Shown here piece after piece: positions 1-47,876 of a stretch of DNA of 47,876 bases. Source of the DNA: Clostridia bacterium. GTDB taxonomy: Bacteria > Bacillota > Clostridia > Christensenellales > Borkfalkiaceae. Within the stretch, counting starts at the first letter, position 1; each line of letters starts with the position of its first letter. The DNA lies in contig JAFTSN010000008.1 of NCBI GenBank assembly GCA_017467275.1, positions 1-47,876 on the forward strand, written 5' to 3'. Both the position numbers and the translations under genes were made by a program. The notes under the pieces are model-generated. The model was given only the letters and a program-made list of their open reading frames with translations, ran no database searches and was not told the origin of the DNA.

Positions 1-1
1 A

Positions 2-85
2 AAGAAACCAGGCTATGATAGCATTATGTTATTATATGAAAAATTTGATATTGAACCGAATTTATTATTCGGGATAGAAAAATAA
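2..85 (+). CDS. C-terminal fragment of an XRE-type (HTH_3) regulator, 5' end outside window
   Basis: An open frame runs from the window edge to TAA at 83-85 and gives 27 residues. The stretch FDIEPNLLFGIEK resembles the last helix of Cro/C1-type helix-turn-helix domains, where a 'fdvs.dyLLG' pattern closes the domain. It is the only protein-coding signal on the plus strand, and its stop codon sits inside the left arm of a strong terminator hairpin, as expected for a real 3' end. The HTH itself is not visible, so the assignment rests on the tail alone. Confidence 0.5.
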   Translation, partial: KKPGYDSIMLLYEKFDIEPNLLFGIEK

Positions 86-116
86 CGAGTGCAAAACATC
101 TACGCTCGTTATTTTT
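78..116. terminator. Bidirectional intrinsic terminator
   Basis: A perfect 12-bp stem, AAAAATAACGAG (78-89) against CTCGTTATTTTT (105-116), ends in a T run on both strands. It ends the partial regulator gene on the plus strand. Confidence 0.75.
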
Positions 117-126
117 GACATAAAAA

Positions 127-300
127 AGAAACCCAACCGCCACAAAGTGGTTCGATTTAGGTTTCTCTTGGTGGAGCCAAGCGGAGATTGGCTTACGCCA
201 AAGTGTCGTCGGCGACAAGCTTTGAGAAAAAAACAACTCAATCGTTTTCGCCTCCTCGCGCGAACCGCTGTTAATTCAGCGGTTCTCTCGATTAGCCAAC
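127..300. repeat. Non-coding repeat debris next to tRNA-Ala, including tRNA-Ala-like pieces
   Basis: No gene is convincing here. A hairpin (AGAAACC 127-133 / GGTTTCT 160-166, inner CCAC/GTGG) is followed by 168-185, which matches the 3' end of tRNA-Ala (338-355) at 17 of 18 positions including the CCA. A second piece, GCCTCCTCG at 250-258, matches the anticodon arm of the same tRNA (368-376). A further inverted repeat, GAACCGCTG/CAGCGGTTC, spans 262-285. The region could be a broken extra copy of tRNA-Ala or a dispersed tRNA-associated repeat. Confidence 0.4.
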
Positions 301-301
301 G

Positions 302-338
302 AAAAAAATACGGATGACAAACGCCATCCGTATTTTTT
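302..338 (-). terminator. Terminator of tRNA-Ala
   Basis: The stem is AAAAAATACGGATG (303-316) against CATCCGTATTTTTT (325-338). It begins directly after the CCA end of the tRNA. Confidence 0.8.
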
Positions 339-414
339 TGGTGGAGCTAAGCGGATTCGAACCGCTGGCCTCCTCGTTGCGAACGAGGCGCTCTACCAAC
401 TGAGCCATAACCCC
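339..414 (-). tRNA. tRNA-Ala (anticodon CGC)
   Basis: A 76-nt cloverleaf: acceptor GGGGTTA/TAGCTCC, anticodon stem CCTCG/CGAGG with loop TTCGCAA (anticodon CGC), T-arm AGCGG-TTCGAAT-CCGCT, discriminator A and an encoded CCA. The acceptor contains the G3-U70 wobble pair that is the main identity element for alanyl-tRNA synthetase. It reads GCG codons. It has its own promoter and terminator, so it is a single-gene unit. Confidence 0.95.
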
Positions 415-425
415 AAAGCATTATT

Positions 426-454
426 ATTATATATGTTCTTTTGCGTTTTGTCAA
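426..454 (-). promoter_or_regulatory. SigA-type promoter of tRNA-Ala
   Basis: Perfect consensus TTGACA (454-449), 17-bp spacer, TATAAT (431-426). The predicted start is about 5 nt upstream of the mature tRNA. Confidence 0.85.
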
Positions 455-506
455 CAATTTTTTGCCTATATCAAAAAAATTTTAAGAATTATTTTTAAAG
501 AAAAAT

Positions 507-531
507 CCACTCCGCTTAAAAAACGGAGTGG
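507..531 (-). terminator. Terminator after the PrsA-like lipoprotein gene
   Basis: Stem CCACTCCG (507-514) against CGGAGTGG (524-531). It is followed on the minus strand by ATTTTT and lies about 20 nt past the stop codon of the lipoprotein gene. Confidence 0.75.
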
Positions 532-552
532 AGCTTTTTTCGTTTGAAAGAA

Positions 553-2718
553 TTACTCGCCGATGCTCATAAGATCTTCGTATCTGCTCTTATAAAGCTT
601 GACGCCGGATTTCTTGTACTGACCGAGAATATTCGTCTGCACGATATTCATATCCTCGTCTGCCGTTGCGCTCTTCAAAGACTCGAAATAGAGATTCGAG
701 AAAGTCCCCTCGACGTCCTTTTCCTCATAGTTAAACGCACCGTAGACATTTTCTGCGCCGTTCTCGTAAACAAACGAGACGTAGAGAATATGCCAACCAT
801 AATCGGTGGCGCAGACAACGTATTGTCCCACGCCCGCGTTGGGATTCAAGGTCTTATCCACCGCATACTGCGCCGCATACGCAAATTCCTTAACGTAGGT
901 GTCGGACAGCGGAGAAACGACGTAGCCCATATAGGTGTTGAGACAGCCCGTGTCCGTGCTGTAAGCAAACATCAGCTCGTTGACTGCGGACAACGCCTTA
1001 TACGCATCGGTGTCCTTATTGAAGAAATCTTTCTTCGCCGTCTGCGTCAGGGAAACTTGACCGGTGTAGTACATGAACTGCGAATAGTCAAACTTGCCTT
1101 TCGTAAGAGAATAGTTTCCGTTGTCGACGTAGCCCGTGTAGGGATTGCCGACCGCCTTATCCTCCGACTCACCTGCGCCGAGCGCATAGTCGATATACTC
1201 CTCCATCTCCGTGATAAACCCGTCGATATCCATCTTATTGGGCTTAAAGGAAACGAATTTGTCGCCATCCTTTTCGATCGTTCCGTTATACGGATACTGT
1301 CCGAGATATTGCGATAATTCCTCGTAGCGCTCGCTGTTCGTGAAGTTATCCTCGAAGAACAGATAGTCGCTCGCTTTGCCGTTCTTATAGAACTTGGCAT
1401 TCGTCGCCGCTTTGTACGAATAGTTATTGTCGTCGTTATTGGAGAACCAAGCCGCGCGAAGATCCTTTGCTTCCACGCTATTCAAAAGCTCGGCACGCTT
1501 CGTGAAGTGAAGCTTCTGCACCGCCGTGTCCGTATCGGACGTGGGATAGAGCGAAAGTTCCTGCGTCGCCGTTGCGGAGAACGGAATCAAGATGTTATAA
1601 ACGAATCCGAATCTGCCGCCGTCCTTGGGACTATATACGACGAACGAATCATCGGACACGTTCCCGATCGCCGTTTCAAATGCCGTGGAATTCTTTTCGC
1701 CGTAGGAAAGCTTCTGCGAGCCAATGAGCTCGGCATATTTCTCCTCCACGTAGTCTTTATCAAGCTGGGTGGATTCGGTGAGATCGTCGGCAAACTTGGA
1801 GATAAGCGCCTGCTCGAGCTGCGAAGCAAGGTCAACATAATAATAGTCGATCTTCGTGAAGTCGGAGGTGTCCTCTTTTTCCTTGAGCAACCCGTTTCTG
1901 GAAAGGTTGGAAAGGAAATCGTTATACGCCTTACGACGGGTCAGCTGCGTGGAGCCGTCGAGCCGCTCATAAGAACCGCAGGAATCAGCCGCATTCTGAC
2001 CGGTGTAGATCTCGTAGTTCGTGTCGTAATAGTCCTCGGTCTCCGTGCCGACGCCCGTGGGAGTCGTGCGAGCTACGCCGAACGTTTCGTCGTCGACGAG
2101 ATCCGCTTCTTCAATGTAGGTCGCCTCCGCGGAGTCAAGCGAATCGTTGATGAGCTTTTTCAGGGAGTAGACCGTCTTATCGTAGTCCGTGTTATCCGTT
2201 CCGTTTTCCGTCAGGAAATACTTAAGCGTGAGCACCTCGGGATGCGCTTCGATCAGCTTGGTCAGTTTTGCATCCTCTTTAATCGCCGCTTTTTCCGCTG
2301 CGATATAAGCGTCGAACGTGTTGTTGAATGCGTCGCCGCCCTCGGTGAGATAGTAAGCCGCCGCATACTGCACGACGATCTTACGGCTCGTCAGATCCTC
2401 CATAAGCTGCGTGAACGTTTGACGGTAGCTCCAACCGTAGTCATTGATATACGTGGAGCCCGCACTCAAAAAGTAAGCGACAAGGTCACGCTTTAAAACG
2501 TTGCCGTTCAGATTTTTGACAATGCTTGCACAATTGGCAAATTCGCCGTCCGATTTAAAGGAGTCGTCGCCCGTGATATCGACGGTCGCAACAATCCGTT
2601 TAAGGTCTTCCGTGCTGTCGGTAGCAACGAGGGAGACGTCGCACGCCGCGCCGCCGATTGCGAACGCCACGCAAAGCGTCATCGCCGCTACTTTCTTAAA
2701 AGTGTTTCTTTTTTTCAT
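553..2718 (-). CDS. PrsA/SurA-like lipoprotein, putative extracytoplasmic peptidyl-prolyl isomerase
   Basis: A 721-residue lipoprotein. The N-terminus has KK, a hydrophobic stretch and a GGAAC lipobox with Cys26 as the lipidated residue. Next comes a helical region typical of SurA/PrsA N-domains (NGNVLKRDLVAYF..). The C-terminal part contains CATDYGWHILYVS, which resembles the last strand of parvulin domains ('V.T.yGyHii.v'). It would act outside the membrane in folding of secreted proteins. The start at 2718 is preferred over an in-frame ATG at 2784 because it has GGAG upstream and puts the signal peptide at the N-terminus. It follows mfd, a common Clostridia arrangement, but has its own promoter. 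The middle 400 residues match nothing I recognise, and PPIase activity is not certain. Confidence 0.6.
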   Translation of the reverse strand: MKKRNTFKKVAAMTLCVAFAIGGAACDVSLVATDSTEDLKRIVATVDITGDDSFKSDGEFANCASIVKNLNGNVLKRDLVAYFLSAGSTYINDYGWSYRQTFTQLMEDLTSRKIVVQYAAAYYLTEGGDAFNNTFDAYIAAEKAAIKEDAKLTKLIEAHPEVLTLKYFLTENGTDNTDYDKTVYSLKKLINDSLDSAEATYIEEADLVDDETFGVARTTPTGVGTETEDYYDTNYEIYTGQNAADSCGSYERLDGSTQLTRRKAYNDFLSNLSRNGLLKEKEDTSDFTKIDYYYVDLASQLEQALISKFADDLTESTQLDKDYVEEKYAELIGSQKLSYGEKNSTAFETAIGNVSDDSFVVYSPKDGGRFGFVYNILIPFSATATQELSLYPTSDTDTAVQKLHFTKRAELLNSVEAKDLRAAWFSNNDDNNYSYKAATNAKFYKNGKASDYLFFEDNFTNSERYEELSQYLGQYPYNGTIEKDGDKFVSFKPNKMDIDGFITEMEEYIDYALGAGESEDKAVGNPYTGYVDNGNYSLTKGKFDYSQFMYYTGQVSLTQTAKKDFFNKDTDAYKALSAVNELMFAYSTDTGCLNTYMGYVVSPLSDTYVKEFAYAAQYAVDKTLNPNAGVGQYVVCATDYGWHILYVSFVYENGAENVYGAFNYEEKDVEGTFSNLYFESLKSATADEDMNIVQTNILGQYKKSGVKLYKSRYEDLMSIGE

Positions 2719-2825
2719 AAAAAACCGCTCCGATCTTTTTATCCAACTTTTTGTTTTGCCCGACCTTTCGGTAGGCTCGTCCAAGCCGCTTGACGAAACG
2801 AGTCAAAAAAACCTAGACAACTTAT

Positions 2826-2854
2826 ATTATAACCGATTTTTCTTGAAAGTGCAA
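2826..2854 (-). promoter_or_regulatory. SigA-type promoter of the PrsA-like lipoprotein gene
   Basis: TTGCAC (2854-2849), 17-bp spacer, TATAAT (2831-2826). The predicted leader is about 100 nt. It contains a possible hairpin (CTCGT/ACGAG enclosing CAAG/CTTG) around 2768-2795, of unknown function. The promoter sits just before the stop codon of mfd, so the lipoprotein gene can be expressed separately. Confidence 0.65.
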
Positions 2855-2864
2855 TCGTTTTTCG

Positions 2865-5800
2865 TCATAAACTTGTGAAAGTTAGTGCAAATTTCAAAAA
2901 TTTTGTCATTTGAGCCATTAATTCGACGGGTTCGCGCGCCGAAATGAACTCGATCACGGGTGAAACCGCCATATTCAGTCTCACCTTGCCCGCATATTTA
3001 TCGAGCGCCGCCTGAATCCGTTTATCCCCCAAGCTTTCGAGCGAGGGAAATTCGAGCGCACCGAGATTCTTCATAACCGTGATCTTTCTCACGGAAAATT
3101 TCGCCGCATAGGATTTTAAAACGGCGATCACGAGCAGATTGATAACCGCCTGCGGCAATGCGCCGTAGGTCTCCTCAAGGGATTCGTACACCCGCTTATA
3201 GTCCGCAACCGAGGAAATTTCCGCTATCTGCTTATAGGTGTCCAGCCTACCCGCCGACGATTCAATATACCTCTCTGAAATATAAGCGTTCGCGCGGATA
3301 TCCAGCTCGGCAACGACCGTGCTTTCGCCCGTCAGCTCCTCCTTTAAGAGCTTGGCATACAGCTCGTAGCCCACTCTGTCCATATGTCCGTGCTGTTCCG
3401 CGCCCAAAACGTTGCCCGCGCCGCGAATCTCCAGATCGCGCATCGCAAGCTTATATCCAGAGCCGAGCTCGGTAAATTCCATGATTGCTTTGAGCCTGTC
3501 GGCGGCGTTTTGCGTCATGACCTTTTGCGCCTTATACGTGAAGTACGCATGCGCGAGCCGCGTGCCCCGCCCCACTCTGCCGCGAAGCTGATAGAGCTGG
3601 GAGATTCCCAGTCGGTCGCTATCGATCACAACAAGCGTGTTCGCATTGGGCAGGTCGATACCGTTCTCAATAATCGTCGTCGTGATCAAAACGTTGGTCT
3701 TGCCCGAATAAAAATCGAACACGCTATTTTCAAGGGCAGTCTTATCCATTCTGCCGTGCGCGACGGAGATCTGCGCCTCGGGCACAATCCTCGAAACCTG
3801 TGCCGCAAACGTGAAAATGCTCTCCACGCGGTTATAGAGAATAAACACCTGCCCGCCCCGCGAAAGCTCACGGATACACGCCTCGCGAATCAGCGTTTCC
3901 GTCTCCTCGACCACGTAGGTCTGCACGGGCAGCCGCTCATACGGCGGCGTCTGTATCGTCGAAATATCCCGAATCCCCGAAAGAGACATATGCAAGGTTC
4001 GAGGAATGGGGGTCGCCGTCATCGTCAGACAGTCGATATCCTTTCTTAAATGCTTAATTTTTTCCTTATGCTCCACACCGAAGCGCTGTTCCTCGTCGAG
4101 AACGAGTAAGCCAAGATCCTTGAATTTGACGTCCGAGGACAATAGCCTGTGCGTACCGACAACGAGATCTATGCTCCCGTCTGCGAGCCCTTTTAAGATC
4201 TTCTCCTGCTCCTTGGGCGTGTTGAAGCGGTTGAGTGCGGCAACCCTCACGCCGAATGCCGCAAAGCGCGCCGTCGCCGTGTTAAAATGCTGATTGCATA
4301 AGACGGTGCTTGGGCACATAAGCGCCGCTTGCTTGCCCGCCAAAACACAGAGATAGACCGCACGGAACGCGACCTCCGTCTTGCCGAAGCCGACGTCGCC
4401 GCAGAGCAGTCTGTCCATGACCTTCGTCGAGCACATGTCTGCCTTGATCTCCTCCACCGAGCTTGCCTGATCGGGCGTGAGCTCATGCTCGAAAGCGTCC
4501 TCGAACTCCCGCATAAAGACCGCGTTTTCGGGACAGGCAAAACCGTTAGACGCCGCGCGCTCGGCATAGAGCTGTTTCAAATCGAACGCCAGCTTTTTTA
4601 AAGAAGCGCGCACCCGCGCCTTGACCCGCTCGAAATCCGCACCGCCGATTTTAGAGAGCGAGGGATTGGAATCGCCGACGTATTTCGAGAGCACGTCCAT
4701 ATGCTCGGCGGGCACGTATAAAATATCCCCGTCCTTATATTCGAGGGCAATATACTCCTTGGTGCCGTCGGTGGTCTCAATCTTCTTTGTGCCGATTACT
4801 CTACCCACGCCGTGCGTTTCATGAACGGCAAAATCCCCCACCTCGGGCGCGGAAAACATATCCCCGCGCTTGCGGCGAATTCGCTTGTTTTCCACAGGTC
4901 GGGTGTAGAGCTCGCCCGTGCCGATGACCGCAAGCTTTGCCTCGTGCAAAACAAAACCTTTCCCGAGCGTTTCGCGGAGCACGCAAACGCCTTTAAAGCT
5001 CTCTAGAGAATCGGGGAGCTTGCCGTGCGGGATATATTCGTCCGACAGCGCCTCCTCCATTTTTACCGCTTTCCCCTCGTCTCCGCAATAGAGAAGCACT
5101 CGATAGTCGCCCTTGAGCCAATTCTTTATATCGGTCACAAGCGCGGGCAAGCCGTTCAAATACCGCGTTACGGGCGTTGCCGTGAAATTATAGGTCGCAA
5201 GGGGTTGAAAGAAAAAGGGATTGCCCGTGAATGTTTGCAACGCGAGCGTGCGGAAAGAGGACAGTGCGGCAAGAAAATGCTCTTTTTCCACGTATTGCCC
5301 GCGGGAAAACAAAAATGCCTCCCCGTCCGAAAACAAGCGGTTATAGCGCTCCTCGAACTCCTTATAAAGCGCGTTGAATTTATCCCAAAGCGTCTTGCTT
5401 TCGTCAAAGACGATCAAGGCGTTTTCGGGCAAAAGATCGAAAATGCTCCCCGCATTCTCCGTGATCGGCATCAAAAAGGCGTTCTTCTCCCCTGCCCCCT
5501 CGGACAAGAGCTCATCCGCAATTTCGCCCGCACGGGCGTATGCCGACGCCGTTTTAAACGCCTTGCGCTCCCGTTCTAAAATGGGCTTTAAAGCCTCCTT
5601 GTCCCGCTCGGACAAAAACACGTCGGTCGCGGCGAGAATTTCCACTTCTTTCACGCTTTCCAAGCGCTTTCCCGTCACGAAATCGTAGGGCTTGAGCTTC
5701 TCCACCGTATCGCCAAAAAAATCTACGCGCACGGGGTTTTCAAGATTGACGGGATAGATATCGAGAATATCTCCGCGGAGGGCAAAAACGCCCTTGGTTT

Positions 5801-6275
5801 CCACCTCGTAGCCGCGCACGTAGCCCATAGAGACGAGCTTTGCGGGCAGAGATAAAAAGTCCTCGTCCTCCCCCTCTTTCAAGGAAAGCCGCGGCAAGCT
5901 TTTCGGAAAGAGCTGCAATAGCGCATCCAGCTCCGCCGTCACGATCGGACACCCGCTTTTCAGCGCCTCGATTCCCTCCAAACGACGAAATAAAGCGTCC
6001 TTGGAAAGAGCTTTCCGATATAAAAGCACCTCGTCTTTCGCGGCGATGGTCGCCGTTTTTTTGCCCGAAAGCGCGGCGATATCCTCCGCCGCTTTTTTTG
6101 CGGAAACGCCGTCTGCCGTCACGTAGAGCACGGGACAAGGCGAAAGGGCCGCAAGCAGGTATTTTAAGGAGTCGGATACGCCGAAAACCGCCGTGGGCGT
6201 GCCGCGGCGGATATCCGTTTCAAGACGGGAAAAGTCCCCGTTTAAATTTTCGGGCGTAAAAAACCGTTCCTTCAT
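2865..6275 (-). CDS. mfd: Transcription-repair coupling factor Mfd
   Basis: 1136 residues, normal for Mfd. It releases RNA polymerase stalled at lesions and recruits UvrA. Residues 1-350 hold the degenerate UvrB-like module. A CarD-like RNA-polymerase-interaction domain lies around 475-535 (VGDFAVHETHGVGRV). Then come the translocase lobes with Walker A GDVGFGKTE near 628, the DEEQ box near 728, TATPIPRTL, and the QLRGRVGRG helicase motif VI. A C-terminal regulatory domain follows. It lies 16 nt after pth, matching the prs-pth-mfd order known in Bacillus and relatives. The gene is complete and shows nothing unusual. Confidence 0.97.
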   Translation of the reverse strand: MKERFFTPENLNGDFSRLETDIRRGTPTAVFGVSDSLKYLLAALSPCPVLYVTADGVSAKKAAEDIAALSGKKTATIAAKDEVLLYRKALSKDALFRRLEGIEALKSGCPIVTAELDALLQLFPKSLPRLSLKEGEDEDFLSLPAKLVSMGYVRGYEVETKGVFALRGDILDIYPVNLENPVRVDFFGDTVEKLKPYDFVTGKRLESVKEVEILAATDVFLSERDKEALKPILERERKAFKTASAYARAGEIADELLSEGAGEKNAFLMPITENAGSIFDLLPENALIVFDESKTLWDKFNALYKEFEERYNRLFSDGEAFLFSRGQYVEKEHFLAALSSFRTLALQTFTGNPFFFQPLATYNFTATPVTRYLNGLPALVTDIKNWLKGDYRVLLYCGDEGKAVKMEEALSDEYIPHGKLPDSLESFKGVCVLRETLGKGFVLHEAKLAVIGTGELYTRPVENKRIRRKRGDMFSAPEVGDFAVHETHGVGRVIGTKKIETTDGTKEYIALEYKDGDILYVPAEHMDVLSKYVGDSNPSLSKIGGADFERVKARVRASLKKLAFDLKQLYAERAASNGFACPENAVFMREFEDAFEHELTPDQASSVEEIKADMCSTKVMDRLLCGDVGFGKTEVAFRAVYLCVLAGKQAALMCPSTVLCNQHFNTATARFAAFGVRVAALNRFNTPKEQEKILKGLADGSIDLVVGTHRLLSSDVKFKDLGLLVLDEEQRFGVEHKEKIKHLRKDIDCLTMTATPIPRTLHMSLSGIRDISTIQTPPYERLPVQTYVVEETETLIREACIRELSRGGQVFILYNRVESIFTFAAQVSRIVPEAQISVAHGRMDKTALENSVFDFYSGKTNVLITTTIIENGIDLPNANTLVVIDSDRLGISQLYQLRGRVGRGTRLAHAYFTYKAQKVMTQNAADRLKAIMEFTELGSGYKLAMRDLEIRGAGNVLGAEQHGHMDRVGYELYAKLLKEELTGESTVVAELDIRANAYISERYIESSAGRLDTYKQIAEISSVADYKRVYESLEETYGALPQAVINLLVIAVLKSYAAKFSVRKITVMKNLGALEFPSLESLGDKRIQAALDKYAGKVRLNMAVSPVIEFISAREPVELMAQMTKFLKFALTFTSL

Positions 6276-6291
6276 GTGCCTGCCCTTTGCT

Positions 6292-6858
6292 TTATTTCTG
6301 GTTATAGCGGTTCATGACCGCCTCGATATTGACCCCTCGAGCGAAATCCGACGCCGCCTCGGCAGCTTTTTTGCATGCCTCGGCAAAGAGAGGATAGTCT
6401 TCCTTTCGGATTTCGGAAAGGACGTAATCAATGATGGGGATATTTACTTCACTGTCGCGAATGCCAATGCGAATTCGGGGGAAACGGGTCTTGCCCGTCT
6501 CGCCGATAATACTCCGCATGCCGTTGTGTGTACCCGCGCTCCCCTCCGCGCGAATACGGATTTTTCCCTTTGGAAGGTCATAGTCGTCGTAGATAACAAG
6601 CAGATTTTCCTCGGGAATTTTATATTTTGCCATGAGCTGTTTAACCGCTCTGCCCGAATTGTTCATATACGTCAAAGGACGGGCAACAATCACCTTTTCC
6701 CCGCCCACGTAAGCCTCTGCGACGGAGGCTTCGCATTCTTTCTTTTTGAATTTAGCGCCTAACGCTTCCGCAACGTCGCCCGCGGCGATATATCCCACGT
6801 TGTGGAAGGTGCGCTCATACTGCTTGTCGGGATTTCCGAGACCGACGATCAGATACAT
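6292..6858 (-). CDS. pth: Peptidyl-tRNA hydrolase
   Basis: 188 residues. It cleaves peptidyl-tRNA released by stalled ribosomes. Visible motifs are GLGNPDKQYERTFHNVGY, containing the catalytic His and substrate-binding Asn, and YDDYDLPKGKIRIRAEGSAG followed by THNGMRSI. One position usually occupied by Gly (SAGGHNG) is Thr here. An ATG 15 codons upstream is rejected: the chosen start has AAAGGAG 7 nt before it and yields the standard MYLIVGLGNP N-terminus. It sits between prs and mfd; in Bacillus the homologue is also called spoVC. Confidence 0.95.
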   Translation of the reverse strand: MYLIVGLGNPDKQYERTFHNVGYIAAGDVAEALGAKFKKKECEASVAEAYVGGEKVIVARPLTYMNNSGRAVKQLMAKYKIPEENLLVIYDDYDLPKGKIRIRAEGSAGTHNGMRSIIGETGKTRFPRIRIGIRDSEVNIPIIDYVLSEIRKEDYPLFAEACKKAAEAASDFARGVNIEAVMNRYNQK

Positions 6859-6910
6859 ATTGACTCCTTTTTTGCCCGAGCGGATAAAAGTGCCCTGTGG
6901 CAACCGCCGA

Positions 6911-6940
6911 AACCGCCGCCGTGAATTTTCGGCGACGGTT
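6911..6940 (-). other. GC-rich hairpin between prs and pth
   Basis: AACCGCCGCCG (6911-6921) pairs with CGGCGACGGTT (6930-6940), with one mismatch. No T run follows on the minus strand, so a simple terminator is unlikely. It may be a processing or attenuation structure within the prs-pth message. Confidence 0.4.
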
Positions 6941-6976
6941 TTTACGTTCGTTTTTTCTTATGTATCCCAATCAAAC

Positions 6977-7921
6977 TCAATCGTAGAGTTTAGACATGGG
7001 TTTATCGAGATAGACGTTCTCAATAGCCGCCGCGAAAATTTCTGCAACGGTGAGAATCTGGAACTTATCCCGCTTCTTTTCTTCGGGAAGCTGAATGGTG
7101 TCGAGCATGACGAGCTTCGTGATTGCGGATTCCTCCAATCTCTTGACTGCAGGACCGCTCAAAACCGCATGCGTACAAGCCGCGTAAATCTCGGTTGCGC
7201 CGAGCTCCTTAAGAGCCGCCGCACCCTGACAGATCGTGCCTGCCGTGTCGATCATATCGTCGATCATAAAGCATCTCTTACCGTTGACGTCGCCAATGAT
7301 ATTCATGACCTCCATGACATTCGCCTTGGGACGGCGCTTATCGATGATCGCAATGGGAACGCCGAACTTTTCCGCAACCTTTCTCGCACGCTTCACGCTG
7401 CCCATATCGGGCGCGACAACGACGTCGATATTTCCGAGCTTGGAGAAGTGGTTGTAAAGCTTGGGTCCGCCCAAAAGATTATCCACGGGAATATCGAAAA
7501 ACCCTTGGATCTGTTCGGCGTGCAAGTCCATGGTCAGCACTCTGTCTGCACCCGCCGCCGTGATGAGGTTGGCTACAAGCTTCGCCGTGATGGGATCGCG
7601 GGAACGCGCTTTCCGATCCTGACGGGCATAGCCGAAATAGGGAATGACTGCCGTAATTCGTCCTGCACTCGCGCGCTTCGCCGCATCGATCATGATGAGA
7701 AGCTCCATCAGATTATCGTTGACGGGCGCGGACGTGGACTGAATTATGAACACGTCTCTACCACGGACGGTTTCACCAATGTGAATGTTGATTTCACCGT
7801 CCGAAAAGGTGGCAACCTCGATGTCGCCGAGCTCGGTATTGAGCTTGCGCGCGATCGCTTCCGCCAAGGGGCGGTTAGAATTGCCGGAGAACAACTTGAT
7901 TTCATTGCCGTGAGTTATCAT
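6977..7921 (-). CDS. prs: Ribose-phosphate pyrophosphokinase (PRPP synthetase)
   Basis: 314 residues, the usual length. It makes PRPP from ribose 5-phosphate and ATP and so feeds pyrE at the other end of the window as well as purine, NAD and His/Trp synthesis. Conserved blocks include [20 protein letters not shown], the ATP loop [17 protein letters not shown], the metal site [14 protein letters not shown] and the PRPP loop [12 protein letters not shown]. The start at 7921 is favoured over an in-frame ATG at 7966: it gives the family N-terminus and has AAAGGCAGG upstream. It is the first gene of the prs-pth-mfd unit, with a strong promoter 130 nt upstream. Confidence 0.97.
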
Positions 7922-8059
7922 GATGTACCTGCCTTTATTTTTGCCGCTCGCCCTTTCAATAGGCACTTTGCCGCGCCGTTTTTCTCGGGACTTACGGATT
8001 TTTCCGTTGTTCGTCTTAATATTCTGTTTTAAGGAGAAACTTTACGTCACTCCTATATT

Positions 8060-8088
8060 ATAATACCTTGTTTTCGGGTTTTCGTCAA
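8060..8088 (-). promoter_or_regulatory. SigA-type promoter of prs
   Basis: TTGACG (8088-8083), 17-bp spacer, TATTAT (8065-8060); an overlapping TATAAT is shifted by 3 bp. The predicted leader of about 130 nt precedes the prs start. Confidence 0.75.
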
Positions 8089-8131
8089 CCGTTTGACCCG
8101 CAAAACGGGAAAATAATTTTTTATTTACGAA

Positions 8132-8157
8132 TTTCACAATTTTTGTTGCTTGTGAAA
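8132..8157. promoter_or_regulatory. Inverted repeat upstream of the prs promoter
   Basis: TTTCACAA (8132-8139) and TTGTGAAA (8150-8157) form a perfect inverted repeat about 45 bp upstream of the -35 box. The size suits a dimeric regulator site. No regulator can be named. Confidence 0.3.
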
Positions 8158-8164
8158 AGAAACA

Positions 8165-8184
8165 GCGGGGCTAATCCGCCCCGC
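8165..8184 (-). terminator. Terminator after tadA
   Basis: GCGGGGC (8165-8171) pairs with GCCCCGC (8178-8184). On the minus strand TGTTTCTTTT follows. It ends the CPBP-rlmH-M14-tadA unit. Confidence 0.65.
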
Positions 8185-8189
8185 CGCCG

Positions 8190-8693
8190 TTATATTTCTT
8201 CTTTTTCACACGCTTCCTTTTCCTCTTTCTGTTTCCTGCGAAGCGAGGAGAAAAAATCGGTCAAAAGCGCGGAGCATTCCGTCTCTTTCACGCCGCCGAC
8301 CACCTCCGTCTTATGGTTTAAAAGATTGGCTTGTGCAAGCGCGCCCGTTAAGGAGCGCCCTTTTTGCTCGTATGCGCCGAAAAAGAGCTTGTCCACGCGG
8401 GCGTTGAGCACCGCGCCCATGCACATGGGACAGGGTTCCAACGTCACGTAGAGCTCGCAACCCTCGGGGAGCCGCCACGAGCCGAACTTTCGGCAGGCGC
8501 CGTCAATCGCCATCATCTCCGCATGAGCGGAAGCAAGCTGTAAGCGCGCCCGACGGTTATAGCCCTTGGACACGACCTTGTCTCCAAAGACGACCACGGC
8601 GCCAATAGGGACCTCGCCCTCTTTACCGCCTTTTTTTGCCGCGCGGATTGCGGCGTTCATAAATTTTTCTTCTCTCGTTAATTTTCTGCCCAT
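8190..8693 (-). CDS. tadA: tRNA-specific adenosine deaminase TadA
   Basis: 167 residues of the cytidine/deoxycytidylate deaminase fold. It converts A34 to inosine in tRNA-Arg(ACG). The zinc site shows as HAE (AHAEMMAI, catalytic Glu) and PCPMC. A charged Lys/Glu tail ends the protein. It lies 12 nt after the M14 peptidase gene and is the last gene of that operon. Related cytosine or guanine deaminases are less likely, given the PEGCELYVTLEPCPMC context typical of TadA. Confidence 0.93.
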   Translation of the reverse strand: MGRKLTREEKFMNAAIRAAKKGGKEGEVPIGAVVVFGDKVVSKGYNRRARLQLASAHAEMMAIDGACRKFGSWRLPEGCELYVTLEPCPMCMGAVLNARVDKLFFGAYEQKGRSLTGALAQANLLNHKTEVVGGVKETECSALLTDFFSSLRRKQKEEKEACEKEEI

Positions 8694-8705
8694 TTTGTCG
8701 CCTTT

Positions 8706-9518
8706 TTATCGGATCGCCTCAGAAAGAACGTTCAGCGATTCCACGTTTTTTTGCAATATATCGGAGAGCGCTCCCTCCCCCAACGGATGCGGTGCGTCAT
8801 CCCGCCCGACCTCGATTGTGAACGCGGGGATTTTCAGCCTTTTAATACACCAATCCTTATATCCGCCCGCGCTCCCGTGCGCGAACTTTAAAGGATAGCC
8901 TGTCGAATCGGAAAGCTTGAGCGCAATCGCTTTGTCCCTCACGCAATCGGCAAGGCTCTGTCCGAAATACCAGTAGATCTCCTCGCCTTTCGTGTGATAG
9001 CTCACAGTGTAGTCGGGACGAAGCTTTTCCGTGAACGCTTTTAGCGCGCGCGTCTCGGGTTCGGAAAAGGGCTTCTCGCCGATACAGTTCTCGCTGGCGG
9101 GATAAGAGACGTTTCTCTTTCCCTTTCCCCAATCGGCATTCCAATTTACGTTGAGATCCACCCCTCTTCCGTTCGCTTTCCAAAGGGAGAAATCTCTCCC
9201 GCCGTTCCATTCCTCACGCGTTTCTTTAGCACGCTTTGGAGCGGCATCCAAGCCGACTTGCGAAAGCAACGCGCCGTCGGGATTAACAAGGGGAACAAGC
9301 CAAACGCTCCCTTGTTTCAGCCCGCGCGCGTATTGCCCGAGCGCAAGAAGTGCCGTGATAAATTCCCTGCCGTGCATGGCATATTGCGCGAGCCCAACAG
9401 GTCTGCCCTCGCCAAGCCTCACTGCAAAAAGCTCCCGCCCGAACACGCTTTTCCCGATCACCGTTTTTTCGCCCTTTACGCCTAAATAAAAGCTTTTTAC
9501 CCTCTCATAAACGTCCAT
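8706..9518 (-). CDS. M14-family zinc carboxypeptidase (gamma-D-glutamyl peptidase-like)
   Basis: 270 residues. Zinc-ligand motif HGRE (AMHGREFI, near residues 49-52), the VPLVNPDG strand, GVDLNVNWNADWG, a third zinc ligand in SYHTKGEEIYWYF, and the catalytic Glu in FTIEVG mark the M14 carboxypeptidase fold. The short form without propeptide or signal peptide resembles bacterial gamma-D-Glu-mDAP peptidases that trim peptidoglycan peptides. A cytoplasmic role in muropeptide recycling is an inference. It lies between rlmH and tadA with gaps of 17 and 12 nt. Confidence 0.85.
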   Translation of the reverse strand: MDVYERVKSFYLGVKGEKTVIGKSVFGRELFAVRLGEGRPVGLAQYAMHGREFITALLALGQYARGLKQGSVWLVPLVNPDGALLSQVGLDAAPKRAKETREEWNGGRDFSLWKANGRGVDLNVNWNADWGKGKRNVSYPASENCIGEKPFSEPETRALKAFTEKLRPDYTVSYHTKGEEIYWYFGQSLADCVRDKAIALKLSDSTGYPLKFAHGSAGGYKDWCIKRLKIPAFTIEVGRDDAPHPLGEGALSDILQKNVESLNVLSEAIR

Positions 9519-9535
9519 AAGACAGTATATGCGGG

Positions 9536-9973
9536 CTATTTATGGTAGGTGCCGCCGCCGTTAATCATGAATGCGCGGTAAATTTGCTCCAAAAGGACAA
9601 CGCGCATGAGCTGATGCGGAAAGGTCATGTCCGAAAAGGACAGCTTCCAATCCGCCGCCTGCTTCACGCCGTCCGACAAACCGCAGGAGGAGCCGATTAC
9701 AAACGTAATCTCCCTCCCCTCGTCAACGAGCTTTTGAAGCTTTGCTGCCAGCCCCTCGCTGGAGGTCTTTTCCCCCTCGAGCGCCAAAGCGACCGTGTAG
9801 CCTTTCACGGCACGCAAAATCTCCCCCGCTTCCGCTTCGGGATTCGCCCCCTCGGCAAGCTCGCGGATCTCCACCTTTGCGAAACGCGACAGCCGTTTCA
9901 CGTACTCCGAAACCGCGTCGCGATAGAAGCTCTCTTTGATTTTTCCGACCACTACAAGACGTATCTTTACCAT
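9536..9973 (-). CDS. rlmH: 23S rRNA pseudouridine-1915 N3-methyltransferase RlmH
   Basis: 145 residues, slightly shorter than the usual 155-160. It is a SPOUT methyltransferase with a trefoil knot. Visible are FVIGSSCGLSDGVKQ, LSFSDMTFPHQLMRVVLLEQ and the invariant C-terminal YHK. It uses SAM to methylate pseudouridine 1915 of 23S rRNA. It follows the CPBP gene after only 3 nt. Confidence 0.95.
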   Translation of the reverse strand: MVKIRLVVVGKIKESFYRDAVSEYVKRLSRFAKVEIRELAEGANPEAEAGEILRAVKGYTVALALEGEKTSSEGLAAKLQKLVDEGREITFVIGSSCGLSDGVKQAADWKLSFSDMTFPHQLMRVVLLEQIYRAFMINGGGTYHK

Positions 9974-9976
9974 ACC

Positions 9977-10927
9977 TCACCCCGCAGGGAAAAACCCCGA
10001 CATCCACGTGACCGCACAAATAGCGATTCCTGCCGCCGCAAAGAGAAAAAATGCCTTTTTGCTCGGTTGTTCCTCCGTTTTATCCTCCTCTTTTTTCCTA
10101 TCGAAAAGAAAAATCCAAAGAATGGCAAGAACAAGACAGACCGCAGAAACGCCGATCGCAATCCCGCCCCATGGCTGGGGAATATCCGAAAGTCCCAAAC
10201 GGTATAAAACGATGATCACAGCGTTATTGATAAAGTGGGAGATCACCGTAGGCAAAATGCTTCCCGAACGGATGGCAACGAGCGCAAACGCCACGCCGCA
10301 GATAAATTGATAAACCGTCTGCGCTGGATTTTTGTGATAGAGCGCAAACAGCGCGCCGCAGACGAGGACGGCAAACGTCTCGCCAAAACCCTTGAGTCCG
10401 CGAAGCAGAAACCCGCGAAAAATAAGCTCCTCAAACACAGCAGGCAACAACGCGACCACAACGATCACCCCGACAATGCCCCCGCCGTTTAACGACGGCA
10501 AAACGATTTCGTCGCTTACGTAACCGAACGCCCTTTCCAAAAGCTCCAAAAAAAGTCCGTTGAGTGAGGAAAGGGAAAATAACCCGAACTGAAAAAGCAA
10601 GGCAAGCAAATAGTATTTGGAATTGCAAGTCCCCACCACCGAACGGAAACCGACTTTCCCGCGCGTGAAAAACACGGCACCGATTAACGCGAACGCCACG
10701 GGCGTTATGAGATAGCTTGCATACAAAAACCAATCGGCGTCCGCATGAGAGTTATCCTCTTTTACAAGCCCGAGCGCGGAAACGGCAATGAGAAAGATAA
10801 GCGAAAGCAGCGTCGGCAAAATTGCCGCCGCCGAATACACCGCACCCGCACCACGCTCCTTTGTCAGCGAGGCAAGGGTAAATTTTTCGCCGTTTGGTAT
10901 CTTATTCTTGTATTCGTTATCCATCAC
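9977..10927 (-). CDS. CPBP-family intramembrane metalloprotease (CAAX protease-like)
   Basis: 316 residues with about eight membrane segments. The family motifs are present in order: FEELIFRG (EExxxR) in the middle, then ALFALYH and SHFINN, which supply the metal-binding His residues. CPBP proteins cleave near membranes in prenyl-protein processing, bacteriocin immunity or signalling; the substrate here is unknown. The frame starts GTG-ATG. The predicted transcription start falls on the GTG itself (ATG at +4) and no Shine-Dalgarno is present, so the message may be leaderless. It is the first gene of the rlmH/M14/tadA operon. Confidence 0.9.
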   Translation of the reverse strand: MMDNEYKNKIPNGEKFTLASLTKERGAGAVYSAAAILPTLLSLIFLIAVSALGLVKEDNSHADADWFLYASYLITPVAFALIGAVFFTRGKVGFRSVVGTCNSKYYLLALLFQFGLFSLSSLNGLFLELLERAFGYVSDEIVLPSLNGGGIVGVIVVVALLPAVFEELIFRGFLLRGLKGFGETFAVLVCGALFALYHKNPAQTVYQFICGVAFALVAIRSGSILPTVISHFINNAVIIVLYRLGLSDIPQPWGGIAIGVSAVCLVLAILWIFLFDRKKEEDKTEEQPSKKAFFLFAAAGIAICAVTWMSGFFPAG

Positions 10928-10933
10928 GGCTAT

Positions 10934-10962
10934 ATTATAACAGATTTCAGCCCGTCAAGCAA
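10934..10962 (-). promoter_or_regulatory. SigA-type extended -10 promoter of the CPBP-rlmH operon
   Basis: TTGCTT (10962-10957), 17-bp spacer, TGTTATAAT with the -10 at 10939-10934 and an extended TGn. The +1 would be at 10927, the first base of the coding frame. Confidence 0.7.
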
Positions 10963-10970
10963 ATAAAAAG

Positions 10971-11010
10971 AGGCGCAAAACGGATTTTTTCTTTCCCGTT
11001 TTTTGCGCCT
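10971..11010 (-). terminator. Terminator of the spoIIA operon
   Basis: AGGCGCAAAA (10971-10980) pairs with TTTTGCGCCT (11001-11010), followed on the minus strand by CTTTTTATTT. It lies directly after the sigF stop. Confidence 0.85.
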
Positions 11011-11012
11011 TT

Positions 11013-11738
11013 TTAACTTGTGAGTCGTTCGCGAAATTCCTTGATAATACGGCTCTCGATTCTCGAGATCTGCACCTGACTGACCCCGATCCGCTCCGCA
11101 ACCTCACTTTGGGTCATATCGCGAAAATACCTGAGGAAGATAATCTTCCGATCCCGTTCGGACAGAGACTCGATTGCCTCTTGAAGCAGAAGCTTATCAA
11201 TCATCTCCTCTTGGTTATCGGGGGCGGGCAGGGTCTCGATAAGCGTGCGTTCCTTACCGTCCTTACCGCCCGTCTCGCCATAGAGTGAAACGGGCATTTT
11301 CGAGGAGCCGAGCACAAACACCGTCTCACTCTCCTCTAACCCGAATTTTGCCGCAATTTCGGAAACGGCGGGCTGTTTGCCGTGCTTTGCCGAATATTCC
11401 GCAACGAACTCGTTCATCTCCTTTGCCGTCTGCTTCATGGCACGCGACACCTTCACGGATCCGTCGTCTCGCATAAAACGCTTGATCTCCCCCGCGATCA
11501 TGGGCACGGCATAGGTGGAAAATCGGACGGCGTAAGACTCGTCAAAGCCCGCGATTGCCTTTAAAAAGCCCATGCAGGCAAGCTGAAAAAGATCGTCATA
11601 ATCGACGCCCTTGCCAAGATACCGCTTGACGATGCACTTAATCAGCGAAACGTTCTCGTCGATTAAAACGTGCTTTGCTCGCTCGTCGCCTGCCTTTGCC
11701 TTGCGGATATATTCGATTGTGACCCTTTCATCAAGCAT
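11013..11738 (-). CDS. sigF: Forespore sigma factor SigF (SpoIIAC)
   Basis: 241 residues of the SigF/SigG/SigB type. Region 2 spans about 46-92 (YDDLFQLACMGFLKAIAGFD, then RFSTYAVPMIAGEIKRF), region 3 lies in the middle, and region 4 holds the HTH MTQSEVAERIGVSQVQISR near the C-terminus. It directs early forespore transcription after asymmetric division and is held inactive by SpoIIAB. Its start overlaps the spoIIAB stop by 8 nt. SigG is the main alternative by sequence, but the spoIIAA-spoIIAB context decides for SigF. Confidence 0.95.
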   Translation of the reverse strand: MLDERVTIEYIRKAKAGDERAKHVLIDENVSLIKCIVKRYLGKGVDYDDLFQLACMGFLKAIAGFDESYAVRFSTYAVPMIAGEIKRFMRDDGSVKVSRAMKQTAKEMNEFVAEYSAKHGKQPAVSEIAAKFGLEESETVFVLGSSKMPVSLYGETGGKDGKERTLIETLPAPDNQEEMIDKLLLQEAIESLSERDRKIIFLRYFRDMTQSEVAERIGVSQVQISRIESRIIKEFRERLTS

Positions 11739-12213
11739 CTACCCCGTCCTTTAATCCGATTTTCTTACTCATAAACACCGTCGTACCCACACCCTTTTCG
11801 CTCTCCACTTTAAACCCGTCCATAAAGGTCTGCATGATCGTGAAGCCCATGCCCGAGCGTTCCTCGTCCTCTTTGGTGGTATAAAAGGGCTGGAGCGCCT
11901 TGCCCACGTCGTCTATCCCACAGCCGTAGTCGCGGACGCGGATATGTATAATCCCGCCGCCTTCGTTTCCCGCATCTTCGCCCTCTAAAAAGGGCTCCGT
12001 TTCACACTCAATCACAACGAGACTGCTCTCCGCAGGCGAGGAGGCGTAAGCGTGAACGATACAGTTTGTGACCGCCTCGCTCACAGCCGTTTTGAGGTCG
12101 GAAAGCTCGGCCAGGGACGGATTCAAGGGCAATGCGAACGCCGCCACCGTACTGCGGGCAAAGCCCTCGTTACTGCCGATTGCCGAAAGTTCCATTCTCA
12201 TATAATTTTTCAT
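11731..12213 (-). CDS. spoIIAB: Anti-sigma F factor / serine kinase SpoIIAB
   Basis: 160 residues of the GHKL ATPase fold. The N box is SEAVTNCIVHAY, G1 is DYGCGIDD and G2 is RSGMGFTIMQTF. Arg20 (NEGFAR) lies at the position that contacts SigF and SpoIIAA in Bacillus. It binds SigF and phosphorylates SpoIIAA. It overlaps spoIIAA by 4 nt (ATGA) and sigF by 8 nt, implying coupled translation and fixed stoichiometry. Confidence 0.96.
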   Translation of the reverse strand: MKNYMRMELSAIGSNEGFARSTVAAFALPLNPSLAELSDLKTAVSEAVTNCIVHAYASSPAESSLVVIECETEPFLEGEDAGNEGGGIIHIRVRDYGCGIDDVGKALQPFYTTKEDEERSGMGFTIMQTFMDGFKVESEKGVGTTVFMSKKIGLKDGVDA

Positions 12214-12539
12214 AACCTGTCCTCCTCGTCGTTTATTTTCGGGATCAGCGTGTATACCCCGCTCATAGTCAAAATTTTATCCGCCGTCGGATCTGGCCCT
12301 GATATGTAGGCGCGTATGCCGAAGCGACGAAGTTTTTTATACCTGCCGATCAAAAAACCGATCCCCGTCGAATCCATAAAAGAAACGCCGCCAAGATAAA
12401 AGATTGCCCGATCGGCAAAGGCATGCGCCTCGATCGCCTCGTCTGCGCGGCGGCGTATATCGATTACTGAATGCTCGTCGATCTCGCCCTCGAGCTTGAC
12501 GGCAAGCGTTCCGTCTGAAAATCTTGTGATAAGCTTCAT
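12210..12539 (-). CDS. spoIIAA: Anti-anti-sigma factor SpoIIAA
   Basis: 109 residues, a single STAS domain. The phosphorylation motif FMDSTGIGFLIGRY puts the target serine at Ser57 (Ser58 in Bacillus subtilis). When dephosphorylated by SpoIIE it displaces SigF from SpoIIAB. The start has a strong AAAGGAGG six bases upstream. It is the first gene of the operon. A SigH-type promoter is expected, but I could not fix one with confidence in the 200 nt upstream. Confidence 0.96.
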   Translation of the reverse strand: MKLITRFSDGTLAVKLEGEIDEHSVIDIRRRADEAIEAHAFADRAIFYLGGVSFMDSTGIGFLIGRYKKLRRFGIRAYISGPDPTADKILTMSGVYTLIPKINDEEDRL

Positions 12540-12671
12540 TTTTTATCCTCCTTTGAATACGAATTTTATTATACAAACAATCCCCTGTCGTGTTTTGTGA
12601 AAAAGACGGACGATTGGGGTTATTTTGTCGAAAAATTTTTTTTGCTTTTTGTGAAACGCGAATAAAAACAC

Positions 12672-12700
12672 TTGACTTTTTCCATAAAATAGGTTATCCT
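12672..12700 (+). promoter_or_regulatory. Promoter of the tRNA-Ile2/tRNA-Asp pair
   Basis: TTGACT (12672-12677), 17-bp spacer, TATCCT (12695-12700). It lies 43 nt before the first tRNA and faces away from spoIIAA. Confidence 0.6.
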
Positions 12701-12743
12701 ATATAAGCGTTTTGAAGAAAACGCAAAAAAGTTTTGACGTTAC

Positions 12744-12819
12744 GGGCCTTTAGCTCAGTGGTCAGAGCTGTCGGCTCATAACCGATTGGTCCGCGGTTCG
12801 AATCCGTGAAGGCCCACCA
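12744..12819 (+). tRNA. tRNA with CAU anticodon, probably tRNA-Ile2 (lysidine type)
   Basis: A 76-nt cloverleaf: acceptor GGGCCTT/AAGGCCC, anticodon stem GTCGG/CCGAT with loop CTCATAA, CCA encoded. It is not the initiator: the first pair is a normal G-C and the GGG/CCC anticodon stem is absent. The stretch GGCTCATAACC and the D-arm AGCTCAGTGGTCAGAGCT resemble known bacterial tRNA-Ile2, whose C34 is changed to lysidine by TilS to read AUA. Elongator tRNA-Met is the alternative. Confidence 0.85.
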
Positions 12820-12838
12820 AAACTTTTTCATTGCATAC

Positions 12839-12915
12839 GGCCCAATAGCTCAGTTGGTTAGAGCGCCAGCCTGTCACGCTGGAGGTCGACGGTTCGAGCC
12901 CGTTTTGGGTCGCCA
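12839..12915 (+). tRNA. tRNA-Asp (GTC)
   Basis: 77 nt: acceptor GGCCCAA/TTGGGTC, anticodon loop CTGTCAC with anticodon GTC, discriminator G as required for aspartate, CCA encoded. Cotranscribed with the preceding tRNA; 19 nt lie between them. Its last 14 nt are repeated at 13312-13325. Confidence 0.95.
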
Positions 12916-12972
12916 AATAAAAAACAGCCCTCGCGGCTGTTTTTTATTTGTTATGACCCACGGGCGAGAACC
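12902..12972 (+). repeat. 71-bp direct repeat, copy 1 (tRNA-Asp 3' end plus terminator)
   Basis: Identical base for base to 13312-13382. It begins in the 3' strand of the tRNA-Asp T-stem and covers the CCA, a terminator palindrome and the motif GACCCACGGGCGAGAACC. The outer GGGTC of the tRNA and GACCC extend the palindrome, so the tRNA end is part of the hairpin. The arrangement resembles an att-site duplication at a tRNA 3' end. Confidence 0.85.
12915..12949 (+). terminator. Terminator of the tRNA pair
   Basis: A perfect 15-bp stem: AAATAAAAAACAGCC, loop CTCGC, GGCTGTTTTTTATTT. It starts on the last base of tRNA-Asp and works on both strands. Confidence 0.85.
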
Positions 12973-12973
12973 T

Positions 12974-13250
12974 TAGCCAAAGCCGTATAACCCGAACTCG
13001 ATTTTGAAGGGTGAATTTAGCCGAATCCATCGACGAACGCCTTGATAATCCGTCTATGGATTGTCTGCGCCTTTCTCCTTGGCTTCGTTTAAATTCACCT
13101 ATTCAAAATTGCTTGCACCCAAAGGCGCGATATTTTTGACGATTTTTAGCGAAGAGGAAGCAGGAATACAAGCGTATTTCAATGACGATGAGCTTAAAAG
13201 CGCGAAAAGAGCGTGCCTTTGGGCGTGTTCGGATTATACGGCTTTGGCTA
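12974..13250. repeat. Non-coding element with nested inverted repeats (MITE-like)
   Basis: The ends are a 27-bp inverted repeat (12974-13000 and 13224-13250) with 25 of 27 positions matching, starting TAGCCAAAGCCGTATAA. Inside are ATTTTGAAGGGTGAATTTA (13001-13019) against 13090-13109, AATCCAT/ATGGATT around 13025-13072, and CACCCAAAGGCGCG (near 13116) against CGTGCCTTTGGGCGTG (near 13211). Short frames on both strands resemble no protein I know. Related sequence recurs at 41855-41889. The region from 12973 to 13311 has no other feature. Confidence 0.6.
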
Positions 13251-13311
13251 CGTTCGGAAAATGCTTGCATTTTCTTTGCCGAGGCTCCACATCGTGGAAA
13301 CGGCAAGCAAT

Positions 13312-13382
13312 GTTTTGGGTCGCCAAATAAAAAACAGCCCTCGCGGCTGTTTTTTATTTGTTATGACCCACGGGCGAGAACC
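13312..13382 (+). repeat. 71-bp direct repeat, copy 2
   Basis: Second identical copy, 410 bp downstream of the first. Here the 14-nt tRNA-Asp tail is not attached to a tRNA. The enclosed hairpin can serve as terminator for the aldolase gene converging from the right. Confidence 0.85.
13325..13359 (-). terminator. Terminator of the DHDPS-family aldolase gene
   Basis: The same 15-bp palindrome as at 12915-12949. It lies 50 nt past the stop codon of the aldolase gene on the minus strand and is symmetrical, so it can act on this strand. Confidence 0.7.
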
Positions 13383-13409
13383 GCTATAACGCCGTTCTTC
13401 CGTCTTGTC

Positions 13410-14327
13410 TTAACGAATATACTCACTTTTGAGCTTTTCAATCACGCGAGCCATTTGCTCGACGTAATTTTTTTGATAGGCACCGAATTTATCAGGCGCG
13501 GTCGCCCTCGACTCCGTCGTGATTCTTAAGCCCTGCTCTTTAAGAAAATACTTCGCCGTGATCGGGTATGCCGCATCCTCCGTAAAAGAGAGCATCGACA
13601 GCATATCCGAAAGCGCCTCAGCGCGTTCAGGCTCTTTTTGGAAATTTTCCCAAAGCCAAACGAATAGCGACGGACAATAATTGGCGATAATCCCCGAATA
13701 CCCCGCCGCGCCCGACAAAACGGAGCGGTAAAGCGTTTGTCCGTTGGCGTTGAATAGCATCAGCTCCGAGCCCGCAAGCTGTTTCACTCGCTCTGCAATC
13801 AACTCATAATCACAGCAGGTGTCCTTGATAAAACGAAAGCGTCCGCTTTCCAAACACCAATCGAGCATACGCGGTGTGAGGAGCTTTTTATAAGGCTTCG
13901 GACATTCGTAGACCCCGAGCTTGACGTCCTTATCAAGAAGAGTCAGAAGTTTATCCGCATTTTTCAGCCAGACCTCCTCCCCTTCGTTTTCAGGATCGAG
14001 ACGGTTCGAGACGAGAATAACTGCGTCCACGCCCGTTTCCGCGATTTTATTAAGCTCATACGCCTGATCCTCGAGCTTATCAGACGTGTGTCCCGAGGCG
14101 ACGATCGTCGCCCTGCCGTTTGCCGTTCTCACGACCTCTTTCGCTATCGCCGTTTTTTCCTCGAGCGATAAATAGAACATCTCGCTCGACTGACAGACGG
14201 CAAAAATCCCCTGACACCCGTTTTTAAGATACCATTCCGTCAATTCGCCGACGGCGGCATAATCTACTTCGCCTTGAGAAAAGGGTGTGAGCATTACGGG
14301 ATATATACCCTTATTGAATCTTTTCAT
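13410..14327 (-). CDS. Dihydrodipicolinate synthase / N-acetylneuraminate lyase family aldolase
   Basis: 305 residues of the class I aldolase TIM barrel. The Schiff-base lysine is Lys168 (FRFIKDTCCD) and the partner tyrosine is Tyr140 (GVYECPKP). The loop that normally reads GTTGE/GSTGE for substrate carboxylate binding is CQSSEM (45-50). The enzyme is therefore probably neither DapA nor a typical NanA and may use another 2-keto acid. It lies next to an AraC regulator and a glycan operon rich in BNR proteins, so a role in cleaving a keto acid sugar is an inference. It has its own SigA promoter, with an upstream site shared with that AraC gene. Confidence 0.85.
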   Translation of the reverse strand: MKRFNKGIYPVMLTPFSQGEVDYAAVGELTEWYLKNGCQGIFAVCQSSEMFYLSLEEKTAIAKEVVRTANGRATIVASGHTSDKLEDQAYELNKIAETGVDAVILVSNRLDPENEGEEVWLKNADKLLTLLDKDVKLGVYECPKPYKKLLTPRMLDWCLESGRFRFIKDTCCDYELIAERVKQLAGSELMLFNANGQTLYRSVLSGAAGYSGIIANYCPSLFVWLWENFQKEPERAEALSDMLSMLSFTEDAAYPITAKYFLKEQGLRITTESRATAPDKFGAYQKNYVEQMARVIEKLKSEYIR

Positions 14328-14358
14328 TTGGTAGTCTCCTTTGTTTTCTTATTGTCCA

Positions 14359-14387
14359 TTATACAATCTTTCCCTTTCTCTTTCAAT
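14359..14387 (-). promoter_or_regulatory. SigA-type promoter of the aldolase gene
   Basis: TTGAAA (14387-14382), 17-bp spacer, TATAAT (14364-14359). AAAGGAG follows before the ATG. Confidence 0.8.
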
Positions 14388-14403
14388 GCCGCCACAGGAC
14401 ATA

Positions 14404-14421
14404 AAAATGTCTTTTTCGGAC
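14404..14421 (-). promoter_or_regulatory. Putative operator upstream of the aldolase promoter
   Basis: On the minus strand GTCCGAAAAAGACATTTT, 17 bp upstream of the -35 box. It matches the site before the adjacent AraC gene (15364-15381) at 16 of 18 positions. The position fits activation by that AraC protein. Confidence 0.5.
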
Positions 14422-14462
14422 ATTATAAATATCTACGTTCCAAAAAAGAGACGGCGTTTTTG

Positions 14463-15326
14463 TTACAGTCTAGTGGAATTGCGGAATTTCACGGGGCTCA
14501 TTCCCTCTTCTCGTTTAAACGCCTTGCCAAATGAGTAAGCGTCGGAATACCCCAAAAGCTCGGCAAGCTCGGAAAGCGTGAGATCGGTCTCTTTCAAAAG
14601 CCGACGCGCCATTTCGATCTTTTTTCGGGAAATATACCCGAACAGGGTCTGATTGCAGCTATACATACAGATCCGCGACAGCTGTTTTTCGCAAAGTCCG
14701 AGTTCCTTAGAAACGTCCCCCGCGGTCAGTCCGTGCAGAATATTATCCTCGACGTAAGCGGCGATCATGCCCATGCGGGGATCGGACTCCGTCTTTTGTG
14801 ACTCCTCTTCTTTTTCGGGTGGCAACACCGCGCGCAACAGCTCGGTAAAGAGAAGAAAGAGCTTGAGACGGACCGTCTCTATATAATCGCGGGCGCGCTC
14901 CTTGACGTCCTTAAAAATCAAAGAAAGAAGCTCTAAAATGCTCTCTCCGCAGTTAAAAAACGAACGCTCGCGAAGCGCCGTAAAAAGTCTTCTCCCTCCG
15001 TCCTTGTCCGTGTTCAAAACCTCGAAGCCCCAAACGAATTTTTCAAAATCCTCACTCTCGGATAAAGCAGTGTGCCGCTTTTCGGGAGCAAACAAAAGAT
15101 ATTCCCCCGATTTCAACGAATAGGTTTTTCCGTCCGCTAAAAAGCACCCCTCGCCTTTGAGCGCAAGATGCAACTCAAAAAAGGAATGGGAATGCTCCTT
15201 TCCGTTAAAAACGCCGCCCTTATTCATGGTGACCCGACACCAATAGGTCTTAAACGTATACCCGCCGTGAGCGAATGTAAGATCAATTTTACTCAGCCGT
15301 GCCGAAATTTCCGAATCGTAATACAT
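14463..15326 (-). CDS. AraC-family regulator with cupin-type sensor domain
   Basis: 287 residues. Residues about 35-95 form a cupin/AraC arm (HSHSFFELHLALKGEGCFL, then LKSGEYLLFAPEKRHTA) for ligand sensing. The last 100 residues hold two HTH motifs (TAGDVSKELGLCEKQLSR and LTLSELAELLGYSDAYSF) and the AraC signature ending GMSPVKFR. It probably controls itself and the aldolase gene through the shared 18-bp site. The -10 box puts the transcription start exactly on the ATG, so the mRNA looks leaderless; no Shine-Dalgarno is present. Confidence 0.92.
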   Translation of the reverse strand: MYYDSEISARLSKIDLTFAHGGYTFKTYWCRVTMNKGGVFNGKEHSHSFFELHLALKGEGCFLADGKTYSLKSGEYLLFAPEKRHTALSESEDFEKFVWGFEVLNTDKDGGRRLFTALRERSFFNCGESILELLSLIFKDVKERARDYIETVRLKLFLLFTELLRAVLPPEKEEESQKTESDPRMGMIAAYVEDNILHGLTAGDVSKELGLCEKQLSRICMYSCNQTLFGYISRKKIEMARRLLKETDLTLSELAELLGYSDAYSFGKAFKREEGMSPVKFRNSTRL

Positions 15327-15332
15327 GCTTTT

Positions 15333-15361
15333 ATCTTATCATAACGAAAAAAGCATGTCAA
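15333..15361 (-). promoter_or_regulatory. SigA-type promoter of the AraC gene (leaderless)
   Basis: TTGACA (15361-15356), 17-bp spacer, TAAGAT (15338-15333). The +1 position coincides with the A of the ATG at 15326. Confidence 0.75.
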
Positions 15362-15363
15362 GT

Positions 15364-15381
15364 AAAATGTCATTTTCCGAC
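15364..15381 (-). promoter_or_regulatory. Putative operator upstream of the AraC promoter
   Basis: On the minus strand GTCGGAAAATGACATTTT, ending 2 bp upstream of the -35 box. It is the partner of the site at 14404-14421. Confidence 0.5.
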
Positions 15382-15397
15382 CTCTTTATATATAAAA

Positions 15398-15438
15398 ATT
15401 CCCGCGAGAGCCGTCCTTAAACGCGCCTTCGCGGGAAT
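15398..15438 (-). terminator. Terminator of the ten-gene glycan operon
   Basis: ATTCCCGCGA (15398-15407) pairs perfectly with TCGCGGGAAT (15429-15438), followed on the minus strand by TTTTATAT. It lies 7 nt past the stop of the nucleoside hydrolase gene. Confidence 0.8.
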
Positions 15439-15444
15439 ATTTCT

Positions 15445-16350
15445 TTATTTTACTTGGGAATAAATTTTTTCAAGCTTTTCTGCCGTGACCTCGGTAGACT
15501 CCTTCTGAATCAGGTATCTGTGCTTTCCTTTACCCTTTTTAAAGCTCATCACGCCTTCGCCGTCCACCTTGACTGTGCCATAGTCAGAAAGGGAAAATAA
15601 CCCCTCGCCCGCCGCCTCGCAAACGGTGATCGGATCCCAACTGCAACGCACGTATTGCCCGTTAAATTCATAGGGATTCTCCTCAAAAAATCTGTAGATG
15701 GCATACCCGACGGGATCTGCTTGCGTAAACGTTTTCCCGCTTAAAACGGCATAGCCTGTTTCATACGGCGAAAAGACGATTTCCACGGGGCATTTATCGA
15801 CGAATATCCGACAGGACTCAATATCCTGCACCACGTTCCATTCAGGGATCCCATAGGGCTCGCCGACGTTGATATGTACGAAATTGCCGATCATGGAATA
15901 GACGGCATCCACCTTTTCAAACACCAGCTCTCTGCCGTTGAGCGGGGATATATCGTCGCCTTTGCTCAAAAGGAGCGCCGCGATATTCGTTAAGGGACCT
16001 ATCGTTACCAAAGTCACTTTTCCCTCTGCCTCCACTAGTTTACGGCGAAGATATCGTACGCTTTCCTCTTTAAAATCGACCTCGCCGTATTTTTCCATCA
16101 GCGCGCGGTCATAGACATCGCGTTCGTCACAGGCGAGCTTTTTGCCCTGATAGCACCCCACGTCAGCTGTTTTTCCATAGTAATTACAAATGGCGGCAAC
16201 CGCCGAAGTCGCACCCATTCTCGCCGTGCAGACGGAAATGCCCAAAATGCGAATTTTCTCTTGCTTTTCTAAAGCAATCGCTGCGGCGATCGCCATGGCG
16301 TCGTCGCAGTCAATTCCTATATCCGTATCGATTAAAATATTACGCATCAT
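15445..16350 (-). CDS. Inosine/uridine-preferring nucleoside hydrolase family protein
   Basis: 301 residues. The calcium and ribose site is DTDIGIDCDDAMA (8-20 in this start), followed by TIGPLTNIA and IPEWNVVQD (Asn that binds ribose in the family). The usual C-terminal HDP is WDP (SWDP, 237-240): the metal Asp is kept, but the His often involved in leaving-group activation is Trp. The family hydrolyses N-ribosides; the substrate here is open and may not be a common nucleoside. The start is an ATG inside the end of the preceding gene (8-11 nt overlap; the next ATG, at 16347, is equally possible). It is the last gene of the glycan operon, which is unusual company. Confidence 0.88.
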   Translation of the reverse strand: MMRNILIDTDIGIDCDDAMAIAAAIALEKQEKIRILGISVCTARMGATSAVAAICNYYGKTADVGCYQGKKLACDERDVYDRALMEKYGEVDFKEESVRYLRRKLVEAEGKVTLVTIGPLTNIAALLLSKGDDISPLNGRELVFEKVDAVYSMIGNFVHINVGEPYGIPEWNVVQDIESCRIFVDKCPVEIVFSPYETGYAVLSGKTFTQADPVGYAIYRFFEENPYEFNGQYVRCSWDPITVCEAAGEGLFSLSDYGTVKVDGEGVMSFKKGKGKHRYLIQKESTEVTAEKLEKIYSQVK

Positions 16351-17440
16351 ACTCACTCGAATAAATAATAATTCCTTGATAATATCTATATTCTCTCGTG
16401 CTCTCGTCAAACGAAGTAACGGTGAGTGCCAGCTCGGGCGAATCGCCCGCCACGTTCCCGTAAAAATCCTTGATTACGGAACTGGAATATACTCTCTGCC
16501 AACCGTCGAGATCGGTCTCGCCCATCAAATCAAGCGCATTAATTCTCTCGTCGACAACCGTCCACTCTCCCTCGTTGGAATAGGTGTCTTTGATCGGCAT
16601 AGAAGCGAGCTGAACAGCAGTTGCAACCAACGGCTCGATTGTCGCAACGGGGTTATAATCCCGCACGACAAACAGCGTTTCTCCCTTTCTCGCAAAACCA
16701 GCATTATTGAAAATCGTCTCATTTCTGACGCCGTCCACAAGTCCCTCGATAGGCATCATGAACGCGCCGTCCACACCTTTGATATCCGAGCAATCCGAAC
16801 AATCGAGCTCGGCGGTCATCGTGTAGGTGTAGAGCTCCTCACCCACGGAATAATAGAGTCGAATTTTGCCTGCCTCATCCTCGCTGATTAGCGACGGCTG
16901 GCCGACACCCCAAGTGTAGCCACTGACTGCGGGATCGTATTTGACAACGGGTTCCGGAATCTTCACAAACGGCCCCTCGGGCGAAACGGAAAGTGCAAAG
17001 CCAATCTGCTGATTCCGCTCCGATTTGTCCGCACAGCCCTGATACGCCATTAGATAGGAATACGTCGTTCCCTCATAACCAAAGCTCCCTTTCACGACGT
17101 CCGCATCAGTCACGCTACCCGCGTCCCAGCCCGAATCAGAGACGGTCAAAAGCACCTGTCTTTTGCCGAATTCCCATTTGCCGTTTTTAAGCGTACCCTT
17201 ACGGAGTACGATCGCGCTGTCACGCTTTTTCGCCGTGGCGTTTGAGGTGTAGTAGGCGTACATCGTTTCGTCTTCGACGATAAACGAGGGGGCGACGGAA
17301 TAATAGTCGGTGCCGTCGTCGAAAGCAAGCGCAACGCCGTCCACAGGCTTCGGTGTAACCCCCGACTTTTTCTGCTCACTGCACGCCGCTGCGCTCAAGC
17401 ATAAGAGCGAAACCAATAAAAGAGTGAAAATTTTTTTCAT
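16340..17440 (-). CDS. Lipoprotein with five-bladed beta-propeller fold (GH43/GH32-like)
   Basis: 366 residues. Signal peptide with SAAAC lipobox, Cys20. The repeats YSVAPSFIVEDETMYAYYTSN, SVTDADVV and WGVGQPSLISEDEAGKIRLYYS recall the blades of GH43/GH32/GH68-type propellers, in which acidic residues at blade starts form the active site. I cannot place the catalytic triad, so enzyme or binding protein remain open. It overlaps the preceding gene by 4 nt (ATGA) and the nucleoside hydrolase by about 11 nt. Surface-anchored role in glycan handling inferred. Confidence 0.6.
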   Translation of the reverse strand: MKKIFTLLLVSLLCLSAAACSEQKKSGVTPKPVDGVALAFDDGTDYYSVAPSFIVEDETMYAYYTSNATAKKRDSAIVLRKGTLKNGKWEFGKRQVLLTVSDSGWDAGSVTDADVVKGSFGYEGTTYSYLMAYQGCADKSERNQQIGFALSVSPEGPFVKIPEPVVKYDPAVSGYTWGVGQPSLISEDEAGKIRLYYSVGEELYTYTMTAELDCSDCSDIKGVDGAFMMPIEGLVDGVRNETIFNNAGFARKGETLFVVRDYNPVATIEPLVATAVQLASMPIKDTYSNEGEWTVVDERINALDLMGETDLDGWQRVYSSSVIKDFYGNVAGDSPELALTVTSFDESTREYRYYQGIIIYSSEYDA

Positions 17441-19206
17441 TGCGCCGTCCCTCCTATCGCCGATACGATATCCTTTTCAGGCGTATAAAACTGCGTTTTT
17501 ACCTCCGTCTTTTCGCTGTAAACACCGAGAGAGTCGAAGATAAACGTGTGTCCCGAGAAGCGAAGCGTTTCGATATTAATAACGAAATACACAAGCCCCG
17601 AATCAGTGTTGAAATCCCCCGCGACCGATTCCCACGACGGGTTGGTAAACTGCGAATAATCGATTCTGACCCAACCGCAGAAATTTGCGGGGACGTAGAT
17701 CCCGCTAAACGCGTTAAACAGCTTCTGCGTGCCTGTCACGGTGTCGTAGAGAGTATATCTGCCGTATTGCTTGACAGCCCAACGCTGACGGTACCCCTCC
17801 TGCATGATATCGAATTCGCAATTCAGATAGAACGGCGAATTTTTTTCATTTTTCACAAAGAACGTGATTCCTGTGCTCCCCGAAATATCGAAGCTCCCAC
17901 CCGAAGGGAACAGCTCAAGCGCGGTGAAGCCCGTGGGCGTGGAATTTCCCGTGGCGGGGTCAGGTTCGGGATTTTTAGGCGCGTCAAGAGGCGTGATCCG
18001 CAAGGCGTTTCCGATTGCCCCGACCGACGGCTCCGGGTTTTGCACGAGCTCGACCGTACAAGGTGACGCGAGCGACCAATTGGTACGCCACGAATAATTC
18101 GCCGTCGTGCTGTCGGTATAAGAGGACATATCGTCGATAAAGGTGATATCTCCTTGCGTGACGCTCACGTTTTCGATCACCCCCACCTTTTCCTCCAAAG
18201 AGAAGCCGGAAAGGCCGATGATAAAATCCCCTCTCGAGCCATCGAACGTGAAGCCGATCTGTCCGTCCGTGTTGTTCAGATCGAGCGTGCCGTTATACGT
18301 CTCCGCCCAATCGGGAATCTGGAAAGTGTTGAACGGAACCACGACCCTACCTTTAAAATACGCGGGGATTAAGTTGCCCGTCATCACAAACGGCGCACCC
18401 GTCTCGGGATAGCAGTTATACGCGCCCTCGTCGGGTGCATACCATTTTTCGCCGATCCCATCTGCGCTTTCTGCCCGCAACTCCTGAATGTATTTGTTAA
18501 AATATACGTCCTTTCCCTCGATCGTCGTGTCGATATAAAAAGAGAACCCCTCGCAGTCGCTCATATCCGTAGCGGTTTTAAAGGTCACAGGATACCAGCT
18601 TCCCGAAGCCAAATTGCTGCCCTGAAGCCTGTTCTTATCCACAAGATAAACGGACGAGCTCACGGCGTCGTTTTTGATCTCCGTGTAGCCGTCTTCCCCC
18701 GGGGTCCAGATTTCTTCGCCCGCAGCGTTTTCTACGCCGTTTACGACAATCACGCCGTTCAAGCAGAAAAACGCGTCGCCAATCACCTCAAGCGCTGTGA
18801 TTTCGCCCGAAAAGTCGTCTATGGAACTTGCCTGGAGGTTGATCGTATTCTTCCCTGCAACGACCGTTTTATTTTCCAACGCATACGTTCCCGTCGTCGT
18901 GACGAAATTAAAGCGCAACGTCTGATCAAACGAGTTTTCGTTCGTGATCTCGACGTTCACTTCGCTACCCGCATTTTCCAACGAAAGCGCTACGCCGTAG
19001 TAAGGCGTGACTCCTGCGGGAGACCAAACGTTATAAGTCGTCTCCGTCGCCGTCATAAACAGACCGCCGCTTGTCGAATAGGTGATTTTCCCCTCCGTCA
19101 AAGAGACGTCGGGCGCGCTTTCCGAGGCGGCGGCCTGTAAACTCCCCGTCTGAAGCAAAACCGCCGCACTCATTAAAACAGCCAAAAACTTGATTGATTT
19201 TTTCAT
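17437..19206 (-). CDS. Secreted protein with two jelly-roll binding modules
   Basis: 589 residues with a Sec signal (cleavage near LQAAASES) and no anchor. Two similar halves each contain a long-strand region and a motif of the form P-A-x-F-x-G-x-V (IPAYFKGRVVVPFNTF and VPANFCGWVRIDYSQF), followed by a P-x-W turn and a final strand. These look like galactose-binding-like or CBM modules, and comparable motifs occur in the giant proteins of this operon. No catalytic motif is visible. It starts 1 nt after the SGNH gene with a weak ribosome site, so translation is probably coupled. Confidence 0.55.
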   Translation of the reverse strand: MKKSIKFLAVLMSAAVLLQTGSLQAAASESAPDVSLTEGKITYSTSGGLFMTATETTYNVWSPAGVTPYYGVALSLENAGSEVNVEITNENSFDQTLRFNFVTTTGTYALENKTVVAGKNTINLQASSIDDFSGEITALEVIGDAFFCLNGVIVVNGVENAAGEEIWTPGEDGYTEIKNDAVSSSVYLVDKNRLQGSNLASGSWYPVTFKTATDMSDCEGFSFYIDTTIEGKDVYFNKYIQELRAESADGIGEKWYAPDEGAYNCYPETGAPFVMTGNLIPAYFKGRVVVPFNTFQIPDWAETYNGTLDLNNTDGQIGFTFDGSRGDFIIGLSGFSLEEKVGVIENVSVTQGDITFIDDMSSYTDSTTANYSWRTNWSLASPCTVELVQNPEPSVGAIGNALRITPLDAPKNPEPDPATGNSTPTGFTALELFPSGGSFDISGSTGITFFVKNEKNSPFYLNCEFDIMQEGYRQRWAVKQYGRYTLYDTVTGTQKLFNAFSGIYVPANFCGWVRIDYSQFTNPSWESVAGDFNTDSGLVYFVINIETLRFSGHTFIFDSLGVYSEKTEVKTQFYTPEKDIVSAIGGTAQ

Positions 19207-19207
19207 G

Positions 19208-20029
19208 TTAATTCTTCCCGTAATTTTTGATATACTCCGAGAGCTTCTCGTAGCCGAGCGGTGAAATATGCAGCTTATCGCTATTGAAATACCTCTCCTC
19301 GCTCGGAAGCGCGGCGCTCATATCCACAACCTTACAGCCGTACTCTGCGCCAACCGCCTTAACCGCCTCTCTAACCTCGCCCAGCGTCACGCCGACGGAG
19401 TTTTCCTTGTCGAACCCGTTCGACAGCCAAAGCGGAGGCGTCATCAACATAATTTTCACATCGGAATTTGCCGCAATGATATAGTCAAGCGCATATCTGA
19501 TTGCCCCGTAGACCGTGGTCGCCTCCTCCTTCGCGGTCGGATTATCTGAAATGCTTCCCAAAGGACGAACGCCCCAGCCATAGTCGTTGGTACCGAGCAT
19601 AATCGAGATATAGTCTGCGTCACGAATAAGTATTTTTGCCTTTTCCAGCTGCGAGAATAAGTGATTCGTGTTGTGCTCCGCACCGCTTTTTCCGTCCACC
19701 GTCCAGGTCGCACCTGAAACTGCACCGTTATAGGAATAGAACCCGAACTCCGAACGCAGAATCTGAATATAGTCAAGATCGCCCGCGGAGAGTCCGTATC
19801 TCGCCGTGAGGGAATCGCCGAAGAATAAAAACGCCTTATCCTCCAACTCCTCTTTCGTAAACTCAAACGTCCTGTCTACGCTAACCGTATTTTCGCTCGC
19901 AGTAGCCGCGGCAGAGCCGCCCTCTGTAGCCAAAACGCTCTCCGTAGCCGAAACGCTCCCGCCAAAGCCGCAAAAGAGCACACCAAGCGAAAGGACCGCC
20001 CCCACTAATAATCCGAATAATTTTTTCAT
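19208..20029 (-). CDS. Secreted SGNH/GDSL-family esterase
   Basis: 273 residues with an N-terminal signal and a Ser/Ala/Thr-rich spacer. The four SGNH blocks are clear: FFGDSLT (Ser73), Gly in NGAVSGATW, GTND (Asn148) and DKLH (Asp251, His254). Enzymes of this kind remove acetyl or other acyl groups from glycans. Next to sialidase-like proteins, an O-acetyl sugar esterase is plausible but unproven. It overlaps the preceding BNR gene by 4 nt (ATGA) and has a purine-rich ribosome site. Confidence 0.88.
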   Translation of the reverse strand: MKKLFGLLVGAVLSLGVLFCGFGGSVSATESVLATEGGSAAATASENTVSVDRTFEFTKEELEDKAFLFFGDSLTARYGLSAGDLDYIQILRSEFGFYSYNGAVSGATWTVDGKSGAEHNTNHLFSQLEKAKILIRDADYISIMLGTNDYGWGVRPLGSISDNPTAKEEATTVYGAIRYALDYIIAANSDVKIMLMTPPLWLSNGFDKENSVGVTLGEVREAVKAVGAEYGCKVVDMSAALPSEERYFNSDKLHISPLGYEKLSEYIKNYGKN

Positions 20030-21897
20030 TTTCTCTTTCTCCCTCTAATTAAAATTGCGCCGCCAAACAAGCTGACGTAGCCAGCCAAAGCCGAAACACT
20101 GCCACCGCAACCCTTTTTGGAAGAGCTGCTCTTTTTATCCGAAACGGTCACTTTAAAGCTCGCCGTTTGCCCCTCGTAGGTCACGGTCACCGTCTGCTCG
20201 CCCGCCTTGTTCTTGTCGTAGCCCGAAAGGGTGTATTCGGATTCAGACAGCGTTCTTTTCCCGCCGTCGGACAGCTTGACTTTCACGACCATACCGCTTA
20301 AATCAAGCTCCTCGCCCAAGACATAGCTATTCTTCGTAGGAGCGGACACGAGCTCCAATCCCGTTGCAACCACTTGGTTTTCCTCGAGAACGGTTACGTA
20401 GACCGTCAGAATCTCTTGCACGTCTTCCACTTTATTCGGAAGCGAATCGGGCTTAAACGTGAATTTATATTCACCCGCCTGATTCAAGACAAAATCCGTC
20501 GAATCCCAATGCCCCGTCAACTCGTATTCCGAGCCGTCGGAAAGGAACACTGTCATTTCCGTAAGCTGGGAAGATGCAATTTCTGCTTTTGTCGTGCCGA
20601 AAGAGAACGCCGTGGGAATCCCGCCGAACCGCTCGAAGCGGACGATATCCTTATACATCTTGTTGTTCTTGAAGATCGGACGCTTATAAATACACTCCTT
20701 GGAGAACTTGCCGTTTATGATATCCTGTTCGGTAAAAGCCGAAAATCTCGTCTCCGCATAAGTCGTCCGCTCGTAATCCCAAGCCACGTAGATTGTTCCG
20801 TCCGCAGCTTGCGTGACGTCGGGATAGGAGATTTGATCCACCCAAGCCGTGTTCGGATTATCCCTGTCGTCAAGAAGCAAACTATGCTTCCAAGTCATGC
20901 CGTCGTCCGTGGACATAAACACCGTGAGGTTGGTTCGGTTATTCGCATGGTGGTTGGAAATGAACAGAAGATTACCCGAGGCGAGCTTATAAAGATTCAT
21001 TCTCGAGCCAGGAGCGACGAACGGATCTCCTAGATTGTTTTCATAGGGACTCCAAGTCTTTCCAAGATCATAACTATATGAAACCTCCACGCCGCCCTTT
21101 TCACCCACGCCGTTTTTGTTATCGATACGCTTAGTCATCATAAGCGAGCCGTCGGAAAGCTGTGCAATCCATGCCTCGTGCGCCCCGCAACCAACGCCTT
21201 TCGCGCTGCCCTTCTTGACCCAAGTCTCACCCTTATCCGTGGAGGAATAACAATCGGTGTATTCCGTCCAATTTACGTGGGAGGAAACGAGCCACTCCTC
21301 CGTGCCATTGTTATCCACAACGATCGGTTTGGAGAAAATTCTGCCGCCCTTTATGAGCATGCCTTTATCCGTGAACTTGAAATCCTCAGGATCTGCCGTG
21401 GGATTTTCAAGCACGTAGGCATGGCTCGCCTGCGGATAGGTAGGGTTGGTCCCGCCCCATAAATCCCCGTCGCCCGAGGTTTGATTATAGAACAGCCAAA
21501 GCTTGCCGTCGGGGTCCTTCCACATTGCGCAATCTATCACGCGCGTTCCCTCGGGATAGGTCAGATTATCGATTGCGATAAAGGGGTCGTTCCAAGTTTT
21601 CCCCTGATCGTCGCTGAACGTAACCGCGAAATAATTATCCGTGTGCGGCTCGGTGTGCCCGCCGCTGAAAGTGCTCCCCCAGAGCCGATCACCCGTGACT
21701 TCAATGCCACCCGAACAGATAAATTGGCGGTTGATTTGATATTTACTGTCGGAATTTTCGTCTACGAATATAAGGTCCGCAGACGTGAACCAAGGCGAAT
21801 CTGCCGCTTTGACCGTCTTTTCGTTATCACCCATAACTCCGATTCCTCCCAATAAACCGATTCCTAAAATAACACTCAAAAGTCTTTTGCTTCTCAT
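20026..21897 (-). CDS. BNR/Asp-box (sialidase-superfamily) surface protein with Ig-like domain
   Basis: 623 residues: Sec signal; a six-bladed propeller (about 35-440) with Asp boxes FSDDQGKTW, SSTDKGETW, YSYDLGKTW and STDDGMTW; a linker domain; a bacterial Ig-like domain (about 505-585, PTKNSYVLGEELDLSGMVV); and a C-terminal tail KKGCGGSVSA, hydrophobic helix, then RGRKRK. The family signature GGHTEP (79-84) and the RTNLTVFMSTDDG block fit the BNR_2 group of 'sialidase family proteins'. The FRIP arginine motif of true sialidases is not seen, so substrate specificity is open. The tail looks like a surface-sorting signal shared with the two giants. Confidence 0.82.
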   Translation of the reverse strand: MRSKRLLSVILGIGLLGGIGVMGDNEKTVKAADSPWFTSADLIFVDENSDSKYQINRQFICSGGIEVTGDRLWGSTFSGGHTEPHTDNYFAVTFSDDQGKTWNDPFIAIDNLTYPEGTRVIDCAMWKDPDGKLWLFYNQTSGDGDLWGGTNPTYPQASHAYVLENPTADPEDFKFTDKGMLIKGGRIFSKPIVVDNNGTEEWLVSSHVNWTEYTDCYSSTDKGETWVKKGSAKGVGCGAHEAWIAQLSDGSLMMTKRIDNKNGVGEKGGVEVSYSYDLGKTWSPYENNLGDPFVAPGSRMNLYKLASGNLLFISNHHANNRTNLTVFMSTDDGMTWKHSLLLDDRDNPNTAWVDQISYPDVTQAADGTIYVAWDYERTTYAETRFSAFTEQDIINGKFSKECIYKRPIFKNNKMYKDIVRFERFGGIPTAFSFGTTKAEIASSQLTEMTVFLSDGSEYELTGHWDSTDFVLNQAGEYKFTFKPDSLPNKVEDVQEILTVYVTVLEENQVVATGLELVSAPTKNSYVLGEELDLSGMVVKVKLSDGGKRTLSESEYTLSGYDKNKAGEQTVTVTYEGQTASFKVTVSDKKSSSSKKGCGGSVSALAGYVSLFGGAILIRGRKRK

Positions 21898-21908
21898 CTT
21901 TTCTCCTT

Positions 21909-24900
21909 TTATCTCGTCTTTTTCTTGAGAATAACGCCTGCGCTAAGAAGGGTAAGCATCGCGAGCACCGCGCCCGAAACGGAGCCGCCGCAGGAACCGC
22001 AACCTTTCTTTTCCTTGCCGCCCTGCTCGCCGCCTTGGCTTCCTCCGTTGCCGCCGTTCTCGCCCGAGCCCGTGCCGCCTGTGCTACCTGATTGAACGGT
22101 GACCTTAAACGTCGCCGAGAAGCCGTCCTTGGAAACGGTGATCGTCTTTTCGCCCGCCGTCATCGAATCGAGATCGGATACGGCATATTCGCTTCTCTCC
22201 AAAAGCTTGCTCGTGCCGTCGCTGTATTTTTCAACGACTACAAGCCCCTCAAGATCAAGCGCCTCGCCGAGCGTATACGTCTTTTTCGTCGGCTCCGAGG
22301 TGATTTCGATTCCCGTCACCGTCGCTTCCGCCACCGTTTTTTCAATCTTCACCGTGATTTCGAGAAGCCTATACGTGTCCTCGATATTCCAGGGCAAGCC
22401 TCCCGTCGGAACAAAGGTGATCGTGCCGTAGCCATCGGCGTTAATACTGCCGAGCGTCCAACCACCCAAAAGCTGTTTCAATTCCCCCGTATTCAAACCG
22501 ACGGAAACGCCCTCCGCGGGGAACGCTTTCACAACCTGTGCCCTCGTCGTTCCCTCGGGGAACACCACAACGTTCTTATCCGCTGCCTGATCATAGGTCG
22601 CTTTTGGAAGCGCGAACACTTTCTCAATCTCCATATATTTGGGGTTCTTGAACGCGATATTCATAATCGAGCAGCCCTCGGTCACGATCTTGCCCGCCAT
22701 GATATCCGCTTCCGTGAGAATGGCATAGCGGTATTCCATATGCGTCGTTCTGCCCTTATCGTACATAATCATGATCTTGCCGTCGGGCAGATATGCAAAA
22801 TCGGGATAGGAGACCCACGTTCTGTGGTCAAGCTCGAGGCTATATTGCCAGGTCTGCCCGTTGTCCGTGCTGAGCATCGCCGTCATGTTCGAGCGGTTTC
22901 TGTTTCTGCCCACGCAACCCACGTATAAGAGGTTTCCGCTCGGAAGCTTGGTAAATACGAATCTTGACGAGCCGCAAAGCAACGTTTCGTTGTAGGAGCC
23001 GACTGTCCACGTTTTACCGCCGTCCGTCGAGAAGGATTGCTCCGTTCTGTCCTCGGTGCCGTCCACACGCTTCAAAAGCCAGAGCGTGCCGTTGGGAAGT
23101 TCCACAATCTTGCCCTCTGTGAACACCATCTGCGAAGCGGGATTTGCCGCCGCCTCGCCGATCTTTGTCGCCGTCATGCCCTTATCCGTGGATTTATAGA
23201 TATTTACAATCCCCGCATTCTTTTCGGGCTGATTGGAATTATAGATATAGCTACCGTCCGAAAGCTTGACGGGCTTGGAGTTCATCAAACCGTCCAAAAG
23301 GGAAATGGGCTCACTCCAAACAACATCCTTGATATTTTCCGCATCGGGATTTTCCGAATACATTCCGAATACGCGGATTTTTCCGCTACCGAATACCTTA
23401 TCCGCCTGTGCCCAGAAAGCCCAAAGCTTGCCGTCCACGTACCAAAGCTGATTGTCAAACGTTCTTCCCATCGTCTCGTAGGGATGATCGACAATGAAAT
23501 AGGGATTAAACGTTTTGCCGTTGTCGTCGCTGTAATAATAAATTACACAATTTTCAATCACAGGCTCCGTTCTGCCGCCCGTCATACCGCCGACGTAGAT
23601 TCTGCCGCTCGGCATAATTTCCAAAACGGGCGTTCCCATAAAGAGCCAATTCTTTTCAATGATATACTCGTCGGGAATATCGTCGAAGTATATCGCCTTT
23701 GCCGCGACCGTTCTGAAAATATCCTCGCTCTCCTCGCCGTCCACGATAATCATATACGCGCCCTGCACGGAAAGGGTTTCGCCCTCCTCAAACGCCTTTT
23801 CATAGAGGAAAAGTCTATCGTCCACACCGTCGATAAAGGACTCCATCGCCATCGTCTTTTTAAAGCCCTCGCCCGCAAAGCTCTTGCCCGCGAACACATA
23901 GATAACGCCCGACTCCTCGATCGTCGCGGTCACCGTCTCGCCCTCGTCGAAGAGGATATATTTCACGTTGTTTTTAATCAGCGCGGGTGCTCTTCCAAGG
24001 TTGATCGTCGGCGTGCCCTCATACATTTCGGGGCTCTTAAACGCTGCGTAGGTATCCTTTACGCAGAAAATATAGTTATCGTCGCCCGCATTAAGCGCCA
24101 CTTTAGCGATCACGGAATCGTCCTCGAAATTCGTGGGCGCGTCGGGGGTCAAGTAGTAAGAAGCCACCGCGCGCTTCAGTTCGATACCCGTTACCCCGAT
24201 TGCCGCGGTAAGCTCCGCGTCGGAGGCGGTAACCGTCCGCAAAAGGGTTATGGATTGATTAAATACGTCGGAAGCGTTTTCAACCTTTGCGCCCGCCGTC
24301 AGGACAAAGATATCCTTAATGCACAGCCGCTCGCCCTCATCGAGCGTAAAGACGGGCTTGCCGCCCTTATAATCGACGATAAGATACCCCTCGAAGCCGT
24401 CGGGGAGACTTACCTTTCCGTCCGTCAGCGTCAATTCGCTGACGTCGTCGATCACGGAAACGAGCGTCGCTTTCGTCGGCTTTTCGCCGTTGTCAAAAGA
24501 AATATCCAGCTCCATCGTTTCCATGGACTCGTTATACACGTAGAACGCGAGCCTTTCCGCATTGGTGGGGATTGCCGCGTTTAACGTCGCACTGCCTGCT
24601 GCGTCCTTGCCGTCGAGAGCGGCGCCCTCCGTGGGCACATACGTGTAATCGAGCGCGGAGGAAACAACGGGCGTGAACATCTGCGTTGCACCCGAAACGT
24701 TCGCCGTGTAGCCCGTTCTAGAGGAATTCAAAAGCTCGGCATAGAGCGTTGCGCTGTTTAAGAGCTCCAAAAGATTGCTCTTATCCGCATTCAGCGCGCC
24801 CTTGATAAGGCTCATTTTACCGAATTCGATATTAAAGCCGCTGGAGGTGGGCGTGTCGAGCGTGCCCTGCTGGGTGTTGGAAATGCCCTGTGAGCCCTGC

Positions 24901-26762
24901 GAAATAATAACCGCATTCGCCGCTTTATCCTTAGAAATCAGCCAATCGATGCTCGCAGTCGGAATAACCATGTACCCGTCGAAGCCCGCGGGAAGCTCCA
25001 CCCAGCTCCAAGCGTTCTCGGGATAGATCGCCTTATTAAAGGAGCCGTCCTTATTAAAGAGATAGACTTCTTTCGCCTGATTGATTCCCGAGCGGGTCTG
25101 GAAGGTCTTTGCCGCGTCATAGAAGAAGAACTCGAATTTACCCGCGTTGAACGCGTGATCGGCGATACGGATCGAGAAATACGCGGTGTCCGTCAAATCG
25201 CTCGTGTTGCCGTTCACATAAAGATAGTGATATTCCTGATCCTCGGGGTTGGAGATCTGGAAATTCAGACCGTCCACCCTGCCGTACACGACCTCTGCCG
25301 TACTCTTATAATCGTAACTTTTCATAACCTTATTGATCACCAATCCGTAGTTAGAAGGAACCGTGAGCTCGAAATCACCAAGCCCGTCGAGAGCGGTTGC
25401 TGAAGTAAAGCATTCAAACGCCGCCGCGCCGTTGATAAGCATCTTGAAATCAGTGGAAGCGGAAAGCCCGCCCTCAGCGATTGTAACCGTGCCAAAATCG
25501 GCATTCACGAGCTTGCCCCCGTTCCAATTCCCGTGGAATCCGAAAGAGAGCGCCTCGTTTAAATGGCTTTGAAGCGCCAAGTAGTTCGCATTGGCGATTC
25601 CTGCAACGTCGAACACGATATACCCGACGAAGCCCGCGGGCGGCGTAATCGACCAAGAAAGCTTCTGCGAGCCAACCAAATTATAGTTCATATCGACAAA
25701 ATATGCCGTCGCGCCGTTTAAAATATAATTTCCGCCGTCATTCATAATCTGCGGCTCGAAAATACAGCCCTCGCCGCCACGGTCATAGTACTGCGCGATG
25801 ATCGTCTTGCCCGCAAAGCCCGCAGCATATTTTTGAGTTTGCAGTCTCTGATACTGCGCGGTATCATCGATCAACGTCTGGCGGTAGTTCACGCCCTCGA
25901 AGTAGCCGCCTACCCCGCCGTCGACCGTTTCAACGCTCCAAACGCTTTCAGTCATGCCGTTCAGCCAACCGCACTGCGTGCAGGCTTTTTCCGAATCGAA
26001 CGAACCGAAATTCCCCACGTAGCCGCCCCAAGCGTAATTTCCCGTGTAATTATACTTTAACCCCTCGCTTATTTCCACCTCAGAGGAATCTAACACTCTC
26101 GTAACCGTTCCGTCCGTCTTTTCAAGATAGACATCGCCGAACACCAGATTCGTGTTTTTATGGGTAACCTTTTCCGTTCTGAAACCGACCGTTTTCAAAC
26201 TCTGCGTTTGAGCGAGCGAGGAGCCCTGCGCTTTGGCAAGGGTCAGATCTTTAGCCGAGTTACCGTAGTTATCCAAATTGGCGCGCATATACCAATTGTC
26301 CAGCTCGAACGAATAATACGCTCTGCCCGCCATCCCCCTGCCGCCGTCGGGATATAAGCCAAACCAAGAGCTGGCGTTAGTGCTCGAAACGGACGAGAGA
26401 GAGGAAAGCGTTCTCGCCGTCTTATACTGCCCCGTCTTATCGCCCGCGCCCATATACTCATAGTAGTTCCCGTTCGCGTCGACCAATAAGGGGGTGAAAT
26501 AGTTGTCGGCATCAAGCGTGATGTCGAAAATAACGCTCTTCACATCCGTCAGTGCGGTTACCTCGGAGAGATTGACGTATAACGAAGCGTTCGACTCCCC
26601 CTCCGTACCCGTCGCCACAACGGAAATTCCTCCAACGGTGGAATAATCCGTCTCTTCCGCCGCTTTTGCCGTTCCCGACAGCGCGATTCCGAACGCCGTG
26701 CAGAGCGAAAACGCCCCGACGAGCGCAGAAACCGCCAACTTTTTCGCGAAATTCTTTCCCAT
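21909..26762 (-). CDS. Giant BNR/sialidase-like modular surface protein, paralogue 1
   Basis: 1617 residues. Signal to about residue 34 (GTAKA/AEE). Residues about 40-830 carry at least four beta-sandwich modules, marked by recurring P-x-G-F-x-G-Y-[IM]-V motifs (TPPAGFVGYIV, LPAGFDGYMV near 596, LPDGFEGYLIVDYKGG near 794) and FGFHGNWNGG near 410. The BNR propeller is about 1040-1375, with GGRTEP near 1060 and Asp boxes SDDNGKTF, STDGGKTW and STDNGQTW. Next come a beta domain, an Ig-like domain (about 1475-1560), a Gly/Asn-rich linker and the tail KKGCGSCGGSVSG, hydrophobic stretch, KKKTR. Probably a cell-wall or membrane-anchored glycan-binding enzyme. It is 12 nt downstream of its paralogue, with ribosome site AAGGAG and ATG. 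Confidence 0.8.
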   Translation of the reverse strand: MGKNFAKKLAVSALVGAFSLCTAFGIALSGTAKAAEETDYSTVGGISVVATGTEGESNASLYVNLSEVTALTDVKSVIFDITLDADNYFTPLLVDANGNYYEYMGAGDKTGQYKTARTLSSLSSVSSTNASSWFGLYPDGGRGMAGRAYYSFELDNWYMRANLDNYGNSAKDLTLAKAQGSSLAQTQSLKTVGFRTEKVTHKNTNLVFGDVYLEKTDGTVTRVLDSSEVEISEGLKYNYTGNYAWGGYVGNFGSFDSEKACTQCGWLNGMTESVWSVETVDGGVGGYFEGVNYRQTLIDDTAQYQRLQTQKYAAGFAGKTIIAQYYDRGGEGCIFEPQIMNDGGNYILNGATAYFVDMNYNLVGSQKLSWSITPPAGFVGYIVFDVAGIANANYLALQSHLNEALSFGFHGNWNGGKLVNADFGTVTIAEGGLSASTDFKMLINGAAAFECFTSATALDGLGDFELTVPSNYGLVINKVMKSYDYKSTAEVVYGRVDGLNFQISNPEDQEYHYLYVNGNTSDLTDTAYFSIRIADHAFNAGKFEFFFYDAAKTFQTRSGINQAKEVYLFNKDGSFNKAIYPENAWSWVELPAGFDGYMVIPTASIDWLISKDKAANAVIISQGSQGISNTQQGTLDTPTSSGFNIEFGKMSLIKGALNADKSNLLELLNSATLYAELLNSSRTGYTANVSGATQMFTPVVSSALDYTYVPTEGAALDGKDAAGSATLNAAIPTNAERLAFYVYNESMETMELDISFDNGEKPTKATLVSVIDDVSELTLTDGKVSLPDGFEGYLIVDYKGGKPVFTLDEGERLCIKDIFVLTAGAKVENASDVFNQSITLLRTVTASDAELTAAIGVTGIELKRAVASYYLTPDAPTNFEDDSVIAKVALNAGDDNYIFCVKDTYAAFKSPEMYEGTPTINLGRAPALIKNNVKYILFDEGETVTATIEESGVIYVFAGKSFAGEGFKKTMAMESFIDGVDDRLFLYEKAFEEGETLSVQGAYMIIVDGEESEDIFRTVAAKAIYFDDIPDEYIIEKNWLFMGTPVLEIMPSGRIYVGGMTGGRTEPVIENCVIYYYSDDNGKTFNPYFIVDHPYETMGRTFDNQLWYVDGKLWAFWAQADKVFGSGKIRVFGMYSENPDAENIKDVVWSEPISLLDGLMNSKPVKLSDGSYIYNSNQPEKNAGIVNIYKSTDKGMTATKIGEAAANPASQMVFTEGKIVELPNGTLWLLKRVDGTEDRTEQSFSTDGGKTWTVGSYNETLLCGSSRFVFTKLPSGNLLYVGCVGRNRNRSNMTAMLSTDNGQTWQYSLELDHRTWVSYPDFAYLPDGKIMIMYDKGRTTHMEYRYAILTEADIMAGKIVTEGCSIMNIAFKNPKYMEIEKVFALPKATYDQAADKNVVVFPEGTTRAQVVKAFPAEGVSVGLNTGELKQLLGGWTLGSINADGYGTITFVPTGGLPWNIEDTYRLLEITVKIEKTVAEATVTGIEITSEPTKKTYTLGEALDLEGLVVVEKYSDGTSKLLERSEYAVSDLDSMTAGEKTITVSKDGFSATFKVTVQSGSTGGTGSGENGGNGGSQGGEQGGKEKKGCGSCGGSVSGAVLAMLTLLSAGVILKKKTR
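22084..22505 (-). repeat. Near-identical C-terminal coding block, copy 1 (giant paralogue 1)
   Basis: This block (last part of the beta domain plus the Ig-like domain) matches 26941-27362 with fewer than a dozen base changes by eye, an offset of 4857 bp. The propellers of the two proteins have diverged much more. It suggests recent gene conversion or purifying homogenisation. Confidence 0.8.
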
Positions 26763-26774
26763 AAATTTATCTCC

Positions 26775-29700
26775 TTATCTTTTTTTCTTCAAAACTACGC
26801 CTACGCCAAGAAGGGTAAGCATCGCGAGAGCCGCGCCCGAAACGCTACTACCGCAACCTTTCTTTCCCTTCCCGCCCTGCTCGCCGCCTTGGCTTCCTCC
26901 GTTGCCGCCGTTCTCGCCCGAGCCCGTGCTGCCGCCCGTGCCACCTGATTGAACGGTGACCTTAAACGTCGCCGAGAAACCGTCCTTGGAAACGGTGATC
27001 GTCTTTTCGCCCGCCGTCATCGAATCGAGATCGGATACGGCATACTCGCTTCTCTCCAAAAGCTTGCTCGTGCCGTCGCTGTATTTTTCAACGACTACAA
27101 GCCCTTCAAGATCAAGCGCCTCGCCGAGCGTATACGTCTTTTTCGTCGGCTCCGAGGTGATTTCGATTCCCGTCACCGTCGCTTCCGCCACCGCTTTTTC
27201 AATCTTCACCGTGATTTCGAGAAGCCTATACGTGTCCTCGATATTCCAGGGCAAGCCTCCCGTCGGAACAAAGGTGATCGTGCCGTAGCCATCGGCGTTA
27301 ATACTGCCGAGCGTCCAACCACCCAAAACCTGTTTCAATTCCCCCGTGTTCAAGCCGACGGAAACGCCCTCTGAAGGGAACGCTTTCACGACCTGCGCCC
27401 TCGTCGTTCCCTCGGGGAACACCACAACGTTTTTATTCAACTCCTGATCATAAGTCGCTTCGGGAAGTGCGAACACCTTCTCAATCTCCATATATTTGGG
27501 GTTCTTGAACAGGATATTCATAAGCGAAGAGCCCTCGCTCACAATCCGCCCCGCCTTGATATCTGCCTCGTCGATGATCGCCGTTCTCAGCTCCATTTGG
27601 GTCGTTCTGCCCCTGTCGTATAAAACCATGATCTTGCCGTCGGGCGTAATGGTGTAATCGGGATAGGATATCCACGTTCTGTGATCGAGCTCGATCGAAT
27701 AGGGCCACGTTTTGCCGTCGTCCTCACTCAAAAGCACCTTGATATGCGAACGGTTTCTCTGTGTGCCGAAATTACCGATATAGATCAAATTGCCGCTCGG
27801 CAATCTGTCGAATACGAAACGGGAGGACCCGCAAAGCAAATCGTCGTTGAATTGACCGACCGTCCACGTTTTACCGCCGTCTATGGAGAACGACTGCTCC
27901 ACTCTGTTTTCGTTGTTGCCGTCCACGCGCTTCAAAAGCCAGAGCGTACCGTTTTTCATTTCGACGATCTTCGGCTCGGGGAACACGAACGAAGCGCTCG
28001 GATTGGGATCCGCTACGCCGATCAACGAAGCCGTCATGCCGCCGTCCGTCGATTCGAACACGTGCACCTTTCCGTCGCAAACGTCGTTATAAAGAGAGGT
28101 CGAATAGACGATCTTTCCGTTTTGGAGACGGTTGGGTTTTTCACTCAAAACACCCTTTATAAGATACACGGGCTCGGTCCACTCGATATCCGCAAGATTT
28201 TGCGCGTCGGGATTGTCCGTATAGCACATATAGGTCGCCATTTGCGACTGCCCCTTATCCGCCTGCGTGAAGAAATACCAGAGCCGCCCGTTGTCGTACC
28301 AGAACATCGGATCATAGATCCGCGCCATCGTTTCGTAAGGGTGGTCGCAGAGCATATAGGGAGAGAACGTCTTTCCGTTATCGTCCGAAGCGTAGGTAAT
28401 AACAACGTTTTCGACGACGGGCTCCGTCTTACCGCCCGTCATAGCCGAAACGAACATTCTTCCGCCGCTCGTCATGGCGATCGTGGGAATCCCTTGGAAG
28501 ATAAAGTTTTCCAGGAGATATTCGTCGGGAATATCCTCAAAGAACATCTGCTTTGCGGGAACGGTAAGCGCGATAAACGGACTAACCTCGCCGTCGATCA
28601 CGATAAAGTAAGCGCCACTTAAAGCAAGCCTTTCGCCCGTCTCGCACGCCTTTTTAAAGCAGAACACTCTGCCGTCGATACCCTCGAAAAAGGATTCCAT
28701 CGCCATGGTCTTGGTAAAGCCCTCGCACTCGAACGTCTTGGGCGCAAAGACGTAGACCATGCCCGCCTCAAGCACCTCGAGATTGACCGTCTCGCCCTCG
28801 TCCGCAAGCACGTATTTGGCGTTGTTTTTCACAAGCTGAGGCGCCAAAGCAAGCTCGACGGTCGGCGTGTCCTCATACATTTCGGGACTCTTGAACACGG
28901 GATAGCTGTCCCTTACCGCAAAAATATAATTGTCGTCGTCGAGAAGTCCCACCTTGGCAAGACTCGCTTCCTGCTCGAAATTACTGGGAGCGTCAGGCGT
29001 GCTATAATAGGAATTTACCGCGCGCTTGATCGAAAGCCCGTTCGCCGTGAAGACTGCGGCGATCTGCTCATCCGTCGAGGACACCGTTCTCAAAACGGCA
29101 AGGGATTTCGTGAACACCTCGTTTCCGTTTTCAACGGTAACGCCTGCGGCGAGCGAGAAAATATCCGTAATCCCGAGCCTCTCTCCCTCGTCGAGCGTAA
29201 AGACGGGCTTGCCGCCCTTATAATCGACGATAAGATACCCCTCAAAGCCGTCGGGAATACTGATCTTGCCGTCCGTCAGACTTTGATTATACACGTCGTC
29301 GACCACCGATATGAGCGTCGCCGTTTCGGGATAAGTACCGTCCGAATAGGATAAAGCAATCTCCATGCTCTCCATGGATTCGTTATAGATATAAAACGCA
29401 AGTCTGTCTGCATTCGCCACGATCGCGCTTTCCAGCGTTGCGCTACCCGCGCTTTCTTTCGCGTCCAGAACAATTCCCTCAACGGGCATATAGCTGCAAT
29501 CCATTAAGGAGCCGACCACGGGCGTAAACATATACGTCGCCCCCGACACCTGTGCGGAACGTCCGCTTCTCGAAGTGCTTAACGTATCCGCATAAACCGT
29601 ACCGTTTTCAAGCAATTCGAGAAAGTTGGATTTCGCCGCGTCGAACGTGCCGACGAGCGATTTCATCTGCCCGAATTCGATATTAAAGCCCGAAGATAAA

Positions 29701-31613
29701 GGGGTGTCCGTCGTACCCTGCTGATTATTCGAAATTCCTTGCGTACCCTGCGAAATTACCGTCGCATAAACGGCTTTCGACTTATCGAGGATCCAATCGA
29801 TACTCGCGGACGGGATAACCATGTATCCGTCGAATCCCGCAGGAAGCGTTACCCAGCTCCATTCGTTATCGGGATAGATCGACTTATTAAAAGAGCCGTC
29901 CTTATTGAAAAGGTAGACCTCTTTCGTCTGATTGATCCCCGAGCGGGTATTAAAGGTCTGTTGCGCGTCGTAGAAGAAGAACTCGAACGAGCCCGAATTA
30001 TAGGCATGATCGGCAACGCGGAGAGAGAAATAGTCCGTCTCCGTCAGATCGGAGGAATACCCCTTCACGTACATATAATGATACTCTTCATCCGTGGGAT
30101 CGCTGATTTGGAAATTCAAACCGTCCAATCTGCCGTATACAACCTCGTTGGAGCTTTTAAAATCGTAGCTTTTCATAACCTTATTCAACACCAAGCCGTA
30201 CTGCTCGGAAAAAGTCAAGCCCTGCGCGTTCAGCCCGTCGGGCATAGCCGAAGAGGCAAAGCTGTAATACGCCTCAGCACCGTTGATCAAGGAAAAGAAA
30301 TCCGTCTGTGCGGAAAGTCCGCCCTCGGCAACCTTAATCGCGCCTAAATCGGCGTTAAAAAGCTTACCGCCGTTCCAATTTCCGTGGAAGCCGAAATTGA
30401 GTAGCTCGTTCGCATGATCGGCAAGCGCGAGATATTCCGCGTTCGTACACCCCGCGGTATCCAATACGATATACCCGACGAAACCTGCGGGAGGCGTGAT
30501 TGCCCAAGAAAGCCGCTCCGAATCGACGAGATTACCGCTCATATCCACGAAATAAGCCGTCACGCCGTTCAAAGTGGCATACGTCGTGCCGTTGACGATC
30601 TTCGGCTCGAACTTGCAAGCCTCGCCGCCGCGATCGTAGTACTCCAGAATGATCGCGCTGTTCTCGAAGCCGTCCGCATATGCGGGCGTCGCGAATTTCT
30701 GATATTGCATACTTTCGGGCAGACTTGTCTGACGGTAGTTCATGCCCTCGAAATAGCCGTCTACGCCGCCGTCGCTCGTCGCAATATCCCACCCGTTTTC
30801 GGTCACGTTATTCAGCCAACCGCATTGCGTGCATTTTTTATCCGCGTCGAACACGCCGAAATTCCCCACGTAGCCGACCCAAGCATAATTACCCGTATAA
30901 TTATGCTTCAAATCCTCGCTCATTTCCACCTCGGAGGAATTCACGATACGACTGATCGTTCCGTCCGTCTTTTCGAGATAGACGTCGCCAAACACCAGAT
31001 TCGTGTCTTTATGGGTAAGCTCCGTCGTTCTGAAGCCGACCGCTTTCAGGCTCTGTGCCTTTGTTAAAGCCGAGCCTTGAAGCGCGGCAAGCTCCAAATT
31101 CTTATTGGGATTACCGTAGTTATCCAAATTGGCGCGCATGAGCCAATCCTCGACGGCAAACGAATAATACGCTCTGCCATCCAAGCCTCTGCCCGCCTCG
31201 GGAAGAAGTCCGAACCAAGCCCCTGCGGTAACGCTCGAAGCCTCGGAAAGCAAGGATAAGCTTCTGCCGACCTTGTAGCTCCCCGTCGCCCCGTTCGCAC
31301 TCGCGATTTCGTAATAATTCCCGTTCGTATCGATCATAAGGGGCGTGCAATAATCGTCCGCCTCCAACGTGATATCGAAAATAATGCTTTTTACGTCCGT
31401 CAGCGCGGTTACCTCGGGGAGATTGACGTATAACGACATATTCTTATCCCCCTCCGTACCCGTCGCCACAACGGAAATTCCGTCGACGGAGGAATAATCC
31501 GTCTCTTCCGCCGCCTTCGCCGTTCCCGACAGCGCGATTCCAAGCGCCGTGCAGAGCGAAAATGCTCCAACAAGAGCAGAAATCACAAACTTTTTCGCAA
31601 AATTCTTTCTCAA
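26775..31613 (-). CDS. Giant BNR/sialidase-like modular surface protein, paralogue 2
   Basis: 1612 residues with the same layout as the neighbouring giant: signal peptide, sandwich modules with FGFHGNWNGG, TPPAGFVGYIV, LPAGFDGYMV and PDGFEGYLIVDYKGG, BNR propeller with GGKTEP near 1061 and Asp boxes SDDNGKTF, SIDGGKTW and SEDDGKTW, Ig-like domain, Gly/Asn-rich linker, and tail KKGCGSSVSG, hydrophobic stretch, KKKR. The start codon is TTG at 31613 behind the same AAGGAGATAAATT that serves the ATG of paralogue 1. No better ATG is nearby, so initiation may be weaker. The pair arose by tandem duplication. Confidence 0.8.
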   Translation of the reverse strand: MRKNFAKKFVISALVGAFSLCTALGIALSGTAKAAEETDYSSVDGISVVATGTEGDKNMSLYVNLPEVTALTDVKSIIFDITLEADDYCTPLMIDTNGNYYEIASANGATGSYKVGRSLSLLSEASSVTAGAWFGLLPEAGRGLDGRAYYSFAVEDWLMRANLDNYGNPNKNLELAALQGSALTKAQSLKAVGFRTTELTHKDTNLVFGDVYLEKTDGTISRIVNSSEVEMSEDLKHNYTGNYAWVGYVGNFGVFDADKKCTQCGWLNNVTENGWDIATSDGGVDGYFEGMNYRQTSLPESMQYQKFATPAYADGFENSAIILEYYDRGGEACKFEPKIVNGTTYATLNGVTAYFVDMSGNLVDSERLSWAITPPAGFVGYIVLDTAGCTNAEYLALADHANELLNFGFHGNWNGGKLFNADLGAIKVAEGGLSAQTDFFSLINGAEAYYSFASSAMPDGLNAQGLTFSEQYGLVLNKVMKSYDFKSSNEVVYGRLDGLNFQISDPTDEEYHYMYVKGYSSDLTETDYFSLRVADHAYNSGSFEFFFYDAQQTFNTRSGINQTKEVYLFNKDGSFNKSIYPDNEWSWVTLPAGFDGYMVIPSASIDWILDKSKAVYATVISQGTQGISNNQQGTTDTPLSSGFNIEFGQMKSLVGTFDAAKSNFLELLENGTVYADTLSTSRSGRSAQVSGATYMFTPVVGSLMDCSYMPVEGIVLDAKESAGSATLESAIVANADRLAFYIYNESMESMEIALSYSDGTYPETATLISVVDDVYNQSLTDGKISIPDGFEGYLIVDYKGGKPVFTLDEGERLGITDIFSLAAGVTVENGNEVFTKSLAVLRTVSSTDEQIAAVFTANGLSIKRAVNSYYSTPDAPSNFEQEASLAKVGLLDDDNYIFAVRDSYPVFKSPEMYEDTPTVELALAPQLVKNNAKYVLADEGETVNLEVLEAGMVYVFAPKTFECEGFTKTMAMESFFEGIDGRVFCFKKACETGERLALSGAYFIVIDGEVSPFIALTVPAKQMFFEDIPDEYLLENFIFQGIPTIAMTSGGRMFVSAMTGGKTEPVVENVVITYASDDNGKTFSPYMLCDHPYETMARIYDPMFWYDNGRLWYFFTQADKGQSQMATYMCYTDNPDAQNLADIEWTEPVYLIKGVLSEKPNRLQNGKIVYSTSLYNDVCDGKVHVFESTDGGMTASLIGVADPNPSASFVFPEPKIVEMKNGTLWLLKRVDGNNENRVEQSFSIDGGKTWTVGQFNDDLLCGSSRFVFDRLPSGNLIYIGNFGTQRNRSHIKVLLSEDDGKTWPYSIELDHRTWISYPDYTITPDGKIMVLYDRGRTTQMELRTAIIDEADIKAGRIVSEGSSLMNILFKNPKYMEIEKVFALPEATYDQELNKNVVVFPEGTTRAQVVKAFPSEGVSVGLNTGELKQVLGGWTLGSINADGYGTITFVPTGGLPWNIEDTYRLLEITVKIEKAVAEATVTGIEITSEPTKKTYTLGEALDLEGLVVVEKYSDGTSKLLERSEYAVSDLDSMTAGEKTITVSKDGFSATFKVTVQSGGTGGSTGSGENGGNGGSQGGEQGGKGKKGCGSSVSGAALAMLTLLGVGVVLKKKR
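26941..27362 (-). repeat. Near-identical C-terminal coding block, copy 2 (giant paralogue 2)
   Basis: Partner of 22084-22505. Similarity falls off abruptly on the propeller side (near 27362). Confidence 0.8.
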
Positions 31614-31642
31614 AATTTATCTCCTTACCTTTTTAAAACAGC

Positions 31643-33421
31643 TTAGCCGTTGTTTTTAAGCAAATACCAGTTGTCGCCGTTGGCGCCGATGGGATCGCCC
31701 GAATAGGTACCGTCCGCATTTTTGAGCGTGGGCGAAACATATGAATCCTGATAGGCAACCCAGCCTTTTTCAACGCCCGCCGTCTTCTTTCCCGCCGCAT
31801 ACGCTTCGGCATAGAACGCGATCACGTCCTCGAGATGCCGTCTCTTCATAAGATCGATGGCGTTATTATATTCCTTCAGCGCGCCGCCCTCTTTATCCGC
31901 ATTGATCATGAGCGCTAGCTTTTCGCTCCAAACCGTGAGGCAGTTGCTCTCGTAGTTGATAACGTCGATATACTTCTTGCTCGTCTTATCAAGCTTGGGC
32001 CAAGCAAGCTGATAGCGATAAGAATAGGGCATAAGCGGCCGTTTTAAGTTCTTCACATAGAGCTCGTAGTCTAAAAGCGCATTCGTCGGCGTGAGCGGAA
32101 CAATATACGCAGGGTTATACATGACGTTGAGCCGCTCAAGCCCGTAGTTGTTGAGCGAGGTGTTATCGGGCTGTTTACCGATGAGATATTTCTGCGTCCA
32201 TTCAATCTCCGTCTTTTCCTCGTTCGCCCACTTCCACGTGTCGTTTTCGATACCGAAATTCGTGAGCCGCTGTCCCTCCTCCGAATACAGGAAGTCAAAC
32301 ACCTTGATGACGAGATCGGGGCGCTCGCAATCCCTTGTGATCATGTTCAGAAGCCATCCGTAACCCGTGATATCCTGCAAAATAGGATCGTCGCCCGCGT
32401 CGTTTCTTACGATCAAGGGGATGTATTCGATATTATTGTTTCCACGATATGCGGCAGTAAAATTGGAGGCATAGTTCTGCGGCGTGACGAGGGTCACAAA
32501 CGCCTCCCCTCTTGAAATGATGCCGCCGATCGAATCGGAGTCGTTGCTCGTCGAGGAGGTGAGTCCTGCTCTATTCAGCTCGTTTAAGTATTCGATCGCT
32601 TCAAAATACTGCTCGGTCATACGCGAATCCACGTAGTTGCCGTTTTCGTCCTCAAACGGTGCGGCAAAATACTGCGAAAGCCACGTAACCGACTGGCACC
32701 CCTCGAGCGTGAATTCGTCTAAAAGCAACGGCGTGACCTTCTGTCTCGGACTTGCAAAATTTTTCTCCACCCTTTCGAGCGCGTCCTTTAAGCCCGCTTT
32801 CGTCGTGATATCCTTGGCGTCGGGCTGGGAGACGTACCATTCGTACCAATCCTTTCTCACAAGCATGGCGCCGTTGGGCTCCCACTTTGTGTCCTCGTCG
32901 ACGTATTTTTCCGAATACCCGCAGTTCGGGAGACCGTAGAGATGATCGCCCACCGAATAATAATTATAGATATCCTCCTCGATTCTGTTTGTCAGCGAGG
33001 GTGCCCAACGCTTGGCAAGCTCGTCGATCGGGTAAACGTAGCCCTCGAGCGCGAGCTGTGCATGATAGGACTGATACGCCTTTACGGAGATAACGTCGGG
33101 CATCTCGTCGCTTTGCACAAGCAGATTGAGCATGGTTGAATCGTTCACGACGGGCGAAGTGAAGCGGATCGTAACGCCCGTGATCTCCTTGACCTTCTTA
33201 CCGATATCGTCATAGCTCGTATTTTCATAGGTAAACCAAGGATAGTCCACGTACCAATCGATAACAAACTCCTCGTCGTTATAGAGCCAGCTGTCCTTAT
33301 CGGCAGGCGTATTCTCGATATCGGGATACACGAGCCCCTCATCTTTTGAACCGCAAGCCGAAAGTGTCAAACTTCCCACCGTCATAATTAGGCTTAAAGC
33401 CAAAACCAAAAACTTTTTCAT
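31643..33421 (-). CDS. ABC transporter extracellular solute-binding lipoprotein (LipO type)
   Basis: 592 residues. Signal peptide with lipobox LSAC, Cys23. The rest is a family 1-type binding protein (VKEITGVTIRF, SDEMPDVISVKAYQ, GLPNCGYSEKY, FDFLYSEEGQRLTNFG), of the large class that accompanies LplB/YtcP permeases and captures oligosaccharides. Strong ribosome site GGAGG. It lies 18 nt after the second permease gene. The ligand is presumably the oligosaccharide released by the GH and BNR proteins of the operon. Confidence 0.93.
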   Translation of the reverse strand: MKKFLVLALSLIMTVGSLTLSACGSKDEGLVYPDIENTPADKDSWLYNDEEFVIDWYVDYPWFTYENTSYDDIGKKVKEITGVTIRFTSPVVNDSTMLNLLVQSDEMPDVISVKAYQSYHAQLALEGYVYPIDELAKRWAPSLTNRIEEDIYNYYSVGDHLYGLPNCGYSEKYVDEDTKWEPNGAMLVRKDWYEWYVSQPDAKDITTKAGLKDALERVEKNFASPRQKVTPLLLDEFTLEGCQSVTWLSQYFAAPFEDENGNYVDSRMTEQYFEAIEYLNELNRAGLTSSTSNDSDSIGGIISRGEAFVTLVTPQNYASNFTAAYRGNNNIEYIPLIVRNDAGDDPILQDITGYGWLLNMITRDCERPDLVIKVFDFLYSEEGQRLTNFGIENDTWKWANEEKTEIEWTQKYLIGKQPDNTSLNNYGLERLNVMYNPAYIVPLTPTNALLDYELYVKNLKRPLMPYSYRYQLAWPKLDKTSKKYIDVINYESNCLTVWSEKLALMINADKEGGALKEYNNAIDLMKRRHLEDVIAFYAEAYAAGKKTAGVEKGWVAYQDSYVSPTLKNADGTYSGDPIGANGDNWYLLKNNG

Positions 33422-33439
33422 GTTTCCTCCGTGATTTTT

Positions 33440-34336
33440 TTATTCTTTAATCGCGCCCGCCGTCGCGCCGCTTGCAAAATGCTTTTGCAAGAAAGGATAA
33501 CAAACGAGAACGGGCACCGTGCTGACGATAATCGCCGCAAACGAGATTGTTTTTGCCGTGACCGTTTCAAGGATCCCGGGCGGAAGCGTACCGCCGCCAA
33601 TCCCCGTGGTAGGCACGGTCGATTTATTGATAATCCGCATGAGTACGTATTGAAGCGGATATAAATCGGGGTCGGTCACGTAGTACATAGCGTCCATGTA
33701 GCTATTCCAATGCCCGACGATCGACCAAAGCGCGACCGTTGCGAGAATGGGCTTACTCAAGGGCAGAATAATCGAAAACAAAATCCGATACTCCCCCGCA
33801 CCGTCCAGCCGCGCAAACTCTGCAAGACTTTCAGGAATCTGTGAAAAGAACGTCATTAACACGATCATGTTGTAGACGGAAAACAGCGACGGAATAATAT
33901 AGACCATAAAATTATTCAAAAGCCCGATCGTCTTTAAGAGGACGAAATAGGGAATGATACCGCCACCGAAAAACATGGTCACCATCATGAACCAGTAGTA
34001 GATTTTTCTGCACTTTAAAAGCTTGTTGCTCATGCCGAATGCCACGACGCTCGTAAACAGCACGCTTGTCACCGTGCCCAAAAGCGTTCTGCCGATCGTA
34101 ACGATATAACCGCGCCAGATCGCCTCGTCTGCGATGACCATATAGTAGTTATCGAGGGTCCACACTCTCGGCCAGAAATATACGCCACCAAACGTGTAGT
34201 CTAGCCCCTGATTAAACGACCCGACGAGCACCGCCCAAAGCGGAAAGAGCGTGATAAAGCAGAAGATTATCATAAATGCAATATTGAGATAATCGAACCA
34301 ATTATTACGGTTTAATTTACTTTTTCTCTTTTCCAT
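33440..34336 (-). CDS. Carbohydrate ABC transporter permease, YtcP-like
   Basis: 298 residues with six membrane segments of the CUT1 MalG type. The cytoplasmic EAA loop is LAEFARLDGAGEYRILFSII followed by LPLSKPI. Its ATG overlaps the stop of the LplB-like gene by 1 nt (TGATG), with AAAGGGG upstream. It forms the membrane channel with the LplB-like subunit. No ATP-binding subunit is encoded in the window; these systems usually borrow a shared MsmK/UgpC-type ATPase from elsewhere. Confidence 0.93.
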   Translation of the reverse strand: MEKRKSKLNRNNWFDYLNIAFMIIFCFITLFPLWAVLVGSFNQGLDYTFGGVYFWPRVWTLDNYYMVIADEAIWRGYIVTIGRTLLGTVTSVLFTSVVAFGMSNKLLKCRKIYYWFMMVTMFFGGGIIPYFVLLKTIGLLNNFMVYIIPSLFSVYNMIVLMTFFSQIPESLAEFARLDGAGEYRILFSIILPLSKPILATVALWSIVGHWNSYMDAMYYVTDPDLYPLQYVLMRIINKSTVPTTGIGGGTLPPGILETVTAKTISFAAIIVSTVPVLVCYPFLQKHFASGATAGAIKE

Positions 34337-35268
34337 CAGTACAGCCCCTTTCCCGTCAGTTTTTTGGAGATAAAATTGCTGCCGATCAGCAGGAAACAGG
34401 AGATCACCGATTTAAACACGCCAATCGCCGTCGCATACTGATAATTCCCCTTTTGAATACCGTATTGAAGCACCATCGTGTCGATCACTTGACTCTTGGA
34501 GATATTGTCGGGGTTTTGGAACACGAGAATGTGCTCCACGGAGCTATTTAAAATGCCACTCGTGGACAATAAAAGGAAGGTCACGATCGAGGGCGCAATC
34601 CCGGGCAACGTAACGTGCAAAATCCGCTGAAAACGGTTTGCCCCGTCGATCTCTGCCGCCTCGTATAAATCCCTTGAAACGCCGCTGATCGCCGCAAGAT
34701 AGATAATCGAGCCCCAGCCCACGCCTTTAATGAGCGACGTGATTATGATAAGCCCCCAAAAAGCGTCTGGATCACCCGCAATTTCAAGCGGTTTCTTGAT
34801 CAAGCCAAGCCGAAGCAGAAAATCGTTGAGCGCACCCGTGTCCGTGTTGATGAGAGTCAAAACCATCCCGCCGAACACAACCCAGCTCAAAAAGTGCGGC
34901 AGATAACTGATCGTTTGCACGGTCCGTTTGAACGTGGGCTTTTTCAGCTCACTGATCAAAATTGCAAACAAAATGGGCGAGGGAAAATTAATGAGCATCA
35001 TGAGTGAATTCAGCCCGAGCGTGTTCCATATAACGTTCTTGGACTCGCTGTCCGCAAGGAAGAGCTCGAAATTTTCAAAGCCGACGAAATCCGCCTCGAA
35101 AATGATTTTCATAACGTCGATCTGCCGCGCGGATTCGTCCTTGAATGCAAGAATGATTCCAAACATAGGCACGTAGCAGAAGATTGCCACAAATAAAATG
35201 CCCAGCCAGACCATCGTCTGATGCTCTATTTCATTTTTTCTGATTTTAAACCTTTTTGTCTTTTCCAT
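34336..35268 (-). CDS. Carbohydrate ABC transporter permease, LplB-like
   Basis: 310 residues with six membrane segments. The EAA loop reads YEAAEIDGANRFQRILHVTL followed by PGIAPS. LplB-like proteins pair with YtcP-like permeases and a lipoprotein to import complex sugars. It begins 3 nt after the glycosidase gene, so the two are cotranslated. Confidence 0.94.
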   Translation of the reverse strand: MEKTKRFKIRKNEIEHQTMVWLGILFVAIFCYVPMFGIILAFKDESARQIDVMKIIFEADFVGFENFELFLADSESKNVIWNTLGLNSLMMLINFPSPILFAILISELKKPTFKRTVQTISYLPHFLSWVVFGGMVLTLINTDTGALNDFLLRLGLIKKPLEIAGDPDAFWGLIIITSLIKGVGWGSIIYLAAISGVSRDLYEAAEIDGANRFQRILHVTLPGIAPSIVTFLLLSTSGILNSSVEHILVFQNPDNISKSQVIDTMVLQYGIQKGNYQYATAIGVFKSVISCFLLIGSNFISKKLTGKGLY

Positions 35269-35271
35269 AGT

Positions 35272-36822
35272 TTACGCCACCAACACTCTGTAAACGCCCG
35301 TCGCCTCAACCTTGAGCTTCCCGCCCTTAACGGAAACGCTCTTTTCTTTGTGCCAAACGCCGTCCATGGAGTAGTACCCCTTTTCGCAATAGAGCGCGTC
35401 CGCATTGATCGTGAACGTGTCTGCCTTGGTCGAAGCAAGGGTCACAACCTTTCCGCGCACCGCGGCATACGCGATTCCCCGCTCCGTCGTGGCATGGGTT
35501 ATACTAATCCCGTCCGCCGTCAGGGTTTGCGTGACCTTATCCTGTCCGCCGCTCGTCATGAGATTGAAACCAAGCACCTTCCCCTCGCCCGCAAGCACGA
35601 GATCAAGGAAGCCGTCCCGATAGATTTTATTTGCGTCAATCAACCTCTGCGTGTGCGGCTTTTTGGAAAAATCGGTGTGAAACACGCCGCGAAGCTCCCA
35701 ATCAACAAGCTCGGGCGAATAGGTTGTCACAACCTCGAACACCTCGTAGCCCGCGCCCTTTGTGAAAGCCAAAAGCTCCAACTGATCGTTATTTTCATAT
35801 TCGCCGCCGTTCTCCGCAATATGCGGGAAATTCCCCTCAAGCGCGGCAAGCACATCAAGCTGAGCGGATATCTTGTTTACCTTGTTGTTGTAAGGATCAA
35901 GACCAACGTAGTCAATCCCCGCCATTTTGGGAAGTTCCTCGGAAAGATAGGACAAATATGCCCGATCCGTGAGATTCACGCGCGTATAACACTTATATTT
36001 GGAATCCTTAACGACCTGTCCCAGCTCGTCGAGGTGCTTAATCAGTTCCGCACAAACCTCGTCGGTGGTGTACTCGAAATTCTCGGGATAGTCCTCCTCG
36101 TGGGGAATGAGCAACATATCGGGCTCGTTTTCAACCTGAATCCCGACGACGGTGTGCCGCCCGCCATGCATACGGTCGTAGGCATAAATTCCGTCCATCA
36201 TAGCTTGCATAGCGAGACGTTCCCTTTCAAGCGTCGCTGCACAATTTGGCATGAGCATCCACGTTTTTCCCAGCCAACCATTGTACATATTACGATTTAT
36301 GGCTTGATATGTATCCTGATCATTCATGACGTATTGGGGGATATATCCCGCGACCGAAACGCCGCACATCCACGATCCAAACCATAAAAGCTCGAGCTTC
36401 AATTCATACTTTTCGCAGTACTCGATATATTTTTCAACGTATTCAACCGAATAGACGCCCTTCGCCGTCTCGATATCCGACCAGCAAATGGGAATCTGCA
36501 CCATCGTGACGTTCATCTCCCGCGCTAGCTTGAAATACTGATCGAGCTCGTCGATAGTCTTTCCCTCGAGCTGCATAAAAAAGTCTGTTCTAAGCTGACC
36601 TCCGAGCATCAAGAGGGGCACGCCGTCGGAGACGAGATATTTCCCCGTCTCGTCCAAGCCGCTATAAGGCGAATTGCCCTCATAGGCGGCAGCCCCGTCG
36701 GCAGTATAGCTTTTTTCCGTAAATTCGACGGGAAGCGAATACTTTCCCCCGTCGCTTTCAACCCCGCCGCAAGCGGCGGCAAAAAGAAAGATGGAAGCCA
36801 AAAGACACTTAAAATACTTCAT
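35272..36822 (-). CDS. GH35/GH42-like beta-galactosidase-type lipoprotein
   Basis: 516 residues. Signal with lipobox FAAAC, Cys18. The TIM barrel begins with MLGGQLRTDFF and AREMNVTMVQIPICWSDIE, as in GH35/GH42 and DUF4978 proteins. The probable acid/base is Glu233 in VENEPD, and the probable nucleophile is Glu337 in HIAENGGEYENN. A C-terminal beta domain follows. It would cleave a terminal beta-linked sugar at the cell surface before uptake by the adjoining transporter. It is the first gene of the ten-gene operon, right behind the AraC-type promoter site. Confidence 0.8.
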   Translation of the reverse strand: MKYFKCLLASIFLFAAACGGVESDGGKYSLPVEFTEKSYTADGAAAYEGNSPYSGLDETGKYLVSDGVPLLMLGGQLRTDFFMQLEGKTIDELDQYFKLAREMNVTMVQIPICWSDIETAKGVYSVEYVEKYIEYCEKYELKLELLWFGSWMCGVSVAGYIPQYVMNDQDTYQAINRNMYNGWLGKTWMLMPNCAATLERERLAMQAMMDGIYAYDRMHGGRHTVVGIQVENEPDMLLIPHEEDYPENFEYTTDEVCAELIKHLDELGQVVKDSKYKCYTRVNLTDRAYLSYLSEELPKMAGIDYVGLDPYNNKVNKISAQLDVLAALEGNFPHIAENGGEYENNDQLELLAFTKGAGYEVFEVVTTYSPELVDWELRGVFHTDFSKKPHTQRLIDANKIYRDGFLDLVLAGEGKVLGFNLMTSGGQDKVTQTLTADGISITHATTERGIAYAAVRGKVVTLASTKADTFTINADALYCEKGYYSMDGVWHKEKSVSVKGGKLKVEATGVYRVLVA

Positions 36823-36851
36823 TTGCTTTTATCCTTATTTTATTTGTCTAT

Positions 36852-36916
36852 ATTATATAATATATAAGTTACGATTTGTGGCTAACCCGATATAAAAACT
36901 AACGATTTTCGGCTAA
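36852..36916 (-). promoter_or_regulatory. Activator-dependent promoter of the ten-gene operon
   Basis: TATAAT at 36857-36852 has no recognisable -35 box. Instead the site TTACGATTTGTGGCTAA (plus-strand reading, 36869-36885) covers that position, 12 bp from the -10. A related copy, TAACGATTTTCGGCTAA (36900-36916), lies 31 bp further up in the same orientation, next to the stop of the AraC fusion gene. Direct repeats three helical turns apart fit an AraC-type dimer. Confidence 0.65.
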
Positions 36917-36917
36917 A

Positions 36918-38513
36918 TTAACCTTTTATGGCGTTGCAAATCTTAAGCATCACGGCATAGATCTGATTGCGAAGCTCGGGACGAGTATTGATTTTAAGAA
37001 AACTCCCCTTTCCACCGTCCGACACAAGAAGTTTTTCCCCCGAGAGAGAAAACGCTCTGTTCTCATAAAGGGTGAACATCCCGCCATGCCCGAAAACGGC
37101 ATACATCAGCGCAACCATATCCATGACGTTGCAATCGTTCTCCTCCGCTTTCAGCATAGCGAAAAAGGGATTGCGTCTGTTCTCGTCGATGACGTCGGAA
37201 GAGTCGATCGTGATAGGCGCGGACGAATCCAAAACGGCAATGGGAAGCTCCGCTAAAGAAATTTTAAGCGCTTCCGTCTCCCGCTCCGCTTCAACCACAA
37301 TGGCGGGAACGATGATCAAGCTTACCTTTTCTAAAACGAGGCGCCGCCCTGTTTCGTCTTTGAGAAGCTCAACAAGATCGGTTAACCCGCCCGTGAATAC
37401 CATCGTGACAAAGTCCTCGCATAAGGCAAGCTTTTGCTTGAACAACTCCACGCATTCTTTTCGCCCGCCGCCGACCTCAAGCTGTTCGTTACCGTAGAAA
37501 AAAGCGGCATTTCTGAAATTATCCAAAGCCGTTGGCTCTGCATGCGTCAATCCTGCGCAGAGGAGCTCGATATAACCTCTTTTATGCATGACGTGTGCCA
37601 ACGCCAAGGAAAGCCCCGCAGACGCTCCGTCCGTGTCCACGTCCAAAATAACGGGTACCTTATTGCGCCGTTTCACATCGTTTGCATTCAAAATCACGCC
37701 CCACTCAAAATTATCGTTCATACTACGATATTTTCTCGGCGACATACCTGCCATATTTGAAAACCATTCGCAAAAGCGGATACTGTTCGCATAGCCGCAC
37801 CGAAGCGCGATATCGTGAATTTTCATGTCCGATAAGAGGAGCATTTTCTTGGCATAGTCGAATCGGAGCCCCTGCTGATAAGCATAGAGGGTCATGCCCG
37901 TCTCCTCGATAAAAATATGACGAAACCGATCATAGGAATATCCAAACTCCTCGGCTAAAATCGTGTAGTTAATCTTCTTGAACGCGTAACGCTTAATATA
38001 ATCCTTCACGACCCCCGAAAACTCGGCGTCATATTCTTTTTTACTCTTTTTATCCTTGGAAATTAAATTGAAAACGCTGATCGAAAGGTGCAATAAAAGC
38101 TCGTTGATTTTAGCGGCGTTATCCGCCTTTTTGCTGTGCATTTCAAACCATAGCGCATTGATTTCCAACATATACCCCTTAATTTTTGCAAAAATGGGCG
38201 CGTTTTTCGCCGTCTTTTTATAAAACAGCGCCTTTTCCGTGTGTTCCATGGGCAGATCGAGCTGATTGCAGACGATCTTGGTCTTTTCCTTTGCATATTC
38301 GCCGTGATAAAGATTGGGCGGAATAATGAGCAGAGAATCGGCGTTGTAGTTAAAATTATAAATCGTCTCGCCGTAGACGGTGGAAAGCCCCTTCCCTTCA
38401 AGATAATAGACGATCTCGAAATTCTCATGCTTATGCTTTAAAACCTGATCGGTCGAATTATGAGAATAGTTAATGGATTCGACGTTATAGGCGTCGATTT
38501 TTTTACCGCTCAT
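36918..38513 (-). CDS. AraC-family regulator fused to a degenerate nucleoside-hydrolase-like domain
   Basis: 531 residues. Residues about 15-90 form a cupin-like arm (HKHENFEIVYYLEGKGL), 165-265 the AraC DNA-binding domain (INYTILAEEFGYSYDRFR, IHDIALRCGYANSIRFCEWF, GMSPRKYR), and about 285-531 a nucleoside hydrolase fold (VPVILDVDTDGASAGLSLAL, FTGGLTDLV, NVMDMVALMYAVFG). The metal motif DTDxGxDxDDA of active enzymes reads DVDTDGASAGL, losing the later aspartates, so the domain is probably a ligand sensor. The start at 38513 has AAAGGAGG; an in-frame ATG at 38603 lies in the upstream terminator and is rejected. It sits between its two likely targets. Confidence 0.82.
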   Translation of the reverse strand: MSGKKIDAYNVESINYSHNSTDQVLKHKHENFEIVYYLEGKGLSTVYGETIYNFNYNADSLLIIPPNLYHGEYAKEKTKIVCNQLDLPMEHTEKALFYKKTAKNAPIFAKIKGYMLEINALWFEMHSKKADNAAKINELLLHLSISVFNLISKDKKSKKEYDAEFSGVVKDYIKRYAFKKINYTILAEEFGYSYDRFRHIFIEETGMTLYAYQQGLRFDYAKKMLLLSDMKIHDIALRCGYANSIRFCEWFSNMAGMSPRKYRSMNDNFEWGVILNANDVKRRNKVPVILDVDTDGASAGLSLALAHVMHKRGYIELLCAGLTHAEPTALDNFRNAAFFYGNEQLEVGGGRKECVELFKQKLALCEDFVTMVFTGGLTDLVELLKDETGRRLVLEKVSLIIVPAIVVEAERETEALKISLAELPIAVLDSSAPITIDSSDVIDENRRNPFFAMLKAEENDCNVMDMVALMYAVFGHGGMFTLYENRAFSLSGEKLLVSDGGKGSFLKINTRPELRNQIYAVMLKICNAIKG

Positions 38514-38556
38514 AGTTCCTCCTTTTCCATATAATCCTACGTCTCTTAAACGGGTT

Positions 38557-38597
38557 AAAAAGCTCCCGATAATAGATTGCCTATCGGGAGCTTTTTT
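38557..38597 (-). terminator. Terminator of the 46-aa peptide / 964-aa protein unit
   Basis: AAAAAGCTCCCGATA (38557-38571) pairs perfectly with TATCGGGAGCTTTTT (38582-38596). It lies just past the stop of the 964-aa gene. Confidence 0.85.
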
Positions 38598-38612
38598 GTT
38601 CATTGCTCAATT

Positions 38613-41507
38613 TTAGGAATTGGTGTTCCCCGCATACTTATTTAAAATGTCAAGATAGCTTGTATAGCTCGCCGCATCCGTCTCAAGAATGGTGGTCGCA
38701 AGAGAACGAACGTTCTCCGAGTACGCCCCGCCGTTCGCATAGATCACGATCGTCTCGCCGTTGTATTCAAACGTGATATAGGCGATCGCCGTGAAATCCT
38801 GCGCGTAGTTCTGCTCCAGAATATTGACGATGGCGGCATACATCGTGTAGGTGCCATCCTCATCCTTTGCCCAAACCGTTCTCTCGATATCCAGCTTCCG
38901 ATATGCCGTCTCACCCACCGTCAGCGCCTCCGACCCAAGAAGATCGGAACGCGTGATCAGCGTGCCCATCTTAAAGGAGATCCCCTCCTCCGTCAGCATC
39001 GCCACAAGTGCTTCGTAAGCCGCTTTATCCACGGTTGCCGCAAACTTAAGCCCCGCGGGCTCGTCGAGCCGCAACGCCGCCGCCTGTGTCATTTCAAAAC
39101 TTTCGTCAAACGCCGCGATGGTCTCATAGCCGAAAAGCGTGGCTCTGTTCTCCACGGAAAGCTTCGCTTCAGCAGAAAGCTTATTATAGGATTCGTTCAC
39201 CTCGTCGAGCTCGGCATAGGTCATTTCCGCGATCTGCTCTTCAACACCCTTATAGCCGTACACTCTCGTATATACGTTCTGATAATTTCCCCAATAGCCC
39301 ATCGTGAAACTGCCGTTCAAGCCGTCTGCCGCCGCCTCGGAAGCAAAATCGAAATAGGTCTCGCCCGTCTTGAGGTATTCCTCGAGATCAGTGCTACTGC
39401 TCACAGCCGCCGTGTGCAGCGTGATCTTGCCGAAATCGGCGTTGTAGTATCCCGTGTTCCAATTTCCGTGGAAACCGAGCATCAGATTGACGTTGTTGCG
39501 GTTTGCAAGCCCTGTATATGAGGTGTTCGTAATCGTCGAGGTATCAATCACGATATAGCCGTTAAATCCTGCGGGCGGAACAATACTCCAGCTATGGGTC
39601 ACAGACTTTATAAAATTATAGTTCACGTCGAAATAATGCACCTTGGCTCCACCGAGAGCATAATCCGCATTTGAGCCCGTAACCGCGCTTCTGAATTTAG
39701 GCTCGAATTGGTAACCCATACCACTACGGTCGAAATAACGGAGCACAAGTACCTTATTCGTCATATCTCCCGTATATTTGGGCAGATCAATACGCTGATA
39801 GACGTTGCCCGTCGTAAACGATCCCTCGCCCTCATCAATATTCAGCGTGATATTCATGCCGTCAAACGCCGCCGTCATTTGATTGTCGACGCTTGCCGTG
39901 GTCATCGTCATACCCAAAGCTCTGCTACCCGCAGCATAGCAAACACTCGCCCAACCCATCGCGGTCGCCGCATTCGTCGTGCCGTCGTAAGAGCCGTAGT
40001 TTCCAATGTATCCAAACCAAGCCGTGTTTTCCTCAAACGTATAAACGTAATTTTCAAGATAAGAAACGGTGGACGCGTCGAGAATTCTGACCACCGAGCC
40101 GTCCGTCTTTTTCGCATAGACGTCACCCATCGTGAAATTCACATAGGAATACAATTTTTCAGGAATACGGAAGCCGATCGTGCGAATGGATTGCTCCGCC
40201 GTAAAAACAGAACCCTTCGCAACCGCATTTTCAAGCTTGAGCCCGCCGTAGTTATTAAATCCGACTCTTGCATAGAAGGCGCTTGCTTTCACGGTGTAAT
40301 ATCCTCTACCGAACGCCCCTCTAACGGTGGGTTGGAAATTCGACCACGTGCCGCAATTATAGGTCGACAAAACATTTTCCATCGTTTTGCCGAATTTAAG
40401 CGTCGTGCTTGCGGCACTACCTGCCCCCTGCCATTCATAATAATTGCCGATAGAATCGATCGCACAAGGCACGATATAGCCGTATTTGGTCGTGGAATCC
40501 GCTACCCAGCTGAACGTCTCGTCGAAGGTCAAGTCGAAAATTAATTCGTCGACGTCCGCAAGAGAAAGAAGCTCGGGGAGATTGACGTAAATCGAAGCAT
40601 GGGAAGTAACCGTCTCCGTCACGCCGTTCGTCTTGACCGTGATCCCGTCGTTAATAACGCTCGGCGTCTCTTTAACGATCTCGTAGGCATAGTGCTGAGT
40701 GGAAAGAGGAGACAGCCAACCATAGTCTCTGCCAGCAGTACTTCCCGTGGGAATTCCTTGGAAGAAATAGCCATTGGTTGTGCTCCAGCCGTTAGGATTC
40801 TCGCTCGATGCAGAAGTCGAGGGCAAAACCGTGCTCATATCCAAAATCTTGCTGTAATAGCCCGCTTCCTTATAGCCGAGATAGAGATTATGGAAGCTAA
40901 AATCGGCAGTCGCGCTGTTGCTCGCCTCCCCGCCCATTCTCAAAATAACGCCCTTCAATTTGGCACTATTCGACAAGGGCACACCTTCACCGATGGAAGT
41001 GTAGCCTCCGTAGTTATTGAACACCGCTCTCGAATAGAAATCGGAGACCTTAAGGGCATAATATCTGCCTTTCTTCATATAATGCGTGCTGATCCAGCTG
41101 CCCGAGTTTGTTGCATCGGCAGTGAAAAGCGATTCGAGATCGTCCGCAACCCTATAGGTGCTAGTGGAAAGATCTCCCTTGCCCATGTACTCATACCAGT
41201 TACCGCCCTCGTCGACCACGCCAAAGACGATATAATTGGTGACGCCTGTGGGTTCTGCGACGTCCACGTCGAAAATCAACTCGTCCGCACCGCCAACCGA
41301 GGTCGAAGGGGACGGAAGATTGACGACAATCGAGGCGTTCTGCTGTTGATTCGTCGAAGTCATACCCGTGATATGTAACCCCTCAAGCTTAGTTTCCGCT
41401 TTTGCCGTCATCTTATGATTCAATGCAAGCGCACCGAAGAACGAAGCGACAAAAAGCAGCGCGGAAAGCAAAAAGAGAGCTATTCTTTTCTTATTCAACA
41501 CTTTCAT
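38613..41507 (-). CDS. Large secreted modular protein related to the N-terminal half of the giants
   Basis: 964 residues from ATG 41507 (GGGAGG upstream; an earlier in-frame ATG at 41582 would run through the overlapping peptide gene). Sec signal of about 35 residues. Modules of the kind found in the giants repeat: DELIFDVDV/DELIFDLTF, NWYEYMGKGD/NYYEWQGAGS, VPPAGFNGYIVIDTS and FGFHGNWNTG near 680. The last 170 residues (AALRLDEPAGLKFAATVDK, FTAIAYITFEYNG) match a C-terminal domain seen in many clostridial surface proteins whose function I do not know. No catalytic propeller and no C-terminal anchor. Probably an extracellular glycan-binding protein, controlled by the same promoter type as the operon. 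Confidence 0.65.
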   Translation of the reverse strand: MKVLNKKRIALFLLSALLFVASFFGALALNHKMTAKAETKLEGLHITGMTSTNQQQNASIVVNLPSPSTSVGGADELIFDVDVAEPTGVTNYIVFGVVDEGGNWYEYMGKGDLSTSTYRVADDLESLFTADATNSGSWISTHYMKKGRYYALKVSDFYSRAVFNNYGGYTSIGEGVPLSNSAKLKGVILRMGGEASNSATADFSFHNLYLGYKEAGYYSKILDMSTVLPSTSASSENPNGWSTTNGYFFQGIPTGSTAGRDYGWLSPLSTQHYAYEIVKETPSVINDGITVKTNGVTETVTSHASIYVNLPELLSLADVDELIFDLTFDETFSWVADSTTKYGYIVPCAIDSIGNYYEWQGAGSAASTTLKFGKTMENVLSTYNCGTWSNFQPTVRGAFGRGYYTVKASAFYARVGFNNYGGLKLENAVAKGSVFTAEQSIRTIGFRIPEKLYSYVNFTMGDVYAKKTDGSVVRILDASTVSYLENYVYTFEENTAWFGYIGNYGSYDGTTNAATAMGWASVCYAAGSRALGMTMTTASVDNQMTAAFDGMNITLNIDEGEGSFTTGNVYQRIDLPKYTGDMTNKVLVLRYFDRSGMGYQFEPKFRSAVTGSNADYALGGAKVHYFDVNYNFIKSVTHSWSIVPPAGFNGYIVIDTSTITNTSYTGLANRNNVNLMLGFHGNWNTGYYNADFGKITLHTAAVSSSTDLEEYLKTGETYFDFASEAAADGLNGSFTMGYWGNYQNVYTRVYGYKGVEEQIAEMTYAELDEVNESYNKLSAEAKLSVENRATLFGYETIAAFDESFEMTQAAALRLDEPAGLKFAATVDKAAYEALVAMLTEEGISFKMGTLITRSDLLGSEALTVGETAYRKLDIERTVWAKDEDGTYTMYAAIVNILEQNYAQDFTAIAYITFEYNGETIVIYANGGAYSENVRSLATTILETDAASYTSYLDILNKYAGNTNS

Positions 41508-41644
41508 AACGTACCTCCCGCAATAGGCTCGTCGAAAATATCGTCGTCCATATCCGTTCCGCCGCTCACACGCACAATACAATGAATCGTGCCGTTTTCG
41601 ACGAGCGTTATGAACTCTATTTCCGGTCCAACGTATTTTTTCAT
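41504..41644 (-). CDS. 46-aa peptide overlapping the start of the 964-aa protein gene
   Basis: ATG 41644 has AGGAGG 10 nt upstream and reads MKKYVGPEIEFITLVENG, ending GGTL with TGA. Its stop overlaps the ATG of the next gene by 4 nt (ATGA), the classic sign of coupled translation. It is the first gene behind an activator-type promoter. One Cys, an acidic run DMDDD, no signal peptide and no transmembrane segment. Short peptides opening MKKY.xPEIEF are familiar from clostridial surface loci, but I know no function. A leader for translational control or a modified-peptide precursor are both possible. Confidence 0.7.
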   Translation of the reverse strand: MKKYVGPEIEFITLVENGTIHCIVRVSGGTDMDDDIFDEPIAGGTL

Positions 41645-41678
41645 AGAAAAATTTCCTCCTATTTTTATCTATGCTATT

Positions 41679-41739
41679 ATTATACCCCCAAAAAGTTACG
41701 ATATGTGGCTAACTCTGCCGTTTTTATAATTTTAGCCAC
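41679..41739 (-). promoter_or_regulatory. Activator-dependent promoter of the 46-aa/964-aa unit
   Basis: TATAAT at 41684-41679 without a -35 consensus. The site TTACGATATGTGGCTAA (41696-41712) lies 12 bp from the -10, as in the operon promoter at 36852, and differs from that site at one base. TTAGCCAC at 41732-41739 is an inverted partner of GTGGCTAA. Confidence 0.65.
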
Positions 41740-41810
41740 TTTCAGTAATATTTTTAAAAAATACGCCGTTCTCGCTTGAATTTTGTTGCATTTCTATTGA
41801 AATACGCTCT

Positions 41811-41848
41811 AAAAAAACGGGCGTTCAACCGAACAAACCCGTTTTTTT
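41811..41848 (-). terminator. Terminator downstream of the pyr operon and small lipoprotein
   Basis: AAAAAAACGGG (41811-41821) pairs with CCCGTTTTTTT (41838-41848); it can work on both strands. Confidence 0.8.
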
Positions 41849-41854
41849 ATTTTT

Positions 41855-41889
41855 TAGCCAAGTCAATATAATCCGAACTCGATTTTGAA
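41855..41889. repeat. Dispersed copy of the left arm of the 12974 element
   Basis: Matches 12974-13008 at 30 of 35 positions, including a run of 17 identical bases, CCGAACTCGATTTTGAA. It lies just after the stop of the small lipoprotein gene and before a terminator, as its relative lies after a tRNA terminator. Confidence 0.65.
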
Positions 41890-41893
41890 TTGG

Positions 41894-42085
41894 CTACCCA
41901 ATCGGCACTATAGGCAGCTCGTTTTCGTCCCCCCAAATCCCCGAATTGCCACCGTCGGGCGTCTCGGTCTTGGTTCCGTCGCCGTTCCAAGGGTCCTTGT
42001 TTTCCTCGCCGCAGGAAGTAAACAAGACAAGGCTTAAGCACGCCGCCAAAACAACGCCGATCAAGCTTTTCAAAAAATTACGCAT
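41894..42085 (-). CDS. Small lipoprotein of unknown function
   Basis: 63 residues. Signal with lipobox FTSC, lipidated Cys near 25, then a short acidic, Gly/Asn/Thr-rich tail (GDGTKTETPDGGNSG) ending ELPIVPIG. The ribosome site AAAGGAGG is strong, so translation is likely. It follows pyrB by 36 nt and probably shares its transcript. The tail has only about 39 residues; it is either a naturally tiny lipoprotein or a gene cut short by the repeat inserted right behind it. Confidence 0.65.
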   Translation of the reverse strand: MRNFLKSLIGVVLAACLSLVLFTSCGEENKDPWNGDGTKTETPDGGNSGIWGDENELPIVPIG

Positions 42086-42121
42086 TTTTTCCTCCTTTGT
42101 ACCCCGAAAAAGAATGCCGCG

Positions 42122-43216
42122 TCAGTTTAGCGTTTCCTTGCGCTCGCAGTAAATGCAACGGTACACGCCCGCCGCCTCGTCCACGGGACGGAAAATCTGA
42201 TCGAGCTCCTGCTCGGTGGTCGTGATACATCTCGGGTTTTTACAAACCAGCTTATTCAAAAGCCTGCCCTTAAGATCAACCGCCTCGCGCGCCTTGCTCT
42301 TTTCCGCTTCCTCTAAAAGCTTCAAAATGAGTGCCATACGCATATATTTGCCGTTTGCCACCTGCTCGAAATATTTCGCGCGCTTATCCTCGTCGATCTT
42401 CACACTGATCTCGTTCACGCGGGGCAACGGGTGCAGAACGATCATATTTTCCGCCGCCTTTTTCATCTTTTCGGCGGTTAAAATATAGCTGTCCTTAAGT
42501 CTCTCGTACTGGTCGAGATCAGCAAAGCGCTCTCTTTGCACTCTCGTCATATACAAAACGTCGAGCTTCGCCATCGCGCTCTCCAAATCCTTGGTCTCCT
42601 CAAACGCCATGCCGTGCTTTTCGATCACGTCCCGCTTGATATAGCTCGGGAGCTTCAGCTCGTCGGGCGAGATCAAAACGATCTTCACGTTTTTATATCT
42701 CGACAGTGCCTCTATGAGCGAATGTACCGTTCTGCCGTATTTGAGATCTCCGCAAAAGCCGACGGTCAGACCGTCGAAGCCGCCCTTTTCGCGATAGATC
42801 GTCAAAAGATCGGCAAGGGTCTGCGTGGGGTGGTTATGCCCGCCGTCACCCGCATTGATAACGGGAATGCTCGCATTGCGGGAGGCGACGTAGGGCGCGC
42901 CCTCCAAGGGGTGGCGCATTGCAATAATATCCGCATAACAGCTGATCACCTTTGCCGTGTCCGCAACGCTCTCGCCCTTGGAAGCGGACGAGCTCCCCGC
43001 CGACGAAAAGCCGATCACGTTACCGCCCAGCTCATACATAGCCGCCTCGAAACTGAGTCTCGTGCGCGTGGACGGCTCGAAAAACAGAGTCGCCAACTTT
43101 TTGCCCTTGCATTTTTCTGCGTATTTTGCGGGATTTGCAATAATATCTTTTGCCGTTTTCAACAACCCGTCGAGCTCGAGGACGGAAAAATCGAGAATAC
43201 TGATAAGACTTCTCAT
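42122..43216 (-). CDS. pyrB: Aspartate carbamoyltransferase fused to a PyrI-type zinc domain
   Basis: 364 residues. Residues 1-305 are the catalytic chain: carbamoyl-phosphate loop [13 protein letters not shown] (45-57), the [10 protein letters not shown] loop, [11 protein letters not shown], and HPLPRVNEI. The last 55 residues are the zinc-binding domain of the regulatory chain PyrI, with Cys325, Cys330, Cys354 and Cys357 (CX4C...CX2C). The nucleotide-binding allosteric domain of PyrI is absent. Step 2 of UMP synthesis. The fusion may stabilise catalytic assembly without CTP/ATP control. It follows pyrE by 12 nt. Confidence 0.95.
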
Positions 43217-43228
43217 AACGCCGCCGCC

Positions 43229-43867
43229 TTATTGAATCCAGCTTTCGTCAGAGGGGTTGTTTCTGAACTTAATGAGCCGCGCAACGTCCTCGGGCTTGAT
43301 ATATCCCTCGTCTGCCGCCGCCTGTGCAATCACGTCGAAATTCGTGAGCGAAACGTTTTTAACGTTCGCCGCCGCAAGCCGCTCGATTCCCTTCTTCATG
43401 CCGTAGGTGAAGATGCTGACGATGCCCAAAACCTCTGCGCCCGCCTCGCGCAACACCTCGACAACCTCTAAAACGCTGCCGCCCGTGGAAATGAGATCCT
43501 CGACAACAACCACTTTCTGACCTTTTTCAAGTTTCCCCTCGATCTGGTTCTGTCTGCCGTGATCCTTTGCTCCCGAACGCACGTAGCCCATAGGCAAGCC
43601 CATGATATGCGCTGTGATTGCCGCGTGTGCGATACCCGCCGTGGACGTGCCCATGAGTACCTCCACCTCGGGATAGTTCGCCTTAATCACTTCCGCAAGC
43701 CCGTTCTCGACGTCCGAGCGAACAGCGGGTGCCGTGAGCGTCAAACGGTTGTCGCAGTAGACGGGGCTCTTAATGCCGCTCGCCCACGTGAAGGGCTCCT
43801 CGGGACGGAAAAACACCGCCTTGATCGAAAGCAGGTCTTTTGCAATTTTGATTTCCAACGTTTCCAT
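43229..43867 (-). CDS. pyrE: Orotate phosphoribosyltransferase
   Basis: 212 residues. It makes OMP from orotate and PRPP. The PRPP loop is [13 protein letters not shown] (near 118-130), and the mobile loop [14 protein letters not shown] and [15 protein letters not shown] are conserved. Ribosome site AAAGGAG. It lies 20 nt after pyrF, next to pyrB in the operon. Confidence 0.96.
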
Positions 43868-43887
43868 GATTTTTTATCTCCTTTCGT

Positions 43888-44586
43888 TTAATCCACAAAT
43901 TCATTGAGGCATCTCTCATATGCCGCCACGGGATCGGCTGCCGCCGTGATGGGCCGTCCGACCACGATATAATCCGAGCCGATTTTCTTCGCCTCCGCGG
44001 GAGTCATGACCCGCTTCTGATCGCCGATATCCCCATCGGCAAAACGCACACCGGGAGTCACGGTCAAAAAGCTCTTACCGCAGACCGCGTGCACCTTTTC
44101 CGCTTCGAGCGGGGAGCAAACGACGCCGTCCAAGCCCGCCTTTTTCGCGTTTTCGGCATAGTGCATAACCACTTTATCAATGGGCTGGTCGATCCAAAGA
44201 TCGCGTTTCATGCTCTCCTCGTCCGTCGAAGTGAGCTGTGTGACCGCAATAAGGAGCGGTCTCGTGCCGTCCTCGCGGGTCAAGCCCTCGATCGCCGCCT
44301 CCATCATACGAACGGTGCCCGCCGCGTGCAGATTGCACATATCGACGTCCAGTCTCGACAAGACCGCCATGGATTTTTTCACGGTGTTGGGAATATCGTG
44401 GAGCTTCAAGTCAAGGAAGATTTTATGCCCGCGCTTTTTGAGCTCGCGCACGATCTCGGGACCCTCCGCATAAAAGAGCTCCATACCGATCTTCACAAAC
44501 GGCTTTTTGCCCGTGAACTGATCCAAAAACGAAAACACCTTTTCCTTGCAATCGAAATCGCAAGCGATAATAACGTCTCTACCCAT
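43888..44586 (-). CDS. pyrF: Orotidine 5'-phosphate decarboxylase
   Basis: 232 residues. It decarboxylates OMP to UMP. The catalytic Lys-Asp block is FLDLKLHDIPNTVKKS; IIACDF and the phosphate loop IVVGRPI are present. The start chosen is the ATG that overlaps the pyrD stop by one base (TAATG), with GGAGG inside the pyrD end; a TTG three codons upstream is the less likely alternative. Confidence 0.96.
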   Translation of the reverse strand: MGRDVIIACDFDCKEKVFSFLDQFTGKKPFVKIGMELFYAEGPEIVRELKKRGHKIFLDLKLHDIPNTVKKSMAVLSRLDVDMCNLHAAGTVRMMEAAIEGLTREDGTRPLLIAVTQLTSTDEESMKRDLWIDQPIDKVVMHYAENAKKAGLDGVVCSPLEAEKVHAVCGKSFLTVTPGVRFADGDIGDQKRVMTPAEAKKIGSDYIVVGRPITAAADPVAAYERCLNEFVD

Positions 44587-45497
44587 TATAAACAACCTCC
44601 GATAATTTCTTTCAGTGCATTAATTTTATACTTTTTCATAACCTCGGGCAAGTCGCGGATAATATCCCGACAGATAAACGGATCCACAAGGTTTGCCGCG
44701 CCGACCTCGACCGCCGTCGCGCCCGCAAGCATCATTTCTATAACGTCCTCCGCGCTCGACACGCCGCCCATACCCACCACGGGGATGGAGACGGCTTTTG
44801 CCACCTGATACACCATTCTCACCGCAACGGGGAAGATTGCCGCGCCCGAAAAACCGCCCATTTTGTTGGCGATCACGGGCTTTTTCGTCTTGAGATCGAT
44901 TCGCATGCCGAGGAGGGTATTAATGAGGCTCACGCCGTCTGCCCCCGCGTCCTCGCAGGCTTTCGCAATGCTCACAATATCCGTCACGTTCGGGGAAAGT
45001 TTGACGATCACGGGCTTTGTGGTCACTTTTTTAACCGCCCTCGTCACCTCTGCCGCCGCCTTGGGGTCGGTGCCGAAGCTCATCCCGCCGCCGTGCACGT
45101 TCGGACAGCTGACGTTGACCTCCAGCCAACCCACTTCTTCGCATTTGTCCAAGCGTTCACACGTGTAGGCATAGTCCTCGACGGAGAACCCGCTCACGTT
45201 CGCCATCACTTTTTTATGAAAACACTTTTTGAGCTTGGGAAGCTCCTCCGAGATTACCTTTTCCACCCCAGGATTTTGCAGCCCCACGGCATTGATCATG
45301 CCCGCGGAACACTCCGCAATACGGGGCGTGGGATTGCCGAAACGGGGGTCCTTCGTCGTACCCTTGAACGAAAACGTACCGAGGACGTTAATATCGTAGA
45401 GCTCGGCAAATTCATAGCCGTAGCCAAAGGTACCGCTCGCGGGAATGACGGGATTATCCAGCTCTACGCCGCAAAGTTCGACTTTCATTTCTGCCAT
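44586..45497 (-). CDS. pyrD: Dihydroorotate dehydrogenase, catalytic subunit (type 1B, NAD-dependent)
   Basis: 303 residues of an FMN TIM barrel. The catalytic Cys is in NVSCPNVHGG; GLQNPG and VGMGGVSSAEDVIEMMLAGA bind substrate and FMN. The type 1B enzyme works with PyrK to pass electrons to NAD. Its start (AAGGAGGA upstream) lies 13 nt inside the end of pyrK, so the two subunits are translated together. Confidence 0.96.
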   Translation of the reverse strand: MAEMKVELCGVELDNPVIPASGTFGYGYEFAELYDINVLGTFSFKGTTKDPRFGNPTPRIAECSAGMINAVGLQNPGVEKVISEELPKLKKCFHKKVMANVSGFSVEDYAYTCERLDKCEEVGWLEVNVSCPNVHGGGMSFGTDPKAAAEVTRAVKKVTTKPVIVKLSPNVTDIVSIAKACEDAGADGVSLINTLLGMRIDLKTKKPVIANKMGGFSGAAIFPVAVRMVYQVAKAVSIPVVGMGGVSSAEDVIEMMLAGATAVEVGAANLVDPFICRDIIRDLPEVMKKYKINALKEIIGGCL

Positions 45498-46216
45498 AAT
45501 ATCTCCTCCTTGCGAAGCACGGGCCCGTCCTTACAGATCCGCTTATTGCCGTAGATCGTCTTGCACGAGCAACCCATGCACGCGCCGAAGCCGCAACCCA
45601 TTCTCTCCTCGAAGCTCATTTCCCCCTCCGTTTCGGAAGCGGAATAAACCGCCTTTAACATAGGTTCGGGTCCGCAGGTGTAAAAATAGGAGTAGTCCAT
45701 GCCCTTCATGGCGTCCGTAACGAAGCCCTTCACGCCGCGCGAGCCGTCTGCCGTCGCAACGGTGACCGCCGCACCGAGCGCTTTAAACTCCTCCTCGTAG
45801 AACACCTCCGCCGCCGTGTTAAAGCCGAGGATAACGGAGACCCGTTTCCCCGCCTTAATCAACTCTTTCGCCAGCATATAGAGGGGGGGCACGCCGACGC
45901 CGCCGCCGATCAAAAGCGGCTTGTCGCCCGCACGCGAAAGGTCGTAGCCGTTGCCGAGCTCTGTGAGCACGTCGAGCTTTTCGCCCGCCTGCATTTTTTT
46001 CATTTGCTCGGTGCCCTTGCCGACCACCTTATAAATGATCGTGAGAATATCCCCCTCGTGATCACACACGGAGATGGGGCGGCGCAAATACAATCCGTCT
46101 AGCTTAATATTGACGAACTGTCCGCACTTCGCCTTGCTTTCGCCCTGTAATCGCATCCGCATGACCGTTTCGGTCAAAGGGATATTTTCCGTTACCGTAA
46201 AAATTTTCTGTTCCAT
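45485..46216 (-). CDS. pyrK: Dihydroorotate dehydrogenase electron-transfer subunit
   Basis: 243 residues. FAD-binding RRPISVCDH, NAD-binding region LIGGGVGVPPLYMLAKEL, and the 2Fe-2S cluster motif GCGFGACMGCSCKT with a fourth Cys in RICKDGPV. It links PyrD to NAD. It lies 12 nt after carB. Confidence 0.96.
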   Translation of the reverse strand: MEQKIFTVTENIPLTETVMRMRLQGESKAKCGQFVNIKLDGLYLRRPISVCDHEGDILTIIYKVVGKGTEQMKKMQAGEKLDVLTELGNGYDLSRAGDKPLLIGGGVGVPPLYMLAKELIKAGKRVSVILGFNTAAEVFYEEEFKALGAAVTVATADGSRGVKGFVTDAMKGMDYSYFYTCGPEPMLKAVYSASETEGEMSFEERMGCGFGACMGCSCKTIYGNKRICKDGPVLRKEEILWQK

Positions 46217-46228
46217 GTTTTACCCGCC

Positions 46229-47876
46229 TTACGCGTCGATCGTGGACACGCAGAGCGTGGTCTCCTCGAGTACGTCGAGAAGCACTCTGACCGTGTCGAG
46301 CGCCGTGAAGATCGTGACGTTATTTTCAACGGCGCACTGACGGATCTGATGTCCGTCGGAAAGCTTATCCGCGGAGGAATTGACGTCGCGGGTGTTGATG
46401 ACGTAAGTCACGTAGCCCTGACGAATCGCGTCAAGGATATCGGCGGAGCCCTCCTTGATCTTCTGACGGACGCGGGTACGGATTCCGTGCTCTTTCAAAT
46501 AAGCCGCCGTGCCCTCCGTCGCCTCAACGTTAAAGCCCATGTTATAGAACCGACGAATGAGCGGCAACGCCTCCTCCTTATCCTTGTCCGCAACGGTCAC
46601 GAGCACCGTGCCGTAGTTCATCACGTTCATGCCCGAAGCCTGCAACGCCTTATACAGCGCGCGGGTCATTTTATCGTCGTAGCCGATCGCCTCGCCCGTC
46701 GATTTCATTTCGGGGGAAAGGTAGGCGTCGAGCCCGCGCAGTTTCGCAAAGGAGAATGCGGGCACTTTCACGTAGCAACGCTTCTTCTCCGCGGGATACG
46801 TCTCCGTGATCCCCTGCTCCTTTAAGGACTTACCAAGGATGGTAAGCGTTGCGATATCCGCAAGGCTATATCCCGTCGCCTTGGAGAGGAAGGGCACCGT
46901 TCTAGACGATCTCGGATTGACCTCGATAATATACACGTCCTCGTTTCCGTCCACGATAAATTGAATATTGTAAAGCCCGACAATGCCGATTCCGAGCCCC
47001 AATTTCTTGGTGTAGTCGAGAATGGTCTCTTTAACCTTTTGAGAGATACTGAACGAGGGATAGACGCTGATCGAGTCGCCCGAGTGAATGCCCGTTCTCT
47101 CGACGAGTTCCATGATTCCGGGCACGAACACGTCCGTTCCGTCGCAGACTGCGTCCACCTCCACTTCCTTGCCTTGAATATATTTATCGACCAAAACGGG
47201 CTTATCCTCGTCGATCTCCACCGCCGTTTTAAGGTAATGGCGAAGCTGTTCCTCGTTCGCGACGATTTGCATCGCTCTGCCGCCCAGAACGAAGCTCGGG
47301 CGCACAAGCACGGGATAGCCCACGTCCGCCGCCGCGCGAACGCCGTCCTCGATATTGGTAACGGCGTGCCCTTTGGGCTGCGGAATATTGAGCGAGACCA
47401 AAAGCTTTTCAAAGGAATCTCTGTTCTCCGCTCTCTCAATTGCGTCGCAGTCGGTGCCGATGATCTTCACGCCGCGCGCCCTTAAAGGCTCGGCAAGGTT
47501 GATCGCCGTCTGACCGCCGAGCGCGGCAATAACGCCCTCGGGCTTTTCCAAGAGAATGACGTTCATAACGTCCTCCACGCACAGCGGCTCGAAATAGAGC
47601 TTGTCGGAGGTCGTATAGTCGGTGGAAACGGTCTCGGGGTTGTTGTTGATGATTATTGACTCGTATCCAAGGCGACGGATTGTGTTTACTGCGTGTACCG
47701 TCGAGTAGTCAAACTCAACGCCTTGTCCGATTCTTATAGTACCTGCGCCGAGAACGTTATAGGGGTAAAAGCCGTGAAGTCTGAAGCGACCGTCGTATTT
47801 TTCCTCTATGTATTTCAGCAGGCGACCGTCAAAGCTGTTGACAAAGCTTCGCTCCCACAGACCGTAACCGTCCACA
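46229..47876 (-). CDS. carB: Carbamoyl-phosphate synthase large subunit, C-terminal half (cut by window edge)
   Basis: About 549 residues are visible; the family length is about 1070, so the N-terminal half lies beyond the window. It contains the second ATP-grasp unit (NIPQPKGHAVTN, PSFVLGGRAMQIV, GKEVEVDAVCDG, FIVDGNEDVYIIEVNPRSSRTVPF) and the C-terminal methylglyoxal-synthase-like regulatory domain that binds UMP or IMP in homologues. It makes carbamoyl phosphate for PyrB. The codon at 47875 is an internal GTG, not a start. Confidence 0.96.
   Translation of the reverse strand, partial: VDGYGLWERSFVNSFDGRLLKYIEEKYDGRFRLHGFYPYNVLGAGTIRIGQGVEFDYSTVHAVNTIRRLGYESIIINNNPETVSTDYTTSDKLYFEPLCVEDVMNVILLEKPEGVIAALGGQTAINLAEPLRARGVKIIGTDCDAIERAENRDSFEKLLVSLNIPQPKGHAVTNIEDGVRAAADVGYPVLVRPSFVLGGRAMQIVANEEQLRHYLKTAVEIDEDKPVLVDKYIQGKEVEVDAVCDGTDVFVPGIMELVERTGIHSGDSISVYPSFSISQKVKETILDYTKKLGLGIGIVGLYNIQFIVDGNEDVYIIEVNPRSSRTVPFLSKATGYSLADIATLTILGKSLKEQGITETYPAEKKRCYVKVPAFSFAKLRGLDAYLSPEMKSTGEAIGYDDKMTRALYKALQASGMNVMNYGTVLVTVADKDKEEALPLIRRFYNMGFNVEATEGTAAYLKEHGIRTRVRQKIKEGSADILDAIRQGYVTYVINTRDVNSSADKLSDGHQIRQCAVENNVTIFTALDTVRVLLDVLEETTLCVSTIDA

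Follow-up and report, generated by a model that had tools for sequence, protein, structure and literature searches.

In Ada, an AraC-type helix-turn-helix (HTH) and an enzyme (a methyltransferase) are located in one chain, which works as a self-methylation switch. In the GATase1-type AraC regulators, a glutamine-amidotransferase-like domain is found at the N-terminus, in place of the cupin. GbdR and CdhR belong to this type, and the passages used here from PMC5806209 describe them as AraC-family regulators in which one domain has an enzyme family as its relatives. The passages used from PMC4666351 describe NrtR and Bacteroides AraR as transcription factors in which a Nudix-family domain with an impaired catalytic signature binds the ligand, and AraR as a regulator of sugar use in gut bacteria. 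As far as these passages go, the general design of a regulator combined with an enzyme-derived domain is already known from NrtR/AraR and from the GATase1-type AraC regulators.

Here, we describe a gene that joins an AraC regulator to a degenerate nucleoside-hydrolase (NH) half. It is located in a 47,876-nucleotide stretch of DNA from a Clostridia bacterium, the whole of which we call the window, and encodes the protein P0001 (Table 1). The start is an ATG at 38513, preceded by AAAAGGAGGAACT, a good ribosome-binding site, and the frame runs to a stop at 36918 through sequence without any N. A cupin-like arm occupies the N-terminal part of the protein, followed by an AraC-type HTH (residues 186-264; HTH_18 at 68.9 bits, Pfam cut-off 33.6), a linker (about 265-285) and the degenerate NH half (about 286-531). 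An earlier note on this DNA had named a cupin arm, and the N-terminus does resemble a cupin, but Pfam gives it only weak scores that do not reach the cut-offs (19.1 against 27.2 bits for Cupin_2; 18.3 against 21.1 for AraC_binding). AraC_binding exceeds the 21.1-bit cut-off in two intact sister fusions, L067 (28.8 bits) and L073 (27.6 bits). The terminator-like hairpin upstream of the gene is absent from the output of a consensus terminator scan, whose limit of 8 its loop exceeds.

Table 1. Features of the fusion locus and of the putatively controlled operon, in window coordinates.
Feature	Coordinates	Strand	Basis
AraC-NH fusion gene, P0001, 531 aa	36918..38513	(-)	One open frame, domain matches, NH profile, hhalign
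NH half plus 8 linker residues (residues 278-531 of P0001)	36921..37682	(-)	Alignment A5, profile search
Perfect 15-bp hairpin followed by T residues, terminator-like, between upstream gene and fusion gene	38557..38596	(-)	
Operator-like TTAGCCACATATCGTAA, 11 nt before TATAAT, ahead of 46-codon ORF and gene upstream of fusion	41696..41712	(-)	
Second operator-like block TTAGCCGAAAATCGTTA, a direct repeat located 31 bp farther upstream	36900..36916	(-)	
First operator-like copy TTAGCCACAAATCGTAA, 11 nt before TATAAT (36857-36852), ahead of GH operon	36869..36885	(-)	
First gene of operon (GH), DUF4978 protein, GH35-like below NCBIfam cut-off	35272..36822	(-)	Family models
Two ABC permeases (BPD_transp_1) and putative solute-binding protein	31643..35268	(-)	Pfam; position
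Three BNR_2 (sialidase-like) proteins	20026..31613	(-)	Pfam
GDSL hydrolase, then 589-aa and 366-aa proteins	16340..20029	(-)	Pfam
Separate nucleoside hydrolase P0004, last gene of operon, with intact DTDIGIDCDDA, EWN and SWD	15445..16410	(-)	Pfam, motifs

The Pfam NH model (PF01156) gave no match for the whole of P0001 at E ≤ 0.1, nor for the NH half alone at E ≤ 1, so the NH homology needed a separate test. With a profile of 51 NH sequences, from which all fused proteins had been excluded, the NH half scored 40.8 bits, compared with 4.4 bits for the best of 1000 shuffles. hhalign aligned the NH half with alignment A3, which includes the sister NH half, over 243 columns at 98.1%, and PDB 1mas, an IU nucleoside hydrolase, aligned with the NH profile. 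These results confirm the earlier proposal that an AraC DNA-binding domain and an NH-derived half lie in one 531-residue frame. The signal was confined to the real frame, and the other two frames of the same strand gave none. Thus, a simple frameshift does not account for the damage and was rejected as the cause of the lost motif. With respect to PF01156, P0001 stays under the gathering score, is homologous by the closer profile, and does not carry the set of DTDxGxDxDDA, E-x-N and final D.

The active-site motifs were read in the light of the single-residue roles in the Crithidia enzyme, which was aligned with the NH profile. We used alignment A5, whose 54 rows comprise 52 of the 79 NH stretches extracted from 80 loci and two window proteins. 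When P0001 is set aside, this alignment has 14 columns with a polar residue or Trp conserved in 85% or more of the rows; P0001 keeps 4 of them, three aspartates near the start and D465, and each of the 53 other rows keeps a fraction of at least 0.857. The motif DVDTDGASAGL, pointed out earlier, is located at residues 291-301. MAFFT and HMMER placed its DVDTDGASAG differently: the DD pair reads A297/S298 in A5, the HMMER alignment would spare the first aspartate of the pair, and the second aspartate is lost in every alignment made. The E and N positions of E-x-N fall in a deletion, and the SW preceding the last D is replaced by VM (463-464). Relative to the sister, about 26 and about 20 residues are missing. 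D291, D293, D295 and D465 are the aspartates retained in the NH half. In the passages used from a docking study, the trypanosomal NH pocket residues include Asp10, Asp14, Asp15, Glu184, Trp185, Asn186 and Asp261 (PMC4660014). With E-x-N and the DD pair gone, the pocket for the enzyme's substrate would be largely lost as well. Judged by its sequence, the NH half cannot be a normal NH, and pocket residues are missing along with catalytic ones. Of the damage to the aspartate cluster stated in the earlier note, the loss of the paired aspartates is supported, and a dead NH half on an AraC regulator is well supported.

A second AraC-NH fusion, P0002 (581 residues), is located on another contig of the window's genome and carries DTDLGCDCDDA, EFN and SWD. 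Two further intact fusions were found among the best 80 of 250 confirmed NH relatives in a profile scan of genome contigs with alignment A4: L067, from uncultured Clostridia, and L073, from uncultured Firmicutes. Each exceeds the cut-off of the Pfam NH model. None of the 30 stretches matched in a first scan of genome contigs with the two-row alignment A2 was confirmed, nor were any of the 6 matched when viral contigs were scanned with P0004. The search for the same domain pairing, which the earlier note had suggested as a check in Clostridia genomes, thus led to three sister fusions, all with intact NH motifs. Since all three keep the site, the group is better called regulator-enzyme fusions, of which P0001 died.

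Chains spanning both halves were found in 1 of 396 genomes of the order, 1 of 391 of the class and 1 of 398 of the phylum, and this one genome was always that of the window. The family of G821 gave 2 such genomes among 300, namely those of L067 and L073. In these samples, at most 3 or 4 candidates were scored per genome, the others were judged by query range and frame length, and 7 loci were also read, so fusions may be missed in the counts. When 61 relatives were searched with P0001, fusions occurred only in the window's genome. No close ortholog of P0001 turned up.

The linker KYRxMNxxxxWGVxLN is common to P0001, P0002 and L067, and their AraC halves form one clade with support of 100/99 in an AraC tree. 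This tree was built from HTH frames of 240 to 420 residues, with short HTH matches, repeated entries and further copies of the fusion loci removed. A single fusion event is therefore the simplest reading for these three. L073 was placed outside four unfused rows in the tree and may represent a second, separate fusion event. In the tree, the AraC of G157 stands beside the fusion clade; in its genome, the gene that follows it is a separate one and encodes an NH with 42% identity to the NH of P0002.

Two other frames were rejected as AraC fusions. The 597-residue frame at L044 (1450-3240, minus strand, genome G397) has an FAD-dependent-oxidoreductase-like start followed by an NH domain without the first motif, and another oxidoreductase-like gene adjoins it; the frame may be a chimera, a deletion or a real fusion. 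The 502-residue frame at L176 was rejected on reading by eye. At L066:8687-10444 and L067:1032-2810, an FAD_oxidored (PF12831) gene is divergent to the intact fusions P0002 and L067, so that an oxidoreductase may recur together with NH and regulator as a module.

Next to the fusion gene is the operon that P0001 would control (Table 1). Intergenic gaps are at most 29 bp from the GH gene to P0004, and the gaps past P0004 are 118 and 135 bp. In agreement with the earlier note, the operon closes with a hydrolase gene, that of P0004, which has intact motifs and whose true start is probably near 16350. The putative solute-binding protein had no Pfam or NCBIfam match and was placed by position and look, and the 589-aa and 366-aa proteins had no Pfam family over cut-off. 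Past the NH gene, another AraC gene and a gene of the DHDPS family were observed (13410-15326, minus strand), with a promoter-like site before each. Two of the BNR proteins are very large and in tandem (21909-31613); a paralog with about 41% identity is located on contig C9 of the same genome (L194:4395-8999), beside an NH gene and a related AraC.

The direct copies of the operator-like block before the GH gene are TTAGCCRMAAATCGTWA, 31 bp apart. The 17-mer occurred 7 times in the window at up to 3 mismatches, compared with 2.02 expected, and 1 of 100 shuffles reached 7. Similar blocks, again 11 nt away from their TATAAT-like box, were found ahead of P0002, of L067 and of the G331 operon that begins with GH. 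The CG in its second part is common to the sites of the fused regulators and differs at unfused loci. We then counted the pattern TYARCCACA-N19-TAYAMT, which was partly read from the sites that it counts. In the window's genome (1.55 Mb), its four exact matches were confined to the two fusion loci, and a single-mismatch match was located before the operon of a third related AraC on contig C9. At up to one mismatch, nine loci gave 11 matches, including the sites from which the pattern came, compared with a mean of 0.1 and a largest count of 1 for 40 permuted patterns. When matching was loosened, the controls were weak: the window's genome gave 5 matches at up to one mismatch and 3 for the pattern read backwards, the 17-mer alone at up to two mismatches gave 6 and 6, and the window at up to two mismatches gave 2, a count that 4 of 100 shuffles reached. 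Six stretches were taken after the pattern was fixed: L219 and L221 had exact matches in the gap between AraC gene and operon, and L222 repeated the matches of L193. No match within one mismatch was found at L073/L223, L220, L224 or L068. The background was one match at up to one mismatch in 72 other NH loci (575,634 bases). This sole match (one mismatch; L080:3919-3952) comes from a MAG that bears the label Haloplasma contractile, and an NH gene starts shortly after it.

The candidate operator thus recurs with a fixed 11-nt spacing at related loci, and its position over the -35 region suggests activation. The earlier note had assigned P0001 to the operon that ends in the hydrolase gene, and this operon is its most likely target. 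Consensus promoters and terminators were not in excess at 36700-41800 (7 and 4, compared with 7.4 and 5.6 in shuffles) and were somewhat commoner at 13200-16500 (7 and 8, compared with 4.0 and 4.5). Rfam gave no match in 13000-42200. Past the operator at 41696, we also observed a 46-codon ORF with a good ribosome-binding site (41644-41504, minus strand); it comes before the next gene and overlaps the ATG of that gene (41507).

The window operon is syntenic with operons in G331 and G967, with identities of 62 and 64% for GH, 70-74% for the permeases, 70 and 69% for the binding protein, and about 50% (G331) and 49% (G967) for NH. Each of these two operons adjoins a divergent AraC gene that encodes fewer than 300 residues and has no NH half, with the operator block between them; the first block and its spacing are the same as in the window. 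These arrangements argue that the NH half is not needed as a sensor, and the regulator of this operon seems able to work without it. A separate NH-like gene was found in seven of nine neighbourhoods of unfused related AraC genes (G331, G967, G000:C9, G821:C34, G157, G939 and G839), that of G839 being only distantly alike, and no NH was found beside the AraC genes of G004 (by Pfam) or G1004 (in 11 kb). On the contigs of the three intact fusions, Pfam revealed no second NH; those of P0002 and L073 end about 7 and about 6 kb past the fusion. Among the loci examined, a fused NH occurs alongside a separate one only in the window, where the fused copy is the dead one. The simplest reading is that the pathway needs one live NH, which the sisters carry on the regulator and the window has as a separate gene.

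Taken together, we propose that P0001 is an AraC-type activator that would bind the 17-bp operator, which covers the -35 region and is separated from TATAAT by 11 nt. Its predicted targets are the operon that runs from GH through the ABC and BNR genes to NH and the gene upstream of itself. It would descend from a regulator-enzyme fusion whose sisters retain an intact NH site. The separate intact NH gene would supply the enzyme step in this operon, so that the fused copy was free to lose catalysis. The inducer would most likely be read by the N-terminal cupin arm, as in the relatives without NH. The dead NH half would most likely be kept as a non-catalytic accessory module, which either serves oligomerisation or tunes the regulator by binding a ligand or partner. 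We give about an even chance to this proposal of an activator with the cupin arm as its sensor and the dead NH half as an accessory module. For the NH half itself, we rank the accessory role as most likely, followed by a re-made receptor and then a relic.

The earlier note had taken the dead NH half for an effector-binding receptor of a nucleoside-like or glycosylamine compound of the pathway. Enzyme-derived sensor domains have a precedent in NrtR/AraR, the frame of the NH half has been kept open through heavy change, and an intact NH gene is located within the controlled operon, all of which would suit such a receptor. However, the loss of E-x-N and DD leaves little of the pocket that recognised the substrate, the two syntenic operons, in which the first operator block and its spacing are unchanged, are found beside AraC genes without an NH half, and the AraC half of P0001, with its cupin-like arm, evolves at a normal rate. 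We therefore consider a receptor unlikely, though it should be kept in mind. That the domain is a dead enzyme is supported by the conserved polar positions, 4 of 14 kept, but its conversion into a sensor is possible, unproven and not needed. The further suggestion that receptor and enzyme may recognise the same or consecutive compounds was not supported: E-x-N is gone together with the catalytic residues, and G331 and G967 have AraC genes without an NH half.

The two halves of P0001 have evolved at different rates. Relative to the sisters, its branch was 1.09-fold (0.76-1.48) for the AraC half and 4.54-fold (3.36-6.15) for the NH half in 60 bootstraps, with G157 as outgroup, 255 (AraC) and 237 (NH) gap-free columns, and P0001 placed beside L067. 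Constraint was lifted on the NH half only, with the AraC half at a normal rate. The very long NH branch (3.85, compared with 0.36 and 0.42), confined to a single lineage, would fit a decaying passenger without a present role, as would the two sizeable deletions. The hydrophobic core speaks on both sides. The fold markers GGLTDLV and MDMVALMYA are present, as the earlier note had stated, but the NH core is eroded, with 56 of 72 hydrophobic columns kept (0.78) and at least 0.89 in the control rows. Such erosion also fits slow decay; yet 0.78 stands against an overall hydrophobic fraction of 0.476 in this half.

The open frame also argues against a relic. About 246 codons of the NH half are free of stops, and codon-position bias is still visible in it. 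We simulated neutral drift from the NH halves of two sisters, with 200 copies each. After drift to 45% identity, 0 of 200 copies remained without a stop from either start; at 60% identity 0 and 1 of 200 were stop-free, and at 80% 18 and 14 of 200. A stop past residue 270 or so would leave an AraC protein resembling the unfused relatives, yet the frame is open, so something seems to keep the NH half. A relic is thus a rather doubtful explanation.

It is more doubtful still, in our judgement improbable, that the NH half of the intact sisters reports the state of the pathway through substrate occupancy or turnover, as a trigger enzyme, and that the dead half of P0001 docks with the live NH of the operon. 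If so, P0001 would carry a pseudo-subunit that couples the state of the enzyme to transcription. A remaining enzyme function with changed chemistry or another use of metal, to which the four retained aspartates and the aspartate left by HMMER at the first DD position might be credited, is very improbable given that the second DD aspartate is lost in all alignments, E-x-N is gone, and SW before the last aspartate has become VM.

The same regulator-enzyme fusion coexists with an intact and a dead site in one genome, and AraC genes without NH are found beside syntenic operons in two others. Separate genes, intact fusion and dead fusion form a natural series, which bears on the question of when a switch takes in an enzyme domain as a working part, and the predicted operator makes this question testable. 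A switch with a dead site and three sister switches with intact sites show, as far as sequence comparison can tell, an enzyme that was joined to a regulator and then lost its chemistry.

The earlier note had held that no regulator family of this design is described. This stands for the pairing itself, since no description of an AraC-NH fusion was found among the matches listed in the literature searched, but not for the general design, which NrtR/AraR and the GATase1-type regulators share. The literature searched also gave no description of NH together with sialidase and glycoside hydrolase clusters. Compared with the IU nucleoside hydrolases (PF01156; 1mas), P0001 is homologous along most of its NH half and differs in its missing active-site motifs and in falling below Pfam detection. 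Ada, whose NCBIfam model (NF011964) gave a weak HTH match, is a model for the intact sister fusions, with HTH and enzyme in one chain, and differs in that its enzyme is unrelated. P0001 is unlike the GATase1-type regulators in keeping a cupin-like arm and having the NH half added at the C-terminus; Pfam gave no match to an amidotransferase-like domain in P0001 at E ≤ 0.1, and the N-terminus resembles a cupin. P0001 and these regulators have in common, by the passages used from PMC5806209, an AraC regulator with a domain related to an enzyme family. Pfam gave no match to a Nudix domain with a winged helix in P0001 at E ≤ 0.1. Like NrtR and AraR, as the passages used from PMC4666351 present them, P0001 is a transcription factor with an enzyme-family domain of impaired catalytic signature. 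In the same passages, NrtR and AraR combine a Nudix fold with a winged helix and act as repressors, whereas P0001 combines NH homology with an AraC HTH and a cupin-like arm, and has sisters in which the enzyme site is intact.
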